A stretch of DNA of 64,000 nucleotides from Lepidurus packardi (lineage: Eukaryota > Arthropoda > Branchiopoda > Notostraca > Triopsidae), in the NCBI GenBank assembly GCA_023053545.1, contig JAKZAN010000004.1:11098001-11162000 (forward strand). Reading direction: 5' to 3'. The translations under genes and the position numbers were made by a program. The notes below the pieces were generated by a model that did not search any database, was not told the DNA's origin, and saw nothing but the letters and a program-made list of their open reading frames with translations. This document shows, piece by piece, positions 1 to 64,000 of the stretch (position 1 is its first letter; each line of letters starts with the position of its first letter).

Positions 1-1485
1 GCCTTTGCCCGGCTGCTGTTGGCCAAGGTTGTAAGTGAACTGGGCTGGGACGCCGCTGAGAATGAAGGTACACAAGACTGGGATCCTAATTCCTTTTTTT
101 TAAACATAATTTGGAACAATTTCAGGACATCTCACCACCATGCTGCGCAGTCTCACTGTGGGTCGAATGACGAGTTTGGATGATCCGGACATGGTGGCTG
201 AAGCTCAGCGACGTTTCCAAGCCCATATTTCGGGCGAACGGATCTTGGTGCCCGATATCCGTCCAACAGTCTATCGCGCAGTGCTGCGCCACGGTGACAA
301 AGCCACTTTGGAGCAGTTTTTGAAACTCTATCGCGACGCCAGCATGCACGAAGAGAAAGATCGAATTCTACGAGCCCTGGGAGCCATCCGCGATCCCGAA
401 GTCCTGAAAGAAGTCATTCAATTTGCAGCGACGGTAAGATTATTGGGGATTTCCCAACAGCTTTCATTAATTACCGTTACTTTATTGCTTTATTCTTTTC
501 AATTTTTTTTTAAATAAATAGGAAGCCCGGACCTCGGAAACCATCACCACGCTCCTGTCCGTCAGCTGCAGCCGATTAGGACGAGACATGGTCTGGGATT
601 ACCTCAAGGAAAACTGGGATATGATCGTTGAACGATACCAGGTCAGATTTTACCAACTGTCTTTTAATTTAGTGCCGTTTGTTTCGTTTGAATTGATGCT
701 AACTCGCCTGATTGCACGTTTCCCAACAAAAAGTTTCGTTTTCCACATCTATAGCATCCCATAACTCGTTCAATTCTGCCACGGGCCAAGTTTTGGTGTC
801 TGAAATCGCTTGATTATTTTGCCATTCTTCGTTTTTGGTACTCGGTTCACATATTCACTCGTATTAACAACAAGAATTTTGTGTGATGAACTTCGCGTGT
901 CGAGTCGTTCTTATGTCGAGTCGTCCTTGTGTCGACTCGTCCTTATATCGAGTCGTCCTTGTGTCGAGTCGCCCTTATGTTGAGTCGTCCTTATGTCGAG
1001 TCGCCCTTATGTCGAGTCGTCCTTATGTCGAGTCGTCCTTGTGTCGATTCGTCCTTGTGTCGATTCGTCCTTGTGTCGAGTCGTCCTTGTGTCGAGTCGC
1101 CCTTATGTCGAGTCGTCCTTGTGTTACGTCGTCCGCATTTGGTTTCCGTTGGTAAGACATTCACACAAGGTTTGTTGGTTGCTTGGTGTTCCCCTGTGTA
1201 TGTCAGTCTCTCACACTCGCATGTCCTCTTCTGGGAAAAGCTTTTTGTTACAAAGTCGAAACGTTTCTCCATCAGGGGATGTTCCTGTTGGCGCGTTTGC
1301 TGAAAAGCTTGATCGAGGAGTTTGCATCGGAGGAAAAAGCGCTGGAAGTGGAAGCCTTTTTCCGAGATCATCAGCATCCAGGCACGGAACGAGCCATTCA
1401 ACAAGGAGTAGAGTCCATTCGCCTGAATGCGGCGTGGTTGAAGCGCGATGCGGAGATCATTGGCCAATTCTTGAGCCAGAAATAA
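1..1485 (+). CDS. Puromycin-sensitive aminopeptidase (M1 family), C-terminal 234 residues, 5' partial
   Basis: Four coding exons, 1-67, 126-433, 522-641 and 1276-1485 (TAA stop), join in frame to 234 residues. All introns are GT-AG; the first interrupts a glycine codon and the other two are phase 0. The protein resembles the C-terminal helical (ERAP1-like) domain of puromycin-sensitive aminopeptidases. Visible hallmarks are a GHL start to the conserved block after intron 1, a YRAVLRHGD-like segment, EEKDRILRALGA, a WDYLKENWD segment before exon 3 ends, and LNAAWLKRDAE at fragment residues 215-225. In this family the zinc site (HEXXH with a distal E) and GAMEN motif lie in upstream exons, outside this window, so catalysis cannot be checked. 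The family removes N-terminal residues from peptides, mainly in the cytosol, and this domain shapes the peptide chamber. The protein ends soon after the conserved block, at SQK. No AATAAA is evident just after the stop. Confidence 0.93.
68..125 (+). other. Intron 1 of the aminopeptidase gene (58 nt)
   Basis: It starts GTACAC and ends TTTCAG after a pyrimidine-rich tract. It splits a glycine codon (G|GA), and this phase is required to keep the downstream frame. A stronger-looking donor GTAAGT lies inside the preceding exon at 31-36, but using it would shift the frame. Confidence 0.85.
434..521 (+). other. Intron 2 of the aminopeptidase gene (88 nt)
   Basis: Donor GTAAGA and acceptor AATAG, with a T-rich tract before the acceptor. 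It is phase 0, between the threonine codon ending exon 2 and the glutamate codon opening exon 3. Reading through it reaches a stop at 515-517. Confidence 0.88.
642..1275 (+). other. Intron 3 of the aminopeptidase gene (634 nt), holds a minisatellite
   Basis: Donor GTCAGA follows the RYQ codons, and the acceptor CATCAG precedes a GGG codon. It is phase 0. It is far longer than the two upstream introns, and about 235 nt of the excess is the 16-bp array at 900-1134. The rest is unremarkable AT-rich sequence. Confidence 0.82.
900..1134 (+). repeat. 16-bp minisatellite, about 14.7 units, intronic
   Basis: Unit TCGAGTCGTCCTTGTG with a few substitutions (TTATG, CGCCC and GATTC variants). Units start at 900, 916, 932 and so on to 1124 with no indel, so the register is exact throughout. 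16 is not a multiple of 3 and the unit lacks stops, so several frames on both strands stay open across the array; these are not genes. The unit is the same as the terminal motif of the hairpin elements at 43.7, 49.2, 54.2 and 60.8 kb, so this is probably an expanded end of that family. Confidence 0.95.
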
Positions 1486-2178
1486 GACACTTTTATCAGG
1501 CTTTTCGTCGTAAGTTCGGGAATTTGGAGCTAATTCGGAAAATATTTCATTCACCAGTTTCTCATTTTTTTTATTTAGTTATTACCGTTTTTAATTTTCT
1601 AAGAAAATTTTTTCCTCGATGCATAGGGTTTGGAACGAAAACTCGTGTGCTCGTTTTCTCTAGTTATACAATTGTTCTGCAAACCTAATTAACTACTCCG
1701 GAATGCTGAAAGTATTTTCTCTTTGTATTTTTTCTTTTCTTTTATACTGAGAGGATCCAAAGAAAAAAAGGCAAATGACTAGGTGGCCACACCCCCTTTC
1801 ATGAAAATGTCAGTCTGCTGGAGTTTTTTGTTAGGGAATTCCCTTCCAAGTCAAATGCGTTGACTTGCGGGGCGCCGAGATTTTGACAAGGGGAAAGACC
1901 TGTCCGCGGAGTATTATAATCAACCTGCCAAGTCTGTTCGTGCTTGTTTCTCACCCTGGACACTAAACATTTGCCCGGAATACTTGGGAATTTGAACATT
2001 TTTCTTGAACACAACTGATTTTTTTAATATTTCTGGGGGGTATTTCTAAGTACGAAAGCAGAACGCATCTTCAAGCTCGAGCTCCAGGAATTCACCGTCC
2101 AGCGAAATCAAAAGAAAATATTATATAATTAAAATGGATTTAATTTTTTATAATGCAATTGTTAGTAATAATGGAACA
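1486..2178. other. 3' flank of the aminopeptidase gene, no gene seen
   Basis: AT-rich sequence directly after the stop codon, presumably starting with the 3' UTR. I find no clear polyadenylation signal, coding exon or repeat here. Confidence 0.5.
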
Positions 2179-2712
2179 TTAATGCTTCCGTATACCTTAG
2201 CTCGGCTTAGGTGGTTAGCATGGCGACTTTTGGAACAACTTGTGAGAAAACCAGTACATTTAATGAAAAATTCTTTGACAGTAATCTTGAGCTTACTAAC
2301 CAACTTACTTAACTAACAGGTAGTGCACAATTTTTCCAATGAGTAATAAATTGTCAATATGCAATTGAAGTTTGCAACGATGAGAAATACATTACTTAAA
2401 CAGTTGTCTTTTGGTCGTGCACTAGCGGCTAATAAAAAGAACTTTATTTATTTTGCTTTCAAGTCTGACAAGCCGTTTTCGAGAAATCTTGTTCCGAAAG
2501 TTTGACGACTTTGACGACATTGTGCTGCTACAGCAAACTGTGGTGACAAATTGCACTTTTCAGAAACAAGACAATCGTAGAAACAGACGGCAATTAGCTA
2601 TCTGCAGTATTTCTTTTACTTTCTTACGTAAGGCTGTCGCAAAAACAATAACATACAGCAGTGCCATCTGTGACTCGGTCCTGTCAATAAGCTAAGTTAT
2701 AGGGAGCCTTAA
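2179..2712 (-). mobile_element. TTAA-flanked MITE-like element, copy A1 (reverse orientation)
   Basis: It is flanked by TTAA on both sides (2179-2182 and 2709-2712). Inside these are imperfect inverted ends: TGCTTCCGTATACCTTAGC on the left, and on the right, read in reverse, GGCTCCCTATAACTTAGC. The whole interval matches, in reverse complement, the elements at 55956-56366 and 58680-58959. Shared blocks include the tract containing GCTGCTACAGCAAACTGTGG and the block containing CATCTGTGACT. At 534 bp it is the longest of the three copies. No transposase is encoded. The TTAA duplication is typical of piggyBac and Kolobok superfamily elements, and I cannot choose between them. Confidence 0.75.
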
Positions 2713-5143
2713 GGCTCGGGTTTATTGAATTTGACTCGGGTTTCCAAAGCAAATGGAAGAGAAATAAGGCAAGACAAAAGAACTTGGGAAGTGGATTTTC
2801 ATTTTATTTTATTTTTATGGTCATTGTCAGTTATAAGAATGAGAACGTCCCTGAATATCTTACATCTTCGGCTAGTTTAGGGAGCAAAATAGTTCAATGT
2901 TGACTAATCAAGTGCTTTTCTATCAAGATAAACTAGATCTTTTAAAAAAAAAAATTGTGCTGAAAATTGTTGAGTAGTTTTAGTCTTTTTAGCGAGAAAC
3001 TAGCAGAAGTGTTTCGCCAAGAAAGAGGGAGTCAGCCCTAAGAAACTGAGTTAAGGAAACGCTATTTGGGAAATTTTTGGCAAATCATCCAGTACTCGGA
3101 AAAAGACCACCAACAGCTTACCAGTTCCAAGTCGTACCTATTATCTTTCTACAGCCCTCTAACTGTTCAGGTTTGCTTGTCTGTTTTCGAGAGTTGAGTC
3201 CACATGCGAAGCATGAGCGATTACTTTTTAATTGTTACTTTTCTGTTTTTTTTTTCTTTTCAATCTGCGCTGGTTGAATTTCCTATGGATCGGACAAAAA
3301 AATACTTTGAATTTATTTTTCCAAGGAGAGTATACAAATTGTTGAAAAAAAGGTCAGGTGATGACGGTGAGTCTTAAGTATTCTTTTGCTAATGATCCAA
3401 AAACTGAGTTCGCTAAATTATGATCCCATAAAGTAAAAGGGGCCCAAAGTTCTGCGGTTTTATGACTTTGAGCGGAGAGATAGATTAGTTTTCGTTTTCG
3501 GGATTATTTCATGGGTACAAGTATGTGTCAGGGGATGTAGCCTGGTTTTTAATTTTTTTTTTTTTTTTTACTTTCCTTCTCACGTTGGCATCTAGAACAA
3601 GAGTCTGGAAACGGTCTGAATCTCAACTGCCTCATTAACCCTTTTGCGGTACGACTAATTAATTACTTGGGTATGCTGGAAACATTCGCCTTTATTATTT
3701 GTTGCGAGGAACTGGATTCCTAGATCCATCGTAATGATGCCCATTAAATTCCGTAGGCCTTGTGGCGCTTTCCCATGTTTAGAATAAGGATTGCGTAAGC
3801 TTTTTGGTGCCCCGGATTTCCTTTTTTCTTCCCCCTTACAGATTCAGATCTTGTTTTCTTTTTAAACATTTTTTTTGGTTTGTTCCTAATATGCTTTCTT
3901 GGAAAAAGCAAAGCAAAGAAGCTTGTAGGTTAATTTATTGGTTGTCCTTGGTGAAACGATTCATTTGGTCTGGAGCCCACAAAAGAAATGGGAGAAGAGG
4001 CGGGGTTTGAAGGGGAGCAGCTCATTAGAAGCCTTTTGGGGGAATTTTTGGAGCGGCTCGGAGCGGCCAATTGTTGTAACAAGACCATTTCTTCCAGAAA
4101 AGGAGGGGCTTAAAGACGTGTAAAGTTCAACTGGCTAGAGTTAAAGAGCTGACAAGTCCTATTTCGATAATTAGTGTTGTCGTTAACACGCAAGCTAAAC
4201 TTTTTTTTTTCTTTCCCCCAAGACTCTTTATTTCAAGATTCTTCCCCCTTATTTCACACAAGGTTAAACAGGACGCCTGGAAAATAGATTCCATTTCGGT
4301 CGTTGCAAACTTTCGTAAATTGACTATAGTTTGTCAACCAAGGTGCTGCTGGTTAGCTTTCGTTCCGTTTTTTGGATCGCCCCAAAAATATGGTGTAAAA
4401 TACTGCGAATTATCGGAATTCTCCATTGAGAGGGATTCCATTTATCGGAATTCTCCGTCGAGAGATGGAAAAAAGAGAAAGGGGGAAACAGGTATGGAGT
4501 AATGAATGGAGAAAGAAAGTCCCGACAGGAAAAATGAAAACTTGGGATAAGGAAAATCATGAAATGTCATGAATTGGAATTCGTGAATAAATATAAAAGC
4601 CAGATCAACTTGGGACAGAACCGACACCGCTGTTTGTATTAGGAGGTTTATTTCATGGCGTCTTTACTCAGTGACATAAATCCGCCAGATGCGGGGAAGT
4701 TTGTGGAGGGGAATGAAAGGAAGACTCATGCATCACTGACAGGTGTGGGGCATCTTCGAGGCTGGAAGTTGGAAGTCTTGCGTGACAGTTGGAAGTTTTG
4801 ATAGAATAGCCATGATTGACTCGTATCAGTGCAGTGCCTTGGCAGAATTGCTCACTTTGTAATCACTTTCCTCTATTTCTCGTCTTTTCATTCGAAAGGC
4901 TTGTCAGCACTTTCTTTTTTTTTTTTTTAATATTGGCGTATAGGCATAAGCCTGTTGCCAAAGTTTATTATTAAAAATTGACATTTAAAACCGGGTAAGG
5001 GGAAAGGGATATAACAGAACGCTGTCACATTGGGCGGCCTTTGTAAACTGGCAAGTCCTTCACCGTAGAGAGTTAAAGCTCGAAACTTGAAGAGTGGAAA
5101 ACGCTATAAATTAAAACTTGGACACAATCTAATATTCGCCTAT
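2713..5143. other. Intergenic, no gene seen
   Basis: About 2.4 kb of AT-rich sequence with long A and T runs (for example near 3548-3570 and 4912-4929). A short duplication around TATCGGAATTCTCC lies at 4405-4468. No coding exon, RNA gene or TE protein remnant was recognised. Confidence 0.5.
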
Positions 5144-5440
5144 TTATAACCAGGCTTTTCCTTCGTTGAACATCTCTTTGGCAGTGCTTAGAAAGGTTTC
5201 TACATAAGGGAAGGCTCTTGGATAGGTGAGGAACTGGGCTGGAGAGAACTGGATTTGGTTTTTACATAATGATCTGATTAGTTTAGCGCGTGCTTTGTTA
5301 AGCCATCGACAATGTATGAAAATGTGCGCTAGACTTTGCTTTTTCTGAGTTGAGCAGGGGCAGCAGGAAGACTCCGCTTTTCTAATTTTCTGGAGATGTT
5401 GTAAAGTGGGGTAGTGCTGTGTTCTAGTCAGTACTTTGTT
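5144..5440 (-). pseudogene. Non-LTR retrotransposon (LINE) ORF2 C-terminal fragment
   Basis: The minus-strand frame from about 5440 to the TAA at 5144-5146 is open for some 98 codons. It carries the C-terminal zinc-knuckle layout of many LINE ORF2 proteins: C-P-C-S, then AHIFIHCRW, then KARAKLIRSL, ending MFNEGKAWL. An RTQHYPTLQHL segment precedes the cysteines, as in the tail that follows reverse transcriptase and linker regions. Upstream, the frame stops at 5441-5443 inside a small tandem repeat, so the copy is 5'-truncated. The fragment at 7763-7954 on the other strand aligns with it over about 45 residues, sharing the H-x-F-x-H-C-R-x-L pattern, so the reading is mutually supported. No poly-A tail is evident past the stop. 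The clade was not determined. Confidence 0.7.
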
Positions 5441-5508
5441 CTAGTCAGTACTTTGTTTGTACTTAGTACTTTGTTCTAGTCAGTACTTTGTTTGTACTTA
5501 GTCAGTAG
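5421..5508. repeat. Small tandem repeat, roughly 18-bp and 39-bp periods
   Basis: Alternating units of AGTACTTTGTTCTAGTC and AGTACTTTGTTTGTACTT. It overlaps the upstream edge of the LINE fragment and introduces its stop, so it probably arose from the decaying retrotransposon sequence. Confidence 0.8.
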
Positions 5509-6456
5509 TTTCTTTACTGCACATTTTTTTGACGTTTTGGGGGCGTTTGAGGCATTTCATTCGGGTCTTACTTCACTGCAAGAATATCTACTTATTTACG
5601 TTTATTTTTATTTTATTGCTTATTTATTTACTTATTGATAGATCGGATTTATTGACTTGGTCTGTTGGAGCCCGGTACCTGTTTCTTTGGTAAAGCAATA
5701 CAGTTAGGGTAAAGTTGGCGTGAGGTAATATACCTTTATTGCAGTTTCGCAATATCACGTACGATCTTTTCTTTTTTGATTTTAATTCCGCAAAAATCCG
5801 AATTCAACGGATTCATCGAGCGAAAGCAAAACTAACGATGGAAATGTAGAAAAAATAATACAGAAATCCGTTGCGAACTTTATGAATTAGTTACTAAATT
5901 AATCACAAACTAAATAAACTAGCAGCTGTACATAAACATTCGTAAACATTTATGAACAGATTATTAAGCAAATAAATTGAACTAAGTTGACAAATTTAAG
6001 AAAAAAATTCAAGTATATAGATTCAGTTAGAGGGCATTATAGCAAAATTTGTAGGATATTGTATTTATTGTAAATATTACAGTGATTTTCATGTCTAAAC
6101 ATTTCGCTCGGTGTAGAAATTTGGCAATTTCAGCGTTGCGTAATATTTCTGGAAGAAACTGGTCTTGAAATTGCATGCAGTTCGAGACATTTGGGTTCCT
6201 TTCAAAGGAATTTATGATCCATTCAGGTTTGTTTTAACCATGATGTCATAAGCCTTGGTTTTTTTCCCCGTTTGTCTATAATTCCGCAATTACTGGACTT
6301 GTAATGGGAATCCGTTGTTTAACACTCGGATTTTTGGAAAGAAAATGCGAGAAAAAAGAAGATTTTTTGTGATGTTTCGCGATGATTTTTCCTCATTGTC
6401 ACGATGCACGATCCTTACTTGTTTCTGGCGAGGTCACACACTGAATCGCTTCTTAA
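5509..6456. other. AT-rich intergenic, possible decayed repeat
   Basis: Very AT-rich. A segment near 5795-5825 (GAATTCAACGGATTCATCGA) matches, in reverse complement, a segment near 8310-8335. A TTCGCTCGGTGTAG motif at about 6106 resembles TTGTTCGGTGTAG at about 8192. This hints at a diverged dispersed AT-rich repeat whose limits I cannot set. No gene seen. Confidence 0.35.
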
Positions 6457-6531
6457 GGGGTTAGGCAAGCCACGCCTACTCTCCTCGGTAAGCTATTTGA
6501 GCGTTTGCTGCATTTCTATAAGTATTGGTGA
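6457..6531 (+). pseudogene. Possible LINE reverse-transcriptase scrap
   Basis: A 24-codon open stretch on the + strand ends PTLLGKLFERLLHFYKYW before TGA. The LGKLFERLL core resembles the conserved segment near the start of non-LTR reverse transcriptases (PISLL..LGK.FE.LL). It lies about 1.3 kb upstream of the same-strand C-terminal fragment at 7763-7954, close to the normal spacing in an ORF2 protein, so both may be remains of one copy. The match is short, and I found no FADD/YADD motif between them, so chance is possible. Confidence 0.35.
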
Positions 6532-7762
6532 AAAATGAGGTCTTCTAGCAACTTCTTTGAATATATGCTCTACTTAATCTATGGGTGAATGTTCGAGAGT
6601 GACGCTAAGCACGCTTACGTTTAGCCCCGATTCTTTTATGTATTTTTTTTCTGGTTCGTACATACGTGTGGATTGGGAAAGTTTCACTTTCCATCTTTTG
6701 ATGACAGGGGTAATACCAAAGCCCCAGATTAATTACCACATGGCTCAGCGATAACTGGGTTGTAAAGAGCAACTTCTGGGGGCTCTCTAATCTTTGGGAC
6801 CCTGCTATTCATGTTCACTTTAAAAAAAAAAAAAATATATAAAATAAAATAAAAGTCAAAAGAAGAGTCCCAGGTGACAGTAATCATGTCATCACGCTTT
6901 TCCCTTCTATAAGAGCGATCTTACCAGTTCACAGACGTTAAGTCTGGAGCGAGCTGAGATACGAAAAACTTGAGCAAATATAAGAAAGAAAGTTTTCATG
7001 GTAAGGTATGAAAGAAAAAGCTTTGGGCAAGGTGGCTCACCTTGATATCGTGCTTTATGTGGTCTAAGGCCAGGTAAAACAATTCCAACACAGGAGGATT
7101 ATAATAGAATTTTAAAAAGAGGGAATTTTGAAAGAGAAGAAGATAAAGGAGAAGAGTAGGAAGAGAAGAAGACAGAGAGGGAAGTAGAGCTTCCAGGCAA
7201 CCACGTGCGTGAATCATTAGAGTCAGGGCACGATGAGCTCTGAGCAATTACCCAGAGGTTTTTGAAGTAAGCAAATCCGGGATCGTTTTTCTGACAAGTA
7301 TTCATTCCTGCTGGCGGTCAATCCTGATTTGGATCCGGCTTCTGCCACACGCTTCTTTTTATAGACCAAATTACGGTACTTTGGGACGGAATTCTCGGTG
7401 TACTTTACACAGAAACTTTCAGTTTATTCACAGTTTTCAACTTTGACCAGCTGCTATGAAACATCGAACTAGAAGGGAATGTTAGGCTTCGGTTGAGTGC
7501 AGTAATTTCTATCTTGGCTTAGAAATAACATTAATTTATTTGAAATATTTATTCGTTCAGGCATTTTCCACTCTTTTCCACTACAAAAGAGAATCAAAAC
7601 TGGAATTTTCCGTTCAAAGTTCTTGATTTTCTGGATATTTTGTGCTATTCGTGGCTACGTTCACGAGTTTAAGCTCAGTCTCGTCGTTAGTTTTTAATTA
7701 ATACAGCGTCATTTATTTAGCTCATTAAATAGTTAAATAATACATTATACTTAATACAATTC
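6532..7762. other. Intergenic or decayed LINE interior, nothing recognisable
   Basis: If the flanking + strand fragments belong to one LINE copy, this would be its eroded reverse-transcriptase region. I could not find reverse-transcriptase motifs here. The 6820-6855 stretch is an A-rich low-complexity tract. Confidence 0.3.
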
Positions 7763-7954
7763 ATGCAGTTCAATCATACTCCAGACAGGACCAGACAGGA
7801 CCTGCCACACCTATTCTTTCATTGCCGAAGGTTAATCAAACAACGCGGCGAACTGCTCCGCAAATTCAGCCAGATAAAGATCCACTTTAACGCCAAGGGG
7901 ATCCTATCGAGCCCGGTTGGTAGTCCTGCTTGTAGCCCGGCTTCCTGCTTGTAG
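7763..7954 (+). pseudogene. LINE ORF2 C-terminal fragment, second copy
   Basis: The + strand frame has LPHLFFHCRRLIKQRGELLRK from about residue 19, then KIHFNAKGILSSP. This matches the H-x-F-x-H-C-R-x-L-x-K-x-R-x-x-L-x-R pattern of the fragment at 5144-5440 (minus) over about 45 residues with a common tail ending in proline. The upstream CxxC pair is missing. A 10-bp tandem duplication (CCAGACAGGA twice, about 7781-7800) sits where a frameshift would explain that loss. The GC content is higher than the surroundings, as expected of former coding DNA. It runs into a short repeat with TGCTTGTAG(C/T)CCGGCTT units at 7927-7966. Confidence 0.62.
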
Positions 7955-8050
7955 TCCGGCTTGCCTCGCAGTGCCTCAACACTGAAAAAGAAAGATTAAT
8001 TAATTAAAAAAAAAATTAAAAAATCCTCGAACACTTCGGTAAAAAGTAAG

Positions 8051-8131
8051 ATTTAACCGCTGTTTCAACAATTCTATTTAACCACTATTTTAACAATTCT
8101 ATTTAACCGCTAATTTAACAATTCTATTTAA
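8051..8131. repeat. 25-bp tandem repeat, 3 units
   Basis: Units beginning ATTTAACC at 8051, 8076 and 8101, each ending TTTAACAATTCT or a near variant. Confidence 0.88.
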
Positions 8132-8400
8132 AATTTTTAACAATTAAAAATTCCCTTCAATATTCAACTGTAAAATGACCAAGATATTTTTTGTTCGGTG
8201 TAGGAATAAAGGTGAGTTGAACTAATCCCCACCATTGCAATCGCGTTGAACGATTTTTCTTTTTATAATTTTTCGCAAAATTTCAATCATGATTTATTGT
8301 ATTGTTTTAGCTCGATGTAATCCATTGAATTCGGATCTGGCGAAATTAATTTTCCTTGAAAATTTTTTTAATTTTTAAATTTAGTTTAAGTGTATATTTC

Positions 8401-8517
8401 TATTCTATAAATGTGTAGGTTTATTACTAATTTATTTAGTTTGATTCAGTTTTGTATTTATTTAGTTTGTATTCTATAAATGTGTAGGTTTATTACTAAT
8501 TTATTTAGTTTGATTCA
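8401..8517. repeat. 69-bp tandem duplication
   Basis: A 48-bp block starting TATTCTATAAATGTGTAGG is identical at 8401-8448 and 8470-8517. It lies inside a longer AT-rich tract (7981-8650) that also holds an A run at about 8633-8649. Confidence 0.88.
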
Positions 8518-9623
8518 TTTAGTTTAAATGATTCATTTAGATTAATTGTACTAATTAATGAAGTGTACTGCGTTGATGTACAAATTCGACCGTTCACCGC
8601 AACAGGCGTCAGCCTACGCGGGTTAAATCAATAAAAAAAAAAAAAAAAATTCATGAAGTTCGGAACAAATTTCAGAGAAACTAATATTCGTTTCTTGGGA
8701 ATTTCTATACATAGTTCATGGATTCATAGTACCGGGAGCTTGAAAAGAGAAATTAATCCTTTCTAGTTTGGAAGGATTGAAAGAAAAAGTCTCACATGAA
8801 GGTAAGAAACGAAGCTCGTATATGTAGAACTAGTGTGGAAGCAAGTCGTTTTCCCCATTCTGACAAGCTGAAAAGCCAAGGCGAAATGCTCGCTCTCACC
8901 TTCTGATTGCCTATTCAGAAAACCTTCCTTTTCTTTCTGTCTTTTTTCTTCATTTTTTTAAACTCATTATCGAATGGAAACGTTTGGTGTGATATGGACT
9001 TGAAAAGCTTTTAAGCGGCTGCCAAGGTGGTCACTGGTCAATACTTTCTGCGGCCGCAGACTCTTGCTTCTTTTTGTTTCATTAGCAAAAGTTTACCAGA
9101 GGATGACGAGGCTAGAAAATCTCCTTCCTTCTTACCGCAACCTGATCACTTTTTTTTTTAGATTTTTTGACATAGGTGCTGTATATCCTTGTAACCCTGT
9201 AGGGGAAATATGGGGAATGAAACTTCCCTATTCTATTTAAAAGAGAAAAAAAAATTCTTCTTTTCGTGCAGTTTGCGGTGTCGCGCTAGAGAGATGCAAG
9301 TGTGTGTGAGCTATGACTGGGCTATATATCGGCGGCTATTGTGGTCCAAACTCTTTTGTCTGCCGATAGATTTGAGGTATTAGATGTCAAGAATGTGAGA
9401 TGCTCAAGCAAAAAAAGAAAAAAAAAAAGATGGTAATGGAATATACTCCGAAGCACAGCTCCGAAGTAACAGCAGCAAGAGAAGGAAAAAGAAAGAAGAG
9501 TCAGCATTGTTGTCTCAAGTCCAAAAATCTGAAATGTTTAGCGGCGGATCCTTCTTTGACTTCTCTCTTCGGTAGCGCTTTTCAGTACCGTTTGCACCTG
9601 AGCAAACACTTTGACTCTATAGT
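8518..9623. other. Intergenic, no gene seen
   Basis: No conserved exon or repeat recognised apart from homopolymer runs. A short open frame from 9400 runs into the satellite that follows and is not supported as a gene. Confidence 0.45.
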
Positions 9624-10348
9624 CAAGGCTTCCCCCCAAAACTGCGCTCTTCACTTTGAAAATATTTCTTTGATTTCATTATATTTTCGAACTCTTATTT
9701 GGTTTATTTTCTATAATTTATTTGATTCCTTTTCTAGACTTCATATAGTCTTGTAGAATTTTTATAATTTTCTAAATATTGATTTAGATTGTCTGAATTG
9801 GATTCAAGGCTTCCCCCCAAAACTGCGCTCTTCACTCTGAAAATATTTCTTTGATTTCATTATATTTTCGAACTCTTATTTGGTTTAATTTCTGTCATTT
9901 ATTTGATTCCTTTTCTAGACTTGATATAGTCTTGTAGAATTTTGATAATTTTCTAAAAATTGATTTAGATTCTCTGAATTGGATTCAAGGCTTCCCCCCC
10001 AAAACTGCGCTCTTCACTTTGAAAATATTTCTTTGATTTCATTCTATTTTCGAGCTCTTATTTGGTTTATTTTCTATAATTTATTTGATTCCTTTTCTAG
10101 ACTTGATATAGTCTTGTAGAATTTTGATAATTTTCTAAAAATTGATTTAGATTTTCTGAATTGGATTCAAGGCTTCCCCCCTAAAACTGCGCTCTTCAAT
10201 TTTAAAATATTTCTTTGATTTCATTCTATTTTCGAGCTCTTATTTGGTTTATTTTCTATAATTTATTTGATTCCTTTTCTAGACTTCATATAGTCTTGTA
10301 GAATTTTTATAATTTTCTAGAAATTGATTTAGATTTTCTGAATTGGAG
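9624..10348. repeat. 181-bp satellite, 4 tandem copies
   Basis: Copies begin CAAGGCTTCCCCCC at 9624, 9805, 9986 and 10168, giving periods of 181, 181 and 182. Each contains AACTGCGCTCTTCA, a TTATTTGGTTTA segment, TTCTAGACTT and TATAGTCTTGTAGAAT, and ends CTGAATTGGA. Divergence between copies is a few percent. The unit length is in the range of many centromeric or pericentromeric satellites, but only four copies are present. Confidence 0.95.
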
Positions 10349-10689
10349 TTTCCAACTCTCAAAAATAGCGTGTAATTCAGAGTTAACTCTAGGATTTATT
10401 TTCTAAAATTTATTTTTGTTTTCTAGAAATTTTCCTTTTCTAGCATTGATGTAATTTATTTATTTGTACGATTTTCTAAAATTTATTTTTGTTTTCTAGA
10501 GATTTTCATTTTCTAGCATTGATGTAATTTCTTGATTGGTGCGATTTTCTAAAATTCATGTAATCTTCTTGAATGTGTTTAATAATCTTCTTGAATTTAT
10601 ATAATTTTCTAAAATTTAGGTGGATTTCCTCGATTTGATTGTCCGACCTTAAAAAATAGCGTATATAATTAAGAGTGAACTCTATGAAA
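10349..10689. repeat. Diverged AT-rich repeats next to the 181-bp satellite
   Basis: A roughly 72-bp unit with TTTTCTAAAATTTATTTTTG and TTTTCTAGCATTGATGTAAT occurs at least twice (about 10399 and 10471), then decays. The ATTTTCTAAAA motif is shared with the 181-bp satellite, suggesting the array has a degenerate edge. Confidence 0.6.
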
Positions 10690-11680
10690 GTATTCCCATA
10701 AAGCGAGTTTGAATAGCCTGATTTATGGCTCCGAATTAATCAAGGAAAGTAATAGGAACGTCCCTGGCTAGCAAACAAGTGCAGCGCATTAGCGAAGCGA
10801 TTTTTCATAGTAGTTTTTTTTATTCGTATTATTACTATTATGTCCCTGGGAGACGGGCAGGCAAGGCTAAAGAAAAAGGGAAGATAAGACGACGGCGTTG
10901 AAATCTCGGGGGGAAAATAAGCGAGTGCGGGATCAGGTGAGGTTAGGCGGTCCCATTTGTTGCCAGTTCCACAGGTCCGCCACCAAGAATGAGCCAGGTG
11001 ACGTTTGACAAAGTAGACATAGCCATAAAAATCACATGAAACCGACAAGGGGCTAAGAAGAAAAAAAAAGAAGAAAAGAAATGAAATAAAGATTCTAAAG
11101 GTGTTGGTCGTGACGCACGCTTTTAATGGCGGGATCTGGTTTCCCTTTGGCGGACTCTTTTTAAGTATATTATTTTTTTCCTTTTTTTCTGAATTAAAAA
11201 ATAGGTGTCCCAAGAGTCGATGACACACCACAACACAATGACATACTTTCCGATCATGGTAATTAGTTAGGCCACAAGAGACCATCTAAGAGACTCTTGA
11301 ACCAATGAGATAAAACCATGTTCCTGTCCTGGACCTACGTTAATCCTTTTTTTTTTTTTTTTTTTTAACTGTCACCTGAAACGGATTTTCCTGGCTTCGG
11401 CGTTTCCTTTTTTCTTTCTTTTTTTCAAAATACTAGATTGAAGACTAAAACAAACGTAAAATGGGGAAAAATTAATGTTAAGAAATTTGAATTTGGCGGG
11501 ATTCATTATTAGTTATAGAAAAGTCCACCAGAGCATAAAAGATAGTTGTTGGTATTTGATTTTTTTATCGCAAAAAACAAAAACTTTTGTTTCAAAGGCG
11601 AGAATTTTCAATTTCAAAGTTGAGATTCTCAAGCTTTTTTCCAATTGAAATTAAAATGGTAATTTGTGAATTTCTTGAAA
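10690..11680. other. Intergenic, no supported gene
   Basis: Contains a 181-codon open frame on the minus strand (10740-11285). Its product is low-complexity in places (runs of F) and resembles nothing I know, so it is not called. A 20-nt T run lies at about 11347-11366. Confidence 0.4.
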
Positions 11681-12280
11681 TTATCGGTAATCTTTTCAAA
11701 GATTTTTTTTAATTTCTTCGGAATTTCTGGGACATTTTTGCACATTCTCTTGATAACTTTTGCGGGCAAATGGAAGTTTATGCAGGATTTCCTTGACCAT
11801 TTTTCTTGAAAAGAAAAACTTAACAAAGTTACGAATTTTAAAAAGTGTAACTGTTCCGGCGGACCAATCCTGTAATTTATCGGTAATTCTTTTCAAAGTT
11901 TTTTTTTTTTTAATTTCCTCGGAATTTCTGGGACATTCTTGCACATTCTCTTGATGACTTTTGCGGGCAAATGGAAGTTTATGCAGGATTTCCTTGACCA
12001 TTTTTCTTTAAAAGAAAAAATGAACAAAGTTACGGATTTTAAGAAGTGTAACTGTTCCGGCGGACCAATCTTGTAATTTATCGGTAATTCTTTTCAAAGT
12101 TTTTTTTTTTTTAATTTCCTCGGAATTTCTGGGACATTTTTGCACATTCTCTTGATGACTTTTGCGGGCAAATGGAAGTTTATGCAGGATTTCCTTGACC
12201 ATTTTTCTTGAAAAGAAAAAATGAACAAAGTTACGGATTTTAAGAAGTGTAACTGGTCCAGCGGACCAGTCCTGTAATTT
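11681..12280. repeat. 201-bp satellite, 3 tandem copies
   Basis: The anchor GGAATTTCTGGGACATT occurs at 11720, 11921 and 12122, so the period is exactly 201 bp. Copies share TTGCGGGCAAATGGAAGTTT and end GGACCA(A/G)TC(C/T)TGTAATTT. As 201 is 67 codons, the minus strand stays open in register with a repeated peptide MVKEILHKLPFARKS; I regard this as a by-product. A T run inside each unit varies in length. Confidence 0.94.
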
Positions 12281-12303
12281 CTAGCCTACTACAATACGCT
12301 TAT

Positions 12304-12593
12304 ACGTAGGATAGACAGGACGCTGATGTTCGTTAAATGTTTAAGGACCTCAGCTAGGCCCAGAACGGGCAATAGTTGATGGAGTAGTCCCGTCTAGCCT
12401 AAGAGTTAGAGGAGTTGTAACAACTCCGTCAATTGAAGCTACATCAACAGTTCTATATATTCTATATATTATGGCATATTTCATTGCTGCATTCTCAGGT
12501 GCCAGTGCCATCTCGTGACGAAAAATGATCAACTACTTGAAGTATACCGTGGCCTTAACGTTGTTATTTCTAGACGATGGTATTAACTCAAGT
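12304..12593 (-). mobile_element. Inverted-repeat element, family B copy 1 (reverse orientation)
   Basis: In reverse complement it matches parts of 22545-22751. 12356-12395 pairs with 22663-22700 (core CAGAACGGGCAATAGTTGAT against its complement). 12551-12593 pairs with 22545-22588 (core TCTAGAAA with AACGTTAAGG). Its end at 12304-12322 (CGTAGGATAGACAGGAC) corresponds to the terminal motif CCTAGGCTAGACGGGAC of the other copy. About 90 bp in the middle has no counterpart, so there is an insertion or strong divergence. No protein is encoded. Confidence 0.6.
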
Positions 12594-12868
12594 AGAAGGC
12601 AATTAAGGGGTAATTAAGCAACATTGGTCGATTCAGGGTCGCCTTAGAAGGGTTGTGTTGAGAACCCTCCCTAAGCTTAGAAGTAGGCTTCAAATGACCG
12701 GATTGGTCTAAACAACGGAAAAGCACTGTGATTGGTCATTGGCAAAGTTCATCTAGCGATCAATAAGTTCGTTACTGTACGACTTGGGACTTGACCTGTC
12801 TGACTACGCGACCTCGGCGAGTTGATGCGCTCGAGGCTTGTGACAGTTGACCTTTTCGGTTTATTATA

Positions 12869-13744
12869 GGTTTACCGACTCGTTGATCTAAGGAGATAGA
12901 CGCGATAAACCACAGTATAGAGGTTTACACAGTATGGTAACAGGGGTATCTTCCAATGTTAAGGTTTTCTCACGACCTTCTCGGTCCCCAGAGTAATATT
13001 CAGCTAAAAGGCCAGAAGACGAAAGGGTACATTCGCAAACCTCCCAGTGCAGTTCAAAAAAGGTCACGACGGTTTACAAAGCGCGTAATTTAAATCTATT
13101 GCTATTAAACTATGTGAGCTTAAAATAAAAGATGAATTAACTAGCTCAAAGCACAACACGTATACACATTCTAGACTATTTCGCGTTACCCAGGTTGCAC
13201 CACGAGGAGGCAGTCTATTTTGCAACCCATACATAGGTGTTTTATAGTATACAGGTTTAACCCCATATACTATAAAATACCCATGTATATTAATGTCTCT
13301 ATGTGTTGTTATGACTATTTATGTCTATATACGAGTTATCCATTACATTAGTACTTTACAACTATTCCTAAATATTACTAACTTTTGCAAGTTTAGTATT
13401 TTTCCAAAAACACTTTCAAATGCGCGCGTTGCCGGTAGGACCCTACGTCAGCCCAAAACTCCCTGGAGTGCCCGAGAGAAAGGTCACCAGTCCCCCGTTT
13501 TCTGAATGTTTTGTTCTCTTCTCGAACCCTTTTTCTAGTAGATTAGGAATGCCTACATGGGGGTACATGGCACAGTCTGGGAATCCATCCCCCATATAAG
13601 CCTTCGTACCCTCACATCCTCTTGGGACCGAGAGATTTGTGAGAAAACCTTAACATTGGAAGGATACCCCTGTTACCATACTGTGTAAACCTCTATACTG
13701 TGGGTTTACCGACTCGTTGATACAAGGCGATAGACGCGATAAAC
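12869..13744. mobile_element. Foldback element with about 85-bp inverted arms and 42-bp flanking direct repeats
   Basis: The arm at 12911-12995 is inverted at 13618-13702: the inner part from CACAGTATAGAGG to GGTTTTCTCAC is nearly perfect, and similarity continues through TCTCGGTCCC. Immediately outside each arm is the same 42-bp sequence in direct orientation, at 12869-12910 and 13703-13744, beginning GGTTTACCGACTCGTTGAT and ending AGACGCGATAAAC. That flank is itself a rough palindrome. The centre holds a second hairpin at 13226-13291. No transposase or recombinase is encoded. Neighbouring DNA back to 12600 shows no other feature. The superfamily is unknown. Confidence 0.75.
13226..13291. 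repeat. Central hairpin of the foldback element
   Basis: Arms at 13226-13251 and 13266-13291 pair over 26 positions with about five mismatches (TTTTATAGTATA against TATACTATAAAA), separated by a 14-nt loop. Confidence 0.8.
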
Positions 13745-16700
13745 TGTACGGACGTTGTTTCACTTTAGCTGAAAGTTTGTAGTGATTCAGAAAAATCGAC
13801 TCGTACATGTGAAAACTTGGTAACCGTCTCCGGAGTTTGTAACAGTAACGTATAAAGGCTTTGATTCAAGGAATGGAAAGGGGTTCTAATGCACTGCCTA
13901 TATATAACAATGGCGCTTAAACCGAGCTCACGCTATTAACCAAAAAGGGGGAACGATATGCATCGGCCCATAAACGCTGCACGACAAACCTTGTATGAAC
14001 CCTTTTTGCTCCTCTTTTGGACCCAAGCAATAATGGTCTATTTTTAGTTTCATATCAGGACCTCCGACTGCTTCTCGTTTCTAGGATTTATCTCAATTAT
14101 TTATGGCGCTTTTTCTCTTCCACCCATCTGATCCCATATCTCAGCATCATTGCAATTGTTTTCTTTTCTTATCTTACTCGCTTTATCCGTTTTTGTATTT
14201 ACATTCTTCTTTCTCAGCCAAATTGTCATGGAAAACGTTCTATTACACCCAGACAAATCCGTAAAAGGACAAAAAAAACAATTCCTAGAATTCCCGATGG
14301 TCATTAAGCTCTTAACGAGATCTCTATTGTTGTTTAATGTGTCATTTAAAAACTAATACTAAATAAATAAAAAATAAATTAATACAAATAAAAAAAACTT
14401 GCACCCAAGAAAGGCTTAGAAGTAGAAAGTTACCCCAACGCTCAGGCCTAAGTTCACAGTGGTTTAGTTTTTCAGGTCACATGCGTGAAATTTATGTTAA
14501 TTATAAAGTTTTACCCGCGGGAGTTTGGGAGCATGTGTGAGTGTACGTATCTCCATTACAGGATTTGAAAAGAAGCAGGCCTAAATTTGGTCACGAAATT
14601 CGTGGTCACATTCATGCTTTCATTTCTGTCAAGCATAAATGTAACTTACGACCCGAGTTTTTATTTTAGTCTAGTTTTGGGTTTCGGGATAACAGATTTC
14701 TCCTGGTTAAGATTTACGAGGTCAGTCTGAATAGAGTCACAGCAAAGTTATAATTTGAAAAGCTGCCCCGTCTGGGTGGGCTTGTCTTTTGTATAAAGAA
14801 GATCTCTTCCCGTAATTGCTGTGTGTGATACAGGGGATCCTTTAGAGTAGAACCACGGTGCTTACAGAATTACAAAGGACCAACAAGTTTTTATTTCCAT
14901 TTCTTTTTGGATTTACTTTTTATTTATTTAAAAAATAAAACAAACTTTTGATTTATTTATTTCTTTTTTGAAAAACGAGAGTTAACGAAAAGGAAAATGG
15001 TATAAATGAAACAGTTTTTCCAGTAGCTCGGCCCCTTTACCCCCCAAACTCTAACTTAACTCTACGACAGGCCATAAATCAATGGGACTTTCTTTAAATG
15101 ACCTTTGTGAGACTTGAAAGAAATATTATTAAGAAAAGAAAAACTTTGTGTTCGACTCAAACACTGTTGCCAAGTTGTAATAGCACATTAGCTTGGTTAT
15201 TTCTTTTATTATTTTCCAGCGTTTTATTTGTGTTTTCTTTTCAATTTTCAACTTTGCGTTATTTAGTTTTTTTAAGGGAAAGGGGCTAACGAGCGGCATC
15301 GTTAATTTGGGTTGGTCATGGGAAAAACGACTAATTAGGGCGAAAAGGGGGAGTCCACTGATGGCCACTATATACTTCCAGTTAAGAAATTATTCCGTGG
15401 TTTGTATCATTTTTTTTTTTTTTTTTTTATTTCTGCTGGGGGAAGGATATCGTTGAGCGGTTGGGGGTTTCGCATTACCAGGAGGTGGAACGCTATGGGA
15501 ATTAAAATTGATTCATGGAGTTAAGCAAAGATGCAGCATCCGGGATGGCTGAATTTGCGAAAAAGCCAGTGCGACAAGCTTGAGTAAACGAAGCAAAAAG
15601 GTTCTTCTTTGAAACCTTGCAGGAGGGTCTGGAATTTCTGATTGGCGTTTCGCTACGGATGGGTCCATGCCAAAAGTAGGGATACCAACTTTGGAGCTTT
15701 TTTAGTGTGTGTCGTTTCTTTTATTTCCTTTTTATTTTTGGCCTGGAAGTAATACATTTTCCAACCAGTGTTGAAAACCTAGTCAGGCCCGGCCGTTAAC
15801 CGTAAAAGAGCAAGCGTTTCGAGTGTATCGCTTCATGTAGGATCACTTGTGGGACTTGTAAAACCCAGGAAGAGCGATTAAAACTGGCAGGTTTAGCAAT
15901 TCTGATGCCTAGAACCTCAAGTTTGGGCGAGAAAAATTTCATAGCATGAAACCATTGATAAATCCATCATTCGGGCTCTGTCGCTTAGTGTCGTAGTGTC
16001 CAGTACATTTCTGGCGTTTTTGGGGGGAAAATTCAGAAAATTCTAAAGACATTTTCTTATTTTTTTCTTATTTTGTATTTCTTTAAAAGACGTTTTTTTC
16101 TCGTTATAATATGGATATTTGATAAATCCCTTCATTTTTAATAATGTTTGGTTGTGTTTGGGAAAAATTTTAAGCCTGTTTTAGAATTATAATATTGGAA
16201 AATAGGAAATAGGATTAGAATTATAATATTGGAAATATAGGAAAATAATTTATTGGAATCATTTTTAAATGCGTTATTAAACGATTATGATATGGTTATT
16301 GTAAATAATCGGAATATTTTAATAATTTGAAGTGCCCTTTCAATAAAGGTACGACACTATTTAAATGAAAGAGCATTCCAGTATTTTTTAAAAATAAGTT
16401 TTTTAAAATGGCTTCAATAAAGTACCTCTCAATCCTTCTTAAATAAAAATTCAATCTAGCTTAGAAATCTTTGACAACTCTTTGACAATCCTTGGCTTCT
16501 CTTCAACAAGCTAAAACTTTTTTTTGCCTTTTTATTATCGGCACTGAATTGCTTTTTTGCAAGTGTGTGAAAGTATGGGTGAGCGTACCAGTTGCCTTGC
16601 GAACTTTTTTCTGCCAAATAAGAACGCAAATTTATGGGTTATTTAAATGAGCAGTTTTGGGTCAAAATACACGCAGTTAAGAGTCTTTGTTATGGATTTT

Positions 16701-17911
16701 GAAAGCTTTTGGCAGGTACAGGTTTCAAGTGCTGAAAAAAGTTCTTGTCAAGTTCTTGTTTTGTTCCTTTCGAGTCACAAGTGAATTTTCTTGGCGCAAA
16801 CCTCATGGACAAAGATGCCAAAACTATTTTTTTTTTGGCTCTGAGGAAGTACAAATTCATTTGAAATCGTTTAGATGCAAACGATTGGCTTACGCGTGCT
16901 TTAATAACTGTTGTAAACTTGGCTTTTTTTGGCTTGGGCACACACAAGGAGCCCGTTTGGCTTGCGAAATGAACCCAATTTCTGTTCGGCTTGCGTGGCT
17001 AATGCGGCTTGGCCAAGCAAATTCCTGGTGCTCGGATGCTTCCCAGCCTCCATTTTTGATGCATTTTCAAGAATAAATTGTATGTTGTTGAAACTCGAAA
17101 GACAGTACCACGACCCCAGTACAAGAGCGTTTTGGAACTTTGAATTAACTAGTAGCATACTTTATGTGCGCACCCTGGCTCTCTTGGCCTTTTTTGTTCA
17201 ATTCTTATTAAAAACGCGGAGTGGAAGACACATGCTGCTGTTCGGGTATGGCAAGGAGCACCCATATCGGCTGCAAAAAGTGACCCAACTTTCTCGTCAG
17301 AGCCATCTTTAGATACTCATGATGGACGCTCTGCTCATCCCAGCCGGCAGCCACAACAGTGCAAAGGCGGGCAGAAGACGCACACAGCATCCAACGGATC
17401 ATTGGCTCATTATACGCTTTTACATTTTCCTTGTTTTGGAAGGTGAAGAATGATTCTCCCAGTCCAAGTTTTCAGGGATCCCAAACTTCTTAGTGAACAG
17501 CTTCTTTTGAATCTTGTTTTCGGGATACGATTTTGCAGACCTCCCTTTTGATGTCATATGTTTTTTTTAATTAACGCTACGTTATTGCTTTTCCTCCCCC
17601 CTTATAGCGAACAAAGTGTATTGAGATCCAAACGATTTGTAATGATTCGAGACTCGAAAGGCGGACAACGTTTATTATATGGATATGAGCCGGGGTTATT
17701 ACCTCAGGACTTCCATTAGGGCCCACCCCGGGAGTCGTCTTGTCGATAAGTCGTTAAATCCCAGTTTCATGGGGTAATAAACGTTGGGTGTTTTTATATA
17801 GAACGATTCACACACACAGGCATTCCTTATTATATTCCTTCTGGCTTTTATGTTTTTCCAAAATGGAAAATACATTTTTTTTCCGGACAACACCTCGTAG
17901 CTCATGTTTGG
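13745..17911. other. Intergenic, no gene seen
   Basis: 4.2 kb of mixed AT-rich sequence. 16690-17400 is less AT-rich and holds overlapping open frames on both strands, none of which resembles a known protein. A small duplication (AGAATTATAATATTGGAAA) lies at 16184-16240. No RNA gene was recognised. Confidence 0.4.
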
Positions 17912-18012
17912 AAAAAAAAGAGATCTAGATCACTTCACAGCATGGGACTCGAACCAAGCCCACCCCCCTCCCATGTCCAAGAATGAACTTACCTGTCTTA
18001 GCATCAGCTAAT
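17912..18012 (-). ncRNA. Weak Pol III promoter, SINE-like or tRNA-relic candidate
   Basis: On the minus strand a perfect B-box GGTTCGAGTCC lies at 17955-17945. An A-box-like TAGCTGATGCTAAG starts at 18010, 55 bp upstream, and a run of eight T, a Pol III terminator, is at 17919-17912. The A-box region folds as TTAGC-TGAT-GCTAA, and CATGGGA/TCCCATG brackets the B box. No complete cloverleaf can be drawn, and no second copy was found in the window. Confidence 0.25.
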
Positions 18013-18067
18013 TAGGTTGGAGTCCATCAGCTCGGTCTGTTAGGCCTTCTTTATATCAAAGTATCTT

Positions 18068-19480
18068 AGAAAGTTTCAATTCAAATTCAATTCAGTTTCA
18101 ACTATTTATTCACTTCAGTTTCAAGAGGAACTATTTTCAGAAAGTTTCAGTTCAAATTCAGTTCAGTTTCAACTATTTATTCAGTTCAGTTTCAAGAGGA
18201 ACTATTTTCAGAAAGTTTCAATTCAAATTCGATTCAGTTTCAAGAGGAACTATTTTCAGAAAGTTTCAATTCAAATTCAATTCAGTTTCAAGAGGAACTA
18301 TTTTCAGAAAGTTTCAATTCAAATTCAATTCAGTTTCAACTACTTATTCAGTTCAGTTTCAAAACTCAGGAAGGATAAGAGGAATTATTTAGTCAAGTCA
18401 GTTTCAAGAGGAACTATTTACTCAATTCAATTTCAAAATTCAGGAAGAATAAGAGGAACTATTTATTCAATTCAGTTTCAAAATGCAGAAAGGAGAAGCG
18501 GAACTATTTATTCAATTCAGTTTCAAGAGGAACTAGTTTCAGAAAGTTTCAATTGAAATTCAATTCAGTTTCAACTATTTATTCAGTTCAGTTTCAAGAT
18601 TCAGGAAGGAGAAGAGGAACTATTTATTCAATTCAGTTTCAAGAGGAACTATTTTCCGAAAGTTTCAGTTGAAATTCAATTCAGTTTCAACTATTTATTC
18701 AGTTCAGTTTTAAAATCCAGGAAGGATAAGAAGAACTATTTATTCAATTCAGTTTCAAGAGGAACTATTTTCAGAAAGTTTCAGTTGAAATTCAATTCAG
18801 TTTCAACTATTTATTCAGTTCAGTTTCAAAATTCAGGTAGGAGAAGAGGAACTATTTACTCAATTCAGTTCCAAGAGGAACTATTTTCAGAAAGTTTCAG
18901 TTGAAATTCAATTCAGTTTCAACTACTTATTCAGTTCAGTTTCAAAATTCAGGAAGGAGAAGAGGAACTATTTATTCAATTCAGTTTCAAGAGGAACTAT
19001 TTTCAGAAAGTTTCAATTCAAGTTCAATTCAGTTTCAACTATTATTCAGTTCAGTTTCAAAATTCAGGAAGGAGAAGAGGAACTATTTACTCAATTCAGT
19101 TTCAAGAGGAACTATTTACTCAATTCAGTTTCAAAATTCAGGAAGGAGAAAAGGAACTATTTATTCAATTCAATTCAGTTTCAAAATTCGGTTTCAAAAT
19201 TCAGGAAGGAGAAGAGGAACTATTTATTCAATTCAGTTTCAAGAGGAACTATTTTCAGAAAGTTTCAATTCAAGTTCAATTCAGTTTCAACTATTATTCA
19301 GTTCAGTTTCAAAATTCAGGAAGGAGAAGAGGAACTATTTACTCAATTCAGTTTCAAGAGGAACTATTTACTCAATTCAGTTTCAAAATTCAGGAAGGAG
19401 AAAAGGAACTATTTATTCAATTCAATTCAGTTTCAAAATTCGGTTTCAAAATTCAGGAAGGAGAAGAGGAACTATTTAAG
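18068..19480. repeat. 1.4-kb minisatellite array with 252-bp higher-order duplication
   Basis: Built from roughly 23-25-bp pieces such as TTCAGTTTCAACTATTTATT, AGAGGAACTATTTTCAGAAA and TTCAGGAAGGAGAAG. Early units repeat at 71 bp, then at 48 bp when one piece is missing. At the end a 252-bp block is duplicated, with no difference that I could see, at 18951-19202 and 19203-19454. Because 252 is 84 codons, a 192-codon frame stays open across 18901-19479; it encodes only the repeat and is not called as a gene. Confidence 0.95.
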
Positions 19481-20559
19481 AGGATTTAAGAACTTTTTGG
19501 AATGTTTTTATGGGAATTTTGGAAGATTTTTTTTTTTCAGCGAGCGAGTGAGAAAAAACATGTACACGTTTTATGTTTTTTGAATGCTGAATGGGCCCAG
19601 GGAAGGACTCATAAATTGAAATTTGGGTGTTGGGTCTGACGCGGAACACCAGCCACTTTTCTCATCCATGCCTAACGAATGGGGTCCGCGATAACATCGA
19701 CGCAACCAAGTTATGGCTCTTTACGAGTTGCCCATGTAATCAAATCAACTTATGGAACTTATGGTGGCTTTTGTCTCTGGGAGCCCAGAAAATGGCCTTC
19801 CTTTTTTCGGGGCAAGTCCAAACACGTGGGACTGGCTTGGCTTATTGCTTGTTAGTTTTTATTTCTTTCAAGACTTTGGTTGGAACTCTAATCTATGACG
19901 GAAATCGGACGTTCTGGCTTACCGTTCCTCAAGTCTAAGGACAAGTCTGGCGCGGTGGTTATTTGGAAGAGGCGGAGCTGTTACAAATTAAAAAGGAAGA
20001 GCGCTACACACATACACATATATACAACATACAGACAGACACAGTCTATTAAAAAAATGGGGGAGAACCTTCACAACGCCATAATGTCACGAACCAAATG
20101 AGTTTGCTCTTCTTGTTTCCTTAACTGTTTTGGTAGATGGCTTGGGGCTGGGAGGCATTTGTTCTATTCCCTCTTCATCTGCCTGGTTTTCTAGAAACGT
20201 TTTGTCTGTTGTGCCATTTGCTTTGGCAGTAGGGGCAAATTAAAGCGTGCCGGTGAGGAGTTGGCAGGATTTTCGCTGCTCAACTAATAATTACCGCTGG
20301 AAATTGGGGAGCTGTCAATGAGATGCACGCGGTTCAAAATGGATTTCTCGTTTTTCTTTCTTTGGAAATGATTTCACTTTCGGATTTTTTTTTTTTAGAT
20401 TTGTAATAACGGAAAGGGCGAGAGAGTTGCGAGTTCAGAGCGAGAAGAGAGAGAGAGAAATGATCTTACCAGCTCCGGGTTCATGATGCTTAATGATTAC
20501 TATAATAAGAGTTCGGCTTTTCGGGTTAGTCAAATGAATCAATTTCGTCTCATTGCACT
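19481..20559. other. Intergenic, no gene seen
   Basis: Non-repetitive sequence with a short CA/TA-rich stretch at about 20008-20045 and a GA-rich stretch at about 20420-20460. No exon recognised. Confidence 0.4.
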
Positions 20560-21078
20560 AGAGGGCAATCAATTATACATTGATATTAGACAGCGATGGA
20601 AGTAGTGTATTGATACTAATCGATTTATACCCTTTCAATCAGTGTTGCGGGTCGATAGGCATGGTATTGACCCGCCAGACGCCAGTTGAATACATTCATG
20701 GCCATTTTACCTTCCCATTCTTAAACTGACAGGAATTTATGGAATAGTGTACATTGGTACTGTACGTCGATTGAAACCACCTTAATCAGTTTTGAAGGCT
20801 GTTAGTCATGGCTATTGACACGCAAGAGGTAATCAATCCAACATTGACAGATTCCTACATTGATGTGTTCTATGTTGACAGGAATTTACAGAGTATTGTA
20901 CAAATTTTTACGTATATTGATACCAATTTAATCCGTTTTATAGACATTACACTTTGATGTTCTATATTGATAGGAATGTATTGAAGTATTGAATATTGCA
21001 CATTTGATAGAAGGACTAGTACCAGTTTAATCCGTTTTGAGGGTCGATAGCTCCGGCTTTTGACACGCAAGACGTAAT
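20560..21078. repeat. Diverged tandem repeat, about three copies of a 150-240-bp unit
   Basis: Repeated landmarks are GGGTCGATAGGCATGG then TATTGAC near 20648, CTGTTAGTCATGGCTATTGA then CACGCAAGAGGTAAT near 20800, and GGGTCGATAGCTCCGG then TTGACACGCAAGACGTAAT near 21041. Each is preceded by an A/T-rich segment with ACATTGATGTTCTAT and GACAGGAAT variants. Spacing is irregular. Confidence 0.7.
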
Positions 21079-22193
21079 GAATTGGTGCAAGAAGGCGGAA
21101 GATGAGTTACACACGTATTTAAAAATCTAAATAAGCACGGTAAGGGCAAAACGTTTTCCCTTCTTCTTCAAACGAGCATATAAGGTAGGCAAAACACGGT
21201 GATGTATACAAGAAGGTATATAAACGTTGCGGGGTCCATTTGCAAGTCCAATGGGTGCTGCACAAGGGGGCACCCTACTACGTTCACTTTGCAGCAGAAA
21301 GAGTTCCATTTTAAGAGGCGAGAGAGAAAGAGACAGAAAGAAAAAAGAAAATACACTTTGAAACAAGCCAAACAAGAAGAAGAAGACCCCAAAAAGCCAA
21401 AGGTTCAGGGTGCTAAATGGGGGCCCCCATTTCTTTATGATGGGTGCCGTATTCTCAAAGTGCTAACTTAGTTTTTTTTTTTTTTTTTTTTTTTTACCAC
21501 TAACTTTTGCTCCTGCACTGGGTGCAGCCTTATTCAAATGAGTTCTGTGTATCCGCTCATTTCTTTTTTTTTTTTTTGCGCACGCGCATTTTCGGGTGGC
21601 GATTTCCAATAAGTTGCTGTACTAGGATATAACACACCAAAACATTTCCCCAAGAAGCTTGACTTACTTGACCCGGGACACGACCGCGACCACCTTCTGC
21701 TTTTTCCTTCTCCCTTTTTTGTTTTATTTTTCATTTAAGCTTTTTTTACGGGTAATCGCTACATGCATCACGCTGTCCGACATGCTCTCTAACCAGCAAG
21801 TAGAGCACCTCGGTTCCCACGCCTGCGACTTCAATATCCAACAACAGGTTTTGAGAAGGGTAAGGCAAAACTTTGAAACGAAATACAACAGAACATAGAG
21901 AGAGAGAGAGAGCGAGAGAGGAGAGGGGTTTGCTTAACATAGTTTTGTTTCGGTTCGTTCCAAACTGTGTCTCGCGTGCAGAAAATCGCGGCTCGTTACC
22001 TGGCCTGCTATATAATGGAGTGCGACTATTACCCTGGCTATTATGTGCACTCCATCCTTTTTTCCCTTTTATGTTGTCGAAAGACTTTACTATTATTGTT
22101 ATTAGGTATTATGGCAGGCAAAGTAAACTTTCCCAAGCTTCATTTTTGCCGTCGTTTCACCAAGCTCTTTTCTCTGAACTCTCAAGCGTAATA
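21079..22193. other. Intergenic, no gene seen, microsatellites
   Basis: A run of 24 T lies at 21472-21495 and a GA microsatellite at about 21896-21926. Several overlapping short frames on both strands show no resemblance to known proteins. Confidence 0.4.
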
Positions 22194-22751
22194 CCTAGGC
22201 TAGACGAGACTTGTTATTGTCAATTAACTCCTGCTACCAGAGTTAATCCCATTTAACTGAGTGCTCTAGAAACAACTCTGTTCAGGTTAACGAGCAGTAA
22301 CTGTTGATTGAGCTTTCCAATAGTTGATTGAGCTGATTTAGTTGATTGAATAGTTGATAGAATAGTTGAATAATTGATAGAATAGTTGAATAGTTGATTG
22401 AATAGTTTAGTTGATTTGATTTAGTTGATTGAATAACAGTTTGATTTAGTAGTAGTTGATTAGTTAGTTGAGTACAACTCTTATACCTAAGCTAGACGGG
22501 ACTAGTTCATGGCCATTAGCTCTGAGTTAATCCTGAGTCAATACCCTGCGTTAATACCGTCGAAAATCTAGAAACAGCAACGTTAAGGTTACTGGATCTT
22601 AACTATTGATGCAGCTTGCCAATAGATGGAGCTGTTACCACTCCCCTTTACCTAGGCTAAACGGGTACTACTCCATCAACTATTCCCCGTTCTGGGCCTC
22701 GTTAAGCTCGATTGACATTTCGTTGACATTTGGCGTCCCGTCTAGCCTAGG
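22194..22751 (+). mobile_element. Inverted-repeat element, family B copy 2, internally duplicated
   Basis: The ends are inverted: CCTAGGCTAGACGAGAC at 22194-22210 and GTCCCGTCTAGCCTAGG at 22735-22751. The same motif recurs in direct orientation at 22486-22502 and 22651-22667. The segments starting at 22194 and 22486 are homologous (both run through GAGTTAATCC, TCTAGAAAC and AGGTTA), so the element looks like two copies in tandem or a nested copy. A GTTGATTGAATA minisatellite (22308-22470) has expanded inside the first. No protein is encoded. Confidence 0.65.
22308..22470. repeat. GTTGATTGAATA-type minisatellite
   Basis: Imperfect 8-15-bp units of TAGTTGATTGAATAG and TAGTTGATAGAATAG within the family B element. 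Confidence 0.85.
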
Positions 22752-25106
22752 CACAAGGAACGTTGGCAAAGCTTTACGTACGCTAAATGATGCAATGGGG
22801 GCATCGTGAAAAAATTGCGAAAAATCTAAAATAGCGAGGTTGAGCATATAGAAGGTTAGCTTGAAGAGCAAAATAGGAGGGTCCAAGATCCACTTGGTTG
22901 GGCTTTGGCTTTTTCTTCTTTTTCTTTGGAGTCTGTGCAGAATCGCATTAATCGTAGTGGATCGTGCGCAATCGTCATTTAACCTTAATCGTGTCTAATT
23001 TACGAGGTTCATAGAGTCTCGTTAGCTCTCTTCGTTCCGCCTATTTAAAAAAGAAGAAAAAAACTCAGTGCTCAGCGGCGCTTTTTGAATTGGAATTAGT
23101 TAAGTTCCCCTCTCCTTCTCTTTTTTTCTCTCTCTAACTCTGACTCTTCGCAGGCTGTGAATCACTTCGAGTTCCTTTGGTCTACCAGCCTTTTTTTCAT
23201 TCTCTAGAGCTGATAAATGTGTAGCGCTTGGCTTGATCTCGCATGGCAGGCCAAGTTCCATAACTCGCGCGCTGCTAAAGTGTGTCATAGCAAAAGAATC
23301 CTTGACAAAATTGGGGTCCGCGAACCAAAAAGGCTTTCAAACTCCTAAACATAACACAATGTCGGACACACCAGGGAGGAAAGATCATTTGCAATCATTA
23401 AGCTCTCTTCTGCCAGGACTCTGACAGAAAGCGACATTTGCTTGCATTTGCTCAAGCTGGCTCAACTCATCAGATGCACTACATTGGGAACCCTTTCAAG
23501 TAATACAAGTCTGGGTGGCCTTTTTTTTTCTTTATTTCCTTACGTCTATTATGAGTTTATTACCTTGAAATCTTTCCGTGATGCAATTATGATTGAAGAA
23601 GATTATGCAAAGAATGAAGAAGATTATGCAAAGAAGATTATTAATGGCTCCGGGGAAGTAAAATGAAAGGAAAATCGCCGATTTCTTTTAACCAGGAAAG
23701 ATTTATTGCTATTCCTCTAATTCCTTTATTTAGCTTTAGAAAACTAGTGAATCAAATCGTTGATATACCTCTCAAAAATACTAATTGTGAGGTTTTTCTT
23801 TTATGGACGATGCAGTTTTTTTGTAATTATTATTGATTTTTTAAAAGTAACATTCAATAGTTAATAATATAAAACGAATGAACCGCGCCAGAATTCAAAT
23901 AGCTAATCTTTTCTTACAGCAATAATAAGTTAATAACAATTATTATTATTGATAATGGATGATGCCAACGTCATCTTTTTTACCATTGATGGTTATCTGT
24001 AGTGTTATCTCGTTAGGTGGAAGGTAATAAATGTTCGCCAAAATAGACAGAAATTGATCAAGTCAGTTACCATACCATATTGGCGATGTAAACATTACAA
24101 AGTTCCCAGTATCGATGTCTTGAGTTATGGGTGGGCAAGTAAAGAAGTGAACGCAAAAGGAAGGTTGGATGTGACGGAAAAAAGAAAGAGCAAGGTCAGT
24201 TTGAGTAATAATAAAATCAAAGTAAAGGTAAAGAAAAAAACCTAATTTATTTGGTCGGTAAAGACCGGTAAATACTTGACCGAGTCCATGAATTGTGGCT
24301 TCGGCAATGGAGCATTATTATATTGAAGGGCAGACCATAACAAGCAAACTTATACCAACTGTGGCTGGGGCTATTATGGAGCCAGGGGAAAAAGCCAAGT
24401 CATTTATTTCCAAAGAGCTCTAGAACATAGCTGTGGACTTGCATTCAAATAGCCTTCTTAAAAATATTTCAAGGAAACTTGAAAACAAAACACTAGTCGC
24501 TTGAGGTCAGAAGCCTTTTGTGCTCTTGTGTGTAGCGTGCGCACAATTTTTGACTTCGATACAAGAGTTTCCAACAACTCGTTACTTGATTGGCGTCATC
24601 ATTTGGCGGCCCATAACTCACCCATCTTTTATTTTAACATTCCTCTAAGAGAACGATAAATTGCGGTTCCGAAGCCAAATTCTCGCCTTCCTTACAGACT
24701 GATCACAATTTTCCAGGCAGAAAAAAATCAAATCAAATTCAAGCCCCATAACCCAGAAATGCATAACCGGATCCTTGGTGGCACTTTTTCCCTTTAATTT
24801 GTGCACGAAATGTGTATTGACAAACGCACTCCCCCCTTGCAAAAGTAAATAAAAATGAAATAAAATCTTTAGTAGGACTGGCGGTCAGACCGTCCGTTAC
24901 AGAGCATCAGGTATAACATTGATGTTTAGTTGATATGCAAAGACACAAAGAGGTTCAAGTCGCGATCCGGATCTGGTACCTTTTTATTGCCGTTAGTAAA
25001 CCCTAAAGAAGAGAGGGACTCTGTCAGATGACCCAACTGTTTCTCGAAGAGGGATCCAAAGCGCCGACTCATCTTTGCTCTGCAAGTCGCTCATGCTCTT
25101 GAAAGG
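22752..25106. other. Intergenic, no gene seen
   Basis: Only small features: a duplicated GAAGATTATGCAAAGA at about 23597-23635, and a TTATTATT-rich tract near 23925-23950. No supported exon. Confidence 0.4.
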
Positions 25107-25219
25107 TATTTCCAGTCAATCGAGGAGTAGGAAGGTATTCGATCCGAGCGAGTATTAAGGTTCCTAACCAGAACTAATTCCAGTCAATCAAGGAGTATGG
25201 AGGTTCCTAATGAGAACTA
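25107..25219. repeat. Short diverged tandem duplication
   Basis: TTCCAGTCAATC(G/A)AGGAGTA followed by GGTTCCTAA and GAACTAA occurs twice, about 68 bp apart. Confidence 0.75.
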
Positions 25220-28200
25220 AAAGATCAGACGTATCGACACGTGGCTAAGGGCGATGCGATCGAGAGCTCGGGAAATCAATGGCTTAAGTAGTTTTGATAA
25301 TAGCCGAAGAAAAATAAAAAAAGTTTGAAGAGCTTGGCCGTCTTTTTGACTGAACCGTTTTTGCGTTCAGGAGCGTGAGGTCATCCCCAGGTCTTGGCAA
25401 GCGATTGTGCTCCTTTTTGGCTTAGAGAGGGAAAAAGAACAAAAAATTAAATTTATGCGTGTAGGTGTATACTGGACGTGCTGCCGCAGCACGTTTACAG
25501 GTAGACACAACGAGGAACAAGGGCTTTGGGGCCAATTAAAAAGGTTCTGTCGCAGCATTTTCGCTTGCTGTCGATCGCTATATTTTTTTTTTTTTTTTTT
25601 TTTTAGTATTAAACCAACGTGAGCATCTGCTCTTTGCTAGTCTGTATTATTATATAATACAATTTATGGACAATCACTTGCATTGTAATTAAGGACTTTT
25701 ATCTTTGGGGCCATTTATAAGAATTATAAAAGGGCCCTTTTTTTCTATAAAAATAATTAGAGCATTTTTAACAAAAGAAACTATAGCAGGGAAAGCTTTA
25801 GCATTGCAAAGGAAAAGATTCGGTGTTGAAATGTAAAATTAATTTTGAGAGCTCTTTTTAATAGAATTGCTCTTTGTTCATTATGCCATCTGCAGTGCAA
25901 AAAAATAGTTTAAGATCTTGATTTATCAGATCGGCGCAGAGTCAAAATCGATCGCTACATTGCTGTAGTTATATAAAGGAAGAAATTGGGTTAGGGGAAT
26001 CAAAAAGTGTGCAGTTTATTTTGTGTCCATTCAATTTGGTTTCCATTCAATTAATAGAAATATTAAATTTAATGCAAGTATCAATTATCATACTATAAAA
26101 AATAAAATAAAAAAAAGCCTAGTAAAATACACATAGTTAGGAAAAATATCAATATTAAATTAATAAAAATACCAATTAATATAATATAAAAAAAAAAATT
26201 TACAAAGCCAGAAGATCCGCGTATTCGGTGCATCAAGTCAATAAAATTCGGTGCATGTCTGCAAATAAAATGGTAAAATTACGATAAAATTGTAGTAGCA
26301 TAGCATACAATTAGTATAGCATACTACTAGAATTTGTAGTAGCATAGAAACAGAATTTGAAGGTAATTAGAAATTTCGGTATTTAAAAAAATTCGATAAA
26401 TTATGAAATTTCGAAAAATTCTGGAAAAAATTCGTGTTAGAATGAGAAATTGTCACAGGAATTTCTTATATTTGGTTAATTTTTAAATTTGGAATAAATG
26501 TGTAGAATTTAGAAATATTGACTGGGAGAACTTATTATGCAGCTCTATTCTTTGAAATTTATTTCCGGGCGGCATAGTTCCAGTACCGCACGGACCTACG
26601 TCCGCGTAACGAATGTCCAATTAGCGAACAATGGGCAAGGTGCAGTGGAACTGAGCGAGTACGAAACCCCCTTTTTCTTTTTATTAGTGATTGTTTTTTC
26701 TAGTTACTGTCTGCTTGGTGAACTGTTGACCTTGAAATGGTCTTTTTTCGTCTTGTACTTGCTAACACTTTCAAAAGTTAAAAAGAAGCTCAGGAGCAGG
26801 TGGGGAAAAAGCTCATTTTTTCATTGTCAGATCGTCAATTCCACCATTACTTTATTCAAAAATAAAGAACTAACATCGAAAGATGCGTATTAGTCTTTTC
26901 CTATCCAGAATAGTCCAGAATTATAAAAATAAAAAATAAAATAAAAAAAAAAGTTAGATCTCATGGCTCAATAACTGCTCCCAGCCTTAACCACCTTCCA
27001 TTGCTCATCTTCAAACGGCATATTATTTTGCTGTCAAAGAGCAAGTTTCGCTTGAAGAGCTTGAATCATTTTTTTTTAAATTTTTTACCTTGGATTTTTA
27101 TAAATTAGCCCGTTTAGTTATTCAGATTCTATTCATTTTATGTTTGACTATTCATTTTATATGTGTACGTGCAGTCAAATCGTACACTGACATACACACT
27201 CACATGTGTTTTTCTTCGGGATCCTGTTTCATGTTTAGGGATAAGCTGTAAATAGAAAATCCCTCTTGTTTTGGGTTTTTGGGCGGCCAAAGTGCCAAGA
27301 GGGAAGTAGGAGGTAAAAGAAGCTAAAAAAGGAACCGAGAATTTTCTACGGCATCGCACGTGGGATTTATGGCCCGTGTTCAAGTGTCTACTAAGCGCTT
27401 CTTGTCAGGGGCCGCACTTGGGGGCCACAATTTACGCATCCTTATGGCAAAACGCGAGAAAAAAAGCCCAGTCCCTTTTATTTTATTTGGAATTTTTTTT
27501 ATTATTTTTTTAAAACAGTCCAATTATTTTTGATTTCTTTAAGTTAAATTTATTGTTCTGTGATTGGGCCTATATTCCAACCTTTCCGTTCGGTGCTGGG
27601 CAATTCTAATTTTAATTACTGTGATTTCTATGTAAACTTAATAATCTAATTTAATCCCAATAATTAGCCGAGTTTCTTGGCTTTTTGAAATGTATCTTGT
27701 GTAATATTTATTCTTGGTTGGGAATTTAAAATTTTAATTGAAATTTTTAATTTAAAATTCGCGCGCTCGGAAAGCATCTTAAAGCGACGTCATTGGCTCA
27801 CTGCACCAGTCGCATCGGATCGGTGTTTTCGATAAGCGTGAAGTGAGCGAAAGCGCCGTGTTTTTAAGTCTCCTAAGATTTTTTTTTATTAACAAACGAT
27901 ATAAATACAATATATAGTAATGCCAGTAATCTAAAGTTATATCACATTATAAACATTATAAACAGTATAACCAGTGATGGGAAGTTTACAGTTTTAGAAC
28001 GAGTATTTTATTCACTTTGAAACTGCGGAGAGTAAGCCAAAAAAATCTTCCGACACGAAAGGCAGCAATTATGAATGACTTAAAAGACAGAATAAGACAA
28101 AAAGACTTGAATTATTTGGTGGCGTTTTCAATAAAAAAAAAGACTTCTAGTTTAAAGCAAGCCCCTGGAGCCATTCACACGTGTGTAATTTGCGAGCCCC

Positions 28201-28708
28201 CACACGCAGAGAACAGAAGAGAAAGAGCCAGAAGAAAAGGACTGTTTCTTTAAGGAGTTTATCCCTGTTATGCTCACATAGTTTGTATACGTTTTTACAG
28301 GGCTTTTTTATGGCTCCTGCAAAAGGCCAGCCAAGGTGCTTTATGACGGCGTCTTGGAGATGTGTGGGCCCGTCCCTTCTCACGTTTGGGGCTCCGCATA
28401 TAAGGAATTTCTTCGCCAGGAGAAGACAGGTGTCATTTCGCATTTTCTCTGCTCGTAACTTTTAGGACTTCCGGTTAAAGGTCTCCTTTTGCATAATGCA
28501 GCCACTAAAAAGCCCTCAAAAACCGTCTCCTTCTACACACTTTTTCCTGTTCGTCCTCTATTGCTCTGGCTCCAAACTTTGGCTTTGGGGTTCTGTTGCC
28601 AGGGCTCGAGAAAAAGTCGCTAGGATTAGGGGAAAAACGAATGTTGGACTTCAGATTCCAGCATTTCGGTGGACCGCCAACAGTGGAATGAAGCCGAGCT
28701 TCCCAAAC
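25220..28708. other. Intergenic, no gene seen
   Basis: Contains a perfect small hairpin ACGTGCTG-CCG-CAGCACGT at 25477-25495, a 22-nt T run at 25583-25604, and a very AT-rich block at about 26040-26530. No recognised exon, although 28150-28450 is less AT-rich with open frames on both strands. Confidence 0.4.
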
Positions 28709-28806
28709 GTTCTTCGTGGAGTTTGGAGCAATAGCACGCAATAGTGTTCTTCTTGAAGTTTGGAGCAATATCACGCAATAGCACACAATAGCACGCAATA
28801 GTGTTG
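28709..28806. repeat. 37-bp duplication grading into 10-11-bp units
   Basis: GTTCTTC.TG.AGTTTGGAGC starts at 28709 and 28746. It is followed by short ATAGCAC(A/G)CA units to about 28806. Confidence 0.85.
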
Positions 28807-29040
28807 CTCTTTAATGGAGCAATAAGAAACTGTTGGCCGCAAGAGCCAGCAAATAGAGCGTTTCATCGAGTTTCTCGAAATAGCTTGTGTATCATGAACG
28901 AAGTAGTAATGAAGCTGTTAAAGAAAGAAAATTCCAACAAAGAGTCTCGTGACATTCAGACGTCACAGACGGAGCTGACTCCGCGGTCCCCGGAAGCTTT
29001 GTTTACTGTTTTAAGCATGGAAGTGCACCGTTAACCATGT

Positions 29041-29210
29041 AGCCAGCGTCCCTAAGCCGCAACGTAGCACCTCTGTGACGTCACGATCCAAAGTTTCCAT
29101 GCTCACAACTCGTGAACGGCTCTTTCCAAAGATTGGAAACAAAGTGAATCGATCTTGTAATGAAGTAAACTACCAGCCTCCACACAAATCACAACATGGG
29201 ATTTTGGTGG
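29041..29210 (+). repeat. Dispersed repeat, family I copy 1
   Basis: This 170-bp segment matches 48830-49000 in reverse complement. Shared, in order: CCTAAGCCGC / CATAAGCCGC; TGTGACGTCA / CGTGACATCA; CACAACTCGTGAACGGCT / CATAACTCGTGAACGGCT (the last 15 bases identical); CCCAAAG/TCCAAAG; GGAAACAAA/CGAAACAAA; TAATGAA; and CAACATG.G.TTTT. It includes a perfect CRE-type TGACGTCA. No inverted ends, poly-A tail or coding capacity was seen. The element class is unknown. Confidence 0.7.
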
Positions 29211-31921
29211 CAGTTATCCATGAAATAGTTCAATTCCAAGGTTAGCTTTGCCAGATTTCCCTGTCTAGTTTGACGTTGGTCCAGAAAGTAACCCTTTGTT
29301 ACCCAAACAACACCAACCATTCGTTAATATTTTCCCCGAAAATGCATCGATAAGAGCCGATTCTTGTCGATTTAGTTTTACTTTCGTGCTGACTTTCATG
29401 AAGTACTTTCGCATTAGCTTCTTTATTGATGTAAATGAAGGAACTTTGAATTTTTGGATCAAGTTTGCGGGGTTTAATTGGATGTGGGGAGTGTTATAGT
29501 TAACGCTGCAAGTTCCTTATTGACGTAGGAAAGGCGGAGTCGTTGGTTAATTGAATTTGAATGTATAAGGTGAGTGAAAAGTCTAAAGGTGTTGTGGTTA
29601 GCATCCCCCCACCCCCCCAAAAAAGAAACTTTTGATGATTATCACTTGAACGCTGATTATATGGATGCTCGAGTTGGGAAGATTCAAGGTAAGAAAAAAC
29701 GCACGATAGAGACAGAAAGAAAGAAAAAAAATTTTGAAAAAGCCCATATGGCGCCTGCGTGGTGATATGTAAAAAGAGGGGATCTGGAATGTTGTTTGAC
29801 AGCGCACAATTAATGGGCGTTAGAGTGCAGAGGTTTTCTTTTTGATTATGCCAACTCATTTGCGAGTTATCACTGATGGTACCGCTTTTTTAATTGAACA
29901 GCTATACAATTTTCCTGCTGGTGGCCCGAAGGATGTCACCTTTATTTTCGGATCGACAGATGTCGGGATTTCGGGCGCTATATTAACCCGTCAGCTGTGA
30001 ATAGAAGAGTTACGAAAACATAAAAAAAACCGCAATTGTTGTCCATGTGACTTCTCCGAACATTCATTTTGTTGCCTCTATAAAGTTACAGAAAAAAACC
30101 TTTCCTAAACCTTAATTTTCCTAATCAGGATGCATTTGCTTGCAATTCAGATTTCAGTTATTACCTTTATTTAGAGGCAGTTAAACCTCGAAAAGAGTTT
30201 GGAAAGTTTAAAGTTTGGATTTTAGAACTGGTATAAATTTTTGCCAGCAGATATTTAAAATGACAGGAATAATATCTCAGGATTTTCCCAACAGTACTTT
30301 GCTGGCTAATAGATCGCTAATTTATGTAGGTGGGGCTTCCAAAAGATGTAAGCTCCGGTGGTCTGTGTATATTTTACCCATCACACATTCTAATTGACAG
30401 TCTCAACTTGTGTCAAGTTGCCGTGTTTTTTTCATGTTCGCATCCTCCGGTTCCTGCACATGCAAAAGAGGAGCAAAGAGTCGAAAAGGAAGCAGGGGAA
30501 CAAGTTGAAATAAGGCAAAAGGTTGTGTAATCGAAAACCATGCAATTGCCGTTGTTTTCCTGCTTGGGAGCCTGTTTTTCGAGTTATGCACAACTTGACA
30601 TGCATGTATACACACAGGTGAAAGGCGTTTATGGTAAGTTCCTCCAAACTCTTTTGTCTTTTTTTAAAGAAATTTTTTACTTTTTGGGAGCATTCGAGAA
30701 TGGGCACCTTAAACGGCGAGCCAGGTTGTGCGCTAATTTAGCGTGAGCAATTGCTCAATGGTTCCGAGCCGTTTCGTAGAAAGGTACGGTGGTATGCACA
30801 ACTTTTTGGGGGGATTCTTTGGGACTCGAAAGCGATGGAATAGGTGGAAGGTAAAGACAAAAAGGCCTAGGAAGGTGACAAGTGAGAAAAAATTATGGAA
30901 ATTGGGTGCCTTTTTTTTGGGTTACTTCTTCCATGTACTGACCTTTGGCGAGTTCTCAGTCGTGCAGAACACATCACCGGAATCCAAATTGGTTTTCAAA
31001 AGGGACTTGGCGAGCTTTTTGGTCATACTCTGTCGTGACATTTGAGTTCGGTTTTGGGGGGTATGGTAAGTACATAACGTATACATTAAGTGAGTGCGTC
31101 CTTGTCAAACTCTCACTCCAGAGAACTTTCCAAGACATGCTGTATGCTCTCTGTCATTCTTTCTTAAAGATTCGTATGAGCTTTATTTGGGAATTACATA
31201 TTTAAAAAAAAAGTTTCAGTGAATTTTCAGGCTTATTTTATGTAATTATTGTAGTTATTTCATTATTTATAATATTATATTAGCTTTAATATTTATTAGC
31301 TTTATATTTACTATAATTCTTCTTCTTCTTATAATATGCTATAGTATTATTATGATATTATTATTTTATTAATGTATTGCTAGTGTTTATACATTTTGTC
31401 TTTCCATTTGAAGAGCCAAGAAAAGTTTTGATTCGACTAGTGCGTATGGTTCCTGCTGGGAATGGCGACTCGGAGCTGTCAACAATGCTGTAATATGCTC
31501 CGGGAAAAAGTGCTTACGAGGCGTCAGCCCCCCTTTGGGGTCCCTACTTGACCTTTCGTGACTTTTGCCAGACACTCTGGAGGTTGCAAGTAGTGTAAGT
31601 TTAGGCAAATTTTATTCCTTTTTTTGGAATTGGTCGCCCAAGCTACGATATTCAACAGGCATTAGCGTACGTTTTTCCATTTCATGAGCTTCCACTATTC
31701 AAAGCTTTTCAAGTGTTCACAGAACTGTATTGAAACCAAACACAAGGCGGAAAAACGGATTTCAATTCCAGTTTGCATTTGCAATTAGGCAGCAGACTCG
31801 AAATGAAACGCTTTCGCAAATTAAGGAACTCGACTTTGATAAGCTTCGGCTATAAAGTGGTAAATGGAAAAGAAAGTTGTGAGTGTGCAATATTGGCGCA
31901 CGCTGACGTCATACGTTGTTA
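29211..31921. other. Intergenic, no gene seen
   Basis: Includes a very AT-rich tract at about 31205-31385 with ATATTAT and TTCTTCTTCTT runs. No exon or RNA gene recognised. Confidence 0.4.
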
Positions 31922-31982
31922 GGTGAGCTGGCAGTTGCATATATCCGAAAGACTTGTGGATACGTGCAACTGCCAATTTGCA
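31922..31982 (+). ncRNA. Pre-miRNA-like hairpin candidate
   Basis: The 18-nt arms at 31929-31946 (TGGCAGTTGCATATATCC) and 31958-31975 (GGATACGTGCAACTGCCA) pair with 16 Watson-Crick pairs, one G-U and one A-C mismatch around an 11-nt loop. Weaker pairs extend the base of the stem to about 24 positions, giving about 61 nt overall, a size typical of animal pre-miRNAs. It lies in otherwise non-repetitive DNA. I do not recognise either arm as a known miRNA. The minus-strand transcript would fold too, so the strand is arbitrary. Confidence 0.35.
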
Positions 31983-32117
31983 TACATGTGGCTCCATGTC
32001 CAAATTCAGCCAGTTTCTATTCGCTAACCGCGGGGAAATAAGAAAGGATTTTTTTTTAGTTATCTACAAAATCCTCTGTCCATTTTGGTTGTTTTCTTAG
32101 AAATAAATCACTAAATA

Positions 32118-32372
32118 AACAAACAATTAATTAAGCTGATTCATAATTTATGGATTTATTTATTTATTTATTCAGTGGTTTTTAATCGCTATTCCAAAAC
32201 GCATATCATCTTGTTTTCGTTCCAGAAACTAGAAAATTAATCAATTTTCTAGAAATCAATAATTCAATCAACAAATAATTAATCAAGCTGATTCAGAATG
32301 TATGGATTTCTTTATTTAATGAATTTTACTCGCTATTCCAAAATAAATGTCAGCTTGTTTTCGTTCCAGAAA
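32118..32372. repeat. Tandem duplication of about 148 bp
   Basis: Copies at 32118-32230 and 32268-32372 share AAGCTGATTCA, TATGGATTT, TCGCTATTCCAAAA and CTTGTTTTCGTTCCAGAAAC. The offset is 144-152 bp because of indels. Confidence 0.85.
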
Positions 32373-33349
32373 CTCTACATCGATTAATAAAGAACATCGG
32401 AGGTATTTATGCCCTCAGGCGATTAACATTATCAATTTTTCGATTTCTTTTTTATTCATTTTTTAAGGGAATTCCACAGTCACAGTCACACACCATATGC
32501 TCGGAATTATCGTATATTGTGAGCCAGCTCCACTTCTTTTTCCTGGAATTTTATTAATTTATTTTTCATCGAAATAATGATTAGCGACCGGCTGTCATGG
32601 AAACGAACGGATTCCCAAACTGTGCTTGAGGATATTGAACGTGGTTTTCATGCAGGCTAGTATTAAAAAAAAAAAGAATTCAAAAGGAGAGTAATTTGGG
32701 CCCGCGGTGATGAACAGTTCAGCGAGCCTGTTCTTGTTCCTGGACCACCCAATTTTCTTAATTTCTCTGGTTTCTGAACTTCCTTCTACGGGGCCAAAGA
32801 AGGAAAAATATAAACTTACCTGATACTATAACGAGCGCTCATGCCTAAATGCGTTCGAGATTATGCAAATTGACCTCCTTGTTCTTAATCTTTCTGGTTT
32901 TCCTGGTTTCCCGTCCTCAAAGGGGAAAGGGAGTGTGTTATGGGCTGTGCTGATTTACCACAGGTGTTGCTATTGACACCTGAGAGTAATGGCGATCAAT
33001 AAGTTGATTGGCCAAATACATGTTTGTGAATAAAAAAAAGTATAGAGCGAAAAGCGAAAAGAAAAGACACCTGTGTTTTTGCGCCCCAACGATAGAGATA
33101 GATAGAGGTAGCTCAGTCGATCGATTTGAAAGCGAGATTCATGGGTACAGGGTCACAGCAAGGAACGGGGATATTGTTTCTTGTCGTTCTTTCTTTTTTT
33201 ATTTGTTTTGGAAATCTTTTATTCAGTTTTTTAAGCGTAAGGGTTCCTGGATTTATCTCAATGAAACGATAGTAATTAAAAGTAGCTCCTTACGCCAAAG
33301 ATGCGATGTACTACGTAGAAGTACGATGAAGTTAAAGTACGTAGAAGTA

Positions 33350-33505
33350 TGATTCACTGTGTAAATAAATACGATGATGTACTGTATGTATAAGTATGAC
33401 GATGGACTGACCGTATAAATACGGTGATGTACTGACCGTATGAGTGCGACGATTTAGTGAATGTATTACCACGATGATGTACTGTATGGATTAGTACAAT
33501 GACGG
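33350..33505. repeat. About 26-bp minisatellite, 5-6 diverged units
   Basis: Units of the form CGATGATGTACTGTATGTAT, with TAAGTA or TAAATA endings, start near 33372, 33399, 33422, 33449 and 33472. Confidence 0.8.
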
Positions 33506-35541
33506 GCGCTTGTTTCCTTTACCCCCCACATTCTAAATACTAACCCGGGAATGTCCAGTTTATGAAAAAGGAACTTGGTATTGTAGTTTTTGTCAGCACC
33601 CCATGAGTGGTTCGTATGCTCTGAAACGCGATTCACCCACGAAACCCGCTACAATATGTAGGTTCCTAGGTTACTGTTTAGGATGTGGGGAGTACAGTGA
33701 ACCAGCGCCCAAGGATGTACTGTACAATAGGCCTACCTTTCTTGCGTTTTCTGGAAAGACTGGAATTTTTTTCTGAATTAAGGTGGTAAAATCAGGAGTA
33801 TTTGGAGATTTAAAGAGATTTAAAAGAACACACGAAAGAGTATTTGGAGCCATGTTTCTCTTTAATTTATTTTATTTTATTCCAGATTTTCTTCCGTTCT
33901 ATTTTTTCTGAATTAAAAGTTTCAGAGTACAGTTACAAAAGTACAGGATTTTTTTCTGGGAAGAGGACGAATTTCGGGAGTTTGGGAATTTAAGACTTGA
34001 GATCGTGGCAATGGAAAATTGAAAGCGATGCCTAATCTCGAAAGGGCGAAAAGCGCTAGGATAATTAAATTAACGTCTAGTAAATTTATACATGATATAG
34101 CGTTGAGTCAACAAGGAATTGTGAAACACCCGAACAAAAAGAGGGAGTGCAAAAAAAGATAATCAATTTACGAGTCATAATTCGCGTTTGAGATTCCGTT
34201 TAATCAAGAGCAGAATCCCAGAAAATAAAGAAGACGAATTTATGAGAAGGCGAGATCGCCACTCGGTTGTCAAAGTGAACTTTTCGCTTACATAAAACAA
34301 AAAAAAAATACGTGTAATAATTTAATATAAAAAATATGATACTAGAAAAAAAAATGATGGAGTCTTATTATCATTATCTATTTAGTTCATTGGTATGCCT
34401 GGGAAGTCACGTTGGTTACGTCTGGTGTGTGTCAGCACCTGGCTTAATTTTCTTTTTTTTTTCGGTTTTGGATTTCCGAAGTTTGCATAGTGCAGCTCAT
34501 TAAATCAAACCAAGAGCTGGCCTTTCCTCGCTGTTGAGTTACGACGATGGATCAAAAACAAATATAGTTTATCCAGGGTCTTTTTTCATTTTTTTCTTTT
34601 TTTTTTTTTTTTTAAGACGGATGATTCTCTTTACTTATTTTTCATTTTATTGATTGCTCTCCAACCATAATCGAGAATGCGCCCACAATTCTCACTGGGG
34701 AAAGAAATGAATTGGAATGATACACCCAATTAAAAAAATTTAAATTTTGTCGAATAATTCCTTTCTTTTCGTTTCACATTTTTTTTAACGAGTCGGAAGG
34801 GGATTCAACTTTGGAGTCAGGCAAATTGATTTAGAAGTTGTTTGGGGAGGAATATAACCAGACGCCAATTTTTCACGACAGTTTTTATGAAGGGGGCGGA
34901 GCCAGTCCCGACAATAAACTGGCGTCCGTCGAGTATAACTTCCAGCTTCTTCGATATTATTGATTTCGGCTCGAGTTCCTTTACCCTAAAGCTGTCCTTT
35001 CTTTTTTTAGTTTATGTTTCTCGCATGTGTGAATGTGTGCGCATGCGTGCCTTTTAGCCTTTCGAGTTCGCATTATAATATTTTTAAAAAAATGTTGGGA
35101 AGTCTGCTGAAGCTTAATGAAGGGTGCTCAGTTTTAAATGAGGTGAAAGCTCACCTCTTCACCTTTAGCCATACATGCTTATACGTTTCCATTTTTGCCC
35201 CAGAAAAGCCATCGATCAACGAAAACCCAAGAGTTAAATTTGCCGCAGATTCATTTAATTTCCTTTTATTTCCACAGACCCACACACGTGTTGAATTTTT
35301 GAATGCGCTTCGAGAAGCTTGTTTCTGAACTTTCTGAAGATTCTAAAGATTCTGAAGATTCTGAAGCACACCAGCACAACTTAAGGCCACGGTGTACTGC
35401 AAGTACTTGACCATGTTTTGTCAAAAGATGGCACTGGTGTCACACCCTTTCTCATTGCAATTTCCTGAATTTGCAACAAGAAATTCAAAGAAAAGCAAAG
35501 AGATCGTGGAAAAATTAGTTTTCTAAACATATCTTAAGAAC
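33506..35541. other. Intergenic, no gene seen
   Basis: AT-rich, with a small GATTCTGAA repeat at about 35335-35366. No supported exon. Confidence 0.4.
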
Positions 35542-35670
35542 GAAATCTGCTTTACCTGCTGCTTCAGCTTTGGTTAAAGGATTTATTGGAAATTTTCATA
35601 ACTTGAACACTATGGAAGAAGTTCGTGAAACCAATGGTAAAAATGAATGGCAGCAGGTAAAGTAGATTTC
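35542..35670. repeat. Inverted repeat, 21-bp arms, 87-bp spacer
   Basis: GAAATCTGCTTTACCTGCTG plus C at 35542-35562 is inverted at 35650-35670 with one mismatch. Pairing does not clearly extend beyond the arms. A 49-codon open frame with no recognisable product spans it on the + strand. It could be a small foldback or a chance pair of ends. Confidence 0.7.
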
Positions 35671-37050
35671 ACCATCGCAATACATTTCACTACGTTGCAC
35701 AGAGAAGGAGAATTTTCGAATCCAAATTGACCATGCTGTAGCGGTAAGGTGTTCCAGTATACCATGTTCCATGTCCCAGCCTTAATGAAATACCAAAGTT
35801 GTAATCTACCCAAAAGGCAAGCCAAAGGAACCCCCTGTTCAAAGAAAAGAAAAAGCCTGTTGAAATGACTTGCTAATACGGCCCCGAACACGAGAGAAGA
35901 GCAAGACCTACAACGATGCTGCAAGCGAGAAAAAATAAATAAAAGAATGGATTAACCTTGGCCGCAGCCCGGACTCACGAAATAAGGCAATCTACATTAG
36001 AAAGAAAACGGTCTGGGGAAGTCTGAATTTTCATCAAGTATCGCACCCAAGTTTCGTTTGTAAAAAAATCCACTTTGTGTACAAAGTTTTGTGTATAAGA
36101 GGGAGCAAAAGAACCCATCACAAATGAGATACAGAAACGACGCCTCCCCAACCGTGTTACGCCACTCAACTTTGCATAAAACTGGAGACTTTTTGAACTG
36201 CTTTTCCACTTTTTTTTTTTTTTCGTTCGGCTTGTTTCAATCTTCTTCGCTTTCGTTGTTCGGGCATCTTATGTCGACATCTTATATATATCTTATACGA
36301 AAAAGTCGCCCACCTTGGGGATTTTTTTTTTTGTATTTTTTTGTATTATTTTTTTTTTGGCACCGCTATTCTTCTGGGGGCTTAGGAAAGCTTCCAGGCG
36401 AAGGGAATAAATATTTGCACTTAAGTAAACCCAGAAGAGCACCCAAGCCTTGTCGATGAATGCCCCGATTAACCCCCAAGTTGTAAGTCGTAACTAAACG
36501 ACCACCAACACCGCATAAGGCGAGTGTAGTAACTTATGCAAATGTGAAGAAGCTTCTAAAGACCTTTTTTTTTCTTGGGGATTTTGGTCTCTCGGGCCAG
36601 GAAAGTTTCATATGGGTTTGCTAGTGCAAGGCTTTTTCAGGAAGATGGAAGGTCCTTTTTTTCTATGCTTTAAAGGGGAATTAGCATATAAATTTATTGA
36701 GGGCTGTGTGCAATGGATTTTTTTTTTTTTAGATTTTTTTTGGTTAGCTGGTTGAGTTAGGAAATTCTCTCTAAGTCGCTGGTTTATTGAGAAAGCGAGA
36801 GGAGAAAAAGAAGGTGATGTTGCGTTTGGGTTTGAAAGTTGGTGTAAAACAGAGGTGATAGCCAAATTAATGACGCGACATTCATTGGATTACTTATAGG
36901 ACGAAGGAGAGCGATGCCTATCTGGGATAAGAAAGACTTTTGGAGGCCACCTCGGGAAAAAAAGAGTTTGGGACGATTTTGTTATGCCTGTCCTGGAAAA
37001 TAGTAGAGGTCTTGTTTTAATATGAAATGAAATAAAATTATTTTTAAGAA
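35671..37050. other. Intergenic, no gene seen
   Basis: T-rich runs at about 36210-36225 and 36322-36358. Open frames on both strands at 35610-36460 show no recognisable similarity. Confidence 0.4.
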
Positions 37051-37152
37051 TAATAGTAATAGGAATAATAGTAGTAATTTTTATTAATAATAGTAATAGG
37101 AATAATAATAGTAATTTTTATTAATAATAGTAATAGTAATAATAATAAAATA
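37051..37152. repeat. 37-bp AT-rich tandem repeat
   Basis: TAATAGTAATAGGAATAATA starts at 37051 and 37088, and TAATAGTAATAGTAATAATA at 37125. It grades into simple TAA/TAG repeats. Confidence 0.88.
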
Positions 37153-39883
37153 TAACATAATATTTAGTAGCATTTAATAATAGGATACAAATAAATAATA
37201 ATTTTATGTGAAATGATATGATATGAAAGATTAGGTACCGATTAAGGAGTTCGATCTGTATTTTGACCGATATTTAGTTCCTCTTTTCATATTCGACATG
37301 TTAGACATTATGGATTTTTTTATTCGTATTTTATCAGCCACGAGAACTATTGATCTGAATGTTTAAATTTGAAACTGCTTGATGGGATTTATTGGTATAG
37401 AATAATTAGGCATACATTGAATATTTTTTTAGACTTACCTAGGAAATTGAAATTTCTGCTCAAACATTCTACTCGTGCTTTGATTGTGATGAACAGTTTG
37501 CGGACCTACCCTTTTTATGAAGTAATGCTCTATTCATTAGGTTGAAGCTCATTGCTTATGCGTATCTAACCAAATTGCTAATATTATTTAACCAGTACTG
37601 GATTTTTTTTTTTTGTAAATTAAGAAGCATCCATTTTAAATATTTGTAAGAATTAATTGAGTTAATATCATTTTTAAGGGGGGTTGGTTTAACGGTCAAG
37701 GGACGCCGAAACGACGTTGCATTTGGTCAAGCTGTTCCTGAAAACTTTAGTTAATTTTGTGTTTTTGCCCGAACTCTTTTGCGCGATAATGAGCGTAAAT
37801 GGAGTTGTTGGCAGTAACTGAAGGCCCTCCCAAGTTCTATTTTGTCAGGAGACGTGGGAAAACTTGTCCTTCTCTGGCAAGTCCTCATAATTGCGTTGGC
37901 TTATAATGACAGACACTTGGGGTATGAATAGTCTGTCTATAAAGACAACACTCTGGTGTGTTCACTTTTTTGTTTCGCTTCCTTTTTCTGTCTATTTTTT
38001 CTCTCCTCTTCTATTTTAACCTGAGCACCCTATCGCAAAAACCAGGTGGATCTAACTCGGAATGATGAGGATGATAATGAGTTTAATGAGACTTTTGCCC
38101 AGTTTCAGGACGTTTTTAGGTTTTGCGCTTATACGACCCCCACCAAAAAACAAAAACAAAAAAAGAATCATAAAAAAGCATGGTACATATAATATAATCA
38201 TAATGGGCTAAAAAAAGCTGTCCCAAAAAACACACGGTCGTAAAACGTATATACCAGTTAGATGAGATGGGTGATGGTGCTCTTTGACTTTCCCACGAAC
38301 TGATCTGTACTAGACCCAAATTTTTTTGGGGATAAACATATCAGATAAACATATCACCTTTCTTTAAAAAAAATCAACTTGAAATGACTTATTTTTTTAA
38401 TAATTCCAAGAAACTTAAAAAAGTCGGAAAAAGTTAGTAAAAAAGCATCTTCACACATAGAAAAACTACTCCCCAGTCTATTTTAAGAAATTATTTCGAA
38501 TAATTTCTATAAATGCATTAAACAAAAAAATTGAAAAAAAAATCGGGTGAAAGAGAGCCGACTGCTATTTAGTCCAGTTTGGTATGTGAAGGAGAGCCTA
38601 TAGACACTTGTCCACCTCTGGATAAAAAAAGGAAATACAATAAAACATAAGGGATTCTATGAGGGTCATGATTCGAGTCGTGGCGGCGACAAAATGGTCC
38701 AGTGGGTCCTTTTTTTGTGCCCACTGATGATTATTATATCGAGCTCATGTCCTGTTGCCGCGTTGCAACAAGTCCGCGCGAGGGAAACCATGGCAATGAT
38801 GAAAAATAATGGGATGCCATGTTTTTCCATTGTCGTGCGGGGTGGAGTATAGTGGAGAAGCCGGTACGACATCCAATAATTCCCTTTTCTCTTCCCACGG
38901 CCTGTGAACTGAATACCATTTGCTCGGTTTGACTTGCCGTGAAACGTTCGCATTACCCAGGTGACAACCCACATTCCGTCGTTTCCGGATGAAACATTTT
39001 CTCGTTGCTTATGAATGCTCACGAGCGATTATTAGAGCCTTAGAGCTTCCTTTTCGCAATCTTGAACATCGCTTAACTAACTCCACGGAGTACATAAAAG
39101 ATCGTGCATACGGAATTTGACGCTTTCGGATTTTCTTTTATTTATTTTCTCAAAACTTCAGTTTTCTTTTATTTGCTTGAGAGGAAGAGGGGGGTCTGGT
39201 GGGAGAGATAGAGATAATAAGATCGTGGTTTGGAGCTTTTTCGGGAAAGGGGGCCGAGAAGCGATGTCATTATAGGATGTCTCAATTATGGCGGAGGAGA
39301 AAAAGTTACTGCGCGGAAACCACGAAAAACCTTTTACCACCTTGCCCCCCCACCAACCTCCCGCCCCTACTCGGGTAATGGGAGAACTAATTGTAGGGTT
39401 AAAACAGGACCCAGAAGTGGTGAAATGGAACCCGATGAAATGGAATGCTTGAGCTTGGAGGACAGCCAGAGAGATTACCGAGTAATGCGAAACTGTGTGT
39501 GTATGTGTAAAAAGGCGGTTAATGAAAAAACGTCGTGTTTCGGTCAAAGGGATCGTGACTCGAGATGACAAATGGAGCGCTCTCACTTATCATCGTTTCC
39601 CATCGACACAGGGAGAGAACGCTTGAAAAAAGGACACCAAAGAACAAAAGGTGGAAAACGAGAGGCTGTTTTTTAGGGTTAATCGGGCGACAAATTGTCT
39701 AATGCGTCACCTCTCACGTTGTTAAATGGTTTTATTGGTAAAAAATAAAGTCCTTTTGTCTCCTGATGGGCTGTTATCGCTGTAGAAAACATCACTGGGA
39801 ATACAGGGTCGGAATCCTTTTCTATACTGCCCACATTTGTCTGTCGTCATTAAGCTTAAATTAATTATATTTAGAAATGATTG
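37153..39883. other. Intergenic, no supported gene
   Basis: Minus-strand frames at 38666-39022 include a hydrophobic MEKHGIPLFFIIAMVSLA stretch resembling a signal peptide, but there is no supporting exon structure. 39158-39586 is open on both strands because it lacks T/A-rich stops, not because of coding signal. Confidence 0.35.
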
Positions 39884-39943
39884 TAATTCTTAGGATTAAA
39901 TACTAATTCTTAGGATTAAATTCTAATTCTTAGGATTAAATAA
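39884..39943. repeat. 20-bp tandem repeat, 3 units
   Basis: TAATTCTTAGGATTAAAT(A/T)(C/A) starts at 39884, 39904 and 39924. Confidence 0.95.
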
Positions 39944-40186
39944 TAAGATTAAAGTGAAGTAATGTGATGATCAAGGAGAACTTGTTGAATTATTCCAAAA
40001 ATAATGTATATTGCAATGTCATCCAAGATTCACTGTAACATGACGTTAGAATCACGTTAAGGATAATTGTAAAGTAAGTGTTTATATTATTAATGTTCAA
40101 TTTAAATGTTGTATGTAATTATCCAAAGAATCATTTTACGATTACTGTAAAATTACTTTGAAATCAGTTTATAACCTTATAACCAA

Positions 40187-40212
40187 CTAAGTTTATAACC
40201 TTATAAACTTAG
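40187..40212. repeat. Perfect 12-bp-arm palindrome
   Basis: CTAAGTTTATAA-CC-TTATAAACTTAG, able to extrude as a short cruciform. It follows a partial copy, GTTTATAACCTTATAACC. Confidence 0.9.
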
Positions 40213-40665
40213 TAGGTTTCAGTATTCGTGTTCCGTTTCAACGATGGAAGCGTGGGAAATTCAAACCGGAGTGAGGAAATTTGTTGAAATAACTTTCGAA
40301 ATGGCTGCAAGAGTGGTAAAGGGTGAATCAGGGAAATGGCATTTAAAAGGGCGGATTATACGTGTGTGTCTGTGTGCAAGGAAAGTCATAGGGTTTTTGT
40401 GATGTTGTTAGAGATGGGTTATCGTTAATGCCCCAGTTTTGGGATATGACGACAGTGGTATCGTGGGAACCCGAACTCGAAACAATGGGTCGTGTGTTTC
40501 GGTTTCGCCAAGACAAGACAAGGACAAGACAAGCACTTCTCACATAAAGGAACCACATTCCGCACGTTTTAGCTTAACCTAAATGGTTTTCCTCGGAACA
40601 AACGTGCTACGGATACGCATAGTTCGCGTTCCCCGGTCCATTTTTCAACGATATATCCCTTTTTA

Positions 40666-40709
40666 GCCCCGCCCTCTACCCCGCCCTCTGCCCCGCCCCG
40701 CCACCCAAA
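40666..40709. repeat. GC-rich CCCCGCCCTCT tandem tract, G-quadruplex potential
   Basis: Four CCCCGCC blocks at about 12-bp spacing in otherwise AT-rich DNA. The minus strand therefore has four or more GGGG or GGG runs separated by short loops, which fits a G-quadruplex, and it resembles a row of GC boxes. No gene start follows on either side that I can support. Confidence 0.7.
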
Positions 40710-41294
40710 CTGCTCTAATTAACCCACATTACCAAATGGAAAAATTTCTATAAAATTACACCACCTTTAAGTCTCTTCGTTCTTCATTCTCAATTCATTC
40801 TATTCCTATTTTAGTCCAAAACTGAGTCATTGGATGTGGCTTAGCTTTACCCAGACCTTAAATCTACCCAACGGGGAAATCCTGGTGACGTCATGATTTT
40901 CCCCTTATAATTTAAAATTATTCCGCTTTTCTTTCCTATTACATTGCCTCGCTTCTATATAATATAAATTAAGTAGTTATTCATTAATTATTCATAATTA
41001 TTACGTAATGAAAACTAATATGTTTTGTAAAAATGCACCGTCTAGACGTAAAAAAAGGCTATTTATTCATGAATATTTCACTCTTTAACGTTAATATTCT
41101 GTTATTTCGTTTCGTTCATCTTCTCCTTGTAGTCTGGGAAAAAACCCACCACAAGCCTTGAGCAAATAGCATTAGACTTGCAAAGCGGGATCAGTGATCA
41201 AGATTAAGGAAATAGAGCATATAGGCAATTTGTTCGGCCTAGTCCCGAGTACACGCACACCGCACACCAGCCTCTCTCTTGATACCTTATGCCC

Positions 41295-41390
41295 CTCTAT
41301 AGTCTTAATACGCTTTGCCTCTAGCTCTATAGTCTTAAAAAGCTTACCTCGAGCTCTATAGTCTTAATAAGCTTCCCTCTAGCTCGACGA
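41295..41390. repeat. 29-30-bp tandem repeat, 3 units
   Basis: CTCTATAGTCTTAA starts at 41295, 41325 and 41354, each followed by a GCTT element and CTCTAG or CTCGAG. Confidence 0.92.
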
Positions 41391-43738
41391 TAAGAACCCT
41401 TTGCGTTTAATCACGGTCACAGCGAGGTGCCTGTCTATCACTCACAACGATGATGATGAGAGGAAGCTGGACGTGTACATATACACTCATGGATGTAAGT
41501 GTGTGTGTAGTAAAAGTCGTCCTGGCGGTAGAAATCACGTTAATAACAACCTCTTACTCAACTTCAAAACCTTCCAATACAAATTTTTTGTCCTTTATTT
41601 TTTTTTTCTGCACACACGTGTGGATTAGAATATTATAAACTGTTGGCCTAGGCACATCAGGAAAACTTTCTCGTTTGATGCATACCTTTCCAGTCCCTTT
41701 CCTTTGCCCATTGGACCAGTCCCATCATAACTCACAACTCCGAAATTGTCCCTTCTTAACGAAATTTGAAGTCATTTATTAACAGCACGTTTACATGGAT
41801 TTTTCTTGCCAAAAAAAAGTGAGAAGTCGATATCACTTGCTTTATTTGGGTTGTTTTCTTTTTCATTTTATTCCCCCCCAAAGATTATTCCCAGGCCAAG
41901 GATATATAAGAGATCCGAGTCTTTCTCCAAGGGTCAGTCACGAATCCCCTGGCACATGCTAATTTCTCCCCATCTTTTTGATGGGGGATTTTGCTGGAAT
42001 CCTAATTTCAAATTATATTGGGACAGAGGATGAAAAACAAGAGTGGTTGGAAGCTATCTACATGGATAACAAGTGGTTTCCATTTTATTTGTATTTTATT
42101 TTAAAAAAAAACTTGGATGTTTTTTGGCTGTTGAGGGGGGCATGCGAGATGATTTCTTCTTGAAGACAGGATCACGGATGACATGCTCATGATCTCGTCT
42201 TTCGCCTTGGAATACTTTCCGGACTCTACGATCTATCTATTTGTCTATTCCTACCCACGTTACGCTCTCCGTGTCTTGCGTGACACGAGGTTATTATCCC
42301 GTCAGGTCGTAAGAGGGAAACAAATCTCATTGAAAAAAAAAAGTTAAAAAAAAAAAAAAGAGCAAAGGTTCGATGAATGCGTTAGCCCGAATGAAACTGA
42401 CTTTTCGAGCTGCGTTTAGACGGCTGATTCTTATCGGGGCTTAAGCATTCGACAGCTTGAATGGTCCCGAGCGAGACAAGATGAATTGGAGTAGAGTCAT
42501 TTGCATATCGGATTTTTTTCCCAATATTTCGCCCACAACTCCAAATTCTTTCCTACGCTTTGGTTTCTTAATTTCCATACGCATATTCATGCTCAAAGAG
42601 GTTTGATGATCTTTTTTTTAAGGAAATCTAAGTTTGTGATCTTTTTTTAAAGGAAATCTAAATTTGTTGGGTAAAGATTTTGAGAAGGGATCTCTCCTCT
42701 CCTCCGTTTGCATGCTGTATAAAATCCCTGTCAAAAGATTGAATCGAGAGAGAGAAAAGGAGGTTGGAGAGAGAGAGAAGGAAACGTTCTATATCAAAGA
42801 GGAACACCATGACGCGGAACCAATTGATTCCGGAGCAGGTAAAAGGTTGGCATTTGGCATTGGCAACAATCATTCAAAAGCACGCAGGGAAGGAACTTGA
42901 CGCCATATAGTCAGTCGCCCATCCTTTCTATTGCAAGGTAATCTGGGATCAAAAAGCGTTGGCGGCTACGCATTCCCGCCGATTGAAATCTTCTTACTTC
43001 TTCTTCTTCTCCTTCAGGAGAACTTGGAGGATGTAAATGGCCGTGTAACAAGGTGATGAACTGGGTTGGTATTCTGAGGAGGTTCATTTGCATAGGTTAT
43101 GGGTGATCCAGCTGGCAACGATTAGATACATTTCCTCCTCCCAATCCATTTTGTCTTTCCCTGAAAACCTGAAAACCTTCTTTTGTAATGAATTCGGAAT
43201 AATGCGCATATAATACAGTTAACGATAAGCAAATGAAGGTTCTAAGATGTCTGGGAGGATGAGTTCGGATGCATCAGTGCAAAATGATCAATGAGTCGCG
43301 AGATGAGATTATATCAAGGTAATTGACGATTTAAAACGGGAAAAGTGAAAGAAATAAGGAGAAGCAAGAAAGAACGAGAGAGAGACGTTTAATAGATTAT
43401 ATTTATATGTACTCTTGCTCACCCAAGATTGAAAACGATGAAATCTTTGAAGAGAATCAGATGAGCTCATACGACACTCGAGAATCTTGCTCAAGCTATC
43501 AATCAGGTGGCATCGATATCACGTGACCGTATAGTTTATTGTATCAGGCAAGCCAAGAGTATACGTATGTTTTGTCAAGGTGCGCAGGCGAGGACTATTA
43601 ATCTTTCTCTAGAGAGCTTTAAGGATCTTCATGCGTTAATATTGGACCACCTTATTTCTTTTTTACTTTCATTTCAACTCGATTTTCCTTTTTGCTCCAT
43701 TGCTCTTAAACATCTGGAAAAGACTAATCATGTTACAG
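41391..43738. other. Intergenic, no gene seen
   Basis: Contains a 30-bp duplication with TGATCTTTTTTTAA and AGGAAATCTAA at about 42607-42667, and A runs at about 42326-42359. No supported exon. Confidence 0.4.
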
Positions 43739-43970
43739 GCAACGCGACATAAGGACGACTCGACGGTGCACCCGACTCAAGGACTACAAACCCCGAATTA
43801 ATGACTAGGTTAGGTTAGGATTAGGTCCTGCTATGTTAGCACTAGGTTAGGCTGGGATTAAGTTAGGTTAGGTTAGGACTAGGTCACGTTAGGTTAGGTT
43901 AGTTATTTGTAATCCTTAAGTCGGGGTTCGCCGTCCTTAAGTTGGGTACACCGTAGTCCTTCGGTCGAGT
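43739..43970. mobile_element. TTAGG-core hairpin element, family D copy 1
   Basis: The left arm runs GGCAACGCGACATAAGGACG, then GTGCACCCGACTCAAGGACT, then ACAAACCCCG. The right arm is its inverse, with GTCCTTAAGTCGGGG, GTACACCGTAGTCCTT and CGGTCGAG. The core, 43803-43902, is TTAGG-rich, with runs such as GTTAGGTTAGGTTAGG and variants. The left arm lacks about 11 bp present in the right. Similar elements lie at 49200, 53640 and 60394. No protein is encoded. Confidence 0.75.
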
Positions 43971-46345
43971 TTTTCTTTTTAACCTTTTATGCGGAACTGA
44001 AATCGAAATTTAATACTACGATCCAATTTTAATGTTATAATCTAAGGACACACCTTTCAAGCATTCAAATACCCAAACTGCAGTTAAATGCACGGAAAGT
44101 TCAAGTAAAACGTAGTAAAATTTTTGCAATTACAAAAATTTGTAGCAAGAGTGTTGACGCCCATGTATGGTAAAATTACCACCAATTTGCTTACCCTGTA
44201 CCCTTTTTTGGATTGCGAAAGTCTGGAATTCTGAAAAATCTGGAAATCTGGGAATGGATTAAAGATTGGGAAGCTGACGAATTCCATTAGTGTGTTATAA
44301 ATGTTTTAGCCGCTTTTTGTGAGCCATGCTAGATAGATTTATAGTCCGTAACCGACCCCAACAGCGAGTGTTTTTGGTGTGTGTATGTGGGGGGGTGGTT
44401 GGGGGGAAAGATCTACATATTATCTCCCTCGCTTGTCTACAGCACTGGGACAATTTATTGTGACGTGTGCCCAGGTCTTGCTCTGGCTGATTAATTGCCT
44501 GGGAAAACTGAGTTACTCTTGAGAATTGCCTTAATGTTGGTCTCGACGTCTCGACGCTAAAAGATATAGTCTTACTTGTAATTCATTACAAAAAAAGTTC
44601 GGATAAATCTTTGACATGCCTCTTTTTTTTCCTAACCTACGTCTTATTTCTTTTTAACGAAAAGAAAAGTCTTACCTTCATGCTGGAACGAATCTTCCTC
44701 CCAAGTGTGAGGATGGAATGTTTAGCAAGTCGTAAAATTCGTAAGTTTCGTAAGTTTTATAAAAACGATTGCAGAATCACATTTTACCGATCCTTTCTAA
44801 AATCATTAGAAATAAACACAAGTTACGATGAATATCACCGTGTCAGATTCCATTCGCACGCAGCCAAAAAGCTCCGGTTTAATTGTTGGCGTTTATTGCG
44901 GCGATTTTTTATTTTTTATGCCGTCCCATTAAAAAAAAATAAGGCACAGATATTTGCTCATAAGGAGCTTTTTTATCGTTCCAGAGGGGAGTTGCAACCA
45001 AATTGGCGCTCGTAAAAAAAATGACGTTGGGATTTTTGACGATCTTCCGTGGAGCCAAAGCATCTTACCTTTCACCGTGCAAACTTTGACTAATTATACC
45101 TCTGCTCGAGCTGGCATTTATGATTTCTGCTTCTTACTTCTTTAAAAATTTTATTTCTATTTTTCTCACTACTTTATGTCGCTTCTTCCTATTCCAAAAT
45201 ATCAGTAATAAGCAAAACATCCTGGCGGGCACAGAAGAGGAGATTGGTAAGATTCCTCTCCTCTTCTCCGTCTCTGTAACCTGATTATAATAGTGCTATG
45301 ATATGTATATTTAAACGACTCAGCATCTTTTGGGCGATTCGCAGCGTCTGTTTAATTGCATACGTGATTTGATCTCATAAAGGGAGAGGAGCATAAAAGA
45401 AATCCATCCTTTTCCCAGAAAGTTGATTAAGCTCCCTGTGTTGATGGTTTCTGGGGCTTTGGGGAATTGCACACATTGAAAGGTTTACAAGCCAATGGAA
45501 ATAACTAGATAAATAATCCCCTGAGGCGTCTTTTGTTCAGGTGGTGCCTGTATATCTGTGCACGTTCTATGGATGTGAGAGAGAGATGCTCTTGTGATGC
45601 AACCAAGAGATTGCGTTTCGCCTAATTCGTTCGCGTGGAATTTCCGTTTCTTCGCCAGCGGATGATTTGAGGGATCATTGTTGTGCCAAAGCGACTGGTA
45701 ATGAATGGTCGCCCCCCTTCAACGCTTCTGCACCCTTTTTATTTTGCCTTCACAATCAAAAAATATCAAGAATGTTTTATTTTTATTTAAAAGGAAGATC
45801 TAATATGTATCGTATTAAAAAAGAAAAAGAGGAGGGGAAAAGCCGATCTTAACGATCCAACAGATCCTGTTCGACCCGACAGCTTATGGCGACTCTGATG
45901 TAGTTTTGGAGCAAGCCACAAGAGCCACAGATCCGACGTTTTCCAGCAATTTATGCTCAACCCCGTCAACAACCGAAGCCTCCATTGCCTTTTTCGCTCC
46001 ATTGTTTAATAACCAAGCGTGTTCTACCTTATAGTAATCTGGCCAAGTTCAAGCTACTGCCTTATAAATCTTGTTCCCCATATTTTTTGAGAAATGTTTT
46101 TAGTATTTTTTTCTTAAAAGAAATAGCGTTAGCTCAAGAAGTTTTATTCCGTTGGCATTTTACCTGTTATTTTGTAAATAGCCAGTACGTTATCAAGGCC
46201 AGATTCGATGATCTTTTTCTGAAAATATTTATACGAAACTCGCACTCATACTACAATTCAAGAACGTTACGATTGTTGTGTTTGACGTTTCATGGGTTCT
46301 AGAAAAGGATAGAATTCGAGGAGGATTTTGGTAACAACCATAAAG
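43971..46345. other. Intergenic, no supported gene
   Basis: Holds a G-rich tract (GGGGGGGTGGTTGGGGGG) at about 44389-44406. A 134-codon + strand frame at 44611-45015 is rich in F, R and K with no recognisable similarity, and is not called. Confidence 0.4.
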
Positions 46346-47112
46346 AAGTTCAGCCAAAAGAGCTCCATCAAAATAGTTCAGTCGTAAGAGTTGAATCGAA
46401 CGAGTTCAATCTAACGAATTCACTCGTAAGAGAGTTAAATTCGAACGAGTTAAGTCGAAAGAGCTTAGTCGAACGATTTCAGTCGAACGAGTTCAATCGA
46501 ACGAATTCAGTCGGAAGAGAGTTCAATTCGAAAGAGTTAAGTCGAACGAGTTGAATCGAACGAGTTCAGTCGTAAGAGTTGAATCGAACGAGTTCAATCT
46601 AACGAATTCAGTCGTAAGAGAGTTCAATTCGAACGAGTTCAGTCGAAAGAGCTTAGTCGAGCGAGTTCAATCGAACGAATTCAGTCGGAAGAGAGTTCAA
46701 TTCGAACGAGTTAAGTCGAACGAGTTCAATCGAACAAGTTCAGTCCTAGGAGTCGAACCAGTTGAACCAGTCGAACCAGTTTGAACTCAGTCGAACCAGT
46801 TCAATCGAACGAATTCAGTCGTAAGAGAGTTCAGTCGAAAGAGAGTTCATTCGAAAGAGTTCAATCGAACGAGTTCAATCTAACGAGTCGTAAGAGATTT
46901 CAATTTGAATGAGTTACATCGTGAGTTAAACGAGTTGAATCGAACAAGTTCAGTCGAACCAGTTCAATCGAACGAATTCAGTCGTAAGAGAGTTCAGTCG
47001 AAAGAGAGTTCATTCGAAAGAGTTCAATCGAACGTGTTCCATCGAACGAGTTCAGTCGTAAGAGTTCAGTCGTAAGAGTTTAGTCGTAAGAGTTCAGTCA
47101 GTCGTCAGTCGC
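46346..47112. repeat. 770-bp minisatellite array of 14/17-bp units with higher-order structure
   Basis: Units such as GAGTTCAATCGAAC, GAATTCAGTCGTAA and GAGTTAAGTCGAAA (14 bp) alternate with 17-bp GAGAGTTCAATTCGAAC variants. Larger blocks repeat too: the block starting GTCGTAAGAGTTGAATCG at 46381 recurs at 46569 (188 bp), and one starting ACCAGTTCAATCGAACG at about 46796 recurs at about 46959. The 3' end decays into GTCGTAAGAGTTCA units. Confidence 0.94.
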
Positions 47113-48829
47113 TAAATTCAGGTCTGGTAGCTCAAGTCTGGTACTAAATTGCTACGCGGAACATTCCAGAAATAGTAAACTGTATTGATGTCCGTCTTCT
47201 TTTCCTTTTGAGACTGTGAATATGAATATGAATATGAATCTAAAAAAATAATAAAAAATTTCGGACAACTTTTCCTGGGCGTCAATTTCAAACTTTGTTT
47301 TTAGGTACAGACTTAATATGCTTGGTTTGGACAAGTTGCTGAAGTGTTGGAACTAACCGAATTACGGTTCTCTGGCACGTTATGCAAAGTTGTATGTGCC
47401 AAAAGATATTTCGGCGGGGTAATGAAACAAAAAAGATGAGAGGGAAAAAGTATCAGCGCTTGACGGCTCCGGAGCACGTCAATTTACGAGGACCTTGCGC
47501 GCGGTAACAAGATAATCGATTGGACGCCTCGATAACAACATTCTTACTTTGACTCCCAAGCCCCACGATTTCCTCTGCGCGCTCCTTTATTTTTTTTTAT
47601 TTATTTTTTTACTCCCTTTGACCCAAAACAAGAGAGCCTCAGCGACAGTTTAAACTATGCGCGAAAAAATGAACCGTAAAGGTTTAAAGAAAAAAATAAA
47701 ATCGAGCTGTATTCCTTTTTATCTCCCGTGCGTCGAGGTTTTATAATAATGCATAGCATATTTTAACAGACTTTAAAAAAGAAAAAAAAATGACTCGGGT
47801 CCCCTTTTTTAGCTTTGAGCAGTCCATAAGCATGGATCACCACACACAGGTTTTTATGGTGATGGAAAGGGAACATAAAAGTAACACGCTTTAAGCTAAG
47901 CAGAGCTTCCCATGATAATGTGAATTTGTGGGTTTAAGGAAAAGGGGGGAACTAGCTAAACAAACACTCGATAAGACACGCTTTAAACTCATTTCATTTT
48001 CTTACGCTTACAGAAACACTAAACAAAAAAATAAACAGTAATTCTGAAAAACCGTATGGGGTTTTTTCGTCCACCATTTCACTGAAGAAATTACTTTGCG
48101 AAATGTTCGAAACGCCGGAATGTTTCGTTAGCCCGACTATGACACAACGAGCCAAACCCCGGAGAGGCGAATCGCTACAGGTCGTCCTAATAGAACAACA
48201 CAGAGATTAAGTTTGTGCTGGAAAAGCTTCAAATCAAGGCAGGTCACGACCTTAAGCTTGATGAACAGCTCCTCTCGTTGCCAGCTCCTGCCATAAATAC
48301 CAATACCTCTTTTTTTTTTCTTCCGTGAGCTGCGAACCCCCCTGATCCTCTCTGTTCGCTCTCTTACCCGTGGAACAAACGCCAAGTCCATTAATGGGCA
48401 ACAACAGCACTTTGATCCGCCATTTTGCGTGATTAACAGTCCACGGCTACTTAAATTGCCTCAGCATTTTGAGCAGCCCATATAAGCGATATACGCGTGC
48501 TTCGTGGGATAAAGGGAAACCTACTTGGAACTCTGAGGCTCTGATTGGATTTCCTTAAAGTTTATTTTCTTAAAAATCTTAGTCAAATTCGTGAGTCTTC
48601 CTCGTCTTGCGACTCCAGCAGAGATTGTTTTCCCATACTCGAAGCCAGATCGGATACGAATGATTGAAACGGAATTATGTAAGCCCGTTCTATTTAAGTG
48701 AATCTTGGAGTATTAATGTGTTAGACTATTAGTCTTGGAAGCGTTGTTATAGTATTCTATGCTGCCCAGATTTCAAGCTGGCGAGCTTTTTCAAGCTTTC
48801 AAGAGTTGCAGAGCATTCAAAGAGCCAAT
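47113..48829. other. Intergenic, no gene seen
   Basis: A GAATAT microsatellite at about 47217-47238 and T/A runs near 47590 and 47776. No exon recognised. Confidence 0.4.
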
Positions 48830-49000
48830 GCCATAAAAAACACATGTTGAGATTCTGATGGATTCGTGTAGGTTTCATTATGCTAAGAATGTTGAGTTTT
48901 GTTTCGTTTCTTTGGGAGCAGCCGTTCACGAGTTATGGCCACGCAAACTTGAGGTTTATGATGTCACGGACGTATCGTCGCGCGGCTTATGGGCGCTTTA
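48830..49000 (-). repeat. Dispersed repeat, family I copy 2 (reverse orientation)
   Basis: Reverse complement of the segment at 29041-29210. The 15-bp core AGCCGTTCACGAGTT at 48920-48934 is identical to the complement of 29107-29121, and the flanking blocks keep the same order for about 170 bp. The CRE-like site is degraded here to TGATGTCA on the + strand. Confidence 0.7.
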
Positions 49001-49199
49001 TAGCTTGTTTGCTGTTTGCTCCCATCACTAACACAGTAAAACAAGAAAAAAGATACGTCTATCACGCCATCAAGTCACGTAGACCAATTTTCTAAAATTC
49101 CTTTGGTTAATAGCTTACTCAATACTTTAAACATGATGGACAGGAATCATTCGAAATTTTTTTCTCGATTTTTAAATAAGCTTTTTTGGGGGGGACGTA

Positions 49200-49433
49200 G
49201 ACACAAGAACTACTCGACAAAAGAACTTCAGTGCACCCGACTTAAGGACTACGAATTTCGACTTAAGAACGCAAACCCTAACCTAACTTAACCTAGTCCT
49301 AATCTAATGTAAACCTAACCTAATCTAACCTAACATAGTCCTTAACCTAATCTAGACCTAATTTAACCTAATGTAACCTATCCTCGTCGGTGTTCGTCGT
49401 CCTTCTGTCGAGTCGTCCTTGTGTCGCGTTGCT
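49200..49433. mobile_element. TTAGG-core hairpin element, family D copy 2
   Basis: The left arm GACACAAG..CTACTCGAC, GTGCACCCGACTTAAGGACT and ACTTAAGAACGCAAACCC leads to a CCTAA-rich core (49274-49380, opposite strand sense to copy 1). The right end is GTCGAGTCGTCCTTGTGTCG followed by CGTTGC. Arms are diverged but inverted. The outer CGCGACACAAGG motif is shared with copies 1 and 3. Confidence 0.72.
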
Positions 49434-52400
49434 GTTTTTGTGTGGCTAATATGAACAGGCTATATAAACTGTGGCTGTTAATTCTTAGGCGAGGATTGGG
49501 GGTAAAAGTGAAATTCCAAAATGGTAGTAGTAGGATAAAGGGCGTTAGTTTTTGAGATTGAATGCGATTATAAAGCTTTTGAATTTAAAAACGCATTTGG
49601 CGCTCGGCATTCAGCAACTTTTGGGGTTCAGAAACAAGTTATGGTTCGCTGTTGCGAAGGCTTCGCACACTTTATAATTGCGGGTCTGATAGCTCATATG
49701 TTGGGAAGGCGTCAGAGCCTGACATTTGCACTTAAAAACACATATCCAAAGCGTTTAAGCTTCACAGCTACCAATTTACACCTGTCAAGGAGCCCCTTTT
49801 CATCATAATCTCCGAAAAGGGGAAATTTTCCTTATTTTTTCCTTATTATATTATGGCAGGTGACCTGTTATGAGTGAAGCTTCACTTCTTGTGTTTACAG
49901 AATTCCGAGAGGTCACTCTTTCCGGTTCGTTCTTATTTTCTCTCTTGATATTCTTTTCGTAGCAGAAACTTTGACCCTCCAAAGTCATTCAGAATCTTCA
50001 GGAGTCTTTAAAATGGACGATATGGTCCGTTTTATGGCGCCATCTGTCTTCATCATGTTATCAGCTTACGGGAAATATAGGTATGCTGTTCCACATGCAC
50101 GTCGTAAAGTCATTTTTTCGTTACGAAAGGCCAATTCTCCCAAAAGCATTATTGCTTCTAGCCCTCAAATAAAAACAAAAACGGTTTTGTTATTTCTAAT
50201 GAAAGGATGTGTTGGGATGCCCATATTGGCTTGAACTTTCTTACAAGAAAAATAAATCCTGAAGAAAAAAGAAAAAGAAGCATTCGAATGGGTCATGTTG
50301 CCAGCTGAGGCTGTTAAAACCAGTGTTTCTTACTTCCTTTTTTTCACGTTTTTTAGCACCCAACATCACGTTACCGTGTGCAACTCCGCTATAAACGGAT
50401 CGGGACAACCAAACTTGGACTTGGAAACCAAACTAAGCAGCTAAGCTGCTATTTACTTGATGTTGTTTTCTTACGTTCGTTTGGGGACGATTTGCGCTTA
50501 CTTGCGCTCCTGTGATGGTCAACCTTTTGCATACTTATTAGTAACCACAAACGCCGCCCCCCAAATTGGGGGCGCTCTTTCCCTTGGCGTTTCAAATTTC
50601 AGCGAATTGAAATTTTCAGCGCATTGAGTTTAGCAACGAGATCCAAGTCTCAAATCTGCGAATCTCCTTCAACAATTTTCACCTTTTAACTATAGCTTGC
50701 TGAAGACTCACAAACTTTCAAGACAAAGGGGGCGGGGCTTGTAGGAAAGCTTATTTGAGGAAATTGCGGTATCCTATTTAGATAATTATAGGGCACGGGG
50801 TTTTATCTTTTCGGTATATAGCTTTAAGGCTTTTTTTTACCTCTTTTTTATTGCTTTTCTTACATTGTTTTGTGGATTTTTGGCGTTTGAAAAAGCGACG
50901 TATGCCAGGAGGGAGAGAGAGGGAGTCCTATATACATAGGATTATGGTTAGGACTTTGGAGAGAAAAATGTGGGCAGGAATTCAATTTGACATTCTTCCC
51001 CAACGCGTGATTGAAAAGAGTCCCGGCATCTTTTTTTTTTTTTTTTCAAAAGTGCTGCGTTTTGGGGCGTGGTTAAGAAACTGGGGACTTTAGGGCACAG
51101 CAGGCGGAATATTAGTACAGTCTTTTTTGGTTTAAAAGACCAAGAACACAACCCCCGCCGATTCTTTGATTTGCTCTCGTTTGTTTCCATCCCAAGACAG
51201 TCCCATTACTCTTACCTTTTCCTCTGGCGTAAGAAACGAGACTTGTTGTTTCAAAAGAAGATTTTTTCTTTTCATCTTTAGGCACCTTGGAATGCTTGGA
51301 AGTGCCGTGTAATTCCCAAACATTGATAATCATAGTCTTATTTTTTTTAAAAAAATTTCCCCGTGAAAGGGCTTATGAATCTAAACAGCTTTTAATGCCA
51401 ATAGTTCTAATTTTATATAAATATCAGTTCTGTTTTATATAAATAGAGTTCTCTATATAGTTCTATTTAGTTCTATATATAGTTCTATTTTATATCAATA
51501 TATTCTAATTTTATATAAATACCAGTGTCTTTTTGGACAGTTTGGACAAACCTGGACTTTTTTATTTTTTTGTTTTCTTAATCTTTAATCACTTCAAATT
51601 TCCGGTGTTAAATAAATTTCAAGTTTTATTTAAGAAATGAGTACAATGAGTCGTGATGGAATCTGATTAATAATGATTAGCTTTGAGAAGCTGCCATTAG
51701 TAACTGACTAGTGTTGGGAATTATTACGTTAGTTGCGGTACAGAGAACTTGCAGTTTAGCTCCAAATCGAGCTCATCCTTTCTTCCTGACGAAAAAACAT
51801 AGTGGAAACTTTTGAAATATGAGCTCGCGTTGGTGTAATTTAGCTTCAATGGTCGTTGCGTTTTAATTCTATACCTTGTTTCTAATTTCTATTTTACCTT
51901 TCAGGGTTAGCATCGAAGCTCTCATTAATTAGAATGTTTGTGAACAGAAATGAGGCTTAATTCACAGCTTAGAGGAAATATCCAACCGTTTTGGAGCTCA
52001 AGGTTCAGGTTCAGGTGGGTTCATATGCAAAATTAACTCTGTGGAGTCGAGGTGCGAGCGAGAGGAGTGTAATGATAATAATATGTTTCCGACGTGAGAC
52101 AGATATGACCGTGTGGTTCTTTTATTTTTCTTCAATTTTTTCCTCTCCCTCCCCAAAAAGAAGCCGAAAAACTAAAACAAAAGCGTGTGTAGATGTTAGA
52201 AAATGTATGTGTATGTGTGTGGGGGGTGCAGGACACGCGACCTCTGCGTTCATAAATCGCTAAACTAGGAAGTGTCCTCCCCTTTTCCAAGCCCCAAGAT
52301 TTGCTTCTTTTCTCTTCTTCTTCTTCTTGAGCTTGTTTTTTTCTTCTCAACTCTCCCAGACGCAACGCATCGAACCTCTCCAATTATCCCCCTTAACTCA

Positions 52401-53639
52401 AAACGATATCTCCTAGCGTTTTCCTTGAGTTGTAATTTTCTCAGCTTTTCTCAAATCCGCTTCTTTTATTTTCTAATCTTCGCCCTGTTGAGAAACCACT
52501 TCTCCAAATGTAACCTGTTAGCAAATGTAACCCGTAATCTAGCAAAATCCGAAAATTTAAAAACCTCTTTGAAAATTCTCAATAATTTCAGAGCCCGAAC
52601 ACTTGTCGCCCTATGGGATTATTCGACAGTCACTCTCGGATGGCGTAGGAGTTTTTGATCTGAATGTGTAAACGATCAGTGCCTTTTAAAAAGCCGGAAA
52701 GGTTGTGTGACGGTGGGAGTTGGGACAGCCCCATGATGGATGATGGAGGACATCCCGTTGGGATTCGGGGCCCATCCTGTTAGGTCGACTAGGAAGGCAC
52801 AACATAAAACCTAACCTAACACCAGCCAAACGGAATTACACATACCCACACCACACACACACTCGGATTTTCCCACGCATGAGAGCGATTTTCCTTTAGC
52901 TTCAATTTATCAGACCACTATTAGCCAGAGGAACACAAGTTAGAGGTTAAACATTGGAATCATGCTGGGGGAGTGGTCCAATTATCCCGCCACGAAGATC
53001 CATAACAAGCAGGAAACACCGCACTTTTTCTTTTGCTCGCTTTTGGCCTAAATCAAGCGGCACCATGTGTGTGTTGCTTTGAAAGACTCACGGCTTTAAT
53101 GGACTGTATTTAAAAAAAAAAAGAAAAAATAGTTCTAAAAGGGTGGATTTGGTTTTACTCTTTTTTTGTCTTATTACTTTTAACATTATAACGCGTCAGA
53201 GTCAACCATAAAACTGCTTGGGAATAAAAACGAGCACAATTAAACACGTCTACTTTTTCCCAAGAATGGAAGAGAATCAGCATGAGGATATGAAAATAGC
53301 AAGACAAGGAGGCTGGGCTGCCTCCCCCAAAGTGATTCCCCGCGGAGCCAAATTGTTCCGTTTGGTGCAGTTTTCCATAACTACCGATATTCCAAGACAT
53401 GCGCGTTTGATGACATCACGATCCTATCAAGTCCCAAATCTTGCTCTTTCTTTTTGTTTCTCTTGAGCGGAAAAAAAGATAAAAGGCTTTTATTTTATTC
53501 ATTTTTTTTCTGTCTCCCTTTTGAGTTACAATATGATCAGGCTAGCCCGTGAGCACGACAATGCTACTTGGGGTGCAAAGTCGCTTCATTTTTCTCCTGG
53601 AATTTTGAATCAAAACAGTGACTCTCGCCTCCAATGGAA
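49434..53639. other. Intergenic, no gene seen
   Basis: Small items only: a hairpin CCCCTTTTC/GAAAAGGGG at 49793-49822, a GC hairpin CGCCCCC/GGGGGCG at 50555-50574, GTTCTATATA repeats at about 51427-51515, and a short AACCTAACCTAAC tract at 52809-52821. No supported exon. Confidence 0.4.
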
Positions 53640-54214
53640 TGCATTGAATGTTAATCGTATCACCTTCATTGGGACGCACTTGAATGGCAACGCGACACAA
53701 GGTCGACTCGACAAAAGGACTTCGGTAAACGACATAAGGACGAGGTTAGGCTAAGTTAGGTTAAGGTTAGGTCGAATGCAGTGAGTGATAACCGTATCGC
53801 ATTCATTGGAATTGAACCTAAAGAACGCACTTATGACAACGCGAAACAAGGTCGACTCGAGAAAAGGACTTCGGTAACCGACATAAGGACTAGGTTGGGC
53901 TAAGTTAGGTTAAGGTTAGGTCGAATGCAGTGAATGATAACCGTATCGCATTCATTGGAGTTGAACCTTAATTGAACAACTTGTGGCAACATGACACAAG
54001 GTCGACTCGACGGAAGGACAACGGTGCACCCGACTTATGGACGGCAAACTCCGACTCAAGGACTAGAAACCTCGACTTAAGGACTGCGAATTTGGACTTT
54101 AGGACTACAACCCCCGATGTAAGGACTAGCTTCGGTTAAGTTGAGTTAGGGGCTTGCAGTCCATAAGTCGGGTGCACCCAAGTCCTTTGGTCGAATCGTC
54201 CTTGTGTCGACCAA
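53640..54214. mobile_element. TTAGG-core hairpin element, family D copy 3, with tandem-duplicated left part
   Basis: The left-end motif with ACAAGGTCGACTCGA occurs at about 53697, 53846 and 53996, so a roughly 150-bp block (arm, TTAGG-like tract, then GATAACCGTATCGCATTCATT) is present about three times. The third is followed by 21-bp units (CCGACTCAAGGACTAGAAAC, TCGACTTAAGGACTGCGAAT) and the inverted right end with GTCGGGTGCACCCAAGTCCT and ATCGTCCTTGTGTCG at 54209. It shows how the module amplifies together with adjoining DNA. Confidence 0.72.
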
Positions 54215-55955
54215 CTGTGTGCCGGCGAAATCGAAGATTACGTAACGCTTAGAGAGTTCTCGGCGGGCTTAGAACTTTAACATGGCAGTTGTAATGGCAT
54301 GCTTGTAACGCTCGCAACCGATCAAGAAATAAAATGCAATAAAAAAAAGTTCCAATCGTAATCTTATGCATGACGTGTTGGGCTCGTTTTGGCCGAGGCA
54401 CAAAATCGCTGTCATTTGTTTCATGCGCGGTTGATCAGAACTAACGCCGCGCAGTTTTGATGGAGCACAGCAGGCCACACTGTGGCAACAAAGGGTTGGG
54501 ACTTTTGGGGGTTTGGGACTTAAAGCTACCCATTACTTACGAGCCAAAAGTTGATGTGCTTGATGGCTAATGCATTCATCTCTCGTCTATCTTGTTCCGG
54601 GCTTATATATAAGATGTGTGTATGCATATGTGGGTCCCAAGAGTGTGTTAGTGAGCGCAAAAAGGTAAAATAAAAAATAAATAAAATAAAATCGAAGCTC
54701 TGCTTGTAATACTACGAACGATTCGTCGGGTTTTTGATAGAGTTGTTTGTTGGCCAGCCAGAACACAAGCCATAAGTGAGCCCCGTGCTGGGTCCTCTTT
54801 GCCATGCATGTTTTCTGCCCTGGCCATCCTCTTCTTAATGAGATGAGAGATATATACGTTATCCGGCTTTTACACCAACAGCCATACTTATATGACATCA
54901 TCTACCGGGAATAAATCCCTGCCCCCTTTTTCTTCATCATATTATCGGCAGACTTTCGCTAAAGCTTTATCAATGGAAATTTTCAACGCCAGTTCCAAAT
55001 CTAATTTTGGTTATTAATTTTTCAAATATTACAATATTGGAAGTTTGGAAAGTTTCAAGTCTTACAATGTCTTTCAATTTTACAATATTTCAGTTTTGAC
55101 ATCTTAAAAGGTTCAAAATGGGCTTTACTTGCTACTTCAAATCTTTTAAAGATGTAAATGTTGAATTTTCTTAGGACTTTAACACTTGGTTTGTTTAAAT
55201 GTAGAAATAGAAAATTACGGTCTTGGATTTTTTTAATTTATGAATGTGAATTCCATCTAATGTTTTAAATCTGAACGGATTTAAAAGCAGGGAGTGACTG
55301 ATTCATATTATTGGAATGTTTTCTTATGGCATTTAGGGGCAAAGAAGTGGTAAAAGGGGTGAATTTGGATAAAAAAAATGTCTCTACGCACGTGCGAGGT
55401 ATTATAGCCCGATATGGGATGGGATCCCCTGCCTGGGTTTGTGGCGAGTTCTTGATCAAAGCACATGAGCCCTCGTAGACCAGGATCCTATTATCTTTCC
55501 ATATCGATCGCAAATCACGTCAAGGGGTCTTGGGGCTCTATCTTTTGTATAGTTCTGTTGGCATGATAAACACAAAGCAAGAAAGCCACTCCAATACATA
55601 GCTTGAGAAGAGAGAGAGAGAGAGGGAAATGCCAAGATCTTGATTTAAGATTAGGTCCTTGGATTCGCCGGGTTTATAATCGTTTGTATCATTCCGATAT
55701 GACTTTTTTTTGCAGCTGGGCGAGCTTCCATCTGGTCTCTCCCCTTTTTTCTTTTTTTAAGAAAGAACGCGTATTGCGTCATCTTGATAGCCCCCACAGT
55801 CTGTCAATTAAAAATCTAGCTTCTCTCTCTTGCTCCTGACTTGGAAAACAAAGATTCCAATAAAAGGAGACAAAGATTCCAATAAAAGTGTTGAAAAGCA
55901 CTATTCTTAAGCAACCTATTTCTAACTTAATGTTTCACTTTGACTCCATTGCCAG
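54215..55955. other. Intergenic, no gene seen
   Basis: Less AT-rich at 54260-54900, with one 104-codon minus-strand frame of no recognisable similarity. A GA microsatellite lies at about 55608-55625. Confidence 0.4.
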
Positions 55956-56366
55956 TTAAGGCCTGAGCTTATTGATGCGAAACAATCACAGATGGAGCTG
56001 ATGTTTGTTATATTTTGGGTGAAAACCTTGCATTAAAAAGTAAAATAGATATACGTAGCTAATTTTCGGCTTGTTTGGCTTCGAAAAAGTACAACTTGTC
56101 ATCCACAGTTTGCTGTAGCAGCACAATGTCCCAAATCAAGTCGGAACAAGATTTCTCGGAAACGGCTGGTCAGATTTGAATGTAATTTAAGATTGAATGT
56201 TACTAATTCATTATTCATTGGAAAGAAGGTGGTTCTGCACTAGCTTTTAGTATGCTCAAGCTTACTCCTGCCAAGGACTTTTTTTTCGCTCAATTTCAAC
56301 GAAAAGTTGTTCCAAAATTCCCCGTGCTTACCGACTATACCGAGCTAAGGTATACGGGAACCTTAA
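55956..56366 (+). mobile_element. TTAA-flanked MITE-like element, copy A2
   Basis: TTAA at 55956-55959 and 56363-56366. The right inverted end, read inward, is GGTTCCCGTATACCTTAGCT; the left end is GGCCTGAGCTTATTGATGCG, a shortened version. The interior is colinear with A1 (reversed), including ACAGTTTGCTGTAGCAGCAC and the TTTCTCGGAAACGGCTG segment. No coding capacity. Confidence 0.75.
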
Positions 56367-58679
56367 GTATCCGTATTCGTCATTTCCCACTTGTTTGAAA
56401 CAATAAGTACTCTCTTGCGCCATTCCTTTTTAGTATCAGTCTTGTTAGTGTAGGAACCTGAGAATCTCGGAAAGCCTCTACTCTTCTTAACCCTTACTGA
56501 AAACAATAGAAGAGATGCTAGTCAAAGCAAGTCCAAGCTGTCGAGAAAGGACTTTCTGTTTAATTTAGGGCGTTTGAATCTCTTACATTCTTGTGTAGGT
56601 ATCCCTGGAAGCCCAAGATTAGGAATTTGATGGATCGCTGGTGCTCCCAAGACATGTTAAGAGAACAACCACAAAGCAAGGCGCAGGAGCACAAAGGATG
56701 ACTTGAACAAGATCCGGATGACTTGATGATGAACACTTGACCTCTTCACTTGCCTCTTTGAACTCGGTTGGCCGTCCGTTAGTAGCTAAATCTCGTCAAT
56801 CTTTCAGACTTTCCTAATCCAATAACCTTCTATGGTAATCCATTGCCTTGGCTTTCCAGTTAAATTTCCCAGCTCATCCCTTGATGCTTTTCTCTTTAAG
56901 TTTTTCTCTTCTCTTTTAATTTTGCCTTGGAAGTCGGGGACTTAACTTTGTTTTGGTTTGCGTAGGTGGAAAGCACTCTAATTAGTGTCGTCGAACTCAA
57001 TGACAAGGCAGACAGCTCAGATTGTCAGGTCTATTAACCCAACCTGCTAATTTGGAGTTTCCCAAACCCTTCTCCGCTCCAAAAATAAAAATAAATGCTC
57101 AGATCTGAACACAACAGATTGAGACTCATCAACGCGGCCAAACAAGTTGAAGGTGCGTGTGATGCGCTCATTTCCATCTTAATCGTCAGTCAAGATAGAT
57201 CGGGGGCCCGTCAAAGTCTTCAGTTTTTGCCTTACTGGTACTGGGTCATCCCACTGTACTGCCGAAAAGCAAAAAAGAAAGGGGGGCAACACACACAATG
57301 TTAAAAAAAAGGGAGAAAAATTCCGGTGAAGGAGAATTTCACCATTAACCCCCCCCGTGGTCAAGAAGATCACGTATCACATTGGGGATTACCATACAAA
57401 TGTGCTGTTTTAATTTTTCCAGGGCAAGGCACACACAAAAGAAATAGTCTTACAACCAAGGCAGCCAACTTGTGAAAAAAGGGGGTTGGGGGGAAGAGAT
57501 AGATAGGTAGTGTGTTAACCAGACGTGCTTTATGGGTTTATGCTCTTATCCACACCGAGTATAACGCGTCTCCATTCATTATCCTGTCTAAACACACACA
57601 CAACTTGATTCAAGATTCTTCTTTTTTTGCCTTGTATCCTTTCACGGGTCCAAAGTGTGAGGAACATGGAGGGATAATTATCACGACAATTTATTGACGG
57701 ATGTCTTCACCTTTGTTTTATTTTATTTCTTTGGCACTTTTGGAAAGCTGGCAGTGGTGGCTTAATATGCTTAACATGGGGAAGCCAGTGTAATAATTTC
57801 TTATGCGAGAGACACAAATTCTAGAAAGACAGAGAAGGACAGAGTTCAGTTAAGTGCGCTGTTAGCATGCGTCCAGGGATATTGCCAGGTCTTTTCTGTC
57901 TCATTCTATAGTCTAGACTACGAAATGACCTAAAAGATTGGAACTTGAAAGAATAAAAATGGAAAATTATCAGTCCGAGGGAAAGCTCTAGAACACCGCG
58001 GATGGAATCTTGATTTCCTGCCTCCGCAACATATCCAAAGTGCCCTTTCGCCTCTTGGTCAAGGCGGTCAAACTAGAAGTCTTTACATCTACCTCCTTTG
58101 TGTAACGCTTGTTTGCTTTAATAGATGTAAAATTAGAATTTCAGTTATATTACAAATCTTGAAAGATATTACGAAACTAAAAGGCTCGAACGCAGTGCAT
58201 TTCATTCGTAACTGCGGCGTGGTAAGGTCTATGGGATAAATACAGAATCTAAGTAGGATTAATATGAAATAAATAGCGAACTTATATAGAATTCATATAA
58301 TCTAAGTAGTGAAATCACAGAAGACCATATTGGATTGAGCTACTCAATATAGATTCCATTGAAAAATGACTCAATGAATGAGTCAATGTACTTTTCTAAT
58401 GCAGTTAAATGCATCAATCTCTTTGCTGGTTAATCACTTATAGAGCATACAAATAGACTTAGAAACGTAAGTAAGCTAGAACTACTCTAGAAGATGTAGC
58501 CAAGTTCTCAGTGATATCGCGAACCTCGGTAAGCATGATTGAATTGAACTAAAAAATTTAAAGCTTTGCTTTCTCATATGCTTCCAATGTTTTTTTTGTA
58601 TTGCATTTCTCGAAAGACTTGGGTAGCATCTTCGAAATTGCGTGTAAAATCTTAAACAGTGAGACCTCTTGCTATGGTT
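56367..58679. other. Intergenic, no gene seen
   Basis: No exon recognised. A palindromic pair of AP-1-type sites, TGACTCAATGAATGAGTCA, lies at 58367-58385. Confidence 0.4.
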
Positions 58680-58959
58680 TTAGGGTTCCCGCATGCCTTA
58701 TTGATGCGAAACAGTCACAGATGGCACTGATGTTTGTTATTGTTTTGCGAAAGCCTTGCGTAAGAAAGAAACACATAGCTAATGGCCGGCTTGTTTTGCA
58801 AAATGGTGGACTGGTTGTACACTAGCTGTTAGTATGCTTCAACTTACTCTCAAAGACTATTTTCATGGAATGTCCTGGTTCTAACGAAAAGTTGTTTCGA
58901 AACATGTGAATTCCCCATGCTAACCGCCGCCACCGAGCTACGGTATACCGGAGCGTTAA
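58680..58959 (+). mobile_element. TTAA-flanked MITE-like element, copy A3, internally deleted
   Basis: The left flank is TTAG (58680-58683, one change from TTAA) and the right is TTAA (58956-58959). Left end GGTTCCCGCATGCCTTA and right end, read inward, CGCTCCGGTATACCGTA are imperfect inverted repeats. It matches A2 from GATGCGAAACA(A/G)TCACAGAT through CTAGCT.TTAGTATGCT to the end, but lacks about 120 bp of the interior with the GCTGTAGCAGCAC block. Confidence 0.72.
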
Positions 58960-60393
58960 GGAAAGCTTCGAAGAAATCCAAAGACTTTCGTCTAGGAAAT
59001 TTAGTTCCAGGATTGTGCTGGGGATGGGGCATCTATCCTCTTGGCAAAGAAGCCAATCTGGGTCCTTGTTATGAAAACTGTATGTGCGTGTTATGGCACA
59101 CACAGAGTCTTTGTTCAGGGTGGGGAATATTCGAAGAAAAAAGTGTAGGACGTAAATTCAGGGTAATAACCACAGGAAAAGCGTAGGAGTCAAAGTCGGT
59201 TTGCGTTGTTGTGGCTGTACTGAAAAAGTCCGGCTTCTCTTGCGAGATGATTTAGGGACTTGCGCCGACACTTAAAGAAAAACGAGATGCGATGACGGCT
59301 TGGCGGCTAACAACCAACAAAAAGATGGGGTTAAGCGCTTTTCTCTCTCTAAAGTTCTCTGAAGGTCCCATGATGAGTTTGGAATTTGTGTGACTCTCAC
59401 AAGTTTCTTATTTAACGAGGATCCCGTAAAGGCACACGCGATTGCCGTATTGCTTATGAGGGAAGCTTTACCGTGAATCCCTCAGCAGGGGGACATTGGA
59501 GGGCCAATAAAATATTTTACAAAAAAAAAAGACCAGCAAATGCAAAAGGGGAGGAAGAATAATGAAATGAATAAAAAAGCCGTGAACACAAGAGCAAGAG
59601 AGCGATAATCCATGCCATGGCACCGTAGCGAAAGCTTGAAAACGTTATAAGAATTAAAACTGTTTGGATTCCTTCCTTTTTTTTGGGGGGGGGGGGGGGT
59701 TATAGTTTCCCTTTGTTATTTTTCTTCGTCTTCGGCAGGTGATCAAAAAGCTCACAGGTGTTTTGCGTGATCAAACTCACTTGGTTTCTGTCTTATTAAA
59801 ATATTAAAAAACTGGAAATGCGCCTTTGTTATTAGCTTTATTACGGATACTCACGGGTTGATCTTGGTTACATCAAAGGAAAATCAAAGGATAAATAGAA
59901 GGAAAAAAGAATACAAAAGCAGAGCAATAACAGAAACATAAAGGAGTACAAGGGGTAGAAATGGAGGATGGTTTCTTAAATAGAGAGTATAGAGGCGCTT
60001 TGGAAATTCCTCTAATTTGACATTTGCAAGTCAGGATTGATTTCGTGAGGAAAATCCCTGCAGTGATCTGGATAATTCTTTTTATAGCGGATATAACGTC
60101 ACCCAGCTGGAGACTTTAGTCCAGGGCAGTAATGTGGATCGTGAGGAACCCCAACAATGGCCCCCTAAAAAAAAACCGGGATCATATCCTACTGGGCAAT
60201 ATGGCGCGAGCTACTTCTTAATGATTCTAATGGCGATTTTTTTTCTTTCGGACAACAACGTACAGCTGGAACCTTCTTACAACAGAATGGTTGGAAGCTT
60301 AACACTTAAGTTGTAGTACTAAAATACAAGATGTAAAAACTACAAATTACCGTGAAAGGTGCCACTTAAGAATGGAAGTTGAAAGTCAACATA
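58960..60393. other. Intergenic, no gene seen
   Basis: A T8G15 tract at 59677-59699 is the only striking item. No exon recognised. Confidence 0.4.
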
Positions 60394-60881
60394 GGAACTC
60401 CGACTTAAGGACTAGGTTAGGTTAGGGGTTTGTAGTCCTGAAGTCGGGGTTCCCAGTCCTTACATCGGGGTTTGTAGGGGTTGTGGTCTTTAAGTCAGGG
60501 TTTGTAGTCCCGAAGTCGGGGTTCCCAGTCCTTACATCGGGGGTTGTAGTCCTGAAGTCAGGGTTTGTAGTCCCGAATTCGGGGTTCTCAGTCCTTGCAT
60601 CTGGGTTCGCAGTCCTTACATCGGGGGTTGCAGTCCTGAAGTCAGGGGTTGTAGTCCTTACATCGGGGGTTGCAGTCCTGAAGTCAGGGGTTGTAGTACC
60701 GAAGCCGGGGTTCCCAGTCCTTACATCGGGGTTCACAGTCCTTACATCGGGGATTGTAGTCCTGAAGTCGGGGTTCCCAGTCCTTCTATCGGGGTTTGTA
60801 GGGGTTGCAGTCCTTGAGTCGGAGTTTGCAGTCCATAAGTCGTGTGCACCGTAGTCCTTCCGTCGTGTCGTCCTTGTGTCT
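60394..60881. mobile_element. Family D copy 4, expanded 21-bp unit array
   Basis: A short left part (CCGACTTAAGGACTAGGTTA and GGTTAGG) is followed by about 19 units of 21 bp at 60431-60840, typified by GTCCTTACATCGGGGTTCAC plus A. It then has the shared right end with GTGCACCGTAGTCCTTCCGTC and GTCGTCCTTGTGTC. The 21-bp period keeps both strands open (123 codons +, 167 codons -) with 7-residue peptide repeats such as VLTSGVA and RTTTPDF. These frames are by-products. Confidence 0.85.
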
Positions 60882-63800
60882 ACGACCCCACCACCCATAA
60901 TTTTCCTAGAGGAAAAGTTGAACATACGTCATGCATCATGCCGATGCGTTCATGGTGTACGAAGTTTCTGCAGTTACGATGGTCAGTTTATATAGTTATG
61001 CGTGAGGTTATAAGTATGAACATTTGAACCGACAGATCAGGGAGTACACGAAGCTACAAGCGAGTTGCGAATCGCTTGGAAATAAGTATAAGGAAAGCTT
61101 CGTATTAAACCCTCGTTTGCTGCTCACATTCTTATATTTTTTTCTTTTTCTTGATTTATATTTCTTTGCAGTGTTACCTGGCACATCAGCATGCTGTCTG
61201 TCCGAACGACAGATGGATTAGGCCTGGATGGTGTATAGGGGTTTGGTCGACCTGCCACTGCAAGCTTATATGCGTGCTACGTTGTCTTGGCATTTTTATT
61301 TCAGTCCAAGTCAGCCACAGAGAACGCGAGAGCTAAAGTCAAGACAAGGGAAGAGAAGAGGAGAGAGAGAGAGTTAGTTGTCGGATGTTTTGGACACAGA
61401 AACGAAAAAGGGTTCAGGTTTGGGGGGTTTAGGTCCGCAAGAGAGACCGTTTGCGTGACAAGACCTCGTAAATATCCATTGGTGTGCAAACCTCGTTGGC
61501 TTCATTTTTTGTTGTATTATTATTTTATTTTTTTTATTTTTTTCTGGGATGTTTTGTGTAGGTTCTGGAGGGGGGGAAGGAGACTGTTTTCTCTGGGAGT
61601 TTGGGATGCTGTATGCTGTGCATGGGGCCCAAAGAGTGCGCTATGGCGCTCTCCTCTCGTGTGTGCTGACATGAAACGTCATTTTCATGCCTGGAATTAG
61701 CATACTTTCCTGACGTTACTAGCGGCTTTTATGACCGACGAGCATGATCAGCCTTGCCGCCCCTTTCCGTGTAAACCTGGTGCAACATATCCTCGGATGG
61801 AAGTTTCTTTCCCTTTTTATGTCTGTTTATTTATTTATTTTTTTGTTTCTAGGGATACAACGGTATTACTATTGGAAAACTTGGGATTTTTTATATACGC
61901 ATCCAAAAAAAAAACTTTGGGCTGGAATTTCAGTTTCTCTCCTACTTCACAACCCGAGTTAGTTTCACTCTTCTCTATTATATGAATAATTTACCTAGTT
62001 CGGCCCATGTAGACAGTTTTTTGTTCTGTTTACTGGGGAGCTGCGCGGGAGTCCTGTAAAAAAAAAGGAAAAAATTATTAGGAAAAACGATCTCTACCAT
62101 CGGTGTTTTTATTATTATTTTTTTTTTGCGTGTTAGGCTGTGTGTGTTCCGTGCTCCGCCGCTTTTATCCTATTTATTACGCAATTTACATAGAGCAAGA
62201 CAGTAGTTTTCGTTGGTTCGGAGTTTGCGCGAATATTAGAATCTAAACGAGTTCCAACGTCAAACAAAATAGAATTTCCATATATTTCTCCGGAACGTAC
62301 GTAAATAAGTAGATAAGCAAATAAAAACTATTGGTGTTCTAAATGTTCTAAATTCTATATAAATCAATTAAAACTAAGTAAAGGAACATGTTATAAATTC
62401 TAAAAATAAATCAATAAAAATTGTTCGAAATTTCTCTAAATGCTATAGATAATAAACTATAAAGGCTCGGAAATCTTTCTTTGAATTTTTTGTAATTTTT
62501 TTTTTTACGCCCAAAGATTAAATTCCTAGTGAAAGGACTAGATAGGATCTAATCAGCTGACCCTGAGATGTATGATTAGAAAGTAGAGCGAGCCTTCTTA
62601 CTTACGTGTACTTTTACTCTTGTGTATAGTGTACCGTGTGAACGAGTTTTTATTTTTTATTTTATTAATTTGGTTTCATGGAATTTTCGCTTAAGCTCTT
62701 AACACACCCACTTAGCATGGATCTGGTGGTATGCTTATAAACAAGCTAACGCTCTATAAGGAAACATTATGATGGTTCAAACTGGCAACATGTGCAGCTG
62801 CGTGTTCTTTATTTATCTTCGTCGTCTTCTTTCGAAGACTTCGAAACTCAGCTCGCAGGGTCTTGCCAAAAAACAAATAAAATAATAAAAAGGACGTTGA
62901 TGGGATTTGCTCGCTTTGTGGCTGCACAATTTCACGGGTGATTTACCGGGCTTGGAGTAGTGAAGTGAGTCGGCTGAGCTCATCGAGTGCTTACATGCTT
63001 ACAATAACTTTGGGGCTTACGTATTGACTAGTATTGACTATTGATAATACATGTGTGTAGAATAAGTTCAGTCTTTATTTAACTGATTAGCTTAGTGAAC
63101 ACAAAGGAAAGAAAAACCTGTATTTCTTTTAGCTAGCAATGTACAGCAATCTGAAGCTTTCCCGTAAAGCGCTTAAGCCGGCTATTGCTCTTGATCACTT
63201 TTTTTTCTTAAAGGAGGGGGGTAGAGGAACCTTATGCTTTGTGGGGAGTTGTGAGAGTTGTTAGTAGCTTTGGTAAAGAATGGTTTTAAAAAGGCAAAGA
63301 AAAGGAGTTTGTTAAAGGGGAGAAGAAAAAAAGTTTCGATTCTTTTCAGTTTCAACGTTGAAAAAAGTTCTTCCAAGTCCCTTTTGGCGTAACGGGACTT
63401 TTCTCACTTGATTAGGTGCTCAAAACGTGGCGATCGTATTGCTGCGTATTCAGAAAGTATTGTGGGAGATGAGAGAAGCGGGACATGGGAGAAGCTTTCA
63501 TTTTTTTCTTACTCGTCTTTTTTTTAACCTCTAATTCCTCCACAGCCACAATAAAGGCGAGGTTTTTCCTCTTCACTTGGTCGTGGCTGTGTTCAATGGT
63601 CAGCACCGAGATTCTTCAATGCAGCATGACCCTAAAACCGTCCTATCCGATTAAAGTCAAAAGCTCTCCAGGAGTTCGCTTTCATTGAAGCGATACTTTT
63701 TTTGTGTTTAATAGTAAAAAGAAAATCTTGGTAGTTAATAGAAGAAAGCTGATGCTGATGGCAGATTTGCGGTCTACTTTACGGATTTCAGAGACTCTTT

Positions 63801-64000
63801 GGGGCGATTTCAAGTCGCGTAACGCATACAAACGGTTGTCATCATATTTTCTTTATGTCAGTTTTTTTTTTATTTTTTTTTTTATTCTAGAGCCGAAGAT
63901 AAGCGTATACAACCGTTGGTGAGGTACTAAGGGGAGTGAACGAGTCATTTGAAATGGCTGGGAATTCATTTGGCCAAATATTCAGGTTGGATTTCTGACG
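60882..64000. other. Intergenic to the window end, no gene seen
   Basis: A GA-rich stretch at about 61345-61375, T runs, and a very AT-rich block at about 62260-62520. Short frames show no recognisable similarity, and no exon of a next gene is visible by position 64000. Confidence 0.4.

Follow-up and report, generated by a model that had tools for sequence, protein, structure and literature searches.

From our analyses, we conclude with considerable confidence that family D, a repeat family of the 64-kb stretch of Lepidurus packardi DNA studied here (the window), is a DNA transposon of the cut-and-paste type that is old and non-autonomous, has a foldback (palindromic, MITE-like) structure and numbers several hundred copies. 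The initial annotation had suggested a non-autonomous foldback, and several features support this: the copies have defined ends, are flanked by 8-bp target-site duplications, are dispersed and fold on themselves, and a paralogous empty site exists for one of them. The type of element is known; its telomere-like core is unusual. Family D unites foldback transposons and interstitial telomere repeats, each of which is known separately, and offers a route for the transposon-borne spread of telomere sequence along chromosome arms.

A genome-wide search for further copies revealed several hundred, dispersed through the genome. The left-end 17-mer was found at 413 sites with at most two mismatches and at 253 sites with at most one, compared with 7 and 0 sites, respectively, for the reversed control. 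The 16-mer TCGAGTCGTCCTTGTG occurred at 430 sites with at most one mismatch (control: 2), exact right ends numbered 61 (control: 0), and the 92 exact left ends were spread interstitially along the chromosomes. These genome counts were obtained with patterns allowing mismatches, whereas the window was scanned with a profile of 30 left ends. Thirty copies of 62–645 bp could be extracted end to end, with precise but unequal ends, GGCAACGCGACACAAGG ... CCTTGTGTCTAC[G/T]TCCC, alternatively written GGCAACGCGACAC ... GTCTAC[G/T]TCCC. The two termini are not one inverted sequence: ACACAAGG is common to both on the inner side, and the outer parts differ. In eight cases out of 30, an exact left end had no right end within 1.2 kb of it, which speaks against the transposon reading. 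A 9,191-bp left–right pair on C2 was rejected as a single element because its flanks, GGGATAAT and AGAGGGAG, disagree; a retrotransposon-like frame, recognised by eye, starts 77 bp inside the left end of this pair.

The target-site duplication has a length of 8 bp. The flanking octamers of the 30 copies agreed on average at 5.13 of 8 positions, compared with 2.28 of 8 when re-paired, and the highest mean in 5,000 shuffles of the flank pairing was 3.13, none reaching 5.13. Flank identity was 64% at length 8 versus 26–40% at lengths 4–7 and 9–12, and an earlier guess of 9 bp, made from two copies, gave way to 8 bp in the 30-copy test. The octamers matched perfectly in five of the 30 copies and at six or more positions in 15, although the remaining 15, with fewer than six matches, count against the transposon reading. 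A paralogous, uninterrupted relative of the flanks of the family D copy in L045 lies in the window itself (positions 2342–2445, plus strand; 82/105 identities, four gaps), but it is diverged (78% alike) and the alignment is weakest around the junction itself, which counts against it. It was the only one of five joined-flank matches accepted as an empty site: those of L051 and L067 covered little of the left flank, and those of L066 and L082 lay at the element's own locus.

Each arm is an array of a single unit, GTCCTTNNGTCG, and the arrays of the two arms are inverted relative to each other. This unit was counted 86 times in right arms and 16 times in left arms, while its reverse was counted 82 times in left arms and 12 times in right arms; a shuffled unit used as control occurred 9 times in all. 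The unit recurs at spacings of 16, 21 and 22–23 bp, which bears out the earlier suspicion that the 16- and 21-bp units have a common origin, and the GTCCTT..GTCG motif reported for both is seen in the sequence. Palindromy extends over the whole element, with arms of short tandem units, as in foldback and MITE-like elements. The copies fold on themselves with a median z of about −8, and two of them fold weakly (z −1.7 and −2.5).

Within the window, the modules, their inverted layout and the TTAGG core are present far beyond chance. The initial annotation had placed four loci and an intron array on one plan, of which, by the rule used to extract the end-to-end copies, only the locus at 49192–49433 (minus strand) proved to be two-ended. 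Its right terminus, GGGACGTAGACAC (reversed), lies at 49192 and its left terminus ends at 49433, with arms and a core of nine TTAGG on the element strand; its flanking octamers agree at 4 of 8 positions, and at 7 of 8 when both edges are shifted by one base. The copy at 43738–43970 (plus strand) has a left end, arms and a TTAGG core at approximately 43807–43902, its right terminus being lost beyond recognition. The locus at 53686–54209 (plus strand) consists of two tandem partial units of left arm and TTAGG (period 149 bp, 2.3 copies, 53674–54019), followed by a fuller copy at 53986–54209 with a diverged terminus and arms that are 83% complementary. The remnant at 60398–60888 (plus strand) retains a right end, two adjacent TTAGG and almost no left arm, and its expanded right arm contains about 14 units of 21 bp (amplified stretch 60420–60830). 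The intron array at 897–1124 (plus strand) does not follow the full plan, since it is a minisatellite in which the 16-bp terminal unit is repeated 14.2 times and which lacks both termini and TTAGG. Arms may lengthen and shorten by slippage, at times becoming minisatellites such as those at 897–1124 and 60420–60830, a transition that is visible within family D. The same array and expanded arm, together with the 149-bp tandem units, are local duplications and speak for local tandem duplication alone, without any transposition; as a general account, this is refuted because copies with fixed ends and 8-bp duplications are dispersed in their hundreds, and we give it practically no weight.

The core motif of family D is probably the telomere repeat of the host, as contig C3 terminates in a perfect TTAGG run. 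The telomere-type motif noted initially is therefore supported, in tracts that are mostly short and degenerate. In the 9,127 bases of the 30 copies, TTAGG occurs 78 times on one strand, compared with 2 occurrences of CCTAA and 16.4 expected. It is present in 25 copies, six of the 30 having a single TTAGG, and absent from five. Two copies alone contribute 25 of the 78 occurrences; 23 of the 25 TTAGG-bearing copies have one to five, and variants such as CTAGG and TTAAG are included in the core. The tract is central in 15 of these 25 copies and off centre in 10. None of the perfect (TTAGG)5 places listed falls on one of the family D ends listed, so that, within these lists, no core amounts to a long and clean array of the telomere repeat.

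We give an about even chance to an origin in which the core would descend from a telomere repeat captured once in the ancestor of the family, possibly to fill an internal break, and then copied and eroded. The same transposon could instead carry a minisatellite that arose by slippage of the arm units, from TTAAGG minus one A, with a fortuitous likeness to the telomere. This is possible, if somewhat doubtful: TTAAGG is found in many arms on the same strand as the core TTAGG, and the tracts, which include variants, are short and degenerate, but some arms that end in ACGTCACAAGG and have no TTAAGG next to the tract run directly into TTAGG (e.g., in L041, L065 and L068), and the same 5-bp tract is found in a Merlin element, beside MULE-matching sequence and capping C3. 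Derivation of the whole family from subtelomeric DNA, with TTAGG kept from there, had also been proposed; the telomere motif speaks for it, but it is now very improbable. Eight chromosome-end stretches (one of them mostly N) were compared, out of twelve chromosome ends in the genome, and four family D motifs were absent from all eight at up to three mismatches; moreover, the C3 subtelomere consists of another repeat, and the exact left ends are interstitial.

Judged by their length, all 30 elements are without a transposase gene of their own, and a transposase supplied in trans would have recognised the family D ends. MULE transposases produce duplications of 8–11 bp, commonly 9 bp, Merlin (IS1595-like) elements have duplications of 8–9 bp and GG ends, and hAT and P transposases both produce 8-bp duplications. 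The 8-bp duplication of family D is within the MULE range without being the usual MULE length, and with the GG ends it agrees with the Merlin rule, a weak test that is equally true of MULE. By these general rules, a Mutator-like (MULE) or Merlin-type source would suit the ends and the duplication best. No autonomous family D copy or transposase was found when the positions of 63 MULE, 25 P and most of 150 scored hAT matches were set against a list of 248 family D positions; five of the matches (one MULE, four hAT) lay within 12 kb of a listed position. The nearest of the 63 PF10551 (MULE) matches, and the sole one within 12 kb, was 9.5 kb from a listed end. As regards Merlin, three PF12762 matches were detected; the copy at L089 was rejected as a partner because it has other ends (at best 6 mismatches of 17), and the other two copies have the same end sequence as L089.

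Mobilisation by a hAT or P-type transposase is improbable. The family D ends begin with GG, unlike the terminal bases of hAT or P. Such transposases do exist in the genome (150 scored hAT and 25 PF21788 (P) matches), family D ends have a hAT match less than 3 kb away in two cases (1.7 and 2.6 kb), and the foldback-like Galileo belongs to the P superfamily (PMC3573991). However, the hAT element at L081 is bounded by inverted ends of its own (776–796/3197–3217), and the family D neighbour in L082 is a separate 62-bp element, so that neither hAT was retained as a partner. All P matches are more than 12 kb away from the 248 listed ends.

In Drosophila FB and Mutator-type foldbacks, the core is enclosed by inverted arms that consist of short tandem units differing in length; many Mutator elements have GG-type ends, and FB duplications are 9 bp. 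Family D shares the inverted arms of short tandem units and the GG-type ends, but its duplication is 8 bp and no Mutator transposase is tied to its ends. Judging from the accessible portion of its description, Tetris, a foldback transposon of Drosophila virilis, resembles family D in its internally repetitive arms, in having neither coding capacity nor a detected autonomous copy, in its 8–10 bp duplications and in arm repeats that seed satellite arrays; this likeness is one of description, and the arms and repeats of Tetris are much longer (220-bp repeats) (PMC4079207). That portion states that most foldbacks seem to be Mutator, and mentions no telomere-repeat core for Tetris (PMC4079207). The Galileo element of Drosophila, as far as the available part of its description goes, likewise has internally repetitive inverted ends, which are long, but differs from family D in its 7-bp duplication, its known P-type transposase, its arms of up to approximately 1.2 kb and the lack of any mention of a TTAGG core (PMC3573991). 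Its repeats have been proposed as secondary transposase-binding sites in the same part (PMC3573991), and the repeated units of family D may have acted similarly. In the excerpts at hand, interstitial telomeric sequences of primates, rodents and other mammals are described as insertions at repaired breaks (PMC7215372, PMC6410037). As in family D, short stretches of telomere repeat are located away from the chromosome ends, and the mammalian ones reside at genomic sites (PMC7215372, PMC6410037). In family D, by contrast, the tract belongs to mobile elements, which have multiplied it. The literature covered, which did not extend to Repbase and most subscription journals, yielded no paper on a TTAGG core in a foldback or MITE. 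The suggestion that the element may be undescribed could hold for the core, while foldbacks with repetitive arms, such as Tetris and Galileo, are known.

Elsewhere in this genome, a Merlin lineage also contains TTAGG tracts, and others lie next to sequence that matches MULE. The capture of telomere repeats by transposons may therefore be recurrent here, and for the same reason the genome is a good place for testing whether telomere repeats fill the repair gaps of transposons. A more far-reaching proposal, which we consider rather unlikely, is that the unrelated lineages (family D, the Merlin lineage and the MULE-associated element) each gained TTAGG when abortive repair of an excision gap was filled or healed by the product of telomerase; non-autonomous elements would then have been born with a TTAGG scar and later have spread telomere sequence through the chromosome arms. 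Two of the three Merlin matches adjoin (TTAGG)5 sites.

Family D, the foldback repeat with a TTAGG-rich core, is a genuine repeat family, and the initial annotation rightly read it as a foldback. Its kind is already known from the Drosophila foldbacks Tetris, Galileo and FB; new in family D is a core of telomere motifs that is fixed in strand and was multiplied along with the element. The modules described earlier were found in the sequence of the window, which spans C3:11098001–11162000, and were also picked up by repeat finders. Across the genome (108.56 Mb, 344 contigs, with contigs C1–C6 of 10.7–14.0 Mb each), the 16-mer TCGAGTCGTCCTTGTG had 430 sites at ≤1 mismatch (2 for its reversed control). 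The left-end 17-mer GGCAACGCGACACAAGG had 253 sites at ≤1 mismatch and 413 at ≤2 (controls 0 and 7), and the right-end 17-mer CCTTGTGTCTACKTCCC had 61 exact sites (control 0).

Elements were defined as left-right pairs 40–1200 bp apart with ≤4 mismatches per end and ≤5 in total. In the window and the extracted loci, excluding the overlapping L006–L008, this rule yielded 30 elements of 62–645 bp; among 30 loci with an exact left end (L039–L068), the right end was present in 22 and absent in 8. The four window loci had been described as alike; 49192–49433 is two-ended by this rule, and the other three (43738–43970, 53686–54209 and 60398–60888) are truncated or rearranged. The octamers flanking the 30 elements matched at a mean of 5.13/8, compared with 2.28 when left and right flanks were re-paired and a highest value of 3.13/8 among 5,000 such shuffles. 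The match was 8/8 in five elements, 7/8 in four, 6/8 in six and below 6 in 15, and flank identity was 64% at length 8 versus 26–40% at lengths 4–7 and 9–12. The left end, GGCAACGCGACAC, and the right end, which reads GGGA[C/A]GTAGACAC when reversed, are unequal, and every copy is therefore oriented despite its palindromic arms. For the copy at L045, the joined flanks align uninterrupted to window 2342–2445 (82/105 identities, 4 gaps), a diverged paralogous empty site that matches least well at the junction.

Right halves of the elements contained 86 occurrences of the unit GTCCTTNNGTCG (≤2 mismatches) and left halves 16; for its reverse complement the counts were 12 on the right and 82 on the left, compared with a total of 9 in shuffled elements. 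Its commonest spacings were 16 (33 cases), 21 (33) and 22–23 (29); the 16- and 21-bp modules are therefore one unit at differing spacing, which bears out the shared origin suggested for them. Folding as single-stranded DNA gave a median z of about −8 (range −1.7 to −22.7), with the centre of long-range pairs at 0.39–0.59 of the length in 28 of 30 elements.

Derived arrangements occur as well. Window 897–1124 is a minisatellite of one family D unit, and the single-orientation 16-mer clusters at C2:12831524–12832634 and C3:10339418–10339673 are likewise the terminal unit turned minisatellite. Three exact left ends spaced exactly 201 bp apart at C3:680424–680842 form a tandem array made from an element, and at C3:5544557–5544589 a right end meets an oppositely oriented left end with a 1-base overlap. 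Other long tandem arrays in the window, at 46342–47099, 18068–19478, 9623–10347 and 11681–12280, do not belong to family D; their units, as listed, are of the 14-bp AAAGAGTTCAGTCG type and of 116, 182 and 201 bp.

On the element strand (9,127 bases), TTAGG occurred 78 times and CCTAA twice, against 16.4 TTAGG predicted by dinucleotide shuffles; the flanks (3,600 bases) held 2 and 5, respectively. At least one TTAGG was present in 25 of 30 elements and at least two in 19, the richest copies having 16 and 9. Among the 25 TTAGG-bearing elements, 15 had the mean TTAGG position in the central part (0.4–0.6 of the length) and 10 had it outside, and in many copies the tract directly follows the arm's AGG. 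Window clusters of at least three TTAGG all lie in family D, except 39889–39934 inside a 20-bp tandem repeat. In the other loci examined, such clusters occurred in family D copies, in L022 and L025 (loci with matches to Mutator-like transposons, MULEs), at the C3 end (L087), and in L083–L086, L088 and L089, chosen for TTAGG or Merlin content.

Because C3 terminates in a perfect TTAGG run reaching its last base, and C86 also carries a long run, TTAGG is very probably the telomere repeat of this genome. Other contig ends (L070, L071, L072, L073 and L075) are satellite rather than TTAGG; terminal satellite is of the CCGTAAGGAATTAATTCAGT type on C1, C2 and C4 and of the TTTCAGGTAAAATTACAAGC type on C3 and C6. 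The proposed subtelomeric origin of family D was not supported: in eight stretches from chromosome ends (L069–L075, of which L074 is largely N, and L087), four family D motifs had no site at ≤3 mismatches; the 92 exact left ends are dispersed in chromosome interiors, and the C3 subtelomere is a different repeat. In a survey of perfect (TTAGG)5, 100 of 104 matches were listed and grouped into 23 places. Among these listed matches, 14 places lie between paired Merlin-type ends, two at Merlin transposase loci, and one each at L088, the C3 end and C86; four are unassigned. None coincided with any of the family D ends listed. The tracts of family D are thus short and eroded, consistent with old age and at odds with a recent origin from telomeres. 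In pairwise comparison of the 30 elements, the eight matches of greatest extent (78–98% of the longer one) had identities of 65.5–76.9%, so that family D is old and, judged from this divergence, probably inactive today.

None of the 30 elements is long enough to encode a transposase. The genome contains transposase matches of the MULE (63), P (25), Merlin (3) and hAT (150 scored of 306 candidates) types; the MULE and P matches and most of the scored hAT matches were compared with 248 listed family D end positions, and a partner may exist beyond these. Of the hAT matches, two that lie close to family D ends are separate elements and were rejected as partners, as was the Merlin copy in L089, whose ends differ; a 9.2-kb left-right pair was not a single element. 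The hAT-like element at 776–3217 of L081 has interrupted frames and is bounded by 21-bp inverted ends of its own. With its GG ends and 8-bp duplication, family D would best fit a Mutator-like or Merlin source. Foldbacks seem to be mostly Mutator, according to passages of the Tetris paper (PMC4079207).

TTAGG tracts are carried by three lineages, of which family D is the largest. In L089 (C1:10685900–10688600), a Merlin/IS1595-type transposase frame is broken by a TTAGG-filled intron-like stretch bounded, as read by eye, by GTATGTGATTAGG and TTTCAG, and (TTAGG)5 runs adjoin two of three PF12762 matches (L089 and C1:4552931–4553304). A Merlin inverted-end query gave 45 matches. They include 15 places (L083–L085 and 12 more) at which two inverted ends are separated by about 606 bp, or 617 bp in a single case, and a listed (TTAGG)5 site is enclosed at 14 of them. 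This element appears to be a non-autonomous derivative of Merlin whose TTAGG core may have come from the intron-like stretch; in L083 the tract passes directly into TGATGTCGATTTGGAATAAA, resembling the last transposase codons. Three copies are identical (498/498 bases), and the derivative is therefore much younger than family D. The third lineage comprises the related sequences L022 (944–990), L025 (871–957) and L088 (171–373), each with a TTAGG tract; in L022 and L025 the tract adjoins the MULE match, and the tract-bearing sequence is common to L088. We infer that the three lineages captured their tracts independently. Telomere-repeat insertion at repaired breaks is described for primates and rodents (PMC7215372); by analogy, insertion during transposon gap repair might have occurred in this genome, a route we consider rather doubtful. 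The MULE matches at L015–L028 include many copies that share 97–99% identity and have frames reaching 1356 aa, suggesting a recently active MULE lineage.
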